Source: Mangrovicoccus sp. HB161399 (GTDB lineage Bacteria > Pseudomonadota > Alphaproteobacteria > Rhodobacterales > Rhodobacteraceae). From it: a DNA stretch of 62,892 bases. A program made the translations under genes and the position numbers. The stretch spans positions 1-62,892 of the forward strand of contig NZ_JAATVU010000033.1 in the NCBI RefSeq assembly GCF_013184745.1. Direction: 5' to 3'. Below are positions 1-62,892 of the stretch, piece after piece (the first letter of the stretch is position 1; each line of letters opens with the position of its first letter). The notes under the pieces were generated by a model that saw only the letters and a program-made list of their open reading frames with translations, was not told the origin of the DNA and did no database searches.

Positions 1-1
1 C

Positions 2-982
2 TTCTCGGCGGTCTCGGGCTCGTCGGTCGCCACCGCCGTGACGCTCGGCAAGGTCGCCCTGCCGGAGATGAAGCGCCTCGGCTATGCCGACAGCCTCGCC
101 ACCGGCTCGGTCGCGGCGGGCGGCACGCTCGGCTTCCTGATCCCGCCCTCGACCGGCTTCGTGCTCTACGCGATCCTGACCGAGGAATCGATCGGACGGC
201 TGTTCATGGCGGGCATCCTGCCGGGCATCCTGCTGGCCGCGCTCTTCATGGGCGTGATCTGGCTGGTCGCGACGCTGAACCCCGCGGCCGGGCCGCAGGG
301 GCCGGTCTTCACCTGGGCCGAGCGCATCCGCGTGTCCTCCGAGGCCTGGCCGCTCTTCGGCGTGATCCTGGTCTCGATCGGCGGCATCTACCTGGGCGTC
401 TTCACCCCGGTGGAGGCCTCCGGCATCGGCGCCGGGCTGGTGATCCTGATGGCGCTGGTGCAGCGGCGGCTGGGCTGGGCGGGGTTCAAGGCGGCCGTGC
501 TCGACACGCTGAAGACCTCGGCGATGCTCTACATGGTGGTGATCGGCGCCAACGTGCTGAACCCGTTCCTGGCGATCACCCATATCCCGGCGACCCTCGG
601 CGCCGAGCTGCAGACGCTGGGCCTCGGCCCCTACGGCACGCTCGCGGTGATCCTGCTGGCCTATGTCGTGCTGGGGATGTTCATGGACGGGCTGTCGATG
701 CTGGTCATCACCATCCCGATCGTCTTCCCGGTCATCACCGGCTTCGGCTTCGACCCGGTCTGGTTCGGCGTGGTGGCCGTGATCGTGATCGAGATGGGGA
801 TGATCACGCCGCCGGTGGGCATGAACGTCTTCGTGGTGCGCGGCGTGGCCGGGCCGGAGGTGGCCCTGACGACGGTGTTCCGGGGCGTGACGCCGTTCCT
901 GCTGGCGATGGTCCTCGGACTGCTGCTGATCATCGCCTTCCCCGCCATCGCGACCTTCATCCCGGACACGATGTTCGGCTGA
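2..982 (+). CDS. dctM: TRAP transporter large permease, DctM type (5' end outside the window)
   Basis: This is the last 326 residues of an inner-membrane TRAP permease; the reading frame is already open at base 2, so the start lies upstream of the window. The family usually has about 430 residues, so roughly the first 100 are missing. DctM forms the ion-coupled translocation channel with a small DctQ subunit and a periplasmic DctP receptor, importing organic acids or related solutes. Visible family signs are the opening FSAVSGSSVATAV segment, the GFLIPPS motif and repeated long hydrophobic helices up to the C-terminal FPAIATF stretch. The substrate cannot be told without DctP, which must lie outside the window. 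A hairpin terminator follows at 1022. The family call is firm. Confidence 0.93.
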   Translation, partial: FSAVSGSSVATAVTLGKVALPEMKRLGYADSLATGSVAAGGTLGFLIPPSTGFVLYAILTEESIGRLFMAGILPGILLAALFMGVIWLVATLNPAAGPQGPVFTWAERIRVSSEAWPLFGVILVSIGGIYLGVFTPVEASGIGAGLVILMALVQRRLGWAGFKAAVLDTLKTSAMLYMVVIGANVLNPFLAITHIPATLGAELQTLGLGPYGTLAVILLAYVVLGMFMDGLSMLVITIPIVFPVITGFGFDPVWFGVVAVIVIEMGMITPPVGMNVFVVRGVAGPEVALTTVFRGVTPFLLAMVLGLLLIIAFPAIATFIPDTMFG

Positions 983-1021
983 CGGCATCCCGGCGGGCGC
1001 GGAAACCCGCCGGACACTCCA

Positions 1022-1052
1022 GCCCCGCCAGGTGATCCCGGCGGGGCCCTTT
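1022..1052. terminator. Hairpin terminator behind dctM
   Basis: A perfect 8-bp stem (1022-1029 GCCCCGCC with 1040-1047 GGCGGGGC) encloses a 10-nt loop and is followed on the plus strand by CCCTTT. It sits between the end of dctM and the end of the convergent tautomerase remnant, so it may serve both directions. Confidence 0.7.
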
Positions 1053-1056
1053 CAAA

Positions 1057-1302
1057 TCACAGCTCGCCGCCGAGGAACTGCGCCTTTCCCGAGCCGAAGG
1101 ACCAGCCGCTCTCGGAGGCCGTCACCATGTTGATCATCAGGTCGCCCTGCGGCAGGCCGCAATCCGCTTCGAGCCGGTCGGCCGCCAGCCGGAAGAAGGC
1201 CCTGCGGCTGGCCAGCGTCCTCGGGAGCCGGGCGATCGGCACCGTGATTGCCTTTGCGGTCCGCGGTCGGCTCTGCCCCACATCCCCGATGACCATCTGC
1301 AC
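1057..1302 (-). pseudogene. Tautomerase-family protein, C-terminal remnant
   Basis: The 81-residue frame matches the C-terminal half of tautomerase-family proteins (Tautomerase_2 type, about 130 residues), including the GDLMINMV segment and the WSFGSGKAQFL segment that closes these proteins. The N-terminal half, which carries the catalytic proline, is absent. An in-frame TAG lies two codons before the first possible GTG start, and I could not find the missing half in another frame upstream. I read it as a decaying gene fragment. An expressed short protein is possible but would lack the catalytic residue. Confidence 0.5.
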
Positions 1303-1615
1303 CGGCTAAGGTGCGGTGATGTTCCGAAAGCGGCTGCATTGCCCGCGGCCTGACCACCTTTTCCAGAACAGGCCGGAACCGCCGCGACGGGCGACCTGCG
1401 GCGGTCCCATGGCTCCATCCGGCACGGCGGCAGGCCGAGGAAAACAGGCGGACGCTCCACCCCGCCCCCGGCGATACGCCCGGCTGAGTGTCCTGTGCTT
1501 TCTGACGCCGGAACGCCCGGGCGCATCCTGCCTGTTGGCGCGCGAGCCTCCGGCTTTGCAGCCCGAAGGCTGTCGCTCCGAGGTCACGCGCGGCGCGGGC
1601 CTGCGTTGCGCGCGG
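1303..1615. other. Gap without a recognisable gene
   Basis: Between the tautomerase remnant and the small lipoprotein gene I see no frame with family resemblance or a convincing ribosome binding site. The long plus-strand frame crossing it is the antisense of genes downstream. It may be eroded coding sequence. Confidence 0.4.
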
Positions 1616-1915
1616 TCAGCACTCGCCCGGAGACAGCATCGTCACCGAGGTCACGCGGCCGCGCGACCTTCCGATGCGCGTGCAGCGGCCGCTGCGCGGC
1701 TCCGACCAGTAGCTCGTGGCCCCGCGCGCGCGCACGCTCTCGTAGCCAAGCGCCCGCATCTGGTCGATGGCAGGGTTGTAGGACATGCCCAGCAATCCCG
1801 AGAGGTCGGCGGAGGTCAGGGGCGCGGTCGGAACGGCCGTGCCCCGGGGGCCGCCGCATCCGGCGGCCAGAACAAGAAGCAGGACGGCGGGCAGGCTCCT
1901 CCGGATCGGCATCAT
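1616..1915 (-). CDS. Small putative lipoprotein
   Basis: A 99-residue protein with a basic N-terminus, a hydrophobic run and a clear lipobox (LAAGC), so it should be lipidated and held at the cell envelope. The mature part carries an SADLSGLLGM segment, a segment around YESVRARG, an SYWSEPRSGRCTRI segment and a terminal cysteine. The two mature cysteines near the end could form a disulfide. The start was chosen because AAAGGA lies 5 and 8 bases before two consecutive ATG codons (1915 and 1912). I do not recognise a named family. Gene length, lipobox and ribosome binding site make it a real gene. Confidence 0.65.
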   Translation of the reverse strand: MMPIRRSLPAVLLLVLAAGCGGPRGTAVPTAPLTSADLSGLLGMSYNPAIDQMRALGYESVRARGATSYWSEPRSGRCTRIGRSRGRVTSVTMLSPGEC

Positions 1916-1999
1916 GTGGGTCCTTTCGGTCTGAGATCCCGTCATGTCCTTCTTGTGGCACGAGGCGGGCGGGCCCGCACGCGGAAAAACCGGCCGGGA

Positions 2000-3202
2000 T
2001 CAGGCGGCGCTCCCGGCCGCCACCACCCCGCGCCGGCGAAGCGCAACCCACAGCGCCAGCGCCGCGGTGCCGGGAAGGAGGATGCCGAGGCTCATCGGCA
2101 GGGCGCTCCCGCTCCCTGCCAGGGCGACGCCGCTGGAGACCACGAACGCGATGGCGAACTGCACCGCGCCGAGCAGCGCCGACCCCATGCCCGCTCCGCC
2201 GCCGCTTGCCGCCATGGTGATCGACATCGCATTGGCGGAGAGCAGCCCGACCATGCCGATGGCCACCCAGAGCGGAAGCAGCACCAGCCAGAGCGGCCCG
2301 CCGGACGACACTGCCGCCAGCACGGCTGCGGCTGCAACGAAGACCGGGAGCCCGGCATCGACGATCCGCTGCGGCTCATGCCGGTTCAGGAGCCAGCTGT
2401 TCACCTGCCCGAAGATGACCAGCGCCGCGGCCACGAGGCCGAAGAGCACGCCATAGGCGGTGCTGCCGAGGCCGAACACCCCCTGGAACACGCCCGAGGA
2501 ACCGGTGATGAACGCGAACATGGCGCCCTGGATCAAGCCCGCGACAAGCGCCGGCAGCAGGAAGGCCCTGCGCCGCAGGAGCATCGCGGCATTGCCGGAG
2601 GCGCCGGCAAAGGGACGCGGCACCCGCTTCCCGGGCGGCAGCGTCTCGGGCAGGACCGCCTGCGCCAGCACAAGGGCCAGCAGGCCCACGGCGACCATGG
2701 CGACGAAGATCGACTGCCAGCCGAACGTGCCGAGCAGCAGCGCGCCGATCGAGGGCGACAAGATCGGACCCAGCGTCATCAGCATCACCAGAACGGTCAT
2801 CATCTTGGCCGCGGCGCGCCCGGCATGCAGGTCGCTGACAACCGCGCGGCCGACCACCATGCCGGCACAGGCGCCGACCGCCTGGAAGAAGCGCAGCGTG
2901 TTGAAGACCGCTATGTCGCGCGTCAGCAGCAGCCCGGCCGAGGTCGCGGTGAACAGCAGCACGCCGGCCAGAAGCGGCCCCTTGCGGCCGAAGCCGTCGA
3001 TCAGCGGCCCCATGAGAAGCTGGCCCACGCAGAGGCCGAGAAAGAACAGCGACAGCGACAGCTCGGCAGCAGACCGCGAAGCGCCGAAGGCATCGGCCAG
3101 ATCGCCCATCGCGGCAAGATACATGTCGGTGGCAATCGGCGGGAATACCGCGAGCAGGGCCAGCACGGCCGTCACCGCCCAGATCGGACGTGATTTTTCC
3201 AT
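2000..3202 (-). CDS. Bcr/CflA-type MFS drug efflux transporter
   Basis: A 400-residue inner-membrane exporter of the major facilitator superfamily, drug:H+ antiporter type with twelve helices. Near the N-terminus it has FPPIATDMYLAAMGDLA, typical of the Bcr/CflA group. The loop between helices 2 and 3 has GPLIDGFGRKGPLLAG, the usual MFS signature, and LGPILSPSIG is the motif C region. The start at 3202 has GGGAAGGG about ten bases upstream; longer frames lack a comparable site. It is divergent from a TetR regulator with a palindrome between them, so it is probably the regulated target. Substrate unknown; chloramphenicol- or bicyclomycin-like compounds are only a family guess. Confidence 0.88.
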   Translation of the reverse strand: MEKSRPIWAVTAVLALLAVFPPIATDMYLAAMGDLADAFGASRSAAELSLSLFFLGLCVGQLLMGPLIDGFGRKGPLLAGVLLFTATSAGLLLTRDIAVFNTLRFFQAVGACAGMVVGRAVVSDLHAGRAAAKMMTVLVMLMTLGPILSPSIGALLLGTFGWQSIFVAMVAVGLLALVLAQAVLPETLPPGKRVPRPFAGASGNAAMLLRRRAFLLPALVAGLIQGAMFAFITGSSGVFQGVFGLGSTAYGVLFGLVAAALVIFGQVNSWLLNRHEPQRIVDAGLPVFVAAAAVLAAVSSGGPLWLVLLPLWVAIGMVGLLSANAMSITMAASGGGAGMGSALLGAVQFAIAFVVSSGVALAGSGSALPMSLGILLPGTAALALWVALRRRGVVAAGSAA

Positions 3203-3273
3203 GGAAACCCTTCCCTGAAAAATGTGAACAGGACTGGGGCGGCGCTGTGGCCGCCACTTGCCGGAGCATTTAG

Positions 3274-3287
3274 TAGACCATAGTCTA
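3274..3287. promoter_or_regulatory. Candidate TetR operator
   Basis: TAGACCATAGTCTA is a palindrome with 5-bp arms (TAGAC/GTCTA) around CATA, centred between the divergent exporter and TetR genes. TAGAC-N4-GTCTA is a common shape for TetR-family operators. A second, imperfect palindrome (CATGTGC/GCACGTG, one mismatch) lies at 3304-3317. Confidence 0.6.
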
Positions 3288-3332
3288 TTTACCAGCGGCA
3301 AAACATGTGCGCACGTGAACAGGGGGATGTGC

Positions 3333-3911
3333 ATGGCAACCGGAACAGTCCCGCCCGGCCGGCCGCGCGACGAGAAGGTGGGGGCCGCGCTGAAATCGGC
3401 GGCGCTGCGGCTCGTGCGCGAGAGGGGCTATCAGAACGTCCCGGTCGCAGCGATCCTGAAGGAAGCCGGGGTCGCCCGGCAGTCGCTCTACAACCGCTGG
3501 AACACCAAGGCCGACCTGGTGATGGAGGCGTTCTTCGAGGATGCCGGGACGCGCGTGGCCCCGCCGGCTGCCGGGCAGGGCCGGTCCGGGCGGGACGAGC
3601 TGGAACGGTTCCTGAACGAGGTCTTTGACCATCTCGCGGCCGAGGACGGCACGCTGCGCAGCCTGATCGCCGCGGCCCAGTCGGACCCCGAGTTCTGCCG
3701 GATGTTCCGCGAGCGCTTCGTGCTGCCGCGCGAGGCCCTGGCGGTCGCCTTCCTCGCCGAGGCGCAGCGCCTGGGCGAGCTGCCCGCAGGGCGCGATCCG
3801 GAGATCATGGCCGCCTTTCTGCACGGCGCCTTCTGGTACCGGCTGCTCAGCGGCCAGCCGCTGGGCCCGGAACTGGCCCGCGCCATCGCCGGCGGAATCT
3901 TCGGCCCCTGA
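3333..3911 (+). CDS. TetR/AcrR-family transcriptional regulator
   Basis: A 192-residue repressor. The N-terminal helix-turn-helix spans about residues 15-60 (ALKSAALRLVRERG then VAAILKEAGVARQSLYNRW, the TetR recognition helix pattern), followed by a ligand-binding helical domain. The start at 3333 is preferred because AGGGG sits about eight bases upstream, while the ATG at 3327 abuts that sequence. It is divergent from the Bcr/CflA exporter, with a palindrome at 3274-3287, so it most likely represses the exporter and itself until a drug-like ligand binds. The ligand is unknown. Confidence 0.9.
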   Translation: MATGTVPPGRPRDEKVGAALKSAALRLVRERGYQNVPVAAILKEAGVARQSLYNRWNTKADLVMEAFFEDAGTRVAPPAAGQGRSGRDELERFLNEVFDHLAAEDGTLRSLIAAAQSDPEFCRMFRERFVLPREALAVAFLAEAQRLGELPAGRDPEIMAAFLHGAFWYRLLSGQPLGPELARAIAGGIFGP

Positions 3912-3925
3912 GCGCGGGGCGCCGG

Positions 3926-3990
3926 CCGGACCGGCGGCACCTGCGGGGGACAGGAGGCGCCGCCGGTCCGGGACCCCCGCGAGGCGGGGG
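3926..3990. terminator. Double hairpin between convergent genes
   Basis: A perfect 13-bp stem (3926-3938 with 3959-3971) is followed at once by a second perfect 7-bp stem (3974-3980 CCCCCGC with 3984-3990) around a GAG loop. They fill the gap between the TetR gene and the convergent periplasmic sensor gene. There is no U-tract, but the position fits a bidirectional termination region. Confidence 0.55.
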
Positions 3991-4000
3991 CATCCCTGTC

Positions 4001-4408
4001 TCAGCCGTCCTTCGCGGCTTCGGCTTCCAGCGTGTCGAGCACCATGTGCTGCGCGCCTTCGAGAAGCGCATCGACGCTGGCGCGGAAGCTGGCCATTGCC
4101 GCCTCGGTCGCCGCCCGGTCGAAGGGCTCCGCGGTGCCTGCCGCCACGACCCCGGCCCGCGCCTCGGCAGCGGCATGCAGCAGCGGCATCAGGCTGTCGC
4201 GCTGCGCCCCGAGCGCGTCGCGCAGGGCGCGCCGGACTGGCGGAGGGTAGAAGGCCGCGGTCCCGGCATCGCCGAGCAGCTCGGATTGCAGGCTGCGGAA
4301 CCGCAGCACCGCGCCCAGGGTCACGGCATTGCCGAGAAGCGACAGTACCAGCACGCAGACCAGCACCAGCCGGCCGCGGCGCAGGCGCATTGCCCGGCGG
4401 ACCATCAC
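4001..4408 (-). CDS. Periplasmic heavy-metal-sensor-like membrane protein
   Basis: A 135-residue protein with an arginine-rich start, one membrane helix (about residues 15-35), then a periplasmic, mostly helical domain containing PPPVRRALRDAL and LMPLLHAAAEARAGV. This layout is that of the small periplasmic heavy-metal-sensor or Spy/CnrX-like proteins encoded behind ECF sigma factors in alphaproteobacteria. It overlaps the gene before it by 4 bp (ATGA) and is the last gene of the sigma operon. It probably senses a periplasmic signal and controls release of the sigma factor through the small membrane protein upstream. Metal ligands are not obvious, so the metal role is a family inference. Confidence 0.65.
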   Translation of the reverse strand: MMVRRAMRLRRGRLVLVCVLVLSLLGNAVTLGAVLRFRSLQSELLGDAGTAAFYPPPVRRALRDALGAQRDSLMPLLHAAAEARAGVVAAGTAEPFDRAATEAAMASFRASVDALLEGAQHMVLDTLEAEAAKDG

Positions 4409-4740
4409 AGCCCTCCCAGCGCGGAGGCCAGGTCCCGCAGCGCGAAGATCACCAGCAGCTCGTCGCCCGCCAGCCGCGGCAGCAGCGCATAGCCCAGCCC
4501 GGCCCCGAGCAGCAGCAGCCCGCCCAGCCCGGCCGCCCAGGGCAGCGGCTCATGGGCCAGCTCGCGCGCGGGGAGTCCGGCCCCCTGCCCCGCGCCGCCG
4601 TCGCCGAGCGCGCTCATCACCGACCGCGACAGCAGCGCCACGTCGCTGTCGCCGGGCTCCCGCAGCATCCCTGCCAGGGCCCTGTCGAAAGTGTCGTCTT
4701 CCTCCGTGTCCATCCGACCGCCTTTCCGATCCTGCGTCAT
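4405..4740 (-). CDS. Small membrane protein, probable anti-sigma factor
   Basis: A 111-residue protein with an acidic, soluble N-terminus (residues 10-65) and one or two hydrophobic segments near the C-terminus (PWAAGLGGLLLLGAGLGYALL and LLVIFALRDLASAL). It lies between an ECF sigma gene and a periplasmic sensor gene, overlapping both by 4 bp, so the three are translationally coupled. A cytoplasmic N-terminus plus a membrane anchor in that position suggests an anti-sigma factor, but no zinc-binding anti-sigma motif is visible. The second methionine (4713) has a better placed AAAGG and could be the true start. Confidence 0.6.
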   Translation of the reverse strand: MTQDRKGGRMDTEEDDTFDRALAGMLREPGDSDVALLSRSVMSALGDGGAGQGAGLPARELAHEPLPWAAGLGGLLLLGAGLGYALLPRLAGDELLVIFALRDLASALGGL

Positions 4741-5297
4741 GTCCGGTCCTCCCCGTCCACCATCTGTCTCAATGCCGCCCGTGCCCGCACCAGCAGCTGT
4801 TCCGCCGCGCCCGTGCTGACCGAGAGCGCCGCCGCGATTTCCGCCGTGGACAGCTCTCCGGCCGCCTTCAGCAGGATCGCCCTGCGCTGCCGCTCGGGCA
4901 GCAGGGCGATTGCGCCGCGCACCCGGTCCAGCTGCTGGCGTGCCGCCAGCCCGCCTTCGGCGCCGGGGGTGACGTCCTCCGGCTCGGGCATGTCCTCCAG
5001 CCCGACGAAGCGGCGGAAGCGCGTCCGCCGGTTATGGTCGATGCAGAGATTGACCGCCATCCGGTAGAGCCAGGTCGAGACCGCGCCCTTGGCGGGGTCG
5101 TATTTCCCGGCATGTTTCCATGCGCGCAGGAACAGCTCCTGCGCGACGTCTTCCGCCTCGCCCGGCTGGTGCAGCGCGCCCGCCATGTAGCGCCGCAGCC
5201 CCGGCCCGTAGAGGGCGATCAGGCGCATCAGGGCCTGGCGCTCGCCCCGGGCCAGCGCCGCCATGATCTCCCTCGGTTCCTCCGCGGCTGCCGTCAT
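4737..5297 (-). CDS. ECF-type RNA polymerase sigma factor
   Basis: A 186-residue group 4 sigma factor. Region 2 covers about residues 20-90, with EAEDVAQELFLRAWKHAGKYDP and WLYRMAVNLCIDHNRR; a short linker follows; region 4 covers about 125-180, with LPERQRRAILLKAAGELSTAEIAAAL and GAAEQLLVRARAALR. It directs RNA polymerase to a small regulon, probably including its own operon. The ATG at 5297 has AGGGGA about eight bases upstream, which excludes the longer frame. A large hairpin lies just ahead of that ribosome binding site. The signal is unknown; the neighbouring sensor suggests an envelope or metal stress. Confidence 0.92.
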   Translation of the reverse strand: MTAAAEEPREIMAALARGERQALMRLIALYGPGLRRYMAGALHQPGEAEDVAQELFLRAWKHAGKYDPAKGAVSTWLYRMAVNLCIDHNRRTRFRRFVGLEDMPEPEDVTPGAEGGLAARQQLDRVRGAIALLPERQRRAILLKAAGELSTAEIAAALSVSTGAAEQLLVRARAALRQMVDGEDRT

Positions 5298-5309
5298 GCA
5301 TCCGTCCCC

Positions 5310-5349
5310 TGCCGCACCCGGCGCCCCTTGCGGGGGACCGGGTGCGGCA
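5310..5349. terminator. Strong hairpin just upstream of the sigma gene
   Basis: A 12-bp perfect stem (5310-5321 with 5338-5349) with an inner CCCC/GGGG stem lies between the 97-residue secreted protein gene and the sigma gene, ending a few bases before the sigma ribosome binding site. No U-tract follows. It may be a partial terminator or attenuator that lowers sigma expression relative to the upstream genes. Confidence 0.5.
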
Positions 5350-5367
5350 GTCATTCCCGGCCCGGGT

Positions 5368-5661
5368 TCAGCGCGAGATCTGCTTGACCCGGCCGGTCGT
5401 CTGGCCGTTCGGACCGGTGCCGCTGACCGAGGTGGTCACGCCGGTGCTGTCTGCCGTGCGCAGCCGCGTCTTCGACGCGCTCTGGCCGCCCGCGGTCGTC
5501 GCGGTCGTGCTTTTCTCGCAGGCCGCGACGCCGTTGCCGCGGATGCAGTCGCGGTCGCTGGCGATAACGCCGCCATTGTCGAGCGTGACCGTGGTCGACT
5601 GCGCGAAAGCGGCGCCGCCCGCTGCAGCTGCCAGGACGAGGGAGAGTGCGATGGTCTTCAT
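5368..5661 (-). CDS. Small secreted protein of unknown function
   Basis: A 97-residue protein with a clear Sec signal peptide (MKTIALSLVLAAAAGGAAFA, cleavage after AFA). The mature part of about 77 residues is rich in Thr, Ser and Gly, has two cysteines (DRDC and AACEK, probably a disulfide) and ends in a repetitive TTSVSGTGPNG-like stretch. No named family recognised. It lies between the EF-hand protein and the ECF sigma operon on the same strand, so it is probably a target or partner of that system. Confidence 0.7.
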   Translation of the reverse strand: MKTIALSLVLAAAAGGAAFAQSTTVTLDNGGVIASDRDCIRGNGVAACEKSTTATTAGGQSASKTRLRTADSTGVTTSVSGTGPNGQTTGRVKQISR

Positions 5662-5698
5662 GGAAAAGTCCTTTCGGAAGGGGAGGTTGAAAAAGGGA

Positions 5699-6094
5699 TC
5701 AGCCCTGGATGCGGGCCATGGCGGCGGAGACGCGCTGCAATTCCCTCGCGCCCAGCACGCCGTCATTGTTGCGGTCGGACCGCTGGAACCCCTGGGCACC
5801 CTGCAGGAACTCGGCCTCGGTAACCGCGCCATCGCCGTCGGCGTCGCGGCTCATCACCCGCGACCCGTCGGCCTTGCGGCCATGGCTGGCGGCCAGTGCC
5901 GCGAGCTCCGCCTGGGTGACCGCGCCGTCGCCGTCGGCATCCATGGACGCGAAGGCATCCTTCTGCGCCGCGGTGAATTCCTCGCGCGACAGCACCCCGT
6001 CGCCATTGGCGTCGTAGACGCCGATCAGGTTCGATTGCGCGAAGGCCGGCGCGCCCAGAAGAAGAACGGAAAGGGCCAGCGGTTTCAGCTTCAT
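5699..6094 (-). CDS. Secreted EF-hand calcium-binding protein
   Basis: A 131-residue exported protein: signal peptide to about residue 20 (ending PAFAQ), then four EF-hand calcium loops, DANGDGVLSREE, DADGDGAVTQAE, DADGDGAVTEAE and DRNNDGVLGARE. All keep Asp or Asn at positions 1, 3 and 5, Gly at 6 and Glu at 12, so all four should bind Ca2+. The start at 6094 is preferred over an upstream ATG because GGAG lies six bases away. It heads the minus-strand run leading to the ECF sigma operon. Its role is unknown; calcium buffering or signalling in the periplasm is an inference. Confidence 0.85.
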   Translation of the reverse strand: MKLKPLALSVLLLGAPAFAQSNLIGVYDANGDGVLSREEFTAAQKDAFASMDADGDGAVTQAELAALAASHGRKADGSRVMSRDADGDGAVTEAEFLQGAQGFQRSDRNNDGVLGARELQRVSAAMARIQG

Positions 6095-6165
6095 GACATG
6101 CTCCATGTCTGTCATTGATACCTGCTATACGGCGCCCGGGGCGGCACCCTACGCCCGCAGGCGCA

Positions 6166-6212
6166 TTTTTCCGTCTCCCGGACGGAAAAAATCCCGGCGC
6201 GAAGGCCGGGAT
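6166..6212 (-). terminator. uxuA: Terminator behind uxuA, followed by a second hairpin
   Basis: Read on the minus strand, a perfect 8-bp stem (6205-6212 with 6191-6198, loop of six) is followed directly by TTTTTT (6190-6185), a classical intrinsic terminator for uxuA. The U-tract itself belongs to a second perfect 10-bp hairpin, 6166-6175 TTTTTCCGTC with 6181-6190. Confidence 0.85.
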
Positions 6213-6258
6213 TCCATCAAACCGCTGTCAATGAAGTCTTTTCCAGGCCGACCCGGAT

Positions 6259-7476
6259 TCAGGAAGCTCCGCCAGCCAGAGGATGCTCGAAGGCGCGGCA
6301 GAGACCACGGAGCTCGGCCAGCCCCTTCAGCCGTCCGATCGCCGGATAGCCGGGCTGCGCCTGCCGCCCGATGTCGTCGAGGATGTCCTGGCCGTGGTCG
6401 GGACGCATCGGGATCGAATGGTCGGCCCGCCCGGCACCGGCCCGGCGGCGTTCCTCCGCCACCACGGCCGCAACCATCGCCGCCATGTCTGTATGGCCCG
6501 ACAGGTGGTCGTCCTCAAAGAAGGAGTTCATCACTGCCGTGCCCTCGATCGCGACATTGCGCAGGTGCAGGAAATGCACCCGGTCCGCTAGCGCGCGGAA
6601 GATCGCCACCGGGTCGTTGTCCGGCCGCGCGCCCAGCGACCCGGTGCAGAGCGTCACGCCGTTGGCGCGCAGGTCCACCGCCTGCAGAACCTTCCGGTAC
6701 TGCGCCTCGGTCGACATGATCCGCGGCAGGCCCAGCAGCGGGAAGGGCGGATCGTCGGGATGGCAGCACAGCCGCATTCCCAGTTCCTCCGCCAGCGGCG
6801 CGACCTCGGAGAGGAAATCCACCAGGTTGGCGCGCAGCCGCTCCTCGGAAATGCCGTCATACTCGGCGAGATGGCGGCGCACGTCCTCCAGCGAGAAGCT
6901 CTCCGCCGCGCCGGGCAGGCCGAAGACGACATTCCCGGCCAGCTGACCCTTTCGGGCTTCGGACATCTCCGCGAAGCGGCGCGCGGCCTCCGCCGCCACC
7001 TCTTCGGGGAAATCTTCCGCCGCGCCCCGGCGGGCGAGAATGTGGATGTCGAAAGCCGCGAAATCGGCGAGGTCGAACCGCATGCAGCGGGCGCCCGAGG
7101 GCCGCTCCCAGGCTAGGTCGGTCCGCGTCCAGTCCAGCACCGGCATGAAATTGTAGCAGATCACCTCGATCCCGGCCGCCGAGAGGTGCCGCATCGACGT
7201 CTTCCAGGCCTCCAGATGGTCCTTCCAGCCGCCCTTCTGCTTCTTGATCTCTTCCGACACGGGAAGCGACTCGACCACCTCCCAGGCCAGGCCCGAGGGC
7301 CGGCCGTCGCGGCGCCGCCCGATCTGGGCCTGGCGCGCGGCGATGTCCTGCGGGCTCCAGACCGCCCCGGTGGGCACATGGTGCAGCGCCGAGACCACGC
7401 CCTCCACCCCGGCCTGCATCATGTCGTCGATGCCCACGCGGTCCTGCGGACCGAACCAGCGCCATGTCTGCCGCAT
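6259..7476 (-). CDS. uxuA: Mannonate dehydratase
   Basis: A 405-residue cytoplasmic enzyme that dehydrates D-mannonate to 2-keto-3-deoxygluconate in glucuronate catabolism. Family motifs are present throughout: RWFGPQDRVG at the start, YNFMPVLDWTRTDL, the metal-binding LCCHPDDPPFPLLGLPRI, GSLGARPDND, HLRNV, and IPMRPDHGQ near the C-terminus. The length matches the family (about 390-400). The ATG at 7476 has GGGAGGT about eight bases upstream. It is divergent from a GntR regulator, probably its repressor, and has its own strong terminator. No other uronate genes are in the window. Confidence 0.95.
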   Translation of the reverse strand: MRQTWRWFGPQDRVGIDDMMQAGVEGVVSALHHVPTGAVWSPQDIAARQAQIGRRRDGRPSGLAWEVVESLPVSEEIKKQKGGWKDHLEAWKTSMRHLSAAGIEVICYNFMPVLDWTRTDLAWERPSGARCMRFDLADFAAFDIHILARRGAAEDFPEEVAAEAARRFAEMSEARKGQLAGNVVFGLPGAAESFSLEDVRRHLAEYDGISEERLRANLVDFLSEVAPLAEELGMRLCCHPDDPPFPLLGLPRIMSTEAQYRKVLQAVDLRANGVTLCTGSLGARPDNDPVAIFRALADRVHFLHLRNVAIEGTAVMNSFFEDDHLSGHTDMAAMVAAVVAEERRRAGAGRADHSIPMRPDHGQDILDDIGRQAQPGYPAIGRLKGLAELRGLCRAFEHPLAGGAS

Positions 7477-7566
7477 CGCGGCACCTCCCTTCCGTTCCCG
7501 TCCCGCCGCCGCGAAGGCAGCCCGTCCGGGCACCGAGACTAGCATCCGCCGCCATTGTTGACTAGT

Positions 7567-7581
7567 ATGCCAGTGGGGCAT
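7567..7581. promoter_or_regulatory. Candidate operator between uxuA and the GntR gene
   Basis: ATGCC (7567-7571) and GGCAT (7577-7581) form an inverted repeat just upstream of the GntR gene, in the gap shared with uxuA. GntR-family regulators bind short inverted repeats of this size. An ACTAGT palindrome lies next to it at 7561-7566. The assignment rests on position alone. Confidence 0.35.
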
Positions 7582-7603
7582 GCATTGGATCGGAGAGATG
7601 CGC

Positions 7604-8311
7604 ATGGATCACAAGGCCTTCGGTGCCGAATCGCTGGATCCCAGCTTGGCGGTGGTGCCGCAGCTGGTGCGCATCCTGCGCGCCGCGATCATCGAAAACC
7701 GCCTTTGCCCCGGAACGCGCCTGACCGAAACCGAGATCGGCAAGCTCATGGGCGTCTCGCGGCAGCCGGTGCGCGAGGCCTTCATCAAGCTCTCGGACGA
7801 GGGCCTTCTGGATGTCCGCCCGCAGCGCGGCACCTTCGTCCGGCCGATCTCGCTCGACGCGCTGCTCGATGCCCGCTTCGTGCGCGAGGCCATCGAAGCC
7901 GACCTGGTCCGGCTCTGCGCGGAGGAGCGCCCCGCGGGCCTGGTGGACGAACTCCGCCGCCAGGTCGCCGCGCAGCGCGCGCTCGGCGCGGGCAGCTCGG
8001 CCGAGTTCCTGCCGCTCGACAACCTCTTCCACCGCAGCATGGCCGAGGCCGCAGGCCGCCCGCGCGCCTGGACCATGATCGCCGGGCTGAACCGCCAGAT
8101 GGACCGGATCCGCTATCTCGCGGCCACCCATTTCCCGATCGGCACGCTGGTCGACCAGCACGAGGGAATCGTTGACTCGATCGAGGCCGGCAGGGCCGCC
8201 GAGGCCGAGGCGCAGATGCGCCACCACCTGCGCATGATCCTCTCCGACCTGCCTGCGATCCGCGAGGCCGCCCCGGCCTGTTTCGATGGCCCGGCTCCGG
8301 CAACCAGCTGA
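7604..8311 (+). CDS. GntR-family regulator with FCD domain
   Basis: A 235-residue regulator. A winged helix-turn-helix covers about residues 15-85 (LVRILRAAIIENRLCPGTRLTETEIGKLMGVSRQPVREAFIKLSDEGLLDVRPQRGTF region), followed by an all-helical FCD ligand domain with the metal or ligand residues DNLFHRSMAEAAG and HEGIVDSIEAG. The FadR/UxuR branch senses sugar acids or organic acids. Of three possible ATGs I chose 7604, since GGAG lies eight bases upstream. Divergence from uxuA makes uronate-responsive repression of uxuA likely, though a direct demonstration is lacking. Confidence 0.9.
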   Translation: MDHKAFGAESLDPSLAVVPQLVRILRAAIIENRLCPGTRLTETEIGKLMGVSRQPVREAFIKLSDEGLLDVRPQRGTFVRPISLDALLDARFVREAIEADLVRLCAEERPAGLVDELRRQVAAQRALGAGSSAEFLPLDNLFHRSMAEAAGRPRAWTMIAGLNRQMDRIRYLAATHFPIGTLVDQHEGIVDSIEAGRAAEAEAQMRHHLRMILSDLPAIREAAPACFDGPAPATS

Positions 8312-8359
8312 TTTCCGGCTCTCGGCCGCTCCCGGAAACGTGTTCTTTGCTGCATGAAA

Positions 8360-8374
8360 CGGAGGTTACCTCCG
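8360..8374. promoter_or_regulatory. 15-bp palindrome upstream of the NAD(P)-binding gene
   Basis: CGGAGGTTACCTCCG has perfect 7-bp arms around one T, flanked by GAAA and TTTC-like sequence. It lies 120 bp before the next start codon and behind a weaker hairpin (8312-8318 with 8332-8338) that probably ends the GntR transcript. It looks like an operator rather than a terminator, since the arms leave no loop. Confidence 0.45.
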
Positions 8375-8494
8375 CTTTCTGGACGCGGTACGATTTCCGT
8401 GCTAACATCTGCGTGTGATCCCCGTCCCGCGCGGCGGAAAGCGGCGCCTGCGCCGTGAAACCCGGGGAGATCCTCAGCATAAGGAAGAGTGGCC

Positions 8495-9187
8495 GTGACC
8501 AAGGTATTGATTCTCGGGGCGAACGGACAGATTGCACGCCATGTTGCCAAAATCCTGCGCGATGACGGCCGCGCGAAGATGACCTTGTTCCTGCGCGATG
8601 CGACGCGGGCGCTGGCCACCGCCGGGGACGGCACGCGCGTCTACGAGGGCGACGTGCTCGATCCGCTGATGCTGGAGGCGGCGATGGACGGACAGGATGT
8701 GGTCTACGCCAATCTCTCCGGCGCGGTGGATTCCCAGGCCGAGGCAATTCTCTCGGCGATGCGGCGCACCGGGCTGCGGCGGCTGATCTTCGCGTCGGCG
8801 CTCGGCGTCCATGGCGACGTGCCGGGCATGCAGCTGGGCGCCGGCTTCGCGCCGCACCGCCGCGCGGCCAAGCTGATCGACGGGGCCGGGGTGGCGCATA
8901 CCCTGATCTGCCCGGCCTGGCTCAATGACGAGGACGAAGTTGCCTACGGCATCGCGCGGCGCGGCGAAACGCTGCCCAATGCCGTGGAGCCGGTCTCGCG
9001 GCGCAGCGTCGCCGATCTGGCGGCGCGGCTCTGCCTCGATCCCGAACGCGGCGTCGGCCAGTCGCTGGCCGTCTACCGGGCCACCGATCCCGACCGCCCC
9101 GCCTGCATGTCCGGCGACGGCGCCGGGAACCGCGGCGGCATGCCCTGCCACGCAGCCCGGACGGAGCGCACCCGAGCGCGCCCCTGA
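8495..9187 (+). CDS. NAD(P)-binding protein, atypical SDR (NmrA-like)
   Basis: A 230-residue single-domain Rossmann protein. The dinucleotide motif is VLILGANGQIARHVA at the N-terminus, followed by a strand-turn ending in the typical YEGDVLDP (adenine-side Asp) and a DVVYANLSG segment. RLIFASALGVHGDVPG follows. Members of this group act as small NAD(P)H-dependent oxidoreductases or redox sensors; the substrate is not predictable. The GTG at 8495 is preferred because AAGGA lies nine bases upstream; a GTG at 8489 is too close. The last 25 residues look like low-complexity read-through. It stands alone with a palindromic site upstream. Confidence 0.8.
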   Translation: MTKVLILGANGQIARHVAKILRDDGRAKMTLFLRDATRALATAGDGTRVYEGDVLDPLMLEAAMDGQDVVYANLSGAVDSQAEAILSAMRRTGLRRLIFASALGVHGDVPGMQLGAGFAPHRRAAKLIDGAGVAHTLICPAWLNDEDEVAYGIARRGETLPNAVEPVSRRSVADLAARLCLDPERGVGQSLAVYRATDPDRPACMSGDGAGNRGGMPCHAARTERTRARP

Positions 9188-9216
9188 CGCCGCGCCTCCC
9201 GGCGGAGGTCCGGGCT

Positions 9217-9268
9217 GGCCCGACATCGTCCGGCCGGGACGGCGCGCTGCCGCCGGCCGGGTCGGGCC
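9217..9268. terminator. Bidirectional hairpin between convergent genes
   Basis: Nested perfect stems, 9217-9224 with 9261-9268 and 9230-9237 with 9253-9260, lie between the NAD(P)-binding gene and the convergent phasin gene. There is only a TT after the stem on the plus strand, so termination efficiency is uncertain. Confidence 0.5.
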
Positions 9269-9301
9269 TTCCTGCGCTTCCGCGGGCGGCCCGGCCCCGT
9301 T

Positions 9302-9685
9302 CTACACGGGAACAGCCTCGGATTCCTGCAGCGCACCGCCGCCGCCGCGGGCCTCGCGGGCCATGGCCAGCATGCCCGACTCGGCCATTTCTGCGAGCTC
9401 CTCGGACTCGTCGCGGCAGGATTCCAGCGCCTTCTCGGCAAAGTCCTGCTGCCAGGCGAGGAATTCGCCCGCATTCTGGCTGCCCAGCAGATGCTGCACC
9501 GCTGCCAGGTTCTGCTGGGTGCGCTCGTTCAGGAAGGCGATGTAGTTGCCGTACATCGCGTTCACGGTGTTCATCCAGATGTCCATCGCCGTTGCGGCGG
9601 TCGTCATCCCGGTCTGCTGCAATGCACTCCAGGCGGTCAGGACCGTGCAATCGGCGGGGACACCCCTATCGGTTGTCCGGGCCAT
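9302..9685 (-). CDS. Phasin-family granule-associated protein
   Basis: A 127-residue protein without a signal peptide, largely amphipathic helix with alternating Ala, Met, Gln and Leu (WSALQQTGMTTAATAMDIWMNTVNAMYG, then FLNERTQQNLAAVQHLLG and FLAWQQDFAEKALESCRDESEELAEM). Length and helical pattern fit phasins, which coat polyhydroxybutyrate granules and control their size. The ATG at 9685 has GGGGAG about eight bases upstream. It is the last gene behind ackA, with a TTGCAGC-containing palindrome upstream and a PHA synthase gene elsewhere in the window. The call is by pattern and context, as phasins are poorly conserved. Confidence 0.65.
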   Translation of the reverse strand: MARTTDRGVPADCTVLTAWSALQQTGMTTAATAMDIWMNTVNAMYGNYIAFLNERTQQNLAAVQHLLGSQNAGEFLAWQQDFAEKALESCRDESEELAEMAESGMLAMAREARGGGGALQESEAVPV

Positions 9686-9726
9686 GATGTGTCTCCCCCT
9701 ATGGTCGCAAGGGAGATTGTACGCCG

Positions 9727-9737
9727 ATTGCAGCAAT
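9727..9737. promoter_or_regulatory. Candidate PHA-regulator operator upstream of the phasin
   Basis: ATTGCAGCAAT is a perfect palindrome with 5-bp arms, 42 bp upstream of the phasin start. The core TTGCAGC recurs upstream of the CoA-transferase genes at about 17909. PhaR-type repressors of PHA genes bind TGC/GCA-rich sites of this kind, so it may be a PhaR box; no phaR gene is in the window. Confidence 0.35.
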
Positions 9738-9793
9738 AAGATTTGATCCAGCGCAAGGATCACGGAAACGGGAGGCCCGTTCCCGCGCGGCTC

Positions 9794-10957
9794 TCAGGCG
9801 GCCAGCGCGGCATCCACCGCCCGGGCGATCACCAGCTCCTCGTCGGTCTTGATCACCCGCACCGTGACCCGGCCGGTGGAGATGATGCCGGCCCCCGCCG
9901 CGTTCAGCCCGGGATCGATCTCGATGCCCAGCCATTCCATCCCCTCGCAGACCTTGCCGCGGATGGTGGCGGAGTTCTCGCCGATGCCGCCGCAGAAGAC
10001 CAGGGTCTCCAGCCCGCCGATCGCCGCCGTCAGCCCGCCCAGCTCGCGGCGGATCCGGAAGACGTAGTAGTCGATCGCCTCCTTCGCCTCGCGCCTTGTC
10101 GAGGCCTCCAGCTCGCGCATGTCGTTGGAGATGCCCGACAGGCCCAGAAGCCCGCATTTGGTGTAGAGCAGGTCGCGGATCTGGTTGTGGCCCATGCCCT
10201 CCTGCGCGATCATGTAGAGCAGCACGCCCGGGTCGAGCTGGCCGCAGCGCGTGCCCATTGGCAGCCCGTCGAGCGCGGTGAAGCCCATGGTCGAGGCGAC
10301 GGACTTGCCGCCCTTGACCGCGCACATCGAGGCGCCGTTGCCCAGATGCGCCACCACGGTCTTGCGGTGGTGGTCGTCCGGGTCGATCCGGTCGAGCTCG
10401 CCGGTGATGTAGTCGTAGCTGAGCCCGTGGAAGCCGTAGCGGCGGATGCCCTTGTCGTAATATTCCCGCGGCAGCGCGAAGGTGTCGTCCACCCAGGGCT
10501 GCGAGCGGTGGAAGGCGGTGTCGAAGCAGCCCACCTGCACCGCGTCCGGGAAGGACGACATCGCCGCGCGCACGGCCGAAAGGTTGTGCGGCTGGTGCAG
10601 CGGCGCCAGCGGCACCAGCCGGTGCAGCGCCGAGAGGATGTCGGAATTCAGCACCGCGGGCTTGTCGAACAGCGTGCCGCCATGGACGATCCGGTGCCCG
10701 ATGCCGGCCACCGGCGCGCCCTGCATGTGGGGTTCGCAGATCTCCAGGATCGCCTCGACGGCGCGGGCATGGTCCGCCTCGCCCAGCTCGCGGGAGTCCC
10801 TTTCGCCCTCCCGCTTCAGGATCAGCGTGGCGTTCTCCGACCCGATCCGGTCGACCTGGCCGACGGCGCGCAGCTCCAGCCCCGCGCCCGCCTGCGTGCG
10901 GTAGACCGAATATTTCAGCGAGGACGAACCCGCATTCAGCGTCAGGATGTATTTCAT
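9794..10957 (-). CDS. ackA: Acetate kinase
   Basis: A 387-residue cytoplasmic enzyme interconverting acetyl phosphate + ADP and acetate + ATP. ASKHA-fold signatures are complete: TLNAGSSSLKY (phosphate 1), GHRIVHGG, DTAFH, RYGFHGLSY, AHLGNGASM (phosphate 2), STMGFTALDGLPMGTR and FCGGIGENS (adenosine). Length fits the family. It lies 20 bp behind the MaoC-phosphotransacetylase gene on the same strand, so the two form the usual Pta-AckA pair in one transcript. Propionate or butyrate phosphates may also be used. Confidence 0.96.
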   Translation of the reverse strand: MKYILTLNAGSSSLKYSVYRTQAGAGLELRAVGQVDRIGSENATLILKREGERDSRELGEADHARAVEAILEICEPHMQGAPVAGIGHRIVHGGTLFDKPAVLNSDILSALHRLVPLAPLHQPHNLSAVRAAMSSFPDAVQVGCFDTAFHRSQPWVDDTFALPREYYDKGIRRYGFHGLSYDYITGELDRIDPDDHHRKTVVAHLGNGASMCAVKGGKSVASTMGFTALDGLPMGTRCGQLDPGVLLYMIAQEGMGHNQIRDLLYTKCGLLGLSGISNDMRELEASTRREAKEAIDYYVFRIRRELGGLTAAIGGLETLVFCGGIGENSATIRGKVCEGMEWLGIEIDPGLNAAGAGIISTGRVTVRVIKTDEELVIARAVDAALAA

Positions 10958-10977
10958 GGGCCGGTCAGCCTCCGTCG

Positions 10978-12360
10978 TCAGAGCATCGCCGCGCGCGCAG
11001 CATAGAGCGCGGCGATCGCGCAGCTGGCCAGCCGCGCCTTGTCGCCGTCGGCGCGGCTGGTCAGGATCACCGGGCAGCGCGCGCCCAGCACCAGCCCGCC
11101 GGCCTCGGCATGCGCCACATAGGTCAGCTCCTTGGCCAGCATGTTGCCCGCCTCCAGGTTCGGCGCGATCAGGATGTCGGCCTTGCCCGCGACCATCGAG
11201 GTGATGCCCTTGGTGCGCGCGGCCTCGGCGTCGATCGCGTTGTCCATCGCCAGCGGCCCGTCGACGATGCCGCCGCGGATCTGGCCGCGCTCCGCCATCT
11301 TCGACAGGATCGCCGCATCCAGCGTGGAAGGGATCTTGGGGTTCACCATCTCGACCGCCGACAGCACGCCGACCTTCGGCACCTCGACGCCGAGGCAGCG
11401 CATCAGGTCGATGGCGTTCTGGGTGATGTCGACCTTGGTGTCGAGATCGGGCGCGATGTTGATCGCCGCGTCCGACACGGTCAGCAGGTGGTCGAGCCCG
11501 GGCACGTCCATGACGAAGACATGGCTCAGGCGCCGGCCGACGCGCAGCCCGCCGTCGCGCTTGACCACCTGGCCCAGCAGGTCGTCGGTGTGCAGATGGC
11601 CCTTCATCAGCGCCTTCGCGCGGCCGTCATGGATCATCGCCACGCCGAGCGCGGCCGCCGCCTTGTGGTTCGGCTCGTGGATCACCTCGTAGCCCGACAG
11701 GTCCTTGCCCAGCGAGGCCGCCGCGGCGCGGATCTTGACCTCGTCGCCGATCAGGATGGCGGTGATCAGCCCGTGCTCGGCGCCGAGGATCGCCCCGCCC
11801 AGCGAATTCGCCTCTTCCGGTGCCACGACCGCGGTCGGGATCGGGTCCAGCCCCTCGGCCTCGAGGAGCAGCTTGTCGAAATGGCGGTGGCTCTGCACCG
11901 TCAGGCCCGGCACCTGGCCGCTGTCGATGCTGGCCTCGAAATCGGGCGCGTAGACCTCGGCCTCGCCCTCGGCCAGCACGGTGCCGTCGATCTTCTCGAC
12001 CCGGGTCTCGAAGCAGACGACGCGGCCCTCGCCCTTGGAGACCAGCTTCACCTTGGCGACCAGCTCGTCCCCGGCCATCGCGCGGCCGAGGAAGCGCAGG
12101 GTCTGCGACTTGTAGACCGTGCCCGGCCCGGGCAGCTTGTTGCCCAGGACGCCGGAGATCAGCGCGCCGATCCACATCGAGGGCGCCACCGCCTCGGGCT
12201 TGCCGTCGCCGTCGCCGTCCTGGTCGGGCAGGTTCAGCGGATTGAAGTTGCCGGAGGCATGGGCGAAGACGAAGAGGTCGTCGGCCACGCAGAGCCGGTG
12301 CGCCTCTGCCTCCATGCCGATTTCCAGCCTGTCATAGGGTGTGTTGCGCAGCATGTTCAT
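10978..12360 (-). CDS. MaoC-like hydratase fused to phosphate acetyl/butyryltransferase
   Basis: A 460-residue fusion. Residues 1-150 form a MaoC-type hot-dog domain (DDLFVFAHASGNFNPLN and GNKLPGPGTVYKSQTLRF). Residues 160-460 form a phosphotransacetylase/phosphotransbutyrylase domain (KALMKGHLHTDDLL, FVMDVPG, VSDAAINIAPD, ADILIAPNLEAGNMLAKEL). The second domain exchanges CoA for phosphate on acyl groups, feeding acetate kinase downstream. The hydratase domain may act on enoyl-CoA or stabilise the fold. This bifunctional architecture is known next to AckA, FabI-like and DUF3141 genes in PHB-forming proteobacteria. It starts 9 bp behind the DUF3141 gene. Confidence 0.92.
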   Translation of the reverse strand: MNMLRNTPYDRLEIGMEAEAHRLCVADDLFVFAHASGNFNPLNLPDQDGDGDGKPEAVAPSMWIGALISGVLGNKLPGPGTVYKSQTLRFLGRAMAGDELVAKVKLVSKGEGRVVCFETRVEKIDGTVLAEGEAEVYAPDFEASIDSGQVPGLTVQSHRHFDKLLLEAEGLDPIPTAVVAPEEANSLGGAILGAEHGLITAILIGDEVKIRAAAASLGKDLSGYEVIHEPNHKAAAALGVAMIHDGRAKALMKGHLHTDDLLGQVVKRDGGLRVGRRLSHVFVMDVPGLDHLLTVSDAAINIAPDLDTKVDITQNAIDLMRCLGVEVPKVGVLSAVEMVNPKIPSTLDAAILSKMAERGQIRGGIVDGPLAMDNAIDAEAARTKGITSMVAGKADILIAPNLEAGNMLAKELTYVAHAEAGGLVLGARCPVILTSRADGDKARLASCAIAALYAARAAML

Positions 12361-12369
12361 GGTCTCGTC

Positions 12370-14691
12370 TCACTCCGCCGCAGCTGCCGAGGAGCTCGTG
12401 CCCCCGTCTTCCGGCAGCCCCAGGATCTTGCGGAACCGCTCCATCATGGAGCGGGTCTCGGGCGCCATCTCGTCCTCGGAGCCGACGACATAGGCAACGG
12501 CCTGCATCGCTGCCTTGCGGTCGGCCGCGGTCTTCAAGAGGTCGGGCAGCGTTTCCAGCGCGCCCACGGGGGCGAAATGCGCGATCACCGTCTGGTGGTG
12601 GATGATCTCCACCCGCTGCTGCGCGCTCAGCTCCTTCAGCGGCGCGCGCTTGTGCAGCGTCTCCAGCGAGCGGGCCAGCCGGTCGGCGCGCACGTCGCCG
12701 CGGGTGCCCGCGATGATCACCAGCATGCGGATCAGCCCCTCGGAAAGCCCGCCGGTGCACATCGCGTTCAGGATGATCTGCACCTCGGGCGACTGGCCCA
12801 GCAGCCCCGGATCCTTGCGCGCGCGCTCGTAGTTGCGGTGCGCGCCGTAATGCATCGCCAGCGGACCGAGATAGAGCCCTAGGAAGCTCATCTCCTGCTG
12901 GAACTCGCGCATGTCGCGCATCGCGTTCAGCCCGGTCTCGACCATCTGGCCCCAGAGCATCTCCATCTGGCGGAACGGGTTGGTCACCGGCGCGGGCGTG
13001 CGTTCCGCCTTCACCTTCGCGGCGACCTGCTCCAGCAGCGCCATGCCGGGCACGTCGGAGGCGAACATCGTGCGCACCACCCGCAGCGGATGGGTGCGGC
13101 GGCGCAGGTCGCCCAGCTTGTCGGAGCCCATCGCCTGCACCATCGGCCGGACCGTCGCGTCATAGGCCTCGGCCAGGGCCTCGGAGCCGCGGGCGACGGC
13201 GGCGAAGGCGACCTCTTCGGAGCGGTCGCCGGTCTCGGCGATGATGTCGTCGAAACCGCGCTTGGCGATCGACAGCTTGAAGCTCTTCTCCTGGTCGTGG
13301 CCGACCACGTCCTCGATGATGATCTCGTAGAGCCCCGGCGCCAGCGCCTCGATATTGGCCAGCGTCTCGGCCATCTGGCTGTGCTCGCGGTTGGCGATCG
13401 AGGAGGAGACGAAGATGCCCAGATGGCCGACCTGGTCATGGACCATGTAGAGGATCCGCTGGCCCTGGATCTCGATCTCCAGCTCGCTGGTATAGGTGTC
13501 GATGATCCAGTTCAGCGCCTGGCCGGGCGGGGTGATGTTGTCGCCGTGCGAGGCGAAGCAGATGATCGGCGACTTGATCTGCTTGAGGTCGATGTTCCGC
13601 CCCGGCTCCAGCTGCGCCATGTTCTTGGCCAGCTTGTTGCCGACGAACAGGTTCTCGACGATCCAGGTGATCTCCTCGGTGGTCATCAGGTAGAACCCGC
13701 CCCACCACTTCTCGAAGCCCAGGTACCGCGGCACGCCCTTGTCGACATTCTGGTAGAGGTCGAAGTAGTTGCCGAAATAGTTCCGCGCCGGGTTCAGCTT
13801 CTCGAAATTGTCCACGAGGTCGGCGCCGTCGAAGATGCCGCCGCCGAGATCGCCCGACAGCATCGCCGGCAGCACGCCGCCCGCCAGCCCGCCGGAATAG
13901 CGCATCGGGTCCTGGCCGATCTTGCCCGACCAGTAGGACATCGGCGCGCCGTTCAGCACGATCGGGCCGGTGATGTCGGGATTGGTCGCGGCGAGGATCG
14001 CGGTCGCCCAGCCGCCCTGGCAGTTGCCGATCACCACCGGCAGCGGGCTGTCGGGATGCTGCTTCTGCACCTCGCGCAGGAAGGCGGCCTCGGCCTCGGC
14101 GACGCGGGCGATGGTCTGGCCCTTCTCCGGCATCTGGCGGAAGGCGACGAAATAGACCGGGTGGCCGGCCTTGAAGGCCACGCCGACCTGGCTGTCCTGC
14201 TTGAAGCCGCCGATCCCGGCGCCGTGGCCGGCGCGCGGGTCGATGATGACATAGGGGCGCTTGGACGGATCGACGGTCACGCCCTCGGGCGGCAGGATGC
14301 GCAGCAGGAAGTAGTTGCAGGGCCGCGGCAGGGACGCGCCGTCCATGACCAGCTCGCTGTCATAGACCAGGACCGGCGGGGCGCCCTTCTTGTTGTGCTC
14401 GACCACGGTGTCGCTGCGCTGGCGCAGCGCGTCGACGAACAGAATGTAGCGCTGCAGCGCGTCCTTGGCATATTCGGTCCAGGCCGCGCCCAGCCCCTTT
14501 TCCTCGCTGGCGCGCCGCGCCAGGACCTCGGCGATTTCCATCGCCTTGTCCGAGATGTCCTCGGCCTGCTTCTCCAGATAGGCGGTGCCCCGGGAGGCAT
14601 GCGCCGACGCCGCGACGCGGACCGTGTCGGCCCTCGCTTCGATCGCGTCGAAAATCTCCGTCGGGTCTTGAAGCGTGTTCAGAACGTTCAT
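12370..14691 (-). CDS. DUF3141 protein, PHA-synthase-like alpha/beta hydrolase
   Basis: A 773-residue cytoplasmic protein. The central alpha/beta-hydrolase core (about residues 120-460) resembles PHA synthases: YVIIDPRAGHGAGIGGFKQDS, a nucleophile elbow VIGNCQGGWA with cysteine as in PhaC, and a later HGDNITPPGQALNW (acid region) plus VHDQVGHLGIF (catalytic His region). Helical extensions of 110 and 300 residues flank it and have no known function. Its place in a pta-ackA-fabI cluster with a phasin ties it to PHB or acyl-CoA turnover; whether it makes polymer, cleaves it or transfers hydroxyacyl groups is not known. Confidence 0.88.
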   Translation of the reverse strand: MNVLNTLQDPTEIFDAIEARADTVRVAASAHASRGTAYLEKQAEDISDKAMEIAEVLARRASEEKGLGAAWTEYAKDALQRYILFVDALRQRSDTVVEHNKKGAPPVLVYDSELVMDGASLPRPCNYFLLRILPPEGVTVDPSKRPYVIIDPRAGHGAGIGGFKQDSQVGVAFKAGHPVYFVAFRQMPEKGQTIARVAEAEAAFLREVQKQHPDSPLPVVIGNCQGGWATAILAATNPDITGPIVLNGAPMSYWSGKIGQDPMRYSGGLAGGVLPAMLSGDLGGGIFDGADLVDNFEKLNPARNYFGNYFDLYQNVDKGVPRYLGFEKWWGGFYLMTTEEITWIVENLFVGNKLAKNMAQLEPGRNIDLKQIKSPIICFASHGDNITPPGQALNWIIDTYTSELEIEIQGQRILYMVHDQVGHLGIFVSSSIANREHSQMAETLANIEALAPGLYEIIIEDVVGHDQEKSFKLSIAKRGFDDIIAETGDRSEEVAFAAVARGSEALAEAYDATVRPMVQAMGSDKLGDLRRRTHPLRVVRTMFASDVPGMALLEQVAAKVKAERTPAPVTNPFRQMEMLWGQMVETGLNAMRDMREFQQEMSFLGLYLGPLAMHYGAHRNYERARKDPGLLGQSPEVQIILNAMCTGGLSEGLIRMLVIIAGTRGDVRADRLARSLETLHKRAPLKELSAQQRVEIIHHQTVIAHFAPVGALETLPDLLKTAADRKAAMQAVAYVVGSEDEMAPETRSMMERFRKILGLPEDGGTSSSAAAAE

Positions 14692-14723
14692 GGGTCAGAT
14701 CCCCTGTGCGGCGTCGGAGGCGG

Positions 14724-15488
14724 TCAGCCGACGATGTTGTAGCCGCCGTCGATATGGTGGAGCCCGCCGGTGACGTTCCACGCCTCCGGGCTGGCCAGGA
14801 AGGCCGCATAGGCGCCGACATCCTCGATCGTGGCGAGGGCATGGGTCGGCGCCCGGTCCGCGGCCTTGTTCAGAAGCTCGTCGAAATGCGCGATGCCCGA
14901 GGCCGCGCGGGTCTTCAGCGGTCCGGGGCTCAGCGCATGGACCGAGATGCCCTTGGGGCCCAGCTCGGCCGCCAGATAGCGGGTGACGGACTCGAGGCAA
15001 GCCTTGACCGGGCCCATCACGTTGTAATGGTCGACCACCTTGCCCGAGCCCATGTAGCTGACGGTCATGCAGGTACCGCCCTTGGGCATCAGCGGTTCGG
15101 CCTTGCGGACCATGCGCAGGAAGGAATGGACCGAGATGTCCACCGCCATGCCGAAGCCCTCGCGCGAGCAGTCGACCACCCGGCCGTGCAGATCCTCCTT
15201 CGGGCAGAAGGCGATGGAATGCACCAGCGTGTCGAGCTTGCCCCACTCGGCCGTGATCTTGCCGAACAGCGCGTCGAGCTCGGCATCCTCGGCCACGTCG
15301 AGCGGCTCGATGATCGTGGCGCCCAGCTCCTCGGCAAGCGGACGGACATATTTCTCCGCCTTGTCGTTCAGGTAGGTCACGGCCAGGTCGGCACCCTGCT
15401 GCTTCAGCGCCCTGGCGATGCCCCAGGCGATGGACTGGTCATTGGCAACCCCGACCACAAGGGCCTTCTGGCCTTCCAGGGAAAACAT
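14724..15488 (-). CDS. FabI-like enoyl-ACP/CoA reductase (SDR)
   Basis: A 254-residue reductase of the FabI branch of short-chain dehydrogenases. The cofactor loop is VGVANDQSIAWGIARAL, the typical FabI variant of the Rossmann glycine motif. The active-site Tyr and Lys are in SYMGSGKVVDHYNVMGPVKA (Y-x6-K). The C-terminus GGLHHIDGGYNIVG is also family-typical. FabI reduces trans-2-enoyl thioesters with NAD(P)H. ATG 15488 with GGAG eight bases upstream is preferred over an upstream GTG. It begins the run to DUF3141, pta and ackA, behind a hairpin that separates it from the HD gene. The gene context suggests a role in acyl-CoA metabolism rather than being the housekeeping FabI. Confidence 0.88.
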   Translation of the reverse strand: MFSLEGQKALVVGVANDQSIAWGIARALKQQGADLAVTYLNDKAEKYVRPLAEELGATIIEPLDVAEDAELDALFGKITAEWGKLDTLVHSIAFCPKEDLHGRVVDCSREGFGMAVDISVHSFLRMVRKAEPLMPKGGTCMTVSYMGSGKVVDHYNVMGPVKACLESVTRYLAAELGPKGISVHALSPGPLKTRAASGIAHFDELLNKAADRAPTHALATIEDVGAYAAFLASPEAWNVTGGLHHIDGGYNIVG

Positions 15489-15548
15489 CGGCCTCACTCC
15501 ATTTCGCGTCTTGCGCCGCCCCTGCGGGCGCGCTGTTCCTCGTTACGT

Positions 15549-15575
15549 CACGGGCCGGACCCGGCCCGGCCCGTG
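15549..15575. terminator. Hairpin separating the CoA-transferase operon from the fabI-like operon
   Basis: A perfect 10-bp stem, CACGGGCCGG (15549-15558) with CCGGCCCGTG (15566-15575), lies directly behind the HD gene stop and before the FabI-like start. No U-tract follows on the minus strand, so it is a candidate terminator or RNA-end stabiliser. Confidence 0.5.
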
Positions 15576-15581
15576 CAAATT

Positions 15582-16487
15582 CTAGCCGGTATCGTCGGCA
15601 TAGACCCGGATATACCGCCCGCCGACCTCGATTCCGGCGAAGCTCTGCTGAAATTCGAGGCAGACCCGCTGGGCGAAGGCGACGATCGCCGAGGGGCTGT
15701 CGGTGCGGATATAGGCCATGAAGACCTCGCGCATGCGGCCGTCATAGACCGCATGGCCCTTCTCGATGGTCCCCGAGGGGAACTGGCTGGCGATCAGCCG
15801 TCCCAGATGCTCCAGATCCTCGTCGGTCAGCTTCCTGGCCGAGGTATTGGCCATGTAGACCTTGTGCACCGGCTGGCCGATGGTGTTCTCCAGCTCGTGC
15901 ACCGCCTCGGGCACGCCGTCGATGGCCATGCCGCTGCCCTTGCGGATCGCGTCCTCGGCATCCGCGGCGGTCTGGCGGAATATTTCCTCGAGTCGCGCGC
16001 TGGCGCCCTTCCCTGCCTCCACCAGGCGGCGGCAGTCGGCAAGGTACTGCAGCTTGCGGTCCGCGGTCCAGCCGGCCGGGGCCGAGATCACCACCGCGCG
16101 GATGTTGGAGATCACGTCCGCCATCTTGACCATGCGCGAATCCGCGGGCTTGCCCGGCATCGAGGCGATCCGGTGCTCGCGCCGCTCGGACTTGGGCAGG
16201 CTCATGTCGTCCGAGCAGTCCTCGACGATGCGGGTGACCCGCGCGCCGAAGGCGGCGGTCAGCTCCGCCGCGGTGACAGGGGTATCTTCGAGCACGTCAT
16301 GCATGAGCGCGGCAATCATCAATTCGACGTCGCCTCCATCGGTCGCCCGCGCCACCAGTTCCATGACCTCGATCAAGTGGTTGACGTAGGGCTCCTGCGC
16401 GGCGCCCTTGCGGCGCTGGTTGGCATGGGCGCGGGACGCGAAGACAAGCGCCCGGCTCAGCTCGAGAATTCCGGCCGTCTCCGTCAT
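15582..16487 (-). CDS. SpoT/RelA-like HD hydrolase with unknown C-terminal domain
   Basis: A 301-residue protein. Residues 10-150 form an HD domain like the (p)ppGpp hydrolase part of SpoT and the small MESH1-type hydrolases: RAHANQRRKG, H37, LMHDVLEDTP with H63-D64 and E67-D68, and RMVKMADVISNIR with D124. There is no synthetase or TGS domain. Residues 185-301 form a separate domain I cannot place (around VHKVYMANTSARKLTDEDL and VGGRYIRVYADD). Its start overlaps the stop of CoA-transferase subunit B by 4 bp, so it is translationally coupled to it. Alarmone hydrolysis is a family inference; another pyrophosphorylated substrate is possible. Confidence 0.75.
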   Translation of the reverse strand: MTETAGILELSRALVFASRAHANQRRKGAAQEPYVNHLIEVMELVARATDGGDVELMIAALMHDVLEDTPVTAAELTAAFGARVTRIVEDCSDDMSLPKSERREHRIASMPGKPADSRMVKMADVISNIRAVVISAPAGWTADRKLQYLADCRRLVEAGKGASARLEEIFRQTAADAEDAIRKGSGMAIDGVPEAVHELENTIGQPVHKVYMANTSARKLTDEDLEHLGRLIASQFPSGTIEKGHAVYDGRMREVFMAYIRTDSPSAIVAFAQRVCLEFQQSFAGIEVGGRYIRVYADDTG

Positions 16488-17137
16488 GCCAGCGGCATCA
16501 CCTTCGGCTCGCCCTCGAGGAGCAGCGCGGCCGAGGTCACGGCGCGGACATCCTCGACGCTGACGCCCTCGGCAAGCTCCCGCAGCACCAGCCCGGCCCC
16601 GGTCGGCTCTATCACGCACATCTCGGTGACGATCAGGCTGACGCGGCGCATCGCGGTCAAGGGCAGCGTGCATTCCGGCACGATCTTGGGATCGCCCTTG
16701 GCGGCATGGACCATCGCGACGACGACCTTCTTGGCGCCCGCCACCAGATCCATCGCGCCGCCCATGCCCGGCACCATCTTGCCCGGCACCATCCAGTTCG
16801 CCAGGTAGCCGCGCTCGTCGACCTGCAGCCCGCCCAGCACCGTCATGTCCAGGTGTCCGCCCCGGATCAGGCCGAAGCTCATCGCACTGTCGATCGAGGC
16901 CGCGCCCGGCACCGCGGTGACGAAGCCGCCGCCGGCATCGGTCAGGTCCCGGTCCTCCATCCCCTCGGGCGGCCGCGCGCCCAGGCCGATCACGCCGTTT
17001 TCCGCCTGGAAATGGACATGCACGTCCGGCGGCAGGTAGTTCGCCACCAGCGAGGGCAGGCCGATCCCCAGATTGACCAGCGTGCCTTCCTTCACCTCGA
17101 GCGCGACGCGGCGGGCAATGCGTTCCTTGGCGTCCAT
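16484..17137 (-). CDS. atoA: 3-oxoacid/acetate CoA-transferase subunit B
   Basis: A 217-residue subunit of a two-chain CoA-transferase (family I). The catalytic glutamate that forms the glutamyl-CoA thioester is E46 in the motif AENGVIGLG; other family segments are NLGIGLPSLV and GGHLDMTVLGGLQVDERG. The complex moves CoA between short 3-oxoacids and acetate or succinate, for example in acetoacetate use after PHB breakdown. Its ATG overlaps the stop of subunit A by one base (TGATG). The exact acid pair is not predictable; scoB-type activity is an alternative. Confidence 0.92.
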   Translation of the reverse strand: MDAKERIARRVALEVKEGTLVNLGIGLPSLVANYLPPDVHVHFQAENGVIGLGARPPEGMEDRDLTDAGGGFVTAVPGAASIDSAMSFGLIRGGHLDMTVLGGLQVDERGYLANWMVPGKMVPGMGGAMDLVAGAKKVVVAMVHAAKGDPKIVPECTLPLTAMRRVSLIVTEMCVIEPTGAGLVLRELAEGVSVEDVRAVTSAALLLEGEPKVMPLA

Positions 17138-17790
17138 CAGTGCTTCCTCTCGAGAATGTAGTGGACCAGCACGCCCGGGGTCTTCACAGCGTCCGGCGGG
17201 ATCGCCCCGACCGGCAGGATGTGGTCCGGCTCGGCGATCACCGTCTCGCCTGCCAGCGCCATGATCGGATTGAAGTTGTGCGCGGTCAGCGTGTATTCGA
17301 GATTGCCGGTATAGTCGCATTGCCGCGCCGCAATCAGCGCGAAATCGGCCTTGATCGGGCGTTCCAGAAGGTAGGTCGTGCCGTCGATCTCCAGCTTGTC
17401 CTTGCCCTCCTCGACCGGCGTGCCGACGCCGGTGGTGGTCAGGACGCCGCCGAGCCCGACGCCGCCGGCCCGGATCCGCTCCACCAGCGTGCCCTGCGGG
17501 ACCAGCTCCACGCCGATCTCGCCCGAGATCATCCGGGCCTGGGTCTCCGGGTTCAGCCCGATATGCGAGGCGACGACATGGGACACCGCACCCGCGCTGA
17601 TCAGCTTGCCGATGCCGACCCCGGGCTTGGCCGTGTCATTGGCGATGACCGTCAGATCCTTCCGGCCGACAGCGACCAGGGCGTCGATCAGGCGGTTGGG
17701 CGTGCCAACGCCCATGAAGCCGCCGATCAGGAGGCTGGAGCCGTCCGGGATCATCTCCGCGGCACGGGCTGGGGTAATCGCTGTCTTCAT
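17137..17790 (-). CDS. atoD: 3-oxoacid/acetate CoA-transferase subunit A
   Basis: A 217-residue subunit A of the same CoA-transferase, with the CoA-binding LLIGGFMGVGTPNRLIDAL motif near the N-terminus, TVIANDTAKPGVG, HIGLNPETQ, and VPQGTLVERIRAGG. It is the first gene of a three-gene coupled operon with subunit B and the HD protein. The region upstream (17860-17920) is AT-rich and carries repeated TGCAGC elements that may bind a PHA-type regulator. Confidence 0.93.
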   Translation of the reverse strand: MKTAITPARAAEMIPDGSSLLIGGFMGVGTPNRLIDALVAVGRKDLTVIANDTAKPGVGIGKLISAGAVSHVVASHIGLNPETQARMISGEIGVELVPQGTLVERIRAGGVGLGGVLTTTGVGTPVEEGKDKLEIDGTTYLLERPIKADFALIAARQCDYTGNLEYTLTAHNFNPIMALAGETVIAEPDHILPVGAIPPDAVKTPGVLVHYILERKH

Positions 17791-17880
17791 TCCTCTCCCC
17801 CGGAACAGAAAGTTTCGGTACCGGCACCGATCTGCTAGGGGGAGCTTGCGTCAGTTTCGTGAATATGTTCGAGCGAATTA

Positions 17881-17916
17881 TGCAGGTGCAGCATTTTGTT
17901 GCAGCTTTCGGGGCCG
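17881..17916. promoter_or_regulatory. TGCAG-rich candidate operator upstream of atoD
   Basis: Three TGCAG elements (TGCAGG, TGCAGC, TTGCAGC) lie within 35 bp about 95 bp upstream of the atoD start. The last shares TTGCAGC with the palindrome ahead of the phasin gene. A common PhaR-like regulator would explain this, but the assignment is inference. Confidence 0.35.
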
Positions 17917-17973
17917 CGGGGCCGCCGCCGAACCGGCATTCTGCTGAAAAACGCTGCGCCCGGCCGGTCGCGG

Positions 17974-19596
17974 TCAGATCAGATGCCAGGCCCCGGAGAG
18001 CATGGCGGCCGCCGCGATCGCCGCATTTGCCGCCGCATGGGACTGAATCGCATCCGCCACCCCGCCGCGGCGCAGGGCCAGCAGGCCGAAGACCGCGCCG
18101 GCGGCGGTTCCCGCGATGATCCGGTCATGCAGCAGGCCGAAGAGCAGCGCCGAAACCGCGATGGCGCCCCACCGCCAGGCCGGACCCGGGCCGAGCGCCA
18201 GGCGGGACTGCAGGTAGCCGCGGAAGAACAGCTCTTCGACTGCCGGGACGAGCAGCGATGTGCCGAGCACCCGGCAGGCAACCCATCCCCAGAAGGCGGC
18301 CGGTCCCAGACCGGCCAGCGCCGCGCTCAGCGCCGTGTCGCCGGCCGCCGCCGCCGGGGCGGTGGCGATCCAGATCCCGCCGATGGCGAGGCCTGCCGCG
18401 ATGGAGACCGGGTCGGCCCGCCAGGCCAGCGCCAGGAGCGGCCGGCGGCAGAGGAACAGCACCGCCGCGACCGCTGCGGCGCGCCCCGGATAGAGCAGCT
18501 CGGGGATTTCGGACAGGGCGGGCACCAGGCTGGCCGTGGCCATGAAGGCCGCGAAGGGCAGGATCATCGCCACGGCCGGATCGTCGAAGAATCCGGGGCG
18601 CGCGGGACGCACGGCAGCCGGATCGCGCTGCAGCCAGGGGATCGAATGCGCCGCCAATGCGACGACAAGCGCAAGCGCGAGGAAGGCGAGCCAGCCGGCC
18701 TGGCTGTGGAAGCCGTTCGCTGCCAGTTCCGGCGACACGTGGCGGCCGACCAGGATCAGAAGGGTGATCCGCAGGATGTTGAGTGCCCAGCTCAGCAGCA
18801 GCGCGACCGGCAGCAGCAGCCAGGCCCGGCGCAGGATCAGCTGGCCGCGGAACAGCGCCAGATAGAACAGCGTGAAGGCCGAGATGATCGCGAAGCCCTC
18901 GACCCCGGAACATTGCGGCCCGACCAGGACGCCGAAACGGTCGATCCGGATCGCCTTCTCCGCCAGGTCGGAGGTGACGTTCTGGCCCATCAGTTCCAGC
19001 AGCCAGACGACGCCGCCGAAGGTGATGCGCGTCACCGCGTCGATCTTCCAGGCCGGCTGGATCGCCAGCGCCAGATCGGGAAGCACCAGGCCGAACGCCG
19101 CGGCGAAGGCAAAGGGCAGGACCAGGCCAGGGAGGTGCTTGCGCCCGGCGAGGCCCGGATCGAACACGGCCAGCGCGCCGCCGAGGAGCCCGGCCGACAT
19201 GCCCGCGCCCCAGCAGGCCAGCAGCGCCGGAACCGGCAGCAGGACCCCGGAGAGCCACAGCCACAGGAGCGGGGCCAGCACCAAGAGGAAGCCCGCGGCG
19301 AGCGCCGCAAGGCCCAGCGGCGCCGGGGACGGGCGGACCATGGCGGATAGGCCGCGCCGCAATTCGGGGCGCAGCGCCGCCAGCAGCCCGCACAGCGACA
19401 GGGCGCAGAGCACGCGCGGCACGGCCAGCGACAGCGCCTGGCAGACCCAGGCGGGCAGCTTGGCGCGGCAGTCGAAATCGTAGCCCGGCCCGTAGCCCAG
19501 GCTGATCGCCGCCAGCCCGGCGAAGACGGCCGCTGCCAGCACCCACATTCCGCGCGGCCGCAGGCCGGCGGGGCCGCGGAAATCGTTGGCAGCCAT
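17974..19596 (-). CDS. xrtE: Exosortase E fused to a CPBP-type intramembrane protease
   Basis: A 540-residue polytopic inner-membrane protein. The N-terminal two thirds is an exosortase: catalytic Cys229 in GPQCSGVEGF and Arg276 in NILRIT, the transpeptidase-like site that cuts PEP-CTERM-type sorting signals. The C-terminal part (about 430-540) is a CPBP/Rce1-like protease domain with the Glu pair E454-E455 in VEELFFRGYLQ and a later LLFGLLHDR. This fusion defines exosortase E of the VPEID-CTERM system. A 55-residue protein with a VPEID signal lies directly upstream on the same strand. ATG 19596 has GGGGAG about eight bases upstream. No exopolysaccharide genes accompany it here. Confidence 0.92.
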   Translation of the reverse strand: MAANDFRGPAGLRPRGMWVLAAAVFAGLAAISLGYGPGYDFDCRAKLPAWVCQALSLAVPRVLCALSLCGLLAALRPELRRGLSAMVRPSPAPLGLAALAAGFLLVLAPLLWLWLSGVLLPVPALLACWGAGMSAGLLGGALAVFDPGLAGRKHLPGLVLPFAFAAAFGLVLPDLALAIQPAWKIDAVTRITFGGVVWLLELMGQNVTSDLAEKAIRIDRFGVLVGPQCSGVEGFAIISAFTLFYLALFRGQLILRRAWLLLPVALLLSWALNILRITLLILVGRHVSPELAANGFHSQAGWLAFLALALVVALAAHSIPWLQRDPAAVRPARPGFFDDPAVAMILPFAAFMATASLVPALSEIPELLYPGRAAAVAAVLFLCRRPLLALAWRADPVSIAAGLAIGGIWIATAPAAAAGDTALSAALAGLGPAAFWGWVACRVLGTSLLVPAVEELFFRGYLQSRLALGPGPAWRWGAIAVSALLFGLLHDRIIAGTAAGAVFGLLALRRGGVADAIQSHAAANAAIAAAAMLSGAWHLI

Positions 19597-19706
19597 GTCC
19601 GGTCTCCCCAGGGCTCGGTGTCCGCACGGCAGGCGGACCCGCTGCGCGCGAAAAAGCAAAGGCCACTTACGCGGCCTTTGCGAACATCCGGTTTACGCGG
19701 ACGGGG

Positions 19707-19874
19707 TCAGCGCTTGAAGCGCTCGCGCAGCATGGCGACGGTGGCGCCCAGGGCGGCCACGGCTGCAACCCCGGCGGCTGCATCGATTTCCGGGACCTGG
19801 ACGTCGCCGAAATCGGAGGCGAGCGCGGGGGCCGCGATGGAGGCGGCGGCGAGGGCGAGAAGGGCGTACTTCAT
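19707..19874 (-). CDS. VPEID-CTERM sorting-signal protein, 55 residues
   Basis: A tiny gene with AAGGAAACATC before its ATG. Residues 1-20 are a signal peptide (MKYALLALAAASIAAPALAS), followed by DFGDVQ, the sorting motif VPEID, a hydrophobic helix (AAAGVAAVAALGATVAML) and a basic tail RERFKR. That is the tripartite layout recognised by exosortases, matched exactly to the XrtE gene that follows 110 bp downstream. Between signal-peptidase cleavage and the sorting motif there are only about seven residues, so almost nothing is left as a mature protein. It may yield a short secreted or anchored peptide. The protein is certain as a reading frame; its function is unknown. Confidence 0.88.
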   Translation of the reverse strand: MKYALLALAAASIAAPALASDFGDVQVPEIDAAAGVAAVAALGATVAMLRERFKR

Positions 19875-19973
19875 GATGTTTCCTTACAAGGTCCGGTTCT
19901 GGCGCCTCCGGACCGACAAGAACCAGGGAGCGCCACCCTGGTGCCGTCCCCGGGCGCCGCCCGGGGACTTGCC

Positions 19974-22900
19974 TCAGCACATGCAGTCGAAGGAGTCGAA
20001 CTCGGCGCCGACGATGAACGGCTGGCCGTTGGTCGCCGTTTCCGGATTCGGATCGATGATGAGCGCTATGATGTCGCCCTCGCCGGCCTCGAAGCCCTCG
20101 CCATTGGCCACCGCATCCGCCACGATGTCCGCCACGTCGGCAGCATCGCCGAAGCTCGGATAGCGGGTGGTATAGGTCGAATAGGCGAAGTTGTCGGTCA
20201 GCGACCAGATCGCGAACTGGACTTCCCAGCCGGTATAGCCCTGGTCCTCGTAGTCCTGGTTCAGGATGTATGTGATCAGGTCCAGGTTGTCCGCTGCCGC
20301 TTCGCCGTTGGAGCCGATTTGGCCGGCATTGAACAGGTTGTCCGGCAGGTCCGCGGAGGCGGCGGTGTAGAGGTTGCCGGTCAGCAGCGCGGCGGTGTCG
20401 AAGCTCGCCGCGGAGGACACGGGGTCGGAGTAGCTCAGGCAGTAGGCCTCGGTGAAGACGACGCCGTCGAGACGCGCGTCGCCGGTCGCCGACATCTTCA
20501 TGTCATAGGCCCAGGACTGGTAGGCCACGCCGTCATAGGCCTTCACGGCGCTGGCGATCTGGTAGGTCACGAGCGACGGCAGGGTCGCGTCGATTTCCTC
20601 CAGGGTCTCCGCGGCGCCGCAGAACTCGATCGTCAGCGCGCCCTCGGCGGTGCCGCCCTGGCCATCGGAGATGCCGTAGGAAATGGTGACCGTCGCGGTT
20701 TCGCCATAGCCGAGGAACTCGAACGCGCTGTCGCCGTCGATGGTCACGCTTCCGTCGGCCAGCGTGACGGTCAGGCCGGAGAAGGCCACCTGGCCGGCAG
20801 AGCCGTCGGTGCCGGTCACCGTCGCGGTGCCGCTGACCGAGACCGGGCCCGACAGGTCGGACTGGCCGGCAATCGAGACCAGCGAGATCGAGTCGCCGTC
20901 GGCATCGCCGTCATTGTCCAGAAGCGACAGGACCAGGGGCTCGTTGGCGCAGGTCGCCGCCGAGTCGGCACCGGCATAGGGGGCGGTGTTGACCGTGGCA
21001 TAGCCCGCGTCGATGTCGTTCTCGACCTCGCCGATGGCCAGGTCGAACACGTCGGTCAGGCCGGTCAGGATGTTGGCGTCGCTGTCATTGTCCACGGCAT
21101 CCGCCGCGGCCTGGCTGGCCAGGGTGAAGGCGAGGCCCGCGATGGCGGCGAAGCCGACCTGGTAGCTGCCTGCGGTCAGGCCGGAGAAGCGGTAGCTGCC
21201 GTCGGCCAGGGTGGTGGTGGTCGCGACCACGTTGCCGGTGCCGTCGTAGAGCGTGACCTCGACCCCGGCCTTCGCCTGGTCGATGCCGGCGGTGTAGACG
21301 CCGTCCTTGTCCACATCGAGGAAGGCGAGGTTGCCAATCTCGGCGGTGGCCGGATCCTTGATGCCGGCATCGACGTTCCAGACGGTGCAGGACTCGCCGA
21401 CCTCGAAGGTGGCGGTGGTGCCCTTGCCCGCGATGGTCACGACATCGCTGTCCGCGCCGTCATCGCCGACATTTGATTCGACGAAGACATAGCCCGCGCC
21501 CTTGGCGGATTCCGGATCCTCGAAGGAGACGGCGTAGGTGCCGGCCTTCAGCCCGGTGAACTGGTAGGTGCCGTAGCCGTCGGTCTTGGTCGTCGCGACG
21601 ACCTCGCCGTTCTGGATCAGGTAGACGGTCGCGTTGGCGACGCCGTTCTCCCAGGTGTTGGCGTCCGAATTCCACTCGGTGTTGTCGCCGTCCGCATCGA
21701 CGAAGTAGCGGCCGCCGACGACGGCATCCGCCGGATCGGCATCGCAGGGAACCTCCGCGGTGATCAGCAGGTTGTCGATGCCGAAGCTTTCGTTCGAGCG
21801 GTCCTCGTCGAGGCTGGCGCCGAAGGTCAGCGTCAGGTCATTGCCGGAGATCTTGTCGGCCGGCACCTCGAGGGTGACATGGACCACCTGGTCCTTGAAG
21901 TAGTCGGCGCAGTTCTGGCCGGTCAGGTGGGTCGGGCCGGTGACGGTATCCACCGTGAACTTGATGCCGCCGCATTCGCCGCTGCGGCTGCCCACGGCGA
22001 ACCACCAGCCGAAGCTGCCCAGGTCGACGATCGTGTCCTCGACCTTGACGTACATGTGCTCGCCGTCCCAGCTGTCGATGACGTAGAGGTCGAACCCGAC
22101 CTTCACCGACTCCGCATCCGCGGGAACCGCGAAGGTCTTGGACGGGTATTCGCACTTGCCGAACGTGCCGAGGAACTTGCCGAGGTCGGAGTCGTAGGCC
22201 GTCTTGCAGGTGTTCCACCCGTAGGTGCCGCCCTCGAAATTCTCGGCGGCGATCGTCACGGTCTCGGTGCAGGCCTCGGAGACCGGCTGCAGGCACAGCT
22301 TGTCGATGCGGACGTATTCGCCGCCGTTCCTGTAGGCCTCGATGTAGATGAGGTCGCCATTGGCGATGTCGATCTCGCCGAGGTCGATCTCGGAGAACTG
22401 GCCCGCGTCGTCGCCGCAGCCGTCGGTCTGCTTGTCCAGATAGACGGTGTCGACCAGCTTGCCGCCGACATAGACCAGCAGCTTGGAGACGCCGTCATTC
22501 TCGTCCTGGGCGAAGAGCGAGAGCTTGTACTTGCCGCTGTCGCCCTCGAAATGCGTGGCGATGGCGCCCGAGTCGCAGGCCAGCTTGACGATCTCGCCGT
22601 CGGAGGCGTTCGGGGCGCAGGCGGTCTTGAAGCCCACGGAGTAGAAATCTTCGGCTTCCAGAACGATGCAGCCGTTGGTGTCCGGCGCGTCCTTGACGTC
22701 GCATACCTCGACCTGGATCGTGCGCAGCGAATAGGCGCCGTAGCAGTCCTTCACCTTGATGGTGACTTCATAGACGTTGTCGCCGCTCTTCGAGAGCGGG
22801 TTCTCGTAGTCCATGCTGCTCTTGAACGACAGCATGCCGGTCTTCGGATCGATGGTGAAGAAATCCGCATCGTCGCCGCCGCAGATCGAATAGCTGAAGG

Positions 22901-23057
22901 AATCCCCGTTGGAGTCCTTTGCATTGATGTCGTAGACGAAGGTGCTGTTCTCGTAGACGCTGAGCTTGGCGCCTTGTACGAGATTGGTGAATTGCGGCGC
23001 GTAGTTGTAGAAGCAGCTGAAGTAGGTCATTTCACTCACATTGCAGGTCGAGAGCAT
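19974..23057 (-). CDS. Cysteine-rich multidomain surface protein with thioester-like C-terminal domain
   Basis: A 1027-residue protein, apparently extracellular. In order I see a cadherin-like domain (about 15-115), a carbohydrate-binding-like beta domain (125-260), a second beta-sandwich (265-440), two SdrD B-like domains (445-560 and 575-680, with TDGYGTYQFTGLKAGTY and LADGSYRFSGLTAGSY), an Ig/cadherin domain (685-805), and a C-terminal domain (815-1027). The last has YCLSYSDPV (Cys873) and VQFAIWSLTDN (Gln947), resembling the Cys-Gln pair of thioester adhesin domains. It has 22 cysteines but no signal peptide or membrane helix; an in-frame TGA precedes the ATG with no other start. It shares strand and locus with the VPEID protein and exosortase E. 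Export route unknown. Confidence 0.8.
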   Translation of the reverse strand: MLSTCNVSEMTYFSCFYNYAPQFTNLVQGAKLSVYENSTFVYDINAKDSNGDSFSYSICGGDDADFFTIDPKTGMLSFKSSMDYENPLSKSGDNVYEVTIKVKDCYGAYSLRTIQVEVCDVKDAPDTNGCIVLEAEDFYSVGFKTACAPNASDGEIVKLACDSGAIATHFEGDSGKYKLSLFAQDENDGVSKLLVYVGGKLVDTVYLDKQTDGCGDDAGQFSEIDLGEIDIANGDLIYIEAYRNGGEYVRIDKLCLQPVSEACTETVTIAAENFEGGTYGWNTCKTAYDSDLGKFLGTFGKCEYPSKTFAVPADAESVKVGFDLYVIDSWDGEHMYVKVEDTIVDLGSFGWWFAVGSRSGECGGIKFTVDTVTGPTHLTGQNCADYFKDQVVHVTLEVPADKISGNDLTLTFGASLDEDRSNESFGIDNLLITAEVPCDADPADAVVGGRYFVDADGDNTEWNSDANTWENGVANATVYLIQNGEVVATTKTDGYGTYQFTGLKAGTYAVSFEDPESAKGAGYVFVESNVGDDGADSDVVTIAGKGTTATFEVGESCTVWNVDAGIKDPATAEIGNLAFLDVDKDGVYTAGIDQAKAGVEVTLYDGTGNVVATTTTLADGSYRFSGLTAGSYQVGFAAIAGLAFTLASQAAADAVDNDSDANILTGLTDVFDLAIGEVENDIDAGYATVNTAPYAGADSAATCANEPLVLSLLDNDGDADGDSISLVSIAGQSDLSGPVSVSGTATVTGTDGSAGQVAFSGLTVTLADGSVTIDGDSAFEFLGYGETATVTISYGISDGQGGTAEGALTIEFCGAAETLEEIDATLPSLVTYQIASAVKAYDGVAYQSWAYDMKMSATGDARLDGVVFTEAYCLSYSDPVSSAASFDTAALLTGNLYTAASADLPDNLFNAGQIGSNGEAAADNLDLITYILNQDYEDQGYTGWEVQFAIWSLTDNFAYSTYTTRYPSFGDAADVADIVADAVANGEGFEAGEGDIIALIIDPNPETATNGQPFIVGAEFDSFDCMC

Positions 23058-23877
23058 CGCTGCCCCTGAAAGGGACGCGAGGGCTGGATCGCGAAGTTTC
23101 GATTTAATTTTTCAGATTGCGGGGGACTGTCCCTGCGCAGGCGTCAATTCCCTATGGGCACCGTTTCACGTCTCAATTCGTTCCTTGCGCAGTCCTGGTT
23201 CCAAATTCCCTATGGAAGTTCCGGAAATCTCGGTCTGGCCGCCACGTCGGGCGGGGATGTCCGAAACTCCCGGAAAGACGCCGTCCCACGTTGTTTTCGC
23301 GGGAAATTGTCCGGCTGCTTTCCGTCAGGGCCTGTTCGGAGGAATAGCTTTGAGATGACTTTGTGTAAACATTGAACTAGCGGAACTAGTTAATCTTGGA
23401 CCTGCGCATAGGGAAAACATCCTCGGATGGAAAAGTTCCTCTTTTTTCAGAGAATTGTATTTCATGAGGAAACTATCTTAGGATCAAAATTAACCATTTT
23501 CCCGTCATTGTTTCGAGTCTTGGCCGCGCATTTTTTCGGAATTTCGGGAGCGTCACGGGAAAATGAGGTCCCAGCGATTCACTCCGGTAATTCGCTACCT
23601 CAACGCCGGATCGAAAGAACTTGGGCGGCGCCGTTTCCGTCCCGGATGCCGCCCGAAAAATCCCTGATTCCGGTGGAGCCGCCGGTTTTTCGTGCGCCTG
23701 TGCCGCTTCCGCGCCCTCCGGCCTCCGGCACCGCCGGGCCGCATTGCCGCGCACGGCCGCCGCAGTTGCACGTTGCCAGCCCTTGCCGCCCGCGCCATCC
23801 TCCCGGTGCGCCGCTCCGGACCGCCAGTCGCGGCCCGGCGGACGGAACGCAGAGGCAGAGCAGGAAGGGAAGGCAGG
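23058..23877. promoter_or_regulatory. 820-bp AT-rich non-coding region with repeated TTCCCTATG motif
   Basis: No convincing gene lies here; short frames lack family resemblance and ribosome sites. The stretch is clearly richer in A+T than its surroundings. AATTCCCTATGG occurs at 23146-23157 and 23204-23215 in the same orientation, 58 bp apart, and TTCCCTATG occurs inverted at 23407-23415. A GAACTAG direct repeat lies at 23374-23380 and 23383-23389. It holds the promoter of the 1027-residue gene and probably its regulatory sites. Confidence 0.5.
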
Positions 23878-24423
23878 ATGCAGGACGGCCCGGACCGGGA
23901 ACGCCGCGCGGCGGCGAGCAGGGTCACGATACGCGCGCCGCTGGCCGCGGACATCCCCGCCCTGACCGAGGCCGCGAACCAGCCCGGCGTGCGCCGCGGC
24001 ACGCTCCGCCTGCCCTTCACCGGCGAGGAGTTCCTGCGCCGCCGCCTGCTGGAGCCGCCGCCCGGCATGCACAATGTCGTAGCCGAGCTGGAGGGGCGCG
24101 CCATCGGACAGGGCGCGCTCGTCCTCGGCCAGGGACGGCAGCGCCACAAGGGCGAGGTCTTCCTCTTCGTCCATGACGCCTCCTGGCGGCGCGGCGCGGG
24201 ACGGGCGATCCTCGGCGCCCTGCTCGACCTGGCCGACAGCTGGTACGGCCTGACCCGGATCAGCCTCGAAGTGATGGCCTCCAATGCCGCGGCCATCGCG
24301 CTCTACCGCCAGGCGGGCTTCGAGGAGGAGGGACGCCTGCGCGCCGACACGCTCTGCGAGGGCCGGCTGGAGGACGTGCTGGCCATGGCGCGGCTGCGGC
24401 CGCCTCCGGAGCGCGCGCCGTGA
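23878..24423 (+). CDS. GNAT-family N-acetyltransferase
   Basis: A 181-residue acetyltransferase. The acetyl-CoA binding motif A is VHDASWRRGAGRAILGALLDLAD (R/Q-x-x-G-x-G/A pattern) at about residues 98-120, followed by ISLEVMASNAAAIALYRQAGFEEEGRLR, the motif B region typical of RimJ/RimL-like and antibiotic or amino-acid acetyltransferases. The ATG at 23878 is preceded by GGAAGGCAGG. The substrate is unknown. It stands upstream of a CorA-like gene on the same strand with a 100-bp gap. Confidence 0.88.
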   Translation: MQDGPDRERRAAASRVTIRAPLAADIPALTEAANQPGVRRGTLRLPFTGEEFLRRRLLEPPPGMHNVVAELEGRAIGQGALVLGQGRQRHKGEVFLFVHDASWRRGAGRAILGALLDLADSWYGLTRISLEVMASNAAAIALYRQAGFEEEGRLRADTLCEGRLEDVLAMARLRPPPERAP

Positions 24424-24524
24424 CCGGCCGCCGCCCCCCCTGCCCCGCTCGGCCGTTGGGCCGGAAGACCCGCCCCGCGCATCCGGCCGCCGCGCCGCGG
24501 CAGGCATAGAAGGACCGACTGCCC

Positions 24525-25469
24525 ATGACCGTATCCGCCTACCGCGTCGAAGAGACCGGACTGCGCTCCATGGATCCGAGGGCGGATCTGGCCGAGGCGC
24601 TGTGGATCGATCTCTACAACCCCGGCAAGGCCGATGCGGATCGGATGCGCGAGCTGGGCTTCGAGATCCCGCGCCTGAAGGACATGGGCCAGATCGAACC
24701 CTCGCAGCGGCTGACCCGCAAGGGCGAGGCCGACATGCTGACGGTGATGCTGACCGAGCCCTCGGGCGACGGCGACGACAGCTTCGCCCCGGTCACCTTC
24801 CTGCTCAGCGAGACGCGGATCGTCACCGTGCGCTTCCACGGGCCGAACCTGTGGAACGGCTTCTCGCTGGCGCGGCGCTTCACCCCGGGCGACGTGGCGG
24901 TGGCGCTGATGGCGCTCGGTGTCGGCCATATCGCCGACGTTCTGGAGAATTGGGACCGCGAGCTCGACAAGACCGCGCAGCTGGTCTTCAAGGACGAGGA
25001 CATGGAAGATGCCGGCGAGCTGCGCGCGCTGATCCGCGCCACCGGCCGGATGGGCGAGGCGCTGTCGGACATCCGGCTGAACCTGCTGATCCTGCGCCGC
25101 ACTCTGGTCCATCTGGAGCAGCTGCGAGTCGAGAACCGGGTGAATTTCAGCCGCAAGCAGGGGCTGAAGAATGCCGACCGCGACGTCGAGGCGCTGACCG
25201 TGCATGCCGACGCGCTGAACGGACGGGTCAGCCTCGCCATCGACGCGACCATGGGGCTGATCAGCCTCAGCCAGAACGACAACGCGCGCTACTATTCCAT
25301 CGTGGCGACGATCTTCCTGCCCGCGACGCTGATCGCCTCGATCTTCGGGATGAATTTCGAGGACATGCCGATGCTGCACTGGCTGGCCGGGTTCGAGGTC
25401 TCGCTGGCGCTGATGGTGGGGTCCTCGCTGGCGATCTTCCTGTTCTTCGTGCTGCGCCGCTGGCTCTGA
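24525..25469 (+). CDS. CorA-family divalent cation transporter
   Basis: A 314-residue inner-membrane channel protein. The long soluble N-terminal domain (1-250) ends in the stalk helix, followed by two membrane helices at the C-terminus. The family-defining GMN motif is in SIFGMNFEDMP between helices, and YYSIVATIFLPATLIAS is the typical first helix. It should form a pentamer passing Mg2+ or possibly Zn2+ or other divalent ions. Length fits the family. Confidence 0.93.
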   Translation: MTVSAYRVEETGLRSMDPRADLAEALWIDLYNPGKADADRMRELGFEIPRLKDMGQIEPSQRLTRKGEADMLTVMLTEPSGDGDDSFAPVTFLLSETRIVTVRFHGPNLWNGFSLARRFTPGDVAVALMALGVGHIADVLENWDRELDKTAQLVFKDEDMEDAGELRALIRATGRMGEALSDIRLNLLILRRTLVHLEQLRVENRVNFSRKQGLKNADRDVEALTVHADALNGRVSLAIDATMGLISLSQNDNARYYSIVATIFLPATLIASIFGMNFEDMPMLHWLAGFEVSLALMVGSSLAIFLFFVLRRWL

Positions 25470-25536
25470 GCGCTTGCGCGCGACCGGCCGGGGGAACCGT
25501 GCTAGAGTTGCCGCCACGGAAGGTGGAGGGACGCAA

Positions 25537-26346
25537 ATGACAGGAACTGCCGGTCCAGGCGCGGCATTCGCCGAACGCTACCAGTCGGTGCTCGTGCCGG
25601 TGATCTTCGAACCCTGGGCGCGCGAGCTGGTGCGCCGCGGCGCGCCGCGCCCGGGCGAGGACATTCTCGACCTGGCCTGCGGCACCGGCGCCGTCACCCG
25701 CGAGGCCGCCGCCCGTCGCGGCGGCGGGGGCCGGCTCGCCGCGGCAGATCACAGCGCCGGGATGCTGGAGGTCGCGCGGATGCAGGCGGAGGCGCAGGGG
25801 CTGCAGGCCGAATGGCTGGAGGCCGATGCCGCCGCCCTGCCCTTCGGGGACGATGCCTTCGACGTGGCCTTCTGCCAGCAGGCGCTGCAATTCTTTCCCG
25901 ACCGGCCCGCCGCGCTGCGCGAGCTGCACCGCGTGCTGCGTCCCGGCGGACGCGCGGTGTTCTGCGTGCAGCGGGAGCTGGAGGCCAACCCGATGCTGCA
26001 GGCGCAGGAGGCCGCCCTGGCCCGCCATGCCGGACCGGAAGCGGCTGCGGCGGTGCGGGCGATCTGCGGACTGCCCGACGCGGAGGAAATCCTGCAGCTC
26101 TTTGCCGGGGCCGGCTTCCGGGACGTCGCCCTGGAAAGCGTCGCGATGGAGCTGCACCACCCCGACGCCCGCGAATTCGCGGCAGGCGCGATGGGCGGCA
26201 TGCATACCGGCGACAAGCTCACGGGGATCGGCGGCGAGCGTGCCGCGCAGGCGGTCGACGACTTCCTCGCCGGCCTCGGCCCCTGCTTCGACGGCACCGG
26301 CATGCGGTTTCCGCATGTCTCGCATGTCATTGAAGCGCGGGTCTGA
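25537..26346 (+). CDS. Class I SAM-dependent methyltransferase
   Basis: A 269-residue enzyme of the UbiE/Methyltransf_11 type. The SAM site is DILDLACGTGAVTREAA (motif I), followed by the acidic AADHSAGML (motif II), DAAALPFGDDAFDVAFCQQALQFF (motifs post-I and II), and ELHRVLRPGGRAVFCV (motif III). The ATG at 25537 has GGAGGG six bases upstream. No substrate can be inferred from neighbours, which are ion-transport proteins. Confidence 0.9.
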   Translation: MTGTAGPGAAFAERYQSVLVPVIFEPWARELVRRGAPRPGEDILDLACGTGAVTREAAARRGGGGRLAAADHSAGMLEVARMQAEAQGLQAEWLEADAAALPFGDDAFDVAFCQQALQFFPDRPAALRELHRVLRPGGRAVFCVQRELEANPMLQAQEAALARHAGPEAAAAVRAICGLPDAEEILQLFAGAGFRDVALESVAMELHHPDAREFAAGAMGGMHTGDKLTGIGGERAAQAVDDFLAGLGPCFDGTGMRFPHVSHVIEARV

Positions 26347-26451
26347 TCCGGCCGCTTGCCGCGGCGCGGCACCGCCGCTAACCATCGGCAACCCGGCACC
26401 CGGGGCCGGACGGGCCCTCCGGCATGCCGGCCCGCGCGAAAGGGATTTCCC

Positions 26452-27303
26452 GTGATCATCCGCAAGCGGCCCAACATGCTGGGGCTCTTCTTCGTCCTCA
26501 AGGGATCGGTCATCCAGAAGATCTGGATCCAGGTGCTGGCGGTGGTGCTGATCTCGGTCGCCGTGGTCTTCGCCCACCGCAACCTTCCCGGGCTGGTGCC
26601 CTCGCTCGATCCCTCGCCCTTCGCGCTGATCGGCATCGCCCTGTCGATCTTCCTGAGCTTCCGCAACAGCGCCTGCTACGACCGCTGGTGGGAGGCGCGC
26701 AAGCTCTGGGGACTGATGGTGCAGACCGCGCGCGACATCCTGCGCCAGACCGCGGTGCTGGAGGGCATGCCGGAGCGGCGCGGCATCCTGATGGCAATGG
26801 CCGATTTCGCCCGGCGCTCGGCTGCGCAGCTGCGCGGCAGGCCCGAGGCGCAGACCGCGGACGACGCGCTGGCCGGCGCCGGGCGGACCGTGTCGCAGCT
26901 GGAGCGGGACGGACGGCTCACCACGGCCGAGGCGCTGGTCCTGCACGAGAGCCTGAACCGGATGGCGGCGTCGCTGCTGGGCTGCGAGCGGCTGGCCAAC
27001 ACGCCGGTGCCCTTCGCCTATACCCTGCTGCTGCACCGCACCGCGTACATCTACTGCACGATCCTGCCGTTCGGGTTCGCGGACACGCTGGGCTGGGTGG
27101 CCCCGCTGGCGACGGGGCTGGTCGCCTATGCCTTCTTCGGCCTCGACGCGCTGGCCGAGGAACTGGAGGAGCCCTTCTCCGCCAAGCAGAACGCCATGCC
27201 GCTGACCGCCTATTCCACCGCCATCGAGATCGCGATGCGCCATGGGCTGGGCGAGACCGACCTGCCCGGAATGCCGGAACCGGTGGGCTACGTGCTGACC
27301 TGA
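26452..27303 (+). CDS. Bestrophin-like anion channel protein
   Basis: A 283-residue membrane protein of the bestrophin/UPF0187 family. Family signs are the N-terminal KGSVIQKIWIQVL, FLSFRNSACYDRWWEARKLWG (the conserved NxxxYxRWWEAR segment), VPFAYTLLLHRTAYIYC and LDALAEELEEPFS. These assemble as pentameric ion channels; bacterial members pass anions or cations. The start is a GTG at 26452 with AAGGGA about eight bases upstream. Confidence 0.9.
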   Translation: MIIRKRPNMLGLFFVLKGSVIQKIWIQVLAVVLISVAVVFAHRNLPGLVPSLDPSPFALIGIALSIFLSFRNSACYDRWWEARKLWGLMVQTARDILRQTAVLEGMPERRGILMAMADFARRSAAQLRGRPEAQTADDALAGAGRTVSQLERDGRLTTAEALVLHESLNRMAASLLGCERLANTPVPFAYTLLLHRTAYIYCTILPFGFADTLGWVAPLATGLVAYAFFGLDALAEELEEPFSAKQNAMPLTAYSTAIEIAMRHGLGETDLPGMPEPVGYVLT

Positions 27304-27370
27304 CCCCCTGCCCCGCGGCGGCCGCCGCGGGCGCGCAAATCGGCACAGCCGCAGCCAAGATATCTTCAAC

Positions 27371-27407
27371 TTGCGCCATGTCATGTTACGGTTGCGCCGC
27401 ACATGGC
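27371..27407. promoter_or_regulatory. Inverted repeat upstream of phaC
   Basis: GCCATGT (27375-27381) and ACATGGC (27401-27407) are inverted arms separated by 19 nt, about 120 bp before phaC; TTGCGCC occurs twice within the same stretch. It may be a regulator site for PHA synthesis. Confidence 0.35.
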
Positions 27408-27529
27408 ATGTGGTTTCCGGCCGGGACGGAGCACCCCGGCTGCGGCGGTGAAGGCGGGACCGGAAGCCGCGATGCGTACCAGGCCGGGCCGGCAGGGCCC
27501 GCCCGGCCAAAAGAGGTGAGGACAGGTAG

Positions 27530-29260
27530 ATGATGCATGACAAGGTCGCCGGCGCGGATGCCAATGCGGTCCGCCCCGCCCGCAACGATCGCGACCGCGA
27601 ATTCCACGCCGCGATCGGCCGCTATACCGGGGGGCTCTCCCCAGCCGCGCTCGGCACGGCGACGCTGGACTGGTGGATGCACCTTCTGGGATCGCCCAAC
27701 AAGCAGACCGAGCTCTACAACCTCGCCTGGGACCAGGCGATCGAGACGCTGCACCTGCCGGCCGCCTGCATCGCAGGCAAGGAGGACTGTCCCGAGATGG
27801 CGGCGATGCAGCGGGACCGCCGCTTCGCCGCGCCCGGATGGCGCAAGTTCCCGTTCAACGTGATGGCGCGCAGCTTCCTCAAGCAGGAGGCCTGGTGGAA
27901 CGAAGCCACCTCCAGGGTGCACGGCACCGATCCGCGCCACGAACGGATCGTCAATTTCGCCATCCGCCAGATCGTCGATACCTGCTCGCCGTCGAACTAT
28001 TTCTGGACCAACCCCGCGGTGCTGGAGAAGACCCGCGCGGAACGCGGCCAGAACATCATGCGCGGGTTCCAGAACTGGTTCGAGGATCTCAAGGACCAGA
28101 CCACCGGCGAGAAGGAGCTCGACCCCGACTACAAGGTCGGCGAGGTGCTGGGCATCACGCCGGGCGAGGTGGTGTTCCGCAACGACCTGATCGAGCTGAT
28201 CCGCTACGCGCCCGTGACGGGCGAGGTGCGGCCCGAGCCGCTGCTGATCGTGCCGGCTTGGATCATGAAATACTACATCCTCGATCTCGAGCAGCGGAAC
28301 TCGATGGTGAAGTACCTCGTGGAGCAGGGCTTCGAGGTCTACATGATCTCCTGGAAGAACCCGACCCGCGAGGATGCCGAGAAGGGCATGGACGACTATG
28401 TCCGCGACGGCTCCCTTGCCGCGCTGGACTTCGTCTCGCAGGGCAAGCGCAAGGTCCATGCCGCAGGCTACTGCCTCGGCGGCACGCTGCTGTCGGCGAC
28501 GGCCGCGCACGTCGCGCACCGCGATTTCCGGCCGGTCGCCTCGATGACGCTGATGGCCGCCCAGGTCGATTTCACCGAGGCCGGCGAGCTGTCGCTCTTC
28601 ATCTCCGAGTCCCAGGTGTCCTTCCTCGAGGACATCATGAAGACGCAGGGCTACCTCGATGCCGAGCAGATGGCCGGGGCCTTCACCATGCTCAGGTCGA
28701 ACGACCTGTTCTGGAGCCGGATCATCACCCAGTACATGATGGGCCAGCAATCCGGGAAGAACGCACTGATGGCCTGGAACGCCGACAGCACGCGGATGCC
28801 CGCGCGGATGCACACGGAATACCTGCGCGGCCTCTTCCTGGAGAACCAGCTGGCGCGCGGCCAGTGGAGGGTGCTCGGCCACACGGTGAACCTGACCGAT
28901 CTCGACATGCCGATCTTCGCCGTCGGCACCGAGACCGACCACGTCGCGCCCTGGCGCTCGGTCTACAAGATCAACCTGCTGACCGACACGGACGTGACCT
29001 TCGTGCTGACCTCCGGCGGGCACAATGCCGGGATCGTCTCCGAGCCCGGCCATCCGCGCCGCCACTACCGGCTGCTCGACAAGCCGCAGGGCGCGCCGCA
29101 CCTGTCCGCCGACAGCTGGCTGAACAATGCCGATCTGCGCGAGGGGTCCTGGTGGGAAGCCTGGGCGTCCTGGCTGGCCGAGCGCAGCGGCGCTCCGGTC
29201 CCTGCCCCGGCCGCACCGAAATCCCTCGGCCCGGCACCGGGAACCTATGTCTTCGGCTGA
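27530..29260 (+). CDS. phaC: Class I poly(3-hydroxyalkanoate) synthase
   Basis: A 576-residue enzyme that polymerises 3-hydroxyacyl-CoA into PHB on granules. The lipase-like box AAGYCLGGTLL carries catalytic Cys315; the acid is Asp470 in TETDHVAPW and the base His498 in SGGHNAGI, spaced like the class I triad. Other conserved segments are NPAVLEKTRAERGQN, LIVPAWIMKYYILDL and WNADSTRMPARMHTEYL. Length fits class I. ATGATG at 27530 follows AGGACAGG. No phaA, phaB or phaR is nearby; the phasin and DUF3141 genes are 13-18 kb away. A strong terminator follows. Confidence 0.96.
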   Translation: MMHDKVAGADANAVRPARNDRDREFHAAIGRYTGGLSPAALGTATLDWWMHLLGSPNKQTELYNLAWDQAIETLHLPAACIAGKEDCPEMAAMQRDRRFAAPGWRKFPFNVMARSFLKQEAWWNEATSRVHGTDPRHERIVNFAIRQIVDTCSPSNYFWTNPAVLEKTRAERGQNIMRGFQNWFEDLKDQTTGEKELDPDYKVGEVLGITPGEVVFRNDLIELIRYAPVTGEVRPEPLLIVPAWIMKYYILDLEQRNSMVKYLVEQGFEVYMISWKNPTREDAEKGMDDYVRDGSLAALDFVSQGKRKVHAAGYCLGGTLLSATAAHVAHRDFRPVASMTLMAAQVDFTEAGELSLFISESQVSFLEDIMKTQGYLDAEQMAGAFTMLRSNDLFWSRIITQYMMGQQSGKNALMAWNADSTRMPARMHTEYLRGLFLENQLARGQWRVLGHTVNLTDLDMPIFAVGTETDHVAPWRSVYKINLLTDTDVTFVLTSGGHNAGIVSEPGHPRRHYRLLDKPQGAPHLSADSWLNNADLREGSWWEAWASWLAERSGAPVPAPAAPKSLGPAPGTYVFG

Positions 29261-29282
29261 TCCGGCCGGGCATCCGAACGCC

Positions 29283-29311
29283 GGGGGCAGCGCCATGCAG
29301 GCGCTGCCCCC
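29283..29311. terminator. phaC: Strong hairpin terminator behind phaC
   Basis: A perfect 12-bp stem, 29283-29294 (GGGGGCAGCGCC) with 29300-29311, around ATGCA, 22 bp after the phaC stop. Only a weak T-run follows, but stem strength and position support termination. Confidence 0.75.
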
Positions 29312-29520
29312 GTGCATTTCCGGCCGGAAATCGTTCGCAGGCATGCATTATGCGCATGGCAGGGCTGAAGGATTGTGGGTTGCCGCAGCGCAGCGTTAGC
29401 CCTAACTTGAGGACAACGACGTCACGAGTGACCGAGTAAATGGTTTTCCGCGGGTTCCTCCTCCTCCCTGAACCCGGGAAATCGGCGGCGGCCCTCTCCT
29501 CCTCCCCGGGTCGCCGCCCC

Positions 29521-30855
29521 TTATTCCCCCCGCCCTCCCTGCATCTGCCGCGGCTCCCCTCCGTCGAGCAGCCGGACCTCGCGCTGCGGGAACGGGATGG
29601 CGATGCCGCCGGCCTTGAACGCATCCCAGAGCGCCAGGTAGACCGCGCCGCGCACATTGGTCAGGCCCGCGGTCGGGTCGGTGATCCAGAAGCGCAGGAT
29701 ATAGTCTACCGAACTGTCGCCGAAGCCGGTGATGTGGCAGACCGGCGGCTTGGTATCCAGCACCCGCTTGACCGACAGCGCCGCCTCCACCGCGATGCGC
29801 CGAACCTCGTGCGGATCGTTGGCGTAGGCCGTGCCGAAGAAGATGTCGAGCCGCACGAATTCGTTGGAATGGGACCAGTTCACCACCTGCCCGGTGATCA
29901 TGTCCTCGTTCGGAATCAGGTATTCCCGCCCGTCCCGCGTCACCACCGAGACGTAGCGCGCGCCGAGCGCGTTGATCCAGCCGAAGGTCTCGCCCAGCGA
30001 GATCACGTCGCCGGGCTTCACCGACTTGTCCAGCAGGATGATGATCCCCGAAACGAGGTTCGACACCACCTTCTGCAGGCCGAAGCCGAGCCCCACGCCG
30101 ATCGCGCCGGACAGCACGGCCAGCCCGGTGAGATCGACGCCGACCGCCTTCATCGCGAAGAGAAAGGCCGTCCCGTAGAAGGCCAGCTGCACCACCTTGA
30201 TGGTCAGAACCCGCATCGACGGGCTCATGTCGTCATTGGCGTTGATCCGCGCTGCCGAGATCCGCGACAGGAAGCGCGCGGTCGCCAGCAGCACCGTCAC
30301 CGCCACCGCGGCCTGCACCACCATCCAGGCCGAAATCGTCAGGCTGCCCAGATCGACGGTGATGCCCGACATCAGCGCGACGAATTGGTCGGTCTGCCCC
30401 AGCACTGTCAGGGTCAGCCAGATCCACGCCCCGTACTGCACCACGGCACGCAGCGCCCGGTTGGCGATCAGCCGCGCTGCCAGCGCGACCACGATCCAGG
30501 CAAGCGCGAGGTTGCCGATGATGGTCAGCAGGAAGGACCGGCTGGGCCAGGTGGTCTGACGCAGCATCCAGATCGTGCCCCAGATCAGCGGCACGAAGAT
30601 CAGCCCCCGCAGCCTGCGGATCAGCACAAGCGCAGTGCGCATCCGCCACATCGGCCAGCCCTGCCGGGTCCGCAGCCAGCCATGCAGCCGCGGCCCCGCC
30701 AGCCGGGCCGCGAAATGGGCCAGTCCGAACAGCGTTGCCGCGATCAGGATCTGGTAGCCGACCCAGGGCCGCAGCAGCGCGCCCAGCTGGATCTTGAGGA
30801 AATGAAAGATGTCGAGCCCGTAGCTCGCGGTCTGCTCGAACAGATCTGGTTCCAT
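29521..30855 (-). CDS. MscS-family mechanosensitive ion channel
   Basis: A 444-residue inner-membrane protein with several N-terminal helices, the pore helix GLAVLSGAIGVGLGFGLQKVVSNLVSGIIIL (glycine/alanine-rich TM3 of MscS, about residues 250-280) and the cytoplasmic domain DKSVKPGDVISLGETFGWINALGARYVSVVTRDGREYLIPNE. It opens under membrane tension on osmotic downshift. The ATG at 30855 is the first one after the unlikely, arginine-rich upstream frame and has AGGA close by. Confidence 0.93.
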   Translation of the reverse strand: MEPDLFEQTASYGLDIFHFLKIQLGALLRPWVGYQILIAATLFGLAHFAARLAGPRLHGWLRTRQGWPMWRMRTALVLIRRLRGLIFVPLIWGTIWMLRQTTWPSRSFLLTIIGNLALAWIVVALAARLIANRALRAVVQYGAWIWLTLTVLGQTDQFVALMSGITVDLGSLTISAWMVVQAAVAVTVLLATARFLSRISAARINANDDMSPSMRVLTIKVVQLAFYGTAFLFAMKAVGVDLTGLAVLSGAIGVGLGFGLQKVVSNLVSGIIILLDKSVKPGDVISLGETFGWINALGARYVSVVTRDGREYLIPNEDMITGQVVNWSHSNEFVRLDIFFGTAYANDPHEVRRIAVEAALSVKRVLDTKPPVCHITGFGDSSVDYILRFWITDPTAGLTNVRGAVYLALWDAFKAGGIAIPFPQREVRLLDGGEPRQMQGGRGE

Positions 30856-31350
30856 GTGTCCTGCCTGTTGCCGCCGGGTCTCCACCTTGCCGGGAAACAG
30901 GCCCTGCCGCAATCTGCCCTGTCTGCGCCGCGCCACACTGCCCGACCGGCGCGCGCGGCACGGCTTGACTAAACGCCGCCGCGGCTGTCCACTTGCCGGG
31001 CGAGCGAGGTCCATCGGGACCGGTCCCGCTCTCCGGCGGCGCTTGTCCGGCGCGATGCCTTGCATTTCCGCCGAGGCTCGCATGCTCACTTTATGTCCGG
31101 TAATCATCCTCAAGGCGGACTGCGCGCAATTCAGGACGGCCGGGCGCCCGCTGCACCTGCCTGCCTGCCGCGATCGCGCAGCTCCCTACCTGCGCATACA
31201 GGAACTCCTGCGGGCACGCAGTCGGGACGAATGGGAAAGCATGTGGAAGACCCGGGGTCCCGGCGCCTGCGGCAGGCCGGGCATCGGCGGTTTTAACGGC
31301 CGTTAAATCTCTGCGGCGGGTCCGTCCGGCAGGTTTAACGGCCGTTAAAC
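30856..31350. other. 495-bp gap between mscS and parB
   Basis: No gene recognised. It holds the mscS promoter region at its left and the palindrome pair proposed as parS at its right end. Confidence 0.5.
31292..31350. repeat. Two TTTAACGGCCGTTAAA palindromes: candidate parS centromere
   Basis: The perfect 16-bp palindrome TTTAACGGCCGTTAAA occurs at 31292-31307 and 31334-31349. The second copy extends to 18 bp (GTTTAACGGCCGTTAAAC, 31333-31350) and touches the parB stop codon. The centres are 42 bp apart, four helical turns, so both face the same side of DNA. Perfect long palindromes beside parB are typical of parS sites bound by ParB/RepB. Confidence 0.75.
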
Positions 31351-32409
31351 TCAGCCCCGCCCGTTGCGGCGGAGCACTTCCTCGAAGGCGCGGCAGGCCT
31401 CTTCGAGGACGTCGCGGGACAGTTCGGAATAGTCGACCGGCGACTTGATGCGGACCTCTCCCTTGCGGGCGGTGACCTTGGCGGCGCCCATGCGGAACTC
31501 CGTCTTCACCGCGGAGCCGCGGCCCGAGCCGCGCGGATCCGGAGCGCGGTCGGTGCGCTCGATGAAGTCGCGCAGCAGCCGCAGCTGACCCTCCATGCCC
31601 TCCGCCGCGGCCAGGCCCTTGCGAAGGGCCGCGGCGTTGCCGTCCTCCAGCGCGCGGACCACCTGCACGCCGAGATCCCGGGAGATTTCGCGCGGGTCGA
31701 TCAGGACGCTGCCGAAGTCCTGAAGCAGCCGGACGAAGGCGTTGACATAGGAGCGCTGCGCCGGGCTCTGCGCGTGGTAGAGCCGGTTAACCGCCGCACG
31801 GGCATCGGCGACGCCGGTTTCGGGATCGTTCGCCACCGCCATCGCCAGCCCCGCCAGTTCGGACAGCGACAGGTTCTTCCGCACCACGTTCTCGGTGACC
31901 ATGTCGACATAGCGGTCCATCCGGCCGGTCGCCTGGGTCTCCACCTTCGCCGTCACCAGCGAGAAGCGCGGATCGCCGGTTTCCTCCAGCAGCATCTTCA
32001 GCGCGTTCAGCCGCCGCCAGCCGGAGGTCAGAGAATAGCCGCTGCCGTCCTGCTGCACCGTCACCGGCTCCTTCTGACCGAGCGCGCGGATCGACTGCTT
32101 CAGCTCCTCCATCTCCGGGCTCTTCAGCTCGCCCGCCAGGTCGGAGCGGTCGCGCGCCAGATCGTCGGCACGGATCAGATCGAGCGGCAGCCGCAGCAGC
32201 ACCAGCCCCGCATCCATCGCATCGCGCCATTGCCGCGCTTCCTCGGCGTTGCGGCGGCGCTGCTGCTTGAGGTCCTCTTCGGACCGGTCGAGCGCGCGCG
32301 CGGTCTCGCGGATCGCGGCGCTCATCGGGCCGGGCTTGGCATCCGGATCGGGCTTGGGCGCCGGGCGGCGGGCGGTGCCGGGGGTGATGTCGAACTTGGA
32401 CTTCGCCAT
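31351..32409 (-). CDS. parB: ParB/RepB-family partition protein
   Basis: A 352-residue DNA-binding partition protein. The ParB/Srx nucleotide-binding domain is at about 70-170 (LPLDLIRADDLARDRSDL, EELKQSIRALGQKEPVTVQ, YSLTSGWRRLNALKML, MVTENVVRKNLSLSELA), followed by a helical DNA-binding region. It loads on parS and works with ParA to segregate the replicon. It follows parA by one base, forming an operon. Two palindromes directly behind its stop are the likely binding sites. Confidence 0.9.
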   Translation of the reverse strand: MAKSKFDITPGTARRPAPKPDPDAKPGPMSAAIRETARALDRSEEDLKQQRRRNAEEARQWRDAMDAGLVLLRLPLDLIRADDLARDRSDLAGELKSPEMEELKQSIRALGQKEPVTVQQDGSGYSLTSGWRRLNALKMLLEETGDPRFSLVTAKVETQATGRMDRYVDMVTENVVRKNLSLSELAGLAMAVANDPETGVADARAAVNRLYHAQSPAQRSYVNAFVRLLQDFGSVLIDPREISRDLGVQVVRALEDGNAAALRKGLAAAEGMEGQLRLLRDFIERTDRAPDPRGSGRGSAVKTEFRMGAAKVTARKGEVRIKSPVDYSELSRDVLEEACRAFEEVLRRNGRG

Positions 32410-32410
32410 G

Positions 32411-33724
32411 TCAGCCAGCCTTCCGCTTCAGTTCGCCGTCGCGCGGCCATACTGAGAGGATCGTCTCGCGGAATTCCTCGTAGGCCTCGTCGAAGCTCTT
32501 GCGCGCGCGCTTCCACGTGTCCCGCGTCATCTCGCGGTAGTCCTGCTCGTAGATCGAGTTCTGGAACCGGCCGGACTGCTCGACCGCGCGGGTCATCTCG
32601 ATGGCATGCTCGCAGACGCGCCCGGCAAAGACATTGTGGAAGGCCCGCTTCATCGCCTCGTGCAGCTCGTTGGAGGCCTCGTAGCGGGTCATCAGGACCC
32701 GGATCGCCAGGAACTCCTTCGGCAGGCTCAGACGTGCGCCGTCGGCATGGCCGGCATAGCCCGCCGAGATGTCCTCCATCGCGGTGGCCAGCTGGCCCAG
32801 GAAGGAGGTGGTGGAGTCGTATTCCCAGTAGCCGGGACCGGAGGGGATGTAGAGCACGTCCGCCGCGAAGGCCGCATTCAGGGACTGGTAGCCGATGGCC
32901 GGCGGGCAATCGAAGATGATCAGGTCGTAATCGTCCTCGGGCAGCTCGTCGAGATAGCGCGACACGCAGCCGAAGAAGGTCCAGCCGGGATGCAGGTTGC
33001 GGTACTGGGCCGAGGCGAATTCCACGAAGGCCGCGTTGGCGCAGCTGGGGATGATGTGTATCGAGCGGCCCCAGCAGGTCGGCAGGATGAAGTCCGAGAA
33101 CTTCTGGCGGCCGATCGACTGGACGTCGTCGGGTAGCTCGTAGCTGGCGGGGTAGGGGCAGTCGTCGGGATCGTCATAGGTATCGACGATCCGGTCGGCC
33201 TCCTTGCAGAGGTCGCGGCACATGATGCCCCAGACGGTCTGTTCCTCGCTGACGGCCGTGAGGCCCATGGAATGGGTCAGCGTCGCCTGCGGGTCGAAGT
33301 CGATCACCAGAACGCGGTAGCCGTCCAGCGCCGCGGCATGGGCCAAGTGCTGGGCGACCACCGTCTTGCCGACGCCGCCCTTGAAGTTCGACACGCCGAT
33401 GCGTAGCGCGCGGCCCTTCGGGCGCGGCGGCATCAGCGACTTGTTCTTGAACTTCAGCCCGCGGCGCAGCCGGGTGATCTCGTCGATGGTGAACCAGCGC
33501 TGGCCGTTCGACTTCTCCACCATGCCCTGGGGCAGCTCGGGCTGATCCATCAGCCGCTTGCGGAACGTGTCCTGGTTCACCCCGAAGATGAAGTTGGCCA
33601 CCTCCCAGGTGGAGAATCGCCGGAGCTGCTTGGTATCGTCCGGAGAGAAGGTCTGCTCGCGCACCGCCTGCTGCTGCTGCAGGCTCGCCTCGTTCATCAT
33701 GCGCAGTGTGGTATGGTCGTCCAT
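32411..33724 (-). CDS. parA: ParA/RepA-type partition ATPase
   Basis: A 437-residue ATPase. The N-terminal 110 residues carry a helix-turn-helix typical of plasmid RepA/ParA proteins (FSTWEVANFIFGVNQDTFRKRL, WFTIDEITRLRRGL), used for autoregulation. The deviant Walker A motif is NFKGGVGKT, with DFDPQATLTHSMG and LIIFDCPPAIG as later motifs. It moves ParB-parS complexes along the nucleoid. ATG 33724 has AGGG a few bases upstream. It diverges from repC instead of preceding it in one operon, unlike canonical repABC. Confidence 0.93.
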   Translation of the reverse strand: MDDHTTLRMMNEASLQQQQAVREQTFSPDDTKQLRRFSTWEVANFIFGVNQDTFRKRLMDQPELPQGMVEKSNGQRWFTIDEITRLRRGLKFKNKSLMPPRPKGRALRIGVSNFKGGVGKTVVAQHLAHAAALDGYRVLVIDFDPQATLTHSMGLTAVSEEQTVWGIMCRDLCKEADRIVDTYDDPDDCPYPASYELPDDVQSIGRQKFSDFILPTCWGRSIHIIPSCANAAFVEFASAQYRNLHPGWTFFGCVSRYLDELPEDDYDLIIFDCPPAIGYQSLNAAFAADVLYIPSGPGYWEYDSTTSFLGQLATAMEDISAGYAGHADGARLSLPKEFLAIRVLMTRYEASNELHEAMKRAFHNVFAGRVCEHAIEMTRAVEQSGRFQNSIYEQDYREMTRDTWKRARKSFDEAYEEFRETILSVWPRDGELKRKAG

Positions 33725-34174
33725 TGCCCTGATCCCGCCATTTTCGTTGGCGGCAGAATATCGGGATATGCTGATTAGAAAACCCGGAAATTCCGGAATA
33801 TCGGGATTTGCCCCACGGTGTTGCATTCGGCCAATTCTTGGGTAAATCGACTCCGATACCCGCTAGGGATAGCGGCATGGGGGCGGGGGACACAGTTCCG
33901 GTCCCGATATTCACCAGCGTTTGACAAAATCCGGGATTGGCTCCTAAACTTCCGGGAATGACGCAAGAATCGGGACAGCCGACTCGGTCATTGACGGCAA
34001 CGAGCAGCAGCAAGGAGGCACAGCAGGCCGGAAAAGAAAGAGGCGCCAGATTTCTCCGGACGCCCCATCTCATGTTTTGCACCCTGAGGATGGCTCCCGG
34101 AAATCGCAAAGTCAACAACGCCTGTCGGGCGAATGGCTGGTTTTTGCCCGCACTCCCGGTCCCGTGACATCGCG
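33725..34174. promoter_or_regulatory. parA-repC intergenic region with GAATATCGGGA repeats
   Basis: A 450-bp gap between divergent parA and repC. GAATATCGGGAT occurs at 33756-33767 and 33796-33807, and GAATATCGGGA inverted at 33902-33912; degenerate CCGGGA/TCGGGA copies follow near 33931 and 33979. A promoter-like TTGACA (33921-33926) with CTAAAC 17 bp on (33944-33949) points towards repC, leaving a leader of over 200 nt, where RepC-type replicons often carry an antisense RNA. The repeats could be RepC or ParA binding sites. Confidence 0.6.
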
Positions 34175-35290
34175 ATGACGCATTTTCCAGAACCCGCCAT
34201 CAGGCGGGGCGGCACCGGCTTGCCTTCGGCACCGGGCAACGGGGCGCTCGCCCCGCACAAGTGGCGCGACCTGATGGACCCGCTCAAGGCCTGCGCCTCC
34301 GCCCTGGACCTCAACGGCACCGACATCCATTTCCTAGACGTGCTGCTCAGCTTCGTGCCCGGCGACCGTCTCGCGACGGATGCCGGGGGCCGCTGCATCG
34401 TCTTTGCGGCCAACGCGACCATCGCCGCCCGGATGGGACGGTCCGGCGACAGCACCGTGAACCGCTGCATCCGCCGCGCCGAGGAGCGCGGGCTGGTCCG
34501 CAGGGTCCTGTCGCCCAACCGCAAGCGCTACTGCCGCACCGGCCGCAACGGCGAGACGCTGCGTGCCTATGGCATCGACCTGGCGCCTCTGGCGGAGAAC
34601 CACGCCCGGCTGATGGCCCTGCTCGCCCAGGTGGAGGAAGAGAACGCCCGCACCGACACGCTGCGACGGGACTGCGCCGAGTTGCTGGCCCAGCTGAAGA
34701 TGCGGGGCGGAATCTGCGACGGGACGCTGGTCGATTTCCGGCGCCGCCTCCGCCGCAAGCCCGCCATGGCTGCGCTCACGGACCTGCGGGCCGAGCTGGC
34801 AGAGTGCATCGCGACGACCTCCGGATCCGCGATTCCGGGCGACAGCGCCGACCGCAATGAGCAGCACATAGAACACCATACCCCAAATACCCTTGAGTCC
34901 CGCAAAGCAAAGGATGACGGCCTGCGCGAAGAGGACATCGAAAGGGCATTCCCGCTTCTCGCAAGCCTCTTGCAGGGCAGGGGCCATCAGTCCGACTTCA
35001 TCCACCGTCTCGATGCCGCCGCACGGATGCTTCCAGGCGCAAGCCGGGCATGGCAGAGAAGCTGCAGCAAGCTGGGTCCGGCATCCGCCTCCATTCTGCT
35101 CGGCGCCGTGCTTGAACGCCATGACAGTATCGCCAATCCCGGCGGCTATCTGCGGACGCTCACCGACCGGTGCGAAAGCGGCGAACTCGATCCCGGCCAG
35201 CTGGTCCGCACGAGCCTTGGCCGGAAGCGGCCCAGCAGGGCAGGGGGGATGGGAGCCCCGCGCGAAAGCCTCGCCTCCGAAACTGCATGA
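34175..35290 (+). CDS. repC: RepC-family replication initiator
   Basis: A 371-residue initiator of the RP-C family. The N-terminal winged-helix region (about 25-150) has HKWRDLMDPLKACASALDLN, DIHFLDVLLSFVPGDRL, IVFAANATIAARMGRSGDSTVNRCIRRAEERGLVRRVLSPNRKRY and AYGIDLAPL, as in RepC of repABC plasmids; the C-terminal domain (about 255-345) matches the RP-C C-terminal helical part. A linker of lower GC separates them (34850-34920), a possible origin site as oriV lies within repC in known replicons. The ATG at 34175 has no strong ribosome site, so 34133 is possible. Confidence 0.9.
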   Translation: MTHFPEPAIRRGGTGLPSAPGNGALAPHKWRDLMDPLKACASALDLNGTDIHFLDVLLSFVPGDRLATDAGGRCIVFAANATIAARMGRSGDSTVNRCIRRAEERGLVRRVLSPNRKRYCRTGRNGETLRAYGIDLAPLAENHARLMALLAQVEEENARTDTLRRDCAELLAQLKMRGGICDGTLVDFRRRLRRKPAMAALTDLRAELAECIATTSGSAIPGDSADRNEQHIEHHTPNTLESRKAKDDGLREEDIERAFPLLASLLQGRGHQSDFIHRLDAAARMLPGASRAWQRSCSKLGPASASILLGAVLERHDSIANPGGYLRTLTDRCESGELDPGQLVRTSLGRKRPSRAGGMGAPRESLASETA

Positions 35291-35422
35291 GCCGTCTTGC
35301 CCTTGGCCGCGGTCCCGGCGCAGAGTGCCGCCAGTGCCCGCGCATCCGCGGAGTTCCGAGTGGCGGAGCGTCGATCCCGCCGAAGGCAGTCTCCGGACTG
35401 TTCCGGACCCGGAGGTTCTGAC

Positions 35423-36405
<983 letters not shown>

Positions 36406-36409
<4 letters not shown>

Positions 36410-37785
36410 AGATATCGTTCCACGGAGCGGCCGGGGAGGTCACCGGATCCTGCCATCTGGTCGAATGCAACGGCCGCCGCATCCTGATCGACTGCGGCAT
36501 GTTCCAGGGCGGGCATGACCTTCACGAGGACAACGCGGCGGAGTTCGGCTTCGAGCCGCGCGACATCGACCTGGTGCTGCTCACCCATGCGCATCTGGAC
36601 CATTGCGGGCGGCTGCCGCTGCTGGTCAAGCGCGGCTTCAGCGGCGAGATCATCTCCACCGCGGCCACTGCGGAACTGGCGCGCCTGGTGATGCTGGACT
36701 CGGCGCATCTGCACGAGGAGGACGCGCGGCGGCACCACCGCCATGGCGAGCGCGGCGGCAACTACGAGCCGCTCTACGACACGATGGACGCGCTCGACGC
36801 GGTGGACATCTTCGGCCGCAAGGTCGGCTACCATCAGAGGATCAAGCTCTTCCCCGGGATTGCCGCGACCTATTTCGACGCCGGGCACATCCTCGGATCG
36901 GCCTCGATCCTGCTGGAGCTCGACGAGGACGGGCGCAAGCGGCGGGTGCTGTTCTCGGGCGATATCGGCCCCTGCGACCGGCCGCTGCTGAACCCGCCGG
37001 TGCCGCCGGGGGATGCCGACGTGGTGATCATGGAGTCGACCTATGGCGACCGCGACCACCGCTCGCTGGACAGCTCGGTCTCGGAATTCCTCGCCGCGAT
37101 CCACCGCGCCGACGAACATGGCGGGCGGGTGATCATCCCGACCTTCGCGATGGAACGCGCGCAGGAACTGCTGTGGTTCCTGCGCCAGGGCATGGAGGAC
37201 GGGCGGCTGCGCAGCTCGATGCGGGTCTACCTGGACTCGCCGATGGCGATCTCCGCCACGCGGATCTTCAGCCGCCACCCCGAGGCAATGCGCGCCGAGC
37301 TGGCCGGGATGATCCGCGACGGACAGGACCCGTTCCGCCTGCCCAAGCTGCATTTCGTCCATGAGGCGCGCGACTCGATGCTGCTGAACCGCGGCGACGC
37401 GCCGTCGATCATCATGGCCGGGTCCGGCATGTGCACCGGCGGCCGGGTCCGCCACCACCTGCGGCACAATCTCGGCAAGGCCGAGAGCAGCGTGATCTTC
37501 GTCGGCTATGCCGCGGCGGGCACGCTGGCGCGGATCATCATCGACGGCGCGCGGGAGGTGAAGCTCTTCGGCGAGCAGATCCCCGTCCGGGCACGGATCC
37601 ACACGATCAACGGCTTCTCCGCCCATGCCGGGGCAGGCGACCTGAAGCGCTGGCACGCGCGGACCGGGACGCCGGAGAGGACCTTTCTGGTGCATGGCGA
37701 GACCCGCGCCCTGGAGGCGCTGTGCCGCGCGCTCGGCCCGGAGCGCACCGAGATCCCGCAGATGCACCAGAGCTACGAACTGTGA
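36406..37785 (+). CDS. Metallo-beta-lactamase/beta-CASP RNA exonuclease-like protein
   Basis: A 459-residue nuclease-type protein. The metal site HxHxDH is THAHLDHCGRLP (H61, H63, D65, H66); further signs are DAGHILGSASI, LFSGDIG, MESTYGDRDH, the beta-CASP segment with PTFAMERAQELL, GSGMCTGGRVRHHL and the C-terminal NGFSAHAGAGDL (RMMBL). It resembles archaeal/bacterial CPSF-like RNA processing enzymes, so it probably degrades or processes RNA. It is translationally coupled to the LOG protein, a pairing that hints at linked nucleotide salvage, though that is inference. Confidence 0.9.
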
Positions 37786-38036
37786 GGCCGGACGGCCAGG
37801 ACAACCCGGAAATAGCCCGTCCGGCGGTGTCCGGACCGGGTCCGCTGCGGGGCGCGAGCTGGGGAAAACAGGTGGTAATTTAGCTGTCCAACCCTGTCAA
37901 TTCTTGAATTCCGACGTGGGAATTAATTTAACGGTGGGTAAATTCGGCGTGAGCCAGCGGAGTCCCGGGGGGGAGGCTGCCGGCCATCGAACCGGATTTG
38001 CGGCAGCACTTGCATTGTTTTTCCTGGGGGGGAGAA
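37786..38036. promoter_or_regulatory. Promoter region of the giant surface protein gene
   Basis: An AT-rich 250-bp gap. AATTCC (37907-37912) and GGAATT (37919-37924) form an inverted repeat about 115 bp before the giant gene. The gene itself has a strong GGGGGGGAG ribosome site. I see no clear -10/-35 pair. Confidence 0.35.
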
Positions 38037-41000
38037 ATGAATATTATTACGTCCGATATTAAGGTTAACACATTCATTGACGGCGACCAGAGCCAGCAGC
38101 GGATCCTGGCGCTGCCCTCCGGCGATCTCGTCGTGGTCTACACTTCGGCAGGCGCGGACGGCTCGGGCAACGGCATCTTCGCGCAGCGCTTCACCGCTGC
38201 GGGGCAGCGGCTGGGACAGGAAGTGCGCCTGAACCAGGTTGCCGCGGGCAGCCAGTCCGACCCCCAGATCGCGCTCGACGGCGACGGCAACATCGTGCTG
38301 GCCTATGCCGACGGCAATTCCCGGGACGGCTCGGGCAGCGGCATATTTCTCGCCCGGTTCTCCCCCAACCTGGTGCCGCTCGGTCCCGATACGCAGGTGA
38401 ACGACCTGACCTCGAACAACCAGAGCCAGCCGGCGCTGGCCGTGCTGTCGGACGGCGCGGTCATGGTGGCCTGGTACGACGACTGGGGCACCTACTACCA
38501 GGCGCCGACACCCTACCAAGGCTATTACGAAGTCCGCGCCAAGATCTACGAGCCGGACGGGGCGACCGTGCGGACGGGGGAATTCTCGCTCTCCGGGACC
38601 GTCGACAACCAGACCCAGAACGCGCCGGTGCTGGCGGCGCTGGGGGACGGCGCGGTGGCGGTCTGGCGCGGCTACGGCAGCGGCGACAGCGACGGCATCT
38701 TCGCGCGGATCCTCGATGCGGACGGCAACGAGACGGTCGCGCCCTTCCTGGTCAATGTTACCACCTCCGGCGGCCAGTACGAGCCCGAGGTCGCCGCGCT
38801 GTCGGACGGCCGCTTCGCCGTGCTGTGGTCGGGCAACCGCGACGGCGACAATGACGGGGTCGTGGCGCGGGTCTTCAATGCCGACGGCACCGCCGCTTCC
38901 GGAGAGATTGCGATCAATGCCGATACTTATTCGGCCGATCGCGGCCGGGCGATCGTCGCCGACGGCGCAGGCGGGTTCACCGTCGCCTGGCACGACCATT
39001 CCTACCAGAACGGCGAAAGCCCGGCGGCGAACTACACCTATGGCAGCTTCCTGCGTGCGGTCGCCCATGACGCCGGGACCGACAGCTATGCCGCGGGCGG
39101 GATCACCCAGATCAACGGCGTGACAGCGGGCGACGAGCAGAACCCCCGCCTGGCCTGGCTCGGCGGCGGCGTCATGGCCGCCGTGTTCCAGACCGCGGCG
39201 GGCGAGGACGGCAGCGGCAGCGGCGTCTACCTGCGGCTCTTCGGGCCCGAAGGCGCGATTGACGGGGCGGACCGCGCGCCGAAGCTGGAAGGCCTGCCCG
39301 CCACCATCAGCGTCGCCGAAAATGACGGCCCGCAGCTGATCGATCCGGGCATGGCCGTCGCGCTGTCGGATGCCGACAGCACGGATTTCGGCGGCGGGCG
39401 CCTGGTCTTCGGCCATCTTCTGCAGAGCGACGTGCAGACCTATCGCGGTCCGCTGGAAGGCCGCGACCAGCATGTGCTGGGCATCCTCGATGCAGGGACC
39501 GGCGCCGGCCAGATCGGCCGGGCCGGCGCGGACGTCACCTACGAGGGCACGGTGATCGGAACGGTCGTCTCGGACGGGCAGGGCGGGCGCGACCTGGCCG
39601 TGGCGCTCAATGCCGCCGCCGGCCTCGCTGCGGTCGAGGCGCTGATCGAGCACCTGACCTACGACAACGTCTCGGACAATCCAGCCGCCTCGACGCAGCT
39701 CTTAGTCTCGCTTGAGGAAGCCTCGGGCATCGCCTCGGCGGCGGTGCCGCTCTCCGTCGAGATCGCGGCGGAACCCGACCTGCTGCCCGAGCCGTCGCTG
39801 GTGCGGGTGGCCAACACCACCTTCCCTGGCAACCAGACCAATCCGTCCATCGCCGCGCTGTTCGAAGGGGCGGGGGGCACCGGGCGCGCGCTGGACGCGG
39901 GCGTGGCGCAGTCCGGCTATGTCATCGTCTGGACCGACGAGGGCGGCTCCGACGGATCGGGCCACGGCGTCTACGGCCAGCGCTATGCCGCGGATGGCGG
40001 GCGGATCGGGCCGGAATTCCTGGTCAACGAGGGCACGGCGTCGAACCAGTTCCAGCCCGAGGCGGCAGGGCTGGCCGATGGCGGCTTCGTCGTCGTGTGG
40101 TATTCCGACCGGACCGCCCCGGGGACGGAATACCGCGACGTGCTGATGCGGCGCTATTCCGCGGACGGCACGCCGGAGCCGGCGGTGAACCTGACCCAGG
40201 CCTATTTCGGCACCAACACGGAATCTGTCCCCCATGTCGCCGCGCTGGAGAACGGCGGCTGGGTCGTCACCTGGCAGTCGAGCCTGGGCGATGTCCATGC
40301 CCAGATCTTCGATGCGGCGGGCGCCTCCTCCGGCCTGTTCCAGGTCAACCAGGCGATGGCGGCGGACCAGACCCAAATCCGCGCGGCGCAGATGGAGGAC
40401 GGCGACATCGTCTTCGTCTACAGCGCCGGCACCTCCGGCGCCGAGGGCGACGGGTCGCAGACCGGCATCTATGCGCGGCGCTTCGCGGCGGACGGCACGC
40501 CCGATCCGGCGGGCGAATACCTGGTGAATTCCACGGCCGCCGACCGGCAGGAATACGGCCAGGTCGCGGCCCTGGCCACAGGGGGACATGTCGTCGTCTG
40601 GCATTCGCTGAACCAGGACGGCTCCGGCTGGGGCGTCTACGGCCAGATGTACGACGCGGCCGGTGCGGCCGTCGGGGCAGAGTTCATCGTCAACAGCTAC
40701 ACCGGCAGCAACCAGTACAGCTCGGTCGTCGCGGCGCTGGCGGGCGGCGGCTTCGTCGTCGCCTGGTATGACGACTGGACGAGCGGCGAGCAGTACCGCG
40801 ATGTCTTCGCGCAGGTCTACAATGCCGATGGCAGCCGCCGCGACGGCGATTTCAAGGTCAACCTGCAAAGCACCGGCTACCAGTCGGCGCCGGCGGTCAC
40901 GGCCTTTGCCGACGGCGGCTTCGCCATCGCCTGGCAGTCGAACGCTGGCGAGGACAGCGACGGCTACGGCATCCTGCACCGGGTCTACGGGTCCGACCAG

Positions 41001-44000
41001 TCGGGCGTGCTGCAATTCGAGGGCTGGGACCTGCGCGGCAGCATGGCCGAGGCGGACCTGAATGCAGGTTTCGTGGCGCTCGATGCCGACCGGGTGGCGA
41101 GCGTGGACCTTTCCGGCGGCGCCTCGCTCGACGGTGCGGTCCTGTCGGTGGACGGCACGATCCCGGCCGATGCGCGCTATCCGCTCTCGCCGCGCCTGCC
41201 GCAGGACGGGCCGGACCAGTTCGCCTTCGGCGTGATCTCCGAGGGCGACGGCACCGGGCAGCTCGGGCTTTCCGGCAGCGAGCTGCGCTTCGGCGGAACC
41301 GCGATCGGCACCGTCTCGCAATCGGGCAGCAGGCTGGAGATCGCCTTCAACGCTGCGGCGGACCAGGCCGCGCTGGATGCCGTCCTGGCGGCGCTGGCCG
41401 TCGCGAACGCCTCCGGCGATCCGGCGGCCGCGCTCGACGTGCGGGTGGGGCTGGAATTCGCCGACGGCACGGCGGTGGACGGGCTGAGCCAGCGGATCTC
41501 GGTGCTGCGCGAGGATGACGTGGCGCTGGAGCGCCTGTCGGACGACGCGGCCGTGCCCCTCCAGACGGCGGGCGACCAGACAAGGCCCCAGGTGGCGATG
41601 CTCGCGGACGGCGGCTGGGTGACGGTCTGGCAGGACGCCGCCCATGACGGCAGCGGCATGGCCGTCTTCGCGCAGCGCTACACCGCCGGCGGGGCGGAGC
41701 TCGGCCCGGTGATCGAGGTCAACGACGCGCCCGCAGGGGACCAGTCGCTGCCCGACGTGGCGGCGCTGTCGACGGGCGGCTTCGCGGTGGTCTGGCAGGA
41801 TGGCGGCCCGGGCGACGGCGATGGCAGCCGGATCGCGATGCAGGTCTTCGACAGCGCCTCGCAGCCCCTCGGCGCGTCGCAGACGGTCAATGCCGCGGCA
41901 GCAGGGAACCAGACCGCCCCGGCCATCGCGGCGACGGAAGACGGCTTTGCCGTCATCTGGCGCTCGGAAGGCCAGGACGGCAGCTCGGGCGGGATCTATG
42001 CGCGGCGCTTCAACGTCGCGGGCGGCGGTCTCGATGCCGCCGACATCCCGGTCAACACCACTGCCACGGCTGGCGACCAGACCGAGCCCGCCATCGCCAT
42101 GCGCGCGGGCGGCGGCTTCGGCGCGGCCTTCCGCGACGCCGCGGCGAACGAGATCGTGCTGCAGCTCCATGACGGGACCGGGAGCCAGATCGCCCGCGCC
42201 GCGATGTCGGCGGGCGGCACGGTCAGCGACCCGTCGGTCGCGCAGCTGGCCGACGGCAGCTGGGCCGTCGCCTGGACCGGCAGCAGCGACGGCTCGAATG
42301 CGGGCGTCTACGCGCAGATGTTCGACGCCGCGGGCACCGCGCAGGGCGATGCCTTCCTGGCGGCCGACCAGATCTACGACACCCAGTACCAGCCCGAGAT
42401 CGCGGCGCTGGCCGATGGCGGCTTCGCCATCGCCTATTACGAGGCCGACAGCGTCACCAACCGAGACGCGGTCTACATCTACCGCGATGCCGTGGTGCAG
42501 CTTTTCGGCGCAGATGGCGGCCGGATCGACGGCGCGCAGAAGCTGAACCTGCTTTCGACCTCGGTCACCCAGAGCCAGCCTGCGCTTGCGGCCCGGCCGC
42601 TCTCGGAGGGCGGCGGCTTCGTCGCGGCCTGGGTTGCCTCGAGTTCCGCGGGCGAGGGCGACGGCTCCGGCCTTGCGGTCATGCAGGCCGTGTTCGGCAC
42701 GCCGGACAGCTTCACCGTCGACAGCCGGCCCGAGGTGGCGGGCTTCGCCGCGGGCGCGCTGGAGGAAGCCGCGGTCAATGCCGGGCTGGCCGCGATCGAC
42801 GCGGACGGACTGGTCGGCGTGGCGGTCCCGGACGGCGCGGGTTTCGACGGCGGGCAGCTGGTTTTCTCGCTCGACCTGCCCAATCTCGACCTCAACCGCG
42901 AACCGCTGTCGCAGCACAGCGTCGGCGTGATCGACCAGGGCGGCGGTCCGGGCCAGATCGGCGTCGCGGGCAGCACCGTCAGCTACGGGGGCATCGCGAT
43001 CGGCGCGCTCTCGGGAAACCAGCACTCGGTCACCGTGACCTTCAATGCCGCGGCGGGGGCCGAAGCCGTTGAAGCGCTGTTCAAGGCGCTCGGCTATGCC
43101 AACCCGTCCGACGCGGTCTTCCCCGCGATCCCCTTCACCGCCAGCCTGACCGACAGCGCCGGGCGGACCTGGCAGGAACGCGGCAGCTTCACGGTCGCGC
43201 CCGAAGCCGATGCCGAAGGGCCGGTGCCGGGCAGCACCCAGGTCAACGGCCTTGCGGCGGACGACCAGTACGATGCGGCCATGGCACGCCTCGCCGATGG
43301 CGGCTGGGTCACGGTCTATTCCGACGATTCCACCGGCGGCAGCACCGAGGACATCCGTGCCGCGATCTACAATGCCGACGGCTCGCTGCGCGCGGGGGAT
43401 ATCCTGGTCAACGATGCCGCGGCAGGCCGCCAGTTCGAGCCCGCGGTCACCGCCTGGGGCAGCGGCTTCGCCGTGGCCTGGCGCAGCGACGAGGTCACTG
43501 CAGGTGACGGCAGCCTCTCGCATGTGATGATGGCGGGCTTCGACGCTTCGGGCGCCAAGACGGTCGCCGAGTTCCAGCTCAACGACTATGCCTCCAACTA
43601 CCAGTGGTCGCCCGCGCTGGCGACGCTGGCGGACGGCAATGTCGCCGCGGCCTGGACCTCCCGCGGCCAGGACGGCTCGAATGACGGGATCTACGGCAAG
43701 ATCCTGGCGCTGTCGGCCGGCGGCACGCCGGTCACGGAGGTGATGGCCGAGACCCGGCTGAGCGGCACCTCTTCGGGCTACCAGAACTATCCGTCGCTCT
43801 CGGCGACGGCGGATGGCGGCTTCGTGCTGGGCTACCAGAGCCAGAACGTCGACGGATCGGGCTATGCCGCGATGGCGCGCGGCTTCGATGCCGCCGGGGT
43901 CGAGGCCTTCGCCGAGGTCCGGCTGAATGCCACGGGCGGCAACGACCAGAGCGGCGTGCAGGTGGCGGCGCTGGCCGGACCGGGCGGGACGCATGGGGGC

Positions 44001-47000
44001 TTCGCCGCGGTCTGGCAGTCCCAGGCCGGCGACGACGGCAGCGGCTGGTCGATCGTGGCGCGGCGCTACGATCCGGCGGGCAATCCGCTGGACGCGCCCT
44101 TCGTGGTCAACAGCAACACCGAGGGCACCCAGCAGCAGCCCGCCGTCGCGGCGCTGGCGGGGGGCGGCTTCGTCATCGGCTGGTACGACGACGACTACCA
44201 GGGCAGCTACGCGCAGTACCGCACGGTCGACATCCAGCGCTACGGCGCGGACGGGCTGCGCATCGACGGCGAGGAAACCGTCAGCCTGCCGACCGGCACA
44301 AGCGGGGACACCGCGCAGCGCCCGGCGCTGCTGGCGCTCGACGGCGATGATTTCGTGGTCGCCTGGGACAGCAACTACGGCGGCACCGAAGAGGGGCCGG
44401 ACGTGTCCGGCTATGCCGTGCACCAGCGGATCTTCGGCGACCCGGCGGATTACGCGGTGGCGGTGACCAGCCCGCCCGCGCCGCAGGTGACCCAGTTCGC
44501 GGGCCAGCATTTCACCACCGCCGCCGTGAAGGCCGCGCCGCAGCTTGTCGATGCGGCCATCGCCTTCGATCCCGGCGGGGCGGCGGATTTCGGCGGCTGG
44601 GTGCTGTCGGCCGCGCTGCCCGCCTCGCTGGCGGGCGAGACGCTTTCTGTGGCCCACACCGGCACCGGGGCAGGGCAGATCTCTGTCTCGGGCAGCAGCA
44701 TCCGCTACGAGGGCACGGAGATCGGCCAGCTGGCCGCGGTGCCGGGCGAGGCGGGCTACCGGCCCTTCGTGGTGCGGCATTTCAATGTCGGGCAGCCGAT
44801 CTCGGTGCTGGCGGATGTCGATTTCGGCGCCGCGCCGGACCATGTCGAGGCGGTTGCCTCGGTCAGCTATTCGGGCGCCAGCTATCCCGGCGGACCCGGC
44901 GACTATTTCGCCGTCGCGGCGGACGGCTCGATCTTCGTCCAGACTGCCGGGGACTACACCTTCTACCTGCGCAGCGACGACGGATCGCAGCTGACCGTCG
45001 ACGGCACGCAGGTCATCGACAATGACGGGGTCCACGGTTCTGTCGAGGTCTCCGCGACGGTGTCGCTGAGCGCGGGCTTCCACGATATCGGCGTGACCTA
45101 TTTCGAGAATGCCGGCAGCAGTGGCCTGTCGCTGGAATGGGCCGGTCCGGATTCCGGCGGCGCGCGGGTGTCCAGTTCGGCGCCGCCCGCGGCCGCGCCG
45201 GCAGAGGGGGTCGAGATCGCGCTGAACGGCAATGCCGACGCGGCGGCCGTCGAGGCGCTGATCGAGGCGCTGTCCTACGGGCTCGATCCGGCGGCGGCGG
45301 GCGATTTCGGCGCCCGGCTGGTGTCGCTGGGGCTGTCGGCGCCTGGGGGCGTCGAGGTTGCCGGGGCCGCCACGCTGATCCAGGTGGACGACGTGCTGTC
45401 GCCGCAGCTGCGCATCGACGAGGTTGCCACCGGGATCGCGCTGAGCGACGCGGAAGCGGCGGACACGGTCTTCCTCGCGCCGGATGCCGTGTTCTCCGCG
45501 GTGACTTCGGCAGGGCTGCCGGGCGGCGCGGTGACGGTGTCCTACCGCTTCGCGCCCGATGACCTGGCCAACCGGCCCTATGGCTACCGCGACCGCATCG
45601 CGGTCAATGACGAGGGCGGCGGCGCCGGGCAGATCGGCATCGGCGGCGACGGCACGACCCTCACCTTCGGCGGCGCGGCCTTCGCCACGATCGCCGCCGA
45701 CGGCGCCTTCGGCAGCGATTTCCGCATCGAGCTGGGCGCGGGGGCGACCGAGGCGGCGGTGCAGGCGCTCCTGCGCAACCTCACCTGGTCGAGCGACGGC
45801 GATACCGAGGGCGGCCGCCCCGACCTGACGATCCAGGTTTCCGACGGCGGCGGCGTCACCGGATCGACCGGACGGATCGCCGTCTCCATCGACGCCGTGG
45901 CCGAGGCGCCGGTGCCTGCCGGGCCGGAGTTCCACATCAATGCCAATGCCGCGGGCGAGCAGAGCGGCGCCCGGCTGGCGCAGCTGTCGAACGGCAACCT
46001 GGTCGCGGTCTGGAATTCCTATGGCCAGGACAATCCCGGCAGCAATGACTGGGGCGTCTTCGGGCGGCTGTTCGATCCCGACGGCAACGCGATTTCCGGC
46101 GAGTTCCAGATCAACGAATTCCGCCAGGGCAGCGCGACCGTGCAGGATGTCACCGCGCTGGAGGACGGCCGCTTCGCCGTGGGCTACCTGCACGACAACC
46201 TGCAGCTCAGGACCTTCGCCGCGGACGGCGCCGCCGAGGGCGGCCAGGTCCAGGTCGAGCAGCATGCCAACTCCACGCGCGACCAGCTGGAACTGACGTC
46301 GCTGCAGGATGGCGGGGTCTTCGCCGCCTGGCGCAGCTGGACTGCCGACGGCAGCGGCTACGGCATCGCGGGACGGGTCTTCGACGGTGCGGGCCAGCCT
46401 GCGGGCGGCGAGTTCGGCATCAATGCCGAGACCGAGAGCCACCAGGAGCAGCCCCATCTTGCGACGCTCGCCGGCGGCAACGTGGTGGCGGTCTGGTTCA
46501 GCCATACCAGCGGCACCGCGGCCGGCGACGGCGACGGCTATTCGATCCAGATGCGCATGTTCGCGCCCGACGGGACCGACCTGACCCCGACCGAGACGAC
46601 CGTGAACAGCTTCGCGGCCGGCAACCAGCACGAACCCTCGGTGGCGGTGCTGGCGGATGGCAACATCGTCGTCGTCTGGCGGTCCGATGCCGGCAATGGC
46701 AGCGGCTCCGGCATCCATGCCGCGCTCCTGCAGCCCGACGGCACGGTCGTGGCGGAGGAATTCCTGGTCAACGACTTCGACTATTCCACCGAATACGCGC
46801 CGGTCGTCACCGCGCTTTCGGGCGGCGGCTTCGTCGTCGGCTGGAACTCCAACTACCAGACCGACAGCAATTACGACGTCATCCTAAAGACCTATGCCGC
46901 CGATGGCAGCGCCACCTCGGACGAGTTCCGCGCCCATGACGGCGCCGGCAGCCAGCAGTACCTTTGGGACATCGTGGCGCTCGGCAATGACGCCTTCGCG

Positions 47001-50000
47001 GTCAGCTGGCGCGAGGAGGGCAGTGCCAACCCGGCCGGCGACGGCGCCAACGACGCCACCGGGTTCAGGGTGTTCGGCGACCCGACCGGCGCGGGCCTGT
47101 CCGCAGATCCTCTGGTTGCAGGCGTGGCGGACGCGGCCTTCGGCGAGGAAGAGGTCAATGCCGGACCGCAGGCGCTGTTCGGCGCGCTCGATCTGGCCGA
47201 TCCCGACAGCGCCATGTTCGACGGCGGCATGCTGGTCGTTTCGGTGGTTGAGGCGGTCGGCAACCTGGAGGGACTCGGCCCGCAGGATGACGGGCGGCAG
47301 GACAGCTTCTCGGTCCTCGCGCGCGGCGGCATCTCGGTCTCCGGGCCCCAAGTGTTCTTCGGCGCCACGGCGATCGGCACGATCCTCGGCGACGGCCAGG
47401 ACGGCGCAGACCTCCGCATCGCGCTGGGGGCCGGGGCGGACCGGGCCGCGGTCGAGGCGCTGATCGAGGCGGTCGGCTATGCCAACGGCTCGGACGATCC
47501 GGCCGGGCAGCGGCTGGCCGAGCTGATCCTCAATGACGGGGCGGGCGGCTCCACCGGGCCGCTGCCCTTCTCGATCTCGGTGTCGCCCGCAACCGACAGC
47601 GGCCTGCAGGCCGCCGGGCCGGAACAGCGGGTCAACGCCTTCACCGCCGGAGAGCAGCACGAGGCGCATGTCGCCGCGCTCGCCGGCGGCGGGACGGTGG
47701 TGACCTGGCGCTCGGTCTCGCAGGACACGCCCGACGGCGCCTTCGGCGTCTATGCGCAGCGCTACGACGCGGCGGGCGCCAAGGTCGGCGGCGAGTTCCT
47801 GGTCAACACCCTGGCCGGGGCCAGCCAGTACAATCCGATGGCGGCCGGGCTCGACAATGGCGGCTTCGTCATCGCCTGGCGCGACGACAACGCGGCGTCG
47901 GACGGCTCGGCCAGCTCGGTGCAGGCGCAGATCTACGGCTCCGACGGGCTGGCCTCGGGCCCTGCCTTCACGGTGAATGCCGAGACCTCGGACTACCAGC
48001 TGCACCCGGCGGTCGCGCAGATCCCCGGCGGCTTCTCGGTGGCCTGGGCGAGCCGCTACCAGGACGGCAGCGGCTACGGCACCTACATGGCGAGCTTCGC
48101 CAATGACGGCACCGCAATCTCGCCCGAGCAGCGGGTGAGCCAGGATGCCGACAGCGACCAGTACCTGCCGCGGATCGCGGGATTCGCCGATGGCGGCACG
48201 GTGGTCGCCTGGGCCTCGGCGGCGACGGCGGCAGGGCAGGGCGACGGCTCGGGCTGGAGCGTCTGGGCGCGGGTCTATGCGCCGGTGGACGGGGTCTCCG
48301 GCTCGGTGCCCGAAACCGTCCAGATCGCGGCGAACGTGACGGTCGCGGGCACGCAGACCCGGCCCGACGTGGCGACCTTCTCCGACGGCCGCTTCGTCGT
48401 GGTCTGGGAGGACCAGTCGGCGAATGACGGCAGCAGCTACGGCGTCTTCGCGCGGATCTTCGCGCGCGACGGCAGCCCGGCCAGCGAGGAGTTCCGCGTC
48501 AACGGCGTGACCTCGGGCCAGCAATCCGACCCGAAGGTCGCGGTGCTGGAGGACGGCACCTTCGCGGTGATCTGGCACGACGCGTCGGCTCCGGAACCCG
48601 GCGGCAACGGCCAGTCGATCCAGGGCCAGCTCTATGCCGGCGACGGCAGCCGGATCGACGGGCCCTTCCTGGTCAACGAGGCCCCGAACTACACGCAAAA
48701 CGGGCCGGAAATCGTCGCCCTTCCCGGCGGCGGCTTCCGAGCGGTCTGGTCATCGAGCGGCCAGGACGGCAGCGATTACGGCGTCTATGCCCGCGATTTC
48801 ATGCCGGGCGGTGCTGCCGCGCTGTCCATGGCGCCGGTGCTGACCGGCGTGGCGGACGTCGCCTTCGGGGAAGCGGAGGTCAATGCCGGGCTGGTGCTGC
48901 TGGCTCCGGCGGTCTCGCTGTCGGATGCCGACACCGCGGTCTTCGCGGGCGGCGAGCTGCGGCTGGAGCGGCTGACCGGCAATGCCCATGTCGATGCCTA
49001 TGCCGCGCCGGACGACCAGAGCCAGGACGTGCTGGGCATCGTGCCGGGCGGAGAGATCGCGGTCTCGGGCGATGCGGTGCTGTTCGGCGGGCTGCAGATC
49101 GGCACCGTTTCGACCAGCGAGGACGGACAGGCGGGTCGGCCGCTTTCGGTCGCGCTGAACGGCAATGCCACCCGAGCGGGCGTGGAGGCGCTGATCGAGG
49201 CGCTCGGCTACGCCAATTCCAGCGACGATCCGCTGGCCAGCCGCGTGCTCGGCCTGACGGTCAGCGACGGCGCCGGCGGGGTGATGCCCACGGTCAACCT
49301 GGCCGTGACGGTGGCGCCCGGGGACGACCTCGCGCCGTTCGCCGATCCGGAGATGCTGGCCAACAGCTTCACGCCGAACGATCAGCGCCTGCCGGATGTC
49401 GCGGCCCTGCGCATGGCGGAGGGCGATCCGGCCACCGGCTATGTCGTGGTCTGGCGCTCCCTCCAGCAGGACAATCCGGGCGAGAATGCCCATGGCATCT
49501 TCGGCCAGCGCTACGGCGCCGACGGGGTGCCGCTGGGCACCGAGTTCCAGGTCAACACCACGATTCCCGGCAGCCAGAACGAACCGCAGGTGGCAGGCTT
49601 GGCGGGCGGCGGCTTCGCCGTGGTCTGGACCGACCTGAACGGGCTCGACGGTTCGGGCGACGGGATCTTCGTTCAGCTCTACGGCGCCGACGGCAGCGCA
49701 ACCGGCGGCGAGACGCGGGTCAACGGCACCACCTCGGGCGCGCAGGACCAGCCGCAGATCGCGCGTCTCGAGGACGGCAGTCTCGTCGTGGTCTGGAGCG
49801 GCATCGACCCTGTGACCGGCAGCCCCCGCATCTACGGCCAGCAGATCGAGGCCGACGGCAGCTTCCGCGGTCCCGAGCGGATGCTGTCGAGCGAAGCCAC
49901 CGGCACCGCGTCGCACCGGCTTCCGGACGTCAGCGCCACCGCGGGCGGCGGCTTCGCGCTGGTCTACCAGTCGCAGGCTCCGGCCGGGGCGGAGACCGCC

Positions 50001-53000
50001 GACGCGACCGACGGGTCCTGGGGCGTCTTCCTGCAGCGCTTCGACAGCACCGGCACCGAGCTGGGCGCGGGTCCGGCGCAGGTCAACCAGGTCGCGACCG
50101 GCGCGCAGGACGATCCCGCGATCGCCGCGCTGGCTGACGGGCGCCTGGTCGCCACCTGGGTTTCGCAGGGCGAGGACGGGTCGAACGAAGGCGTCTATGC
50201 GCGCATCCTCGGCGCCTCGGGCACGCCCGAGGGCGATGCCTTCCGGGTCAACGACTACACGGCGGGCCAGCAGCTCGACCCGGACGTGACCGCGCTCGGT
50301 GACGGCAGCTTCGTCATCGCCTGGCGCTCCGGTTCGGGCGGCGACGGCTGGGACGTCTGGGCGCAGCATTACGCGGCGGACGGATCGCGGACCGACGGCG
50401 CGAAGCGGCTGCATGACGGCACCTCGTCGACCCAGCTCGACGTGGCGCTGGCCGCGCTGGACGGCGATGCCTATGTGGCCGCCTTCGCCTCCTACGTGAA
50501 CGGCACGGATTACGACATCTATGCCCGGGTGATCGGCGGCAGCGCCGCGAGCCAGGACGATCCGCTGCTGGAGGGCCTGCCCTCCGCGCTGGCCTTCGAC
50601 GAGTCGCTTGTGAACACCGCGCCGCAGCTGCTGGACATCGACGGCGCGGCGGCGGTCTCCGACACCGACAGCGCCGATTTCGGCGGCGGGCTGCTGACCG
50701 TGGTCTCGGTCGACCTGGTCTCGGCCTACCAGTTCCAGATCAATGCGCCCGACAACGGCGCGCAGGACCAGTTCGGGCTGGCGGCCCGCGGCGGGGTCGC
50801 GGTCTCGGGCGGCGACGTCTCCGTCGGCGGCACGGTCATCGGCCAGATCGAGAGTCCCGGCACCGGCGGCCAGCCGCTGGAGATCCGCTTCAACGCGATG
50901 GCGGATGCCCAGGCGGTGGAGAAGGTGGTCGAGGCGCTGACCTACCGCAACATCTCCGACGATCCGATCGGCACCCGCACGGTGCGGGTCTCGCTGACCG
51001 ACGGGGACGGCGGCATGGCCGATCCGGTGCTGATCGAGGTGACGGTGAACCCGACGCCCGACGGCGCGGCGCCGGTCCTGGGCGAACGGCAGGCCAACAC
51101 CTTCGCGTCGAACAGCCAGTACGAGCCGGAAATGGCAGTGCTGGAGGACGGCTCCTTCGTCATGGCCTGGCATTCCTACACCCAGGACGGCTCGGGCTGG
51201 GGGATCTACGGCCAGCGCTTCTCGGCCGAGGGCGAGAGGATCGGCGGCGAGTTCCACGTGTCCGAGGGCCAGACCACGGCCGACCAGGTCTATCCGCGCC
51301 TCGCCGCGCTCGGCGGCATGAGCTTCGGCGTGGTCTGGGAGGACCGCTCGGGCACCACCGGCGGGCCGCAGGACGACGTGTTCCTGCGCCGCTTCGAGGT
51401 GGTGACCGTCGATCCGGGCCTGGAGACCGAGGCGGAAGTGGTGCAGCCCATCGGCGGCGCGCCGGTGCAGGTCAACACGGTCAATTCCGGCAACGAGGAC
51501 ACGCCGGAGATCGTCGCGCTCGGCGGCGGCCGCTTCGCAGTCGTCTGGAACGCCAATTCCGACGTCGGCGACGGCAGCGGCTACGCGGTCGAGGCGCAGC
51601 TCTACAACGCGGACGGCACCAAGGATGGCGGCCAGTTCCGCGTCAGCGGACCGGTGGCGAACGACCAGCGCAGCTGGAGCGCCGCGGCGCTCAGGGACGG
51701 GGATTTCGCGCCCACCGGCGAATTCGTCGTGGCCTTCGCCTCTGCCGACGTCGACGGCGGCGACGTGTACCTCCAGCGCGTGGCGGGCGACGGCACGCTG
51801 CTCGACCAGGCCGGCAATCCGGCGGCGGGTCCGGCCTCGTTCCGGGCGAACACGGAAACCGCCTCGACCCAGAACGGCGCGGCGGTCACCGGGCTGAAGG
51901 GCGGCGGCTTCGTCGTCACCTGGCAGTCGCAGGCACAGGACGGCAGCGGCACCGGCATCTATGCCCAGCTCTACGGGGCGAACGGCGCGCCTGCAGGGGC
52001 GGAGTTCCGCGTCAACGACCAGTTGGCCAACTCGCAGGACCATGCCTTCGCCGCGGCGCTGGATACCGGCGGATTCGTCATCGCCTGGCGCGACCAGCAT
52101 CCCTATGCCGAGACCGGCAGCAGCTACGACTATTCCGGCATCTTCGCCCAGCAATACGACGCCACGGGCGCGCGGCTGGACGGCAATTTCCTGGTGAATT
52201 CCGAGACCCGCGGCAACCAGATGCAGCCCGCGATCGCGGCGCTTGCCGATGGCGGCTTCGCCGTTGCCTGGGCCTCCGAGGTCGGCGACGGCAATCCCGG
52301 CGACGGCAGCAGCTGGGGCGTGTTCTACCAGGTCTACGGCAATGCCGCCCCGGTGGCGGGCGCGGCCTTCTCCGGGCCCGAGGACCAGGCCCAGGTGCTG
52401 GGGCTCGACGCCTTCGACGCGGGCTTCGACGATCCCGACGGACAGGCGTTGGCCGAGATCCGCATCGCCTCGCTGCCGAGCTTCGGCGCGCTGACGCTGG
52501 GCGGGGCTGCCGTCGCGGCCGATCAGGTGATCGCCCGCAGCCAGCTCGATGCCGGGCTGCTGGTCTACACGCCGCAGGCGGATTTCGACGGCGAGGACGC
52601 CTTCCTGTTCTTCGCGTCCGACGGGATCAGCTATTCCGGCCAGGCCACGGCGACCATCGACCTGACCCCGGTCAACGATGCGCCGGGGATGGCGGCGCTC
52701 AACGACACGACGGTGACCGAAGGAACCGCGGTGCGGCCGGGCATCGTGCTCGCCGATCCCGACAGCGACCTCTACAGCTATACGGTCGACTGGGGCGACG
52801 GCGCGCCGGTGACGAGCTACAGCTCGTCCTCGAAGACGCCCTCCCTGCCGTCCCATGCCTACGCGGCCGAAGGCAGCTACACCGTCTCGGTGACCGTGAA
52901 CGACAATGCCGGCCAGCCGAATTCGCAGGAAACCGACAGCTACGAGGTGACCGTCGAGAACGCGGCGCCGGTGCCGCGGCGGGACACCCTGACCGTTTCC

Positions 53001-56000
53001 GAGGACGGCACCGCGACGGCCAACCTGTTCCTGAACAACGGCTACGGCATCGACAGCGACCCGGGCGGGGACGCCTTCACGGTCACGGCGGTGAACGGGG
53101 TGGCGGCCAATGTCGGGCAGGCCGTGACGATTGGCGCGGGGCTGCAGATCACGGTGCTGGCAGACGGCTCGATCGCGATGGATGCTGCGGGCGCCTACGA
53201 GTCGCTGGCCGACTGGCAGAGCGCGACCGAGAGCTTCGCCTACACGGTGACGGATTCCGATGGCGCCAGCGCCTCGGTGACCTCTTATGTCCATGTCGAC
53301 GGCCAGAACGACCGGCCGGAGCCCAGGGACGACGCGATCGAGGTGCAGGCCGACAGCCAGGCCAGCGGCAATGTCATCGCCGGCGTGCCGGATGCCGGCG
53401 GGGCCGACACCGATCCCGATGACGGCAACACGCTCTCGGTGATCTCGGTCGAGGGCCAGACGGTCAATGCCGCGACCGGCTCGCTGATCACGCTCGTGTC
53501 GGGCGCCACGGTCTTCATGACCGCGGACGGCGCCTTCACCTACGACACCAACGGCGCCTTCGCCGGCGACGGCAGCGACAGCTTCGGCTATGTCGTCTCC
53601 GACGGGCGCGGCGGCACGGCGGGAGCGACGGTGACCGTCAATGTCGGCGGCACCAACGCGGCGCCGGTGGCGCAGGACGACGCGTCGACGACCGCGGCCT
53701 CGGCGCTGCTTTCCGGGAACCTCTTCCTCGACAACGGTTCGGGACCTGACAGCGATCCCGACGGCGACCCGATCGCGGTGACGCGGGTCGAGGGCCTGGC
53801 TGCCAATGTCGGACAGTGGACCGCGCTGGCTTCGGGCGCGCGGGTCCGGGTGCAATCGAACGGCGACTACGAGTTCGACCCGAATGGCGCCTTCGGCGCG
53901 CTGCCGGGCGGCGGCAGCGAGGATGTCAGCTTCGGATACCGGATCGAGGACGGCCAGGGCGGCTTCGACGAGGCGGTGGCGACTGTCACCGTGACCGGCG
54001 AGAACGGCGCCCCGGCGGCGCGGCGCAACGACTATGCGGGGAACGAGGATGCCGCGATCTCGGGCAACGTGATCCTCGACGATACCGGACAGGGCCGAGA
54101 CAGCGATCCCGATGACGGCGACACGATCCGGGTGGCGCGGGTCAACGGCTCGGCCGCGGCAGTGGGCGGCACGATCCTGCTGGCGTCGGGCGCTTCGCTG
54201 ACCGTCAATGCCGACGGCACCTTCTCCTACGACCCGACCGAGGGCTGGAACGCGCTGCGTCTCGGCACCGCCCGCACCGACAGCTTCGCCTACCGGATCG
54301 AGGACGCGGCGGGGCTCGGCTCCACCGCGACCGTGTACCTTCAGGTCTCCGGGCGCAACGACGCGCCCGACGCGCGGGACGACGCGTTCGGCGTTTCGGA
54401 AACCGGCAGTTTCTCGGGCTCAGTGCTGGCCGACAACGGCCGCGGCGCGGACAGCGATCCCGACACGATCGGCGGGGCGGACACGCTGACCGTCGTCGCG
54501 GTGGACGGCAATGCCGCGCTGGTGGGCGTGCCCTACGACCTGCCAGGCGGCGGCCGGATCACGCTGACGGCGGCCGGAGCGCTGAGCTTCGACACCGACG
54601 GCGATTTCGACCTGCCCGCGAATTCCACCCGGGACGTGACCTTCGCCTATACGCTGCGCGACAGCGGCGGGCTGGAGAGCACCGCGACCGTGACCGTCCG
54701 GGTCACCGGCAACGGCGCGCCGCCGGTGGCCACCGACGACACGGTGGCGACGGACGAGGATGCGGCGGTCCAGGCGAACCTGATCCAGGGGCTCGGCGGC
54801 GCGACGGCGGACAGCGATCCGGACGGCGATCCGCTGCACGTCTCGGCGGTGAACGGCGAAGCGGCGGATGTCGGCGTGCAGGTCACGCTGCCCTCCGGCG
54901 CGCTGCTGACCGTGCTGACCGGCGGGGCGATGTTCTATGACCCGAACGGCGCCTTCGAGGACCTGGGCGAGGGAGAAAGCGGAAGCGACAGCTTCGAATA
55001 CGAGGTCTCGGACGGGGCGGGCGGCACGGACACGGCCACCGTCACGATGCAGATTGCAGGCGTCAACGACGCGCCCGTGGCACGCGACGACCAGGTGCAG
55101 ACCGGCGAGGACACGGTCCTGTCCGGCGACGTGACCGCCGATAACGGCAACGGCACGGACAGCGATGCCGAGGGCCATGCACTGGCCGTGACCAAGGTCA
55201 ACGGGCTGGATTACACGCCGGGTACGCCCGTGCTTCTGGGCTCCGGCGCGCTGCTGACGATGAACGCGGACGGCACTTTCGCCTATGATCCCAACGGCGC
55301 CTTCGAGACGCTGAAATCGACCGAAAGCGCATCGGACCTGTTCTCCTACACCATCGAGGACCCCTCCGGCGCGGCCTCGACCGCGATCCTGCGGATCACC
55401 GTGCAGGGCGCGAATGACGCCCCGGCGCCCGTGGATGATACCGGCGCGGCGTTCGAGAACACGCTGGCCACCGGCATTGTCCTGGACAACGACACCGACC
55501 CGGATGGCGATGCGCTGACCGTCTCGGCCGTCGGCGGGGAGGCGGTCGGCAGCCCGGTCGCGCTGGCCTCCGGCGCGCTGGTCACGGTCAATGCTGACGG
55601 CAGCTACAGCTACGATCCGAACGGCGCCTTCGACGGGCTGGCCCCGGGCGAGGAGGCGGCCGACAGCTTCTCCTACACCGCCTGGGACGGCGCGGCGGGC
55701 GAGGATGCCACGGTGGTCATCACCATCACCGGCAAGGGCGCCGACCCGGTCGCCACCGACAATGCCTATGCCACGGACGAGGAAAGCGCCGTCGCGGGCA
55801 ATGTCCTGACCGACGATACCGGCGCGGGCACCGACAGCGACAGCGACGGCGAACTGCTGCAGGTCACCCATGTCGAGGGCCGGCCGATCGCCGACGGGCC
55901 GGTGACGCTGGTCTCCGGCGCGGTGGTGACGATGAACCCGGACGGGACCTTCACCTACGACCCTTCGGGGGCGCTGGACGGCATCCGCGCGGGCGGCACG

Positions 56001-59000
56001 AGGCTCGACACGTTCAACTACACTGTCTCCGATCCCTTCGGCGGCACCGACACAGCGGGCGTCTTCGTCACGGTCTCGGGCGTCAATGACGATCCCGCGC
56101 CGCGCGACGACACGTTCGAGACCTTCGAGAACGCGGTGCTGGAGGGTGCCGTGCTGGCCAACGACACCGATATCGACGGCGACGCGCTGGAGGTCACCGA
56201 AATCGGCGGCGCGGCCTTCACGCCCGGGACTGCGATCGAGCTGCCCTCGGGCGCGCTGCTGACGATGAACGCTGACGGGACGTTCTCCTACGATCCGAAC
56301 GGGGCCTTCGACGCGCTGGTCTTCGGCCAGACCGCGACGGACAGCTTCGCCTACACGGTCGATGACGGCAATGGCGGCACGGCGGAGGCAACGGCGGCGA
56401 TCACGGTCGAGAGCACCGACGGCGCGCCGAACCTGGTGGCGGCGGCGGGCGCCTTCGCGGGCGGGCGGACCTCGCAATGGCTGTCGGTCAGCTACCGCGT
56501 CGACAACGAGGGCGGCGCCACGGCGGCCGGGAAGAACTGGGTCGACCGGCTGTACCTGTCCGCCGACCAGGTGCTGGACGAGGACGACATCTTCCTGCGC
56601 GAGCTGAGCTTCTCGGGCCAGCTCGACACCGGCGAATGGTACGAGAAGACCGCGACGGTGAAGATGCCGGGCGTGCCGGGCGACTACTACCTGCTGGTCG
56701 ATGTCGATGCGAAGAACGCGCAGATCGAGACCGACGAGACCGACAATGTGGGCGCCAGCCGCGATCCGGGCGCGCTGCTGCCGGCCTACACCTCGACGCT
56801 GACCGCGGTGTCCATCGCCGATCCGTCGCTCGACGTGACAGAGGCGGTGACCGGGCAGGGCTTCCTCTTGCGCGGGCAGGCCGTGGATTACGTCACCAAC
56901 GAGGGCGAGCCCTATGCGGTGGTGAAGATCGTCGCGGAAATCGGCGGCTTCGCCCGCACGGCGACGGTGCTGACCGATGTCGACGGCTACTGGTCCGCGA
57001 CCTTCGCGACCCTGTCGGGCGAGGCGGGGCTGCTGAGCCTGACCGCGCGCCATCCCGACGATCCGACCGAGGCGCCGATCCCCGACGACACGGTCGCGGT
57101 CTACGGCATGGGCTTCGACCGGGCCGACAATTTCAGGACGCTGGAGGTCATCGAGGGGACCAGCGGCACCTTCTCCTTCACGCTGGAGAATTTCGGCGAG
57201 TTCGACCTCACCGGGCTGGAGGCCACGCTGCTGGACCTTCCGGCCGCCTGGAGCGGCGCGGTCTCGCTGGACAGCGCCGATCTGGCAGGCGATGGCAGCA
57301 TCGAGCTGGAGCTGACCGTCTCCGTGCCGGAGGGCACGCCGTTGGCCTTCGACGACATGCAGGTGCAGGTGACCTCGGACGAGGGCGCCTCGGCGCTCCT
57401 GAACGTGCGCATCGACCCGGTGGTGTCGCTCGCCGACATCGAGATCGTCCAGTCCTCGGTCCGCGCCTTCGCGATCCGCGAGGAGCAGACCTTCGTCAGC
57501 TTCGAGGTGACCAACAGCGGCGCGACCGTGTCGAACCCGATCAGCGTCGACATCCCGCCGCTCGGCTGGATCGACTTCGTCTCGCCCGAGATCCTCGATC
57601 CGCTGATGCCGGGCGAGACCGCCACGGTGACGCTGGTGCTGTCGCCGGATGCCGGGGAACCGCTGGGCCGCTACGCCGGCTCCATCGCGGTGGCCGAGGA
57701 TGGCGGCGACATCGACACGGTGGGCTTCGAGTTCTTCACGGTCTCCGACGCGCTCGGAAACCTCGAGATCACCCTGACCGACGAGCTCTACTATTTCGCC
57801 CAGGGCGAGCCGCTGGTCGATGACGGCAAGGTCATCGTCCGCAACGCCTCCACCGGCGAGATCGTGTTCCAGAGCGACGATGTCGACGGGCAGGTGACCG
57901 TCGAGGACATCCCCGAGGGCACCTACACGGTCCGCGTGCAGGCCAAGGACCACGACATCTTCCAGGCCAACGTGAAGGTGGAGCCGGGCCAGACCAACGA
58001 GGTCGAGGCCTTCATGTCCCGCCAGACGGTCAAGTACTATTGGTCGGTCGAGGAAGTCGAGATCGAGGACCGCTACGAGGTCATCATCGAGGCGGAGTTC
58101 GAGACCGACGTGCCGGTCCCGGTCGTGGTGCTGGACCCGCCGGTGCTGGATTTCGCCCCGCTCGACGATATCGGCGACACCCAGACCTTCGAGCTGACGG
58201 TGACCAACCACGGGCTGATCGGCGTCAACGACCTGGAGCTGCTGCTGGGCGAGCATCCGTTCTTCGAGATCACCACGCCCTTCGACACGCTCGATTTCCT
58301 CGACGCGAAATCCTCGATCACCATCCCGGTCAAGGTCACGCGGATCGCCGATTTCGAGACCGACGCGGCGCCCCTGGGGGCGGAGTCCTTCTCGCTCGCA
58401 TCGGCCGCGGCGGCGACCGCCGCGACGGTGCCCTGCTCCTGGAGCGGGACGCTGACCTATGAATTCCCCTGCGGCGACAACGACGTGAACAAGTCGATCT
58501 CGATCAGCGCGTCGAACGTGCCGGGCAATTGCGGCCAGGGCGGATCGGGCGGCTTCGGCTTCGGCGGGGGCGGCGGCGGCGGTGGGGGCGGCGGCTTCGG
58601 GGGCGGCGGCGGGGGCGGCGGCTCCAGCTACAGTTCCTCGGTGCCGATGATTTCCGAGCAGAAGCTCTGCGACCTGCTGAAGGTGATCTTCGACTGCGAG
58701 GACCTGTTCCCGCAGGGCCCGATCATGGGGCCGATCATGGACGGGCTGGAATATCTCGCCACCGGCAATGCCGAGGGCTGGGTGGAGACCGTCCAGAACG
58801 TCTTCAACTTCTTCGACGACCCGATCGGGACGCTGGAGGACCAGATCGCCGGGCAGAATCCGTTCTCGGGCTTCATGGGCGCCTCGGCGATGCTGATGGT
58901 GTCGGGCACCAAGGAGACCTCGGATCCCGCGCCGCTGTCCCAAACCGCCGGCACCAAGGAAGTCTCTGCGGAGCCGGTCGGCGACACGGATCTGCAAGGC

Positions 59001-62000
59001 GCCGAGTCGATGACCCTGGCGGCCGCCTCGAGCAGCAAGAAGATCACCGCGGGCGGCATTGCCGGCGCGCTAGGCACTGCGTCCAGCGTCGGTGCCTGCG
59101 TCTCGGCGGTGGGCAATTTCATCGAGAACGAGACCGTCAAGGATGTCGGCGACACGATCAAGGACGTGGCCGACAAGACCAAGCCGATCTTCGACTTCGC
59201 CTCGAAATTCGAAGGCGGCGGGGACGGTGCCTCGGCTAAGACCGCGCTGTTTGCCGGCGCCGCCGCCGTGCTTGCCGCGGATGCCGGGCCCTTCGATCCG
59301 GCCACGCTGCAGCGGGCCGTCGACGCGATCGATGCCTTCACCGCCAAGGCGGAAGGGGTGGACAGCGCGGGCGATGCGGTGGCGCTGGAACCGGAGGTCA
59401 AGGAGGCCATCGACGCGCTGCGCGACCTCAAGATCGCGCTCGAAGCCCATCCCGAGGAGAACCCGCCGCAGGAGCTGTTCGATGCGATCGACGATATCCG
59501 CGACAGCTTCGACGCGCTGGAGGTCCGCATAGGCACGATCCAGCCGCATCTGGGCGAGCTCGGCACCGCGCAGGCTGCCGTCGCCGAGATCGAGGACTTC
59601 TGGGTGGCGGTCTTCGGCGACAAGATCTGGCTCGACAATATCGACGATGTCGAGACCGTGGCCTTCTTCGACGAGGTCAGCCGCCTGTCGAAGCTCAATA
59701 CCGCCATCGGCGGCAAGCTGACGGCCGACAACATCGCGGCGCTTCTGGCGATGCCGCTGGCCGAGGGCCTGCAGGGCGCGGCGGCGCAGGAATTCCTGAA
59801 CCGCTGGAACCGCTCGCTCGACAATTACGCGGCGGGCATCTTCAGCGCCGACGATCCCGGCGCGGGCAACCTGCCCTTCATCGCCTTCGACCAGATCGAC
59901 CTGGCGCGGCAGGCATTGTCCGACCGCTGGGAAGAGGCCTGGGATGCGGGCTACGACTCCATTGCCGAGTATGCCAACGCGCTGATCACCTCGGTGGAGA
60001 CCGGGCTGAATCAGGAGACCGAGGGATCGGTCTGCGCGACGGTCCGGATGCAGATCAGCCAGGAGGTCGTGCTGACCCGGCAGGCCTTCGAGGCGACGCT
60101 GGAGATCGTGAACGAGACCGACAACGACCTGACCGACATCTATGTCACGGTCTTCATCCGCGACGAGACCGGCGCGCTGGTGGCGCAGAACACCTTCGGC
60201 GTGACCGATCCGGAACTGGCAGGGCTGACCGCGGTCGACGGCACCGGCGTGATCGCGGCGCAGTCCTCGGGCTCGGCGGTCTTCACGCTGATCCCGTCGC
60301 GGCTGGCCGCCGCCGAGGAGGAGAAGACCTACTACGTCACCGGCCAGCTGTCCTATTCGGAACAGGGCGAGACCCTGACCTTCCCGCTGCGCGAGGAGGA
60401 GATCACCGTGCGCCCGCAGGCCGAGCTGGAGCTCGACTACTACCTGCAGCGCAATGTCTACGGCGACAATCCCTTCACCGAGGAGGTCGAGCCCTCGGCG
60501 CCCTTTGCGCTCGGGCTCATGGTCACCAACAACGGCGCGGGAGATGCCAACAACCTGACCGTCACCTCGGCCCAGCCCAAGATCATCGAGAACGAGAAGG
60601 GCCTGCTGATCGATTTCGAGATCATCGGATCGAGCGTCAACGGCGAGGATTTCTCGCCCAGCCTGCTGGCCGATTTCGGCGATGTCTCGGCGGGCGGCCG
60701 CGAGGTGGCGACCTGGTTCATGCAGTCCTCGCTCGAAGGCAAGTTCGTCGATTACGAGGTCAGCTTCAAGCATCTGAACTCGCTCGGGATCGAGGAACTC
60801 AGCCTGATCACCGAAACCCGCATCCACGAGCTGGTGCAGGTGGTGAAATCCGACCTTCCCGGCGATGACGGCCTGACCGACTTCCTGGTCAACAGCGACT
60901 GGGAACAGGATCCGGCGGGCATTCCCGACCAGCTCCACACCACCGACGGCGGCATCTACGACGTCGCACAGGCGGTGCGCGAGCGGATCTCCGGCACGGT
61001 TTCGGGCGGCAGCCTCTCGGTCGTCCTTTCGGCGGACATGGATGCAGGCTGGAACTACGCGGCCGTGCTCGATCCCGGCCGCGGGAACTACCGGGTGGAG
61101 TCGATCACCCGCAACAGCGACGGCAAGGACATCCTGGCGGAGAATTTCTGGCAGACCGACCGCACTTTCCCGGCGAACGGCACGCCGATCCGCGAGGACG
61201 TGCTGCATCTGCTGGATCACGTCGAGGGCGAGGGCGTGCAGACCTACACGGTGGTCTATGCGCCGAACAATCTCCTGCCGGTGGCCGCGGACGATTTCGC
61301 CACGACGCTGGAGGACATGTCGGTCAAGATCCGCGTGCTCGACAATGACAGCGATCCCGAGGGGCAGGCCCTTTCCGTCGCGACGATCTCGCAGCCGCTG
61401 AACGGCACGGTCACGCTGGGGACGGGCGGGGTCCTGACCTATATTCCCGACCTGAATTTCTCGGGCACGGACACGTTCAGCTATTTCGTTTCGGACGGGC
61501 AGGACACGGCCGAGGGCCAGGTCACGGTCACGGTCGAGGAGGATGACGACCCCGACAGCTCGGTGCGCATCGACGTGACGCTGGCCGAGCCCGCGGGCGC
61601 GGCGCCGGTCTCGCCGGAGATTTCGGCCGAAGAAGGCAATGCGGGCGAGAAGGACGTCTGGTTCACCGTCAGCCGGATCGGCGACCTGACCGGGCCGGTC
61701 ACGGTCGACCTGGCGGCGGGCGGCACCCTTGCAGCGGCGGATCTGACCGGCAGCATCCCCGCCTCGGTGACGCTGGCGGCGGGCCAGTCCAAGGCATCCT
61801 TCCGCGTCAAGCTGAAGGGCGACTACGCGGTCGAGGAGGACGAGACGCTCACCGCCACGATCACCGGAACCGACCGTCCCGACGTGACGATCGAGCCGGA
61901 CGGCAATGCGGCCGTCTTCACGGCGCTCAACGACGACGTGGCGGGGGTGGTGAAGGTCTTCGCCTCGCTCGCGCAGCCCGCCGCGACGCCCTCGGGCGCG

Positions 62001-62892
62001 CCGCAGGATACCAGCGCGGCCGAAGGCGATGACGGCACCACCCCTGTCTGGTTCACCGTGCTGCGGGAAGGCAACCTTGCCGGGGCCGTCACGGTCTCGC
62101 TCGCCCGGTTCGGAACGGCGACCAGCGCGGACGTGACCGGCACGGTGCCGGCCTCGGTGACGCTGTCGGACGGCCAGGCCTTCACCTGGTTCCGGCTCGA
62201 CGTGAAGGGCGACGTGACGGCGGAGCCCGACGACACGCTGGGCGTGCGGATCACGGGCACGAACCGGGTCGACCTGGTGCCTTTCTCCGATCCCGACGTG
62301 CAGCATGTCATCCTCAATGACGAGGAGACCAACCAGCGGCCTTCCGCTGCGGACGACGCGTTCAGCATGCGCCCGGGCGAGGTCCTGACGATCGCGGCGC
62401 CGGGGGTTCTGGGGAATGACGGCGATGCCGACGGCGATCCGCTGCAGGTGGTGAGCTTCGTGCAGGCCTCGAACGGGACGGTGACGATGCGGGCGAACGG
62501 GTCTTTCGACTACGAGCCGGATCCGGGCTTCGTCGGGACGGACACGTTCAGCTACACGGTGACGGACGGGTTCGGGTACAGCCAGGCCTCGGTGTCGGTT
62601 GCGGTGGAGAACGCGGCGCCGGTCGCTGCGGACGACGCGTTCAGCATGCGCCCGGGCGAGGTCCTGACGATCGCGGCGCCGGGGGTTCTGGGGAACGACG
62701 GCGATGCCGACGGCGATCCGCTGCAGGTGGTGAGCTTCGTGCAGGCGTCGCACGGGACGGTGACGATGCGGGCGAACGGGTCCTTCGACTACGAGCCGGA
62801 TCCGGGCTTCGTCGGGACGGACACGTTCAGCTACACGGTGACGGACGGGTTCGGATACAGCCAGGCCTCGGTGTCGGTTGCGGTGGAGAATG
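38037..62892 (+). CDS. Giant multidomain surface/secreted protein, over 8,285 residues (3' end outside the window)
   Basis: One frame runs from ATG 38037 (ribosome site GGGGGGGAG) to the window end without a stop. There is no signal peptide, as in type I secretion substrates. Layout by residue: 12-4768, eight blocks of seven repeats each, predicted beta-propellers, separated by cadherin-like spacers of about 160 residues; a PA14 domain at 2241-2375 within the fourth spacer; a CSPG/cadherin-like unit (4770-4880) and a PKD domain (4885-4975, DWGDG motif); ten Ig-like repeats (4980-6130); CARDB (6130-6242); a mostly unique region (6242-7742) of Ig folds, a poly-Gly linker and helical parts; a cadherin repeat (7745-7842); two Calx-beta domains (7855-7965, 7984-8093); then 93-residue repeats. 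Probably an adhesin or biofilm protein. The C-terminal secretion signal and any RTX repeats must lie beyond the window. Confidence 0.9.
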   Translation, partial: MNIITSDIKVNTFIDGDQSQQRILALPSGDLVVVYTSAGADGSGNGIFAQRFTAAGQRLGQEVRLNQVAAGSQSDPQIALDGDGNIVLAYADGNSRDGSGSGIFLARFSPNLVPLGPDTQVNDLTSNNQSQPALAVLSDGAVMVAWYDDWGTYYQAPTPYQGYYEVRAKIYEPDGATVRTGEFSLSGTVDNQTQNAPVLAALGDGAVAVWRGYGSGDSDGIFARILDADGNETVAPFLVNVTTSGGQYEPEVAALSDGRFAVLWSGNRDGDNDGVVARVFNADGTAASGEIAINADTYSADRGRAIVADGAGGFTVAWHDHSYQNGESPAANYTYGSFLRAVAHDAGTDSYAAGGITQINGVTAGDEQNPRLAWLGGGVMAAVFQTAAGEDGSGSGVYLRLFGPEGAIDGADRAPKLEGLPATISVAENDGPQLIDPGMAVALSDADSTDFGGGRLVFGHLLQSDVQTYRGPLEGRDQHVLGILDAGTGAGQIGRAGADVTYEGTVIGTVVSDGQGGRDLAVALNAAAGLAAVEALIEHLTYDNVSDNPAASTQLLVSLEEASGIASAAVPLSVEIAAEPDLLPEPSLVRVANTTFPGNQTNPSIAALFEGAGGTGRALDAGVAQSGYVIVWTDEGGSDGSGHGVYGQRYAADGGRIGPEFLVNEGTASNQFQPEAAGLADGGFVVVWYSDRTAPGTEYRDVLMRRYSADGTPEPAVNLTQAYFGTNTESVPHVAALENGGWVVTWQSSLGDVHAQIFDAAGASSGLFQVNQAMAADQTQIRAAQMEDGDIVFVYSAGTSGAEGDGSQTGIYARRFAADGTPDPAGEYLVNSTAADRQEYGQVAALATGGHVVVWHSLNQDGSGWGVYGQMYDAAGAAVGAEFIVNSYTGSNQYSSVVAALAGGGFVVAWYDDWTSGEQYRDVFAQVYNADGSRRDGDFKVNLQSTGYQSAPAVTAFADGGFAIAWQSNAGEDSDGYGILHRVYGSDQSGVLQFEGWDLRGSMAEADLNAGFVALDADRVASVDLSGGASLDGAVLSVDGTIPADARYPLSPRLPQDGPDQFAFGVISEGDGTGQLGLSGSELRFGGTAIGTVSQSGSRLEIAFNAAADQAALDAVLAALAVANASGDPAAALDVRVGLEFADGTAVDGLSQRISVLREDDVALERLSDDAAVPLQTAGDQTRPQVAMLADGGWVTVWQDAAHDGSGMAVFAQRYTAGGAELGPVIEVNDAPAGDQSLPDVAALSTGGFAVVWQDGGPGDGDGSRIAMQVFDSASQPLGASQTVNAAAAGNQTAPAIAATEDGFAVIWRSEGQDGSSGGIYARRFNVAGGGLDAADIPVNTTATAGDQTEPAIAMRAGGGFGAAFRDAAANEIVLQLHDGTGSQIARAAMSAGGTVSDPSVAQLADGSWAVAWTGSSDGSNAGVYAQMFDAAGTAQGDAFLAADQIYDTQYQPEIAALADGGFAIAYYEADSVTNRDAVYIYRDAVVQLFGADGGRIDGAQKLNLLSTSVTQSQPALAARPLSEGGGFVAAWVASSSAGEGDGSGLAVMQAVFGTPDSFTVDSRPEVAGFAAGALEEAAVNAGLAAIDADGLVGVAVPDGAGFDGGQLVFSLDLPNLDLNREPLSQHSVGVIDQGGGPGQIGVAGSTVSYGGIAIGALSGNQHSVTVTFNAAAGAEAVEALFKALGYANPSDAVFPAIPFTASLTDSAGRTWQERGSFTVAPEADAEGPVPGSTQVNGLAADDQYDAAMARLADGGWVTVYSDDSTGGSTEDIRAAIYNADGSLRAGDILVNDAAAGRQFEPAVTAWGSGFAVAWRSDEVTAGDGSLSHVMMAGFDASGAKTVAEFQLNDYASNYQWSPALATLADGNVAAAWTSRGQDGSNDGIYGKILALSAGGTPVTEVMAETRLSGTSSGYQNYPSLSATADGGFVLGYQSQNVDGSGYAAMARGFDAAGVEAFAEVRLNATGGNDQSGVQVAALAGPGGTHGGFAAVWQSQAGDDGSGWSIVARRYDPAGNPLDAPFVVNSNTEGTQQQPAVAALAGGGFVIGWYDDDYQGSYAQYRTVDIQRYGADGLRIDGEETVSLPTGTSGDTAQRPALLALDGDDFVVAWDSNYGGTEEGPDVSGYAVHQRIFGDPADYAVAVTSPPAPQVTQFAGQHFTTAAVKAAPQLVDAAIAFDPGGAADFGGWVLSAALPASLAGETLSVAHTGTGAGQISVSGSSIRYEGTEIGQLAAVPGEAGYRPFVVRHFNVGQPISVLADVDFGAAPDHVEAVASVSYSGASYPGGPGDYFAVAADGSIFVQTAGDYTFYLRSDDGSQLTVDGTQVIDNDGVHGSVEVSATVSLSAGFHDIGVTYFENAGSSGLSLEWAGPDSGGARVSSSAPPAAAPAEGVEIALNGNADAAAVEALIEALSYGLDPAAAGDFGARLVSLGLSAPGGVEVAGAATLIQVDDVLSPQLRIDEVATGIALSDAEAADTVFLAPDAVFSAVTSAGLPGGAVTVSYRFAPDDLANRPYGYRDRIAVNDEGGGAGQIGIGGDGTTLTFGGAAFATIAADGAFGSDFRIELGAGATEAAVQALLRNLTWSSDGDTEGGRPDLTIQVSDGGGVTGSTGRIAVSIDAVAEAPVPAGPEFHINANAAGEQSGARLAQLSNGNLVAVWNSYGQDNPGSNDWGVFGRLFDPDGNAISGEFQINEFRQGSATVQDVTALEDGRFAVGYLHDNLQLRTFAADGAAEGGQVQVEQHANSTRDQLELTSLQDGGVFAAWRSWTADGSGYGIAGRVFDGAGQPAGGEFGINAETESHQEQPHLATLAGGNVVAVWFSHTSGTAAGDGDGYSIQMRMFAPDGTDLTPTETTVNSFAAGNQHEPSVAVLADGNIVVVWRSDAGNGSGSGIHAALLQPDGTVVAEEFLVNDFDYSTEYAPVVTALSGGGFVVGWNSNYQTDSNYDVILKTYAADGSATSDEFRAHDGAGSQQYLWDIVALGNDAFAVSWREEGSANPAGDGANDATGFRVFGDPTGAGLSADPLVAGVADAAFGEEEVNAGPQALFGALDLADPDSAMFDGGMLVVSVVEAVGNLEGLGPQDDGRQDSFSVLARGGISVSGPQVFFGATAIGTILGDGQDGADLRIALGAGADRAAVEALIEAVGYANGSDDPAGQRLAELILNDGAGGSTGPLPFSISVSPATDSGLQAAGPEQRVNAFTAGEQHEAHVAALAGGGTVVTWRSVSQDTPDGAFGVYAQRYDAAGAKVGGEFLVNTLAGASQYNPMAAGLDNGGFVIAWRDDNAASDGSASSVQAQIYGSDGLASGPAFTVNAETSDYQLHPAVAQIPGGFSVAWASRYQDGSGYGTYMASFANDGTAISPEQRVSQDADSDQYLPRIAGFADGGTVVAWASAATAAGQGDGSGWSVWARVYAPVDGVSGSVPETVQIAANVTVAGTQTRPDVATFSDGRFVVVWEDQSANDGSSYGVFARIFARDGSPASEEFRVNGVTSGQQSDPKVAVLEDGTFAVIWHDASAPEPGGNGQSIQGQLYAGDGSRIDGPFLVNEAPNYTQNGPEIVALPGGGFRAVWSSSGQDGSDYGVYARDFMPGGAAALSMAPVLTGVADVAFGEAEVNAGLVLLAPAVSLSDADTAVFAGGELRLERLTGNAHVDAYAAPDDQSQDVLGIVPGGEIAVSGDAVLFGGLQIGTVSTSEDGQAGRPLSVALNGNATRAGVEALIEALGYANSSDDPLASRVLGLTVSDGAGGVMPTVNLAVTVAPGDDLAPFADPEMLANSFTPNDQRLPDVAALRMAEGDPATGYVVVWRSLQQDNPGENAHGIFGQRYGADGVPLGTEFQVNTTIPGSQNEPQVAGLAGGGFAVVWTDLNGLDGSGDGIFVQLYGADGSATGGETRVNGTTSGAQDQPQIARLEDGSLVVVWSGIDPVTGSPRIYGQQIEADGSFRGPERMLSSEATGTASHRLPDVSATAGGGFALVYQSQAPAGAETADATDGSWGVFLQRFDSTGTELGAGPAQVNQVATGAQDDPAIAALADGRLVATWVSQGEDGSNEGVYARILGASGTPEGDAFRVNDYTAGQQLDPDVTALGDGSFVIAWRSGSGGDGWDVWAQHYAADGSRTDGAKRLHDGTSSTQLDVALAALDGDAYVAAFASYVNGTDYDIYARVIGGSAASQDDPLLEGLPSALAFDESLVNTAPQLLDIDGAAAVSDTDSADFGGGLLTVVSVDLVSAYQFQINAPDNGAQDQFGLAARGGVAVSGGDVSVGGTVIGQIESPGTGGQPLEIRFNAMADAQAVEKVVEALTYRNISDDPIGTRTVRVSLTDGDGGMADPVLIEVTVNPTPDGAAPVLGERQANTFASNSQYEPEMAVLEDGSFVMAWHSYTQDGSGWGIYGQRFSAEGERIGGEFHVSEGQTTADQVYPRLAALGGMSFGVVWEDRSGTTGGPQDDVFLRRFEVVTVDPGLETEAEVVQPIGGAPVQVNTVNSGNEDTPEIVALGGGRFAVVWNANSDVGDGSGYAVEAQLYNADGTKDGGQFRVSGPVANDQRSWSAAALRDGDFAPTGEFVVAFASADVDGGDVYLQRVAGDGTLLDQAGNPAAGPASFRANTETASTQNGAAVTGLKGGGFVVTWQSQAQDGSGTGIYAQLYGANGAPAGAEFRVNDQLANSQDHAFAAALDTGGFVIAWRDQHPYAETGSSYDYSGIFAQQYDATGARLDGNFLVNSETRGNQMQPAIAALADGGFAVAWASEVGDGNPGDGSSWGVFYQVYGNAAPVAGAAFSGPEDQAQVLGLDAFDAGFDDPDGQALAEIRIASLPSFGALTLGGAAVAADQVIARSQLDAGLLVYTPQADFDGEDAFLFFASDGISYSGQATATIDLTPVNDAPGMAALNDTTVTEGTAVRPGIVLADPDSDLYSYTVDWGDGAPVTSYSSSSKTPSLPSHAYAAEGSYTVSVTVNDNAGQPNSQETDSYEVTVENAAPVPRRDTLTVSEDGTATANLFLNNGYGIDSDPGGDAFTVTAVNGVAANVGQAVTIGAGLQITVLADGSIAMDAAGAYESLADWQSATESFAYTVTDSDGASASVTSYVHVDGQNDRPEPRDDAIEVQADSQASGNVIAGVPDAGGADTDPDDGNTLSVISVEGQTVNAATGSLITLVSGATVFMTADGAFTYDTNGAFAGDGSDSFGYVVSDGRGGTAGATVTVNVGGTNAAPVAQDDASTTAASALLSGNLFLDNGSGPDSDPDGDPIAVTRVEGLAANVGQWTALASGARVRVQSNGDYEFDPNGAFGALPGGGSEDVSFGYRIEDGQGGFDEAVATVTVTGENGAPAARRNDYAGNEDAAISGNVILDDTGQGRDSDPDDGDTIRVARVNGSAAAVGGTILLASGASLTVNADGTFSYDPTEGWNALRLGTARTDSFAYRIEDAAGLGSTATVYLQVSGRNDAPDARDDAFGVSETGSFSGSVLADNGRGADSDPDTIGGADTLTVVAVDGNAALVGVPYDLPGGGRITLTAAGALSFDTDGDFDLPANSTRDVTFAYTLRDSGGLESTATVTVRVTGNGAPPVATDDTVATDEDAAVQANLIQGLGGATADSDPDGDPLHVSAVNGEAADVGVQVTLPSGALLTVLTGGAMFYDPNGAFEDLGEGESGSDSFEYEVSDGAGGTDTATVTMQIAGVNDAPVARDDQVQTGEDTVLSGDVTADNGNGTDSDAEGHALAVTKVNGLDYTPGTPVLLGSGALLTMNADGTFAYDPNGAFETLKSTESASDLFSYTIEDPSGAASTAILRITVQGANDAPAPVDDTGAAFENTLATGIVLDNDTDPDGDALTVSAVGGEAVGSPVALASGALVTVNADGSYSYDPNGAFDGLAPGEEAADSFSYTAWDGAAGEDATVVITITGKGADPVATDNAYATDEESAVAGNVLTDDTGAGTDSDSDGELLQVTHVEGRPIADGPVTLVSGAVVTMNPDGTFTYDPSGALDGIRAGGTRLDTFNYTVSDPFGGTDTAGVFVTVSGVNDDPAPRDDTFETFENAVLEGAVLANDTDIDGDALEVTEIGGAAFTPGTAIELPSGALLTMNADGTFSYDPNGAFDALVFGQTATDSFAYTVDDGNGGTAEATAAITVESTDGAPNLVAAAGAFAGGRTSQWLSVSYRVDNEGGATAAGKNWVDRLYLSADQVLDEDDIFLRELSFSGQLDTGEWYEKTATVKMPGVPGDYYLLVDVDAKNAQIETDETDNVGASRDPGALLPAYTSTLTAVSIADPSLDVTEAVTGQGFLLRGQAVDYVTNEGEPYAVVKIVAEIGGFARTATVLTDVDGYWSATFATLSGEAGLLSLTARHPDDPTEAPIPDDTVAVYGMGFDRADNFRTLEVIEGTSGTFSFTLENFGEFDLTGLEATLLDLPAAWSGAVSLDSADLAGDGSIELELTVSVPEGTPLAFDDMQVQVTSDEGASALLNVRIDPVVSLADIEIVQSSVRAFAIREEQTFVSFEVTNSGATVSNPISVDIPPLGWIDFVSPEILDPLMPGETATVTLVLSPDAGEPLGRYAGSIAVAEDGGDIDTVGFEFFTVSDALGNLEITLTDELYYFAQGEPLVDDGKVIVRNASTGEIVFQSDDVDGQVTVEDIPEGTYTVRVQAKDHDIFQANVKVEPGQTNEVEAFMSRQTVKYYWSVEEVEIEDRYEVIIEAEFETDVPVPVVVLDPPVLDFAPLDDIGDTQTFELTVTNHGLIGVNDLELLLGEHPFFEITTPFDTLDFLDAKSSITIPVKVTRIADFETDAAPLGAESFSLASAAAATAATVPCSWSGTLTYEFPCGDNDVNKSISISASNVPGNCGQGGSGGFGFGGGGGGGGGGGFGGGGGGGGSSYSSSVPMISEQKLCDLLKVIFDCEDLFPQGPIMGPIMDGLEYLATGNAEGWVETVQNVFNFFDDPIGTLEDQIAGQNPFSGFMGASAMLMVSGTKETSDPAPLSQTAGTKEVSAEPVGDTDLQGAESMTLAAASSSKKITAGGIAGALGTASSVGACVSAVGNFIENETVKDVGDTIKDVADKTKPIFDFASKFEGGGDGASAKTALFAGAAAVLAADAGPFDPATLQRAVDAIDAFTAKAEGVDSAGDAVALEPEVKEAIDALRDLKIALEAHPEENPPQELFDAIDDIRDSFDALEVRIGTIQPHLGELGTAQAAVAEIEDFWVAVFGDKIWLDNIDDVETVAFFDEVSRLSKLNTAIGGKLTADNIAALLAMPLAEGLQGAAAQEFLNRWNRSLDNYAAGIFSADDPGAGNLPFIAFDQIDLARQALSDRWEEAWDAGYDSIAEYANALITSVETGLNQETEGSVCATVRMQISQEVVLTRQAFEATLEIVNETDNDLTDIYVTVFIRDETGALVAQNTFGVTDPELAGLTAVDGTGVIAAQSSGSAVFTLIPSRLAAAEEEKTYYVTGQLSYSEQGETLTFPLREEEITVRPQAELELDYYLQRNVYGDNPFTEEVEPSAPFALGLMVTNNGAGDANNLTVTSAQPKIIENEKGLLIDFEIIGSSVNGEDFSPSLLADFGDVSAGGREVATWFMQSSLEGKFVDYEVSFKHLNSLGIEELSLITETRIHELVQVVKSDLPGDDGLTDFLVNSDWEQDPAGIPDQLHTTDGGIYDVAQAVRERISGTVSGGSLSVVLSADMDAGWNYAAVLDPGRGNYRVESITRNSDGKDILAENFWQTDRTFPANGTPIREDVLHLLDHVEGEGVQTYTVVYAPNNLLPVAADDFATTLEDMSVKIRVLDNDSDPEGQALSVATISQPLNGTVTLGTGGVLTYIPDLNFSGTDTFSYFVSDGQDTAEGQVTVTVEEDDDPDSSVRIDVTLAEPAGAAPVSPEISAEEGNAGEKDVWFTVSRIGDLTGPVTVDLAAGGTLAAADLTGSIPASVTLAAGQSKASFRVKLKGDYAVEEDETLTATITGTDRPDVTIEPDGNAAVFTALNDDVAGVVKVFASLAQPAATPSGAPQDTSAAEGDDGTTPVWFTVLREGNLAGAVTVSLARFGTATSADVTGTVPASVTLSDGQAFTWFRLDVKGDVTAEPDDTLGVRITGTNRVDLVPFSDPDVQHVILNDEETNQRPSAADDAFSMRPGEVLTIAAPGVLGNDGDADGDPLQVVSFVQASNGTVTMRANGSFDYEPDPGFVGTDTFSYTVTDGFGYSQASVSVAVENAAPVAADDAFSMRPGEVLTIAAPGVLGNDGDADGDPLQVVSFVQASHGTVTMRANGSFDYEPDPGFVGTDTFSYTVTDGFGYSQASVSVAVEN
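38070..52340 (+). repeat. Eight blocks of seven propeller-type repeats (56 copies)
   Basis: The unit is about 55-65 residues with a core like QPAVAALADGGFVVAW, then DGSGxGIYAQRYDADG, ending EFxVN. Block limits (bases, approximate): 38070-39255, 39795-40995, 41550-42690, 43230-44435, 45930-47080, 47620-48820, 49350-50550, 51090-52340. Counting the W/Y-ending core strand gives exactly seven in every block. Sequence between copies is diverged, so this is ancient rather than recent duplication. Confidence 0.82.
44757..45160 (+). other. PA14 domain inside the giant protein
   Basis: Residues 2241-2375 of the giant protein show the PA14 pattern: YFAVAADGSIFVQTAGDYTFYL, RSDDGSQLTVDGTQVIDNDG, and LSAGFHDIGVTYFENAGSSGLSLEW. 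PA14 domains bind glycans in many adhesins. It interrupts a cadherin-like spacer whose two halves lie on either side. Confidence 0.85.
52975..56425 (+). repeat. Ten Ig-like (VCBS/cadherin-type) repeats in the giant protein
   Basis: Ten units of about 110-117 residues begin near 52975, 53312, 53665, 54010, 54362, 54720, 55072, 55420, 55742 and 56093. Each opens with an APxARDD-like stretch, has GNVLxDNGxGxDSDPDGDxLxV (Asp-rich, probably Ca2+-binding), and later NADGTFxYDPNGAF. Such arrays form extended stalks. Confidence 0.85.
62331..62892 (+). repeat. Nearly identical 279-bp tandem repeats at the window end
   Basis: Two successive 93-residue cadherin-like units, from about 62331 and 62610, differ at only a handful of bases over the visible length, unlike the diverged repeats upstream. 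They contain DDAFSMRPGEVLTI, GNDGDADGDPLQVVSF and FVGTDTFSYTVTDGFG. The array continues past the window. Confidence 0.88.

Follow-up and report, generated by a model that had tools for sequence, protein, structure and literature searches.

The N-terminal part of a giant protein of Mangrovicoccus sp. HB161399 (residues 1-4790) is predicted to form a string of eight seven-bladed beta-propellers. This arrangement, put forward in the initial annotation of the DNA, is supported by AlphaFold2 models and Foldseek searches (block 2; blocks 6 and 7), by the order of the closing strand in the repeat blocks, and by the counts in other proteins, where 53 of 72 arrays contain seven units or a multiple of seven. 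The analysed stretch (the window, 1-62892) corresponds to the entire contig. The gene, of which the N-terminal part is present, occupies the forward strand at 38037-62892, with an ATG at 38037 and a single open frame running to the window end. Since its 3′ part is lost at the contig end, the product has at least 8,285 residues. The sequence GGGGGGGAG is located at 38026-38034, upstream of the ATG.

Repeat architecture

Analysis of the protein N-terminus revealed 56 copies of a unit of about 55 residues, arranged in eight blocks of exactly seven units. The units span residues 29-4791 in the frame starting at 37998 (window 38082-52370), and the blocks start at residues 29, 611, 1191, 1754, 2652, 3217, 3794 and 4371 of that frame. 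The repeat model was iterated from the giant protein and used at a threshold of 5 bits; one additional row, the 57th, scored -3.1 bits and was discarded. The resulting E-values (3e-6 to 5e-24) are flattering, because the model was fitted to those very units. A rescan with two models, one of which had been refined on other loci, likewise gave seven units in 8/8 blocks, confirming the seven units per block reported in the initial annotation. Blade 6 of block 1 was missed at first by the model refined on other loci, at a stricter threshold, which marks it as the weakest unit (13.7 bits with the self-derived model). At the DNA level the copies are too diverged to be detected by Tandem Repeats Finder, which listed only one short array, at 55084, and none of the propeller repeats.

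All eight blocks, delimited by the repeat models and strand order, lie on the forward strand: block 1 (38046-39287, closing strand first, order judged by eye), block 2 (39777-41012), block 3 (41511-42707), block 4 (43209-44447), block 5 (45906-47102), block 6 (47598-48827), block 7 (49326-50567) and block 8 (51060-52367). In each of them the last strand of the unit precedes unit 1, and none was seen after unit 7 (by eye), as expected if the first strand closes the ring. By eye, this closing strand is weakly conserved in block 3 and non-canonical in block 2. A similar strand also precedes all six blocks of L072, another ORF carrying these units. The blocks are 30-39% identical to block 2 and share 16 invariant columns (Gly, Trp, Leu, Val, Phe, Gln and one Asp).

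Units at the same position in different blocks are more alike (33.7% vs 30.9%), a level reached in 0/2000 shuffles, and identical or near-identical propeller copies were found in L072 (blocks 2-3) and in L083. In a midpoint-rooted block tree, used solely for this statement, blocks group mostly by protein, the exceptions being block 5 of the giant protein, which stands apart from its other blocks, and L083, placed beside L075. Judged from these sequence comparisons, propellers are copied as wholes. The constant seven inside the giant protein is thus partly inherited, which weakens the initial argument that a ring imposes it within one protein; its recurrence across separate proteins is better evidence.

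Relatives in other ORFs

Machine counts were used to tally 72 arrays with at least five detected units in 59 other ORFs. Seven units were counted in 49 arrays, and four more count 14, 21, 35 and 49. The three longest arrays (21, 35 and 49 units) have linker lengths with a period of 7, a regularity partly due to near-identical copying. Three of the 72 arrays (L070, L087 and L094) contain eight units; each is one array with a closing-type strand in front, and they could be eight-bladed rings. The initial annotation had tied its reading to homologues keeping seven units per block, which agrees with most arrays but, taken to the letter, not with these three. The 16 further arrays count 5, 6, 10 or 11 units, 13 of them six. 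A weak seventh unit was seen by eye in 7 of these 13; blocks 2 and 5 of L075 and four of the five blocks of L076 have six units by model and a weak seventh visible. Two six-unit arrays (L050_12401 and L085) come from frames cut at the locus or contig end. In 11 of the 59 ORFs there appear to be two to eight propellers, eight being the largest ring number found per protein. The ORF of L075 enters a run of N near its end, and its length is a lower bound.

Spacers and stalk

According to the block bounds of this analysis, six of the seven spacers have 164-168 residues. The one between blocks 6 and 7 (48828-49325, about 166 residues) has predicted strands and short helices, and those between blocks 1-2, 2-3, 3-4, 5-6 and 7-8 are similar to it. 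The spacer after block 4 (44445-45908, 487 residues) looks by eye like the ordinary spacer in duplicate, with one copy interrupted by a PA14 domain (44853-45167; PF07691, E 6.9e-15, 55.6 bits vs a cut-off of 24), a domain that often binds glycans. The description of the spacers as cadherin-like in the initial annotation found no counterpart in Pfam, where the six ordinary spacers gave no match up to E 1; the stretch scanned from 52338 onward was the only one with recognised Big_9/cadherin-like domains.

This stretch contains a stalk (52368-57998) with Big_9 (12 stretches)/Cadherin_4, PKD, CARDB and NPCBM-associated domains by Pfam and tandem-95 repeats by NCBIfam, followed by the C-terminal part present in the window (57999-62891), with three further Big_9 stretches. 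The 12 + 3 Big_9 stretches make up a long stalk of Ig/cadherin-like repeats, as in giant adhesins of the LapA/Bap type, and the BapA/Bap/LapF adhesin domain model matches the protein with 241.6 bits (cut-off 180).

Predicted fold

AlphaFold2 models were built with eight sequences each and covered three of the eight propellers (blocks 2, 6 and 7). Modelling of a single block, the check proposed in the initial annotation, gave for block 2 a confident all-beta model (pLDDT 80.9, pTM 0.87). The joint model of blocks 6 and 7 comprised two all-beta domains and a spacer of strands and short helices, with a pTM of 0.56, so that the placing of the domains is not fixed. In Foldseek, the block 2 model retrieved 441 matches at E <= 0.001, with long alignments to closed propellers, and the best 50 of the 441 were nearly all propellers. 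Among these best 50, CylK came first (E 5e-12, TM 0.71), next came L-rhamnose-glucuronate lyase and the PLL/PHL lectins, which are seven-bladed and bind glycans multivalently, and GH93 enzymes and sialidases, which are six-bladed propellers, were also present. For the model of blocks 6 and 7, CylK was matched at E 1.7e-11, and the human LRP2 ectodomain, whose YWTD propellers have six blades, occupied ranks 4-7; these alignments to LRP2 are local, with TM values of 0.13-0.18 relative to the query and an rmsd of about 29-34. Among the matches listed for this model, too, nearly all were propellers. Since some of the matched families have a different number of blades, seven is taken from the unit count in the sequence.

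Sequence searches against known families

Profile searches with the propeller blocks and the blade retrieved no clear sequence relative among solved structures, the best E-value being 0.003 (an endo-arabinase). The blade profile had weak similarity to propellers of glycoside hydrolases (best E 0.11), and so had block 7 to Glyco_hydro_43 (E 0.13). CylK was not found up to E 10 in three such searches; this, together with a gene that begins directly with a propeller and has no N-terminal calcium-binding domain ahead of it, led us to reject membership of the CylK family. The DUF5122 beta-propeller repeat (PF17164) was rejected as parent family, as its two weak matches (E 0.045 and 0.09; 14.4 and 13.5 bits) fall below the cut-off of 27 and the genome contains none at E <= 0.001. 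NF053835, a family of PDIAV motif-containing lipoproteins with 458 positions, is partially matched by the units of L072 (E 1.6e-12, 47.6 bits) and block 1 (E 2.2e-4, 20.8 bits), below its cut-off of 90, and membership was likewise discarded. The best reading of these searches is a propeller family for which Pfam has no model.

Orthologue in Mangrovicoccus ximenensis and export

The C-terminal part of the giant protein (57999-62891) has an orthologue in M. ximenensis that is 89% identical over 1,167 residues. Seven further loci of that species, L031-L037, could be taken for proteins with solo propellers, a reading that we rejected: they tile one orthologue over six contigs, covering residues 62-630, 629-1066, 1396-2437, 2440-3141, 3172-3738, 3734-4019 and 4011-4803 of the giant protein at 75-87% identity, and their scatter is most likely an assembly artefact. 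These loci, and L071, L073 and L074 from the same genome, were excluded from the array counts.

The orthologue C-terminus, which the copy in the window lacks, has a marginal match to the serralysin-type PF08548 (22.4 bits vs a cut-off of 20.7); the NCBIfam Zn_serralysin model matches it at E 3e-6, far below the family cut-off. A PrtD-type transporter is present in the Mangrovicoccus sp. HB161399 genome (659 bits vs a cut-off of 510), and all matches of this model in 14 control genomes were below the cut-off. ABC and HlyD genes follow L075, and OEP and HlyD genes follow L076. No transporter genes were detected among the ten ORFs upstream of the giant gene, the seven ORFs scanned downstream of the M. 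ximenensis C-terminal piece, or three ORFs neighbouring L078 and L040. The serralysin-type match, the PrtD-type transporter and the genes after L075 and L076 suggest that the giant protein is probably exported, whereas the lack of transporter genes at these other places counts against it.

Proposed function and alternatives

Our preferred reading, held as a whole with moderate confidence, is that eight closed propellers, joined by spacers and carried on a stalk, would be exported by a type I system and serve in multivalent adhesive binding. In the modelled fold, each ring would be closed in the manner of WD40 proteins, the first strand of the block pairing with blade 7. The string lies ahead of the cadherin-like/Big_9 stalk, after which, judging from the orthologue, there would be a serralysin-type C-terminal signal for type I secretion. 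Export would start with the C-terminus and end with the propellers, with folding outside the cell. The eight propellers would offer numerous sites for binding, with glycans of a matrix, a host or another surface as the probable ligands, and the individual sites may add up to tight adhesion. A ring would not freely lose or gain a single blade, and the string would therefore grow by duplication of entire propellers.

A variant of this proposal, with the same fold, makes the protein a released matrix component that cross-links biofilm polysaccharide after type I export, with no retention domain, instead of a cell-bound adhesin. The closing strand of propeller 1 begins no more than ten residues from the start Met (by eye), which would leave no room for an N-terminal retention module of the LapA/Bap kind, so that the protein may be released rather than held by the cell. 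L072 and L075 begin likewise when the nearest Met is taken as start, and the marginal serralysin-type C-terminus of the orthologue is consistent with release. However, attachment by other means is possible and the C-terminus of the giant protein itself lies beyond the contig end; we regard release as somewhat unlikely.

The propellers might also be stiff spacers or scaffolds, with the true binding or anchoring sites elsewhere, for instance in PA14 or the stalk. The mid-string position of PA14 and the very regular spacing between blocks would fit such a role, and the eight propellers of megalin are described as spacers in the available part of PMC9255719. However, most propellers are separated by a single spacer type, in which no ligand-binding domain was recognised, and the blocks have diverged from block 2 beyond the need of pure spacers, so we consider a scaffold unlikely. 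Enzymes acting in series on a polymer, such as polysaccharide lyases, glycosidases or CylK-like alkylating enzymes, would agree with the nearest folds (CylK, L-rhamnose-glucuronate lyase, GH93 and sialidases among the best 50 of 441 matches) and with the weak similarities to the endo-arabinase and glycoside hydrolases. This is improbable, as the 16 invariant columns contain no evident conserved catalytic pair and the catalytic site of CylK, according to the available part of PMC8916777, lies at the interface with an N-terminal calcium domain, which is missing from the giant protein. An open or superhelical array, its sevens arising only from a copied seven-unit block, could draw on the copying of whole blocks, by which the sevens are not eight independent events, but is very improbable in view of the high pTM of block 2, its long alignments to closed propellers, the order of first and last strands, and sevens in many separate proteins, including the arrays of 14, 21, 35 and 49 units.

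If the predicted fold is correct, several Pseudomonadota have proteins in which entire propellers recur, which would provide a natural test of how closed repeats grow: rings seemingly duplicated entire, blades mostly constant, and one to eight rings per protein. The components known from giant bacterial adhesins would also gain a propeller family that Pfam does not model. More tentatively, and with more doubt than confidence, these proteins might represent an unnamed bacterial class of exported, megalin-like propeller strings, with several separate origins, amplification of whole propellers and one ligand for each diverged ring.

Comparison with known systems

The C-terminal propeller of CylK (PDB 7fh6, 7roo) is the best structural match of both models (for block 2, among the best 50 of 441), and the available part of PMC8916777 describes it as seven-bladed, with a calcium site at every blade junction. 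Unlike the giant protein, CylK is an enzyme in which just one propeller is joined to a calcium-binding domain, and identity in the fold alignments is 12-14%. The PLL/PHL proteins of Photorhabdus are single small lectins of about 340-350 residues, with 10-14% identity in the fold alignments (best 50 of 441). In the accessible text of PMC12153261, BapP of Pseudoalteromonas tunicata is a large calcium-dependent adhesin of about 1,600 residues, with a Sec signal peptide and probable type I secretion, in which Calx-beta and Big_9 domains come after a propeller predicted at the N-terminus. It has one propeller, with five blades predicted, vs eight propellers in the giant protein, and this single propeller was called a unique feature in 2025 (same part of PMC12153261).

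The initial annotation was aware of no description of a string of eight propellers. This stands for bacteria within the literature searched, in which no description of a propeller string was found among the entries listed (most subscription papers and bioRxiv were outside its scope), but not for animals, since megalin/LRP2 has eight propellers in a string within a giant extracellular protein, according to the portion of PMC9255719 available. Unlike the giant protein, megalin is a membrane receptor of animals that also contains EGF and LDL-A repeats, and no sequence relation is claimed. The predicted layout of eight propellers in a row, for which animal receptors like megalin are otherwise the best-known example, suggests a molecule that binds at multiple sites.

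Layout and repeat number of the giant gene

The giant gene lies in a + strand open frame spanning 37998-62892, up to the edge of the window, which is the entire contig, with a likely ATG start at 38037 close behind GGGGGGGAG, and it encodes at least 8,285 residues, the C-terminus falling beyond the contig end. Fitted to the repeats of this same protein, a model whose E-values are for that reason too favourable detected 56 units above 5 bits between residues 29 and 4791, arranged as eight blocks of seven. Rescanning with two models, one of them refined on other loci, again gave seven units in 8/8 blocks, bearing out the exact count per block proposed in the initial annotation. The unit consensus (G.Q..P.VA.L..GGFVV.W.S...DGS..GV.AQ...A.G...G.EF.VN) summarises 56 units taken from the window and from L072, a locus from a Rhodocyclaceae MAG; unit starts within blocks are 45-71 residues apart.

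With the block bounds that we set, on which spacer lengths depend, six of the seven spacers span 164-168 residues and the one after block 4 spans 487. Pfam places a PA14 domain in this long spacer, which by eye consists of two spacer copies, one interrupted by PA14. Long mid-string spacers occur in three proteins (window 44445-45908 and relative L075, after block 4 of eight; L072, after block 3 of six), which may be a coincidence. From 52338 onward, Big_9/Cadherin_4, PKD and CARDB domains (Pfam) were found, together with a match to a BapA/Bap/LapF adhesin domain model.

Predicted structure and proposed ring closure

The AlphaFold2 model of block 2 (39777-41012), computed from an alignment of the eight window blocks, reached a pLDDT of 80.9 and a pTM of 0.87, and Foldseek matched it to 441 solved chains at E <= 0.001. 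Nearly all of the best 50 of these 441 can be recognised as propellers from their name or known fold, with CylK at the top (E 5e-12, TM 0.71 of the query) followed by L-rhamnose-glucuronate lyase, PLL/PHL lectins, GH93 and sialidases. This confident model and its matches support the propeller fold predicted for a block in the initial annotation. Some of the matched propeller families have six blades, so the blade number of seven rests on the sequence count. In the model of block 6, spacer and block 7 (47598-50567; 990 residues, 8 alignment rows; pLDDT 79.4, pTM 0.56), two almost all-beta blocks of ~400 residues each were predicted, with strands and short helices in the spacer. CylK again ranked first, and human LRP2 (megalin) occupied ranks 4-7, with similarity confined to local matches (TM 0.13-0.18 of the query).

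Inspection by eye revealed a strand resembling the last one of the unit (EF.VN) ahead of unit 1 in 8/8 window blocks (faint in block 3, non-canonical in block 2), and no such strand after unit 7 in these eight blocks; a similar strand precedes unit 1 in 6/6 L072 blocks. In WD40 proteins the first strand closes the ring by completing the last blade, and a ring closed in the same manner would explain this strand order.

Unit counts in relatives

Relatives were detected with a block profile at E <= 0.001 in 24 of 101 genomes, and with a 19-row profile at E <= 1e-20 in at least 31 of 398 genomes of the phylum, a lower bound with up to four candidates scored per genome; both figures include the window's own genome. 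Units were counted in 54 loci (L038-L070, L075-L094 and L072), leaving out seven M. ximenensis pieces, frames of <200 codons and ORFs with <4 first-pass matches. A counted ORF was present in 52 of these loci, and the 59 ORFs held 79 arrays with at least three units, 72 of them with at least five detected units.

The constant seven extended to 49 of the 72 arrays, six of them through a rule by which a gap of at least 95 residues conceals one unit, and, as multiples, to one array each of 14 (same rule), 21, 35 and 49 units; it did not extend to 13 arrays of six, three of eight and one each of 5, 10 and 11, and arrays sharing one protein are not independent counts. A weak seventh unit was visible by eye in seven of the 13 six-unit arrays (two in L075, four in L076, one in L069), two others (L050_12401, L085) come from frames truncated where a locus or contig stops, and the remaining four are L050_366, L050_7367, L060 and L082. 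The eight-unit arrays (L070, L087, L094) are each a single array; those of 10 and 11 units belong to L043 and L059. Locus L050 (genome G040) carries six successive propeller-type ORFs within 14 kb, each with one six- or seven-unit array, and L084 (genome G188, contig C1) one open frame of 26,117 codons, of which the 19.9 kb examined held one seven-unit array.

Linker lengths showed a period of seven, partly because of near-identical copying, with mean differences at lag 7 versus lags 1-6 of 1.1 and 9.5-10.3 residues (49-unit array), 0.0 and 2.9-4.9 (35-unit) and 0.2 and 2.4-3.1 (21-unit).

Apparent propeller strings and their probable growth

Two or more apparent propellers were found in 11 of the 59 ORFs: eight in L075, seven in L078, six in L072, five each in L076 and L083, three in L040 and two each in L045, L077, L080, L082 and L086, where the L075 and L076 counts take in units recognised by eye and an array in L082 has six units. 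The 49 units of L078 (genome G397) can be read as seven abutting propellers without spacer domains, followed by repeats that by eye are cadherin-like. DUF5122 propeller repeats occur in L108 (genome G092, contig C26), a frame of 9,509 codons that is possibly another giant bearing propellers.

Blocks 2 and 3 of L072 are identical, and L083 (genome G210) holds five consecutive, nearly identical seven-unit propellers, indicating that whole rings were recently duplicated; amplification at L083 would thus be very recent. When window units are compared between blocks, those in matching positions are 33.7% alike, versus 30.9% for other positions (0/2000 shuffles reached this), so these blocks, too, arose by duplication of whole blocks. 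A 51-block tree, read without support values, clusters most blocks by protein, which suggests separate growth of the strings. A shared seven inside any one protein thus owes something to inheritance, which weakens the initial reading of that constancy as a sign of a closed ring; better evidence for such a ring is that the number holds from protein to protein.

Orthologue, probable export and proposed role

An orthologue is present in M. ximenensis (genome G001); the window's genome likewise belongs to Mangrovicoccus (Paracoccaceae). There the orthologous gene is split into at least eight pieces (L031-L037, L106) over seven contigs, with ends that mostly abut or nearly so, and misassembly of the public genome is the likely cause. 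The orthologue's C-terminal piece shows 89% identity across 1,167 residues, and its end matches the serralysin-type C-terminal domain PF08548 marginally (22.4 bits vs cut-off 20.7). A PrtD-type transporter exceeds its cut-off in the window's own genome, whereas 14 control genomes match below cut-off only. L075 is followed by ABC and HlyD genes and L076 by OEP and HlyD genes. On the other side, export genes were absent from the ten ORFs scanned upstream of the giant gene (19974-37785), from seven ORFs lying downstream of the C-terminal piece of the orthologue, which include LptF/LptG, and from the three ORFs scanned beside L078 and L040. The upstream region encodes a second large surface-type protein with SdrD_B, Cadherin and Big_9 domains (19974-23057, - strand) and, directly before the giant gene, a metallo-beta-lactamase/beta-CASP ORF (35500-37785, + strand) with ~300 residues ahead of the recognised domain.

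We infer that the giant protein would leave the cell C-terminus first and fold outside it, its N-terminal propellers acting as multivalent binding heads on a stalk of Ig-like domains. The lectins and carbohydrate enzymes among the nearest folds of the block 2 model make a glycan the likeliest ligand. The propellers might instead serve as spacers, by analogy with those of megalin, or have an enzymatic function. For the proposed binding protein, the space ahead of propeller 1 appears too short for a retention domain, so that release into a matrix is as plausible as surface display.

Comparison with known systems

A Pfam scan of all eight blocks and seven spacers gave only PA14 (long spacer) and CopC (block 8) above cut-off, and NCBIfam matches to the scanned blocks were all below cut-off. 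The CopC match was taken as chance (25.9 bits vs 23.3, no single stretch passing alone). The initial annotation knew of no description of a string of eight propellers; megalin has eight as well (PMC9255719), its Foldseek likeness being local only, and the claim stands for bacteria to the extent that the literature matches listed contained no bacterial propeller string. BapP has one predicted five-bladed propeller, called a unique feature among adhesins in 2025 (PMC12153261), in contrast to the eight seven-bladed ones predicted here. The predicted fold of the giant protein is thus a known one, its sequence family lacks a Pfam model, and its architecture is unusual. CylK is the nearest fold for both models, and its C-terminal domain is likewise a propeller of seven blades, in which every blade junction carries a calcium site (PMC8916777).
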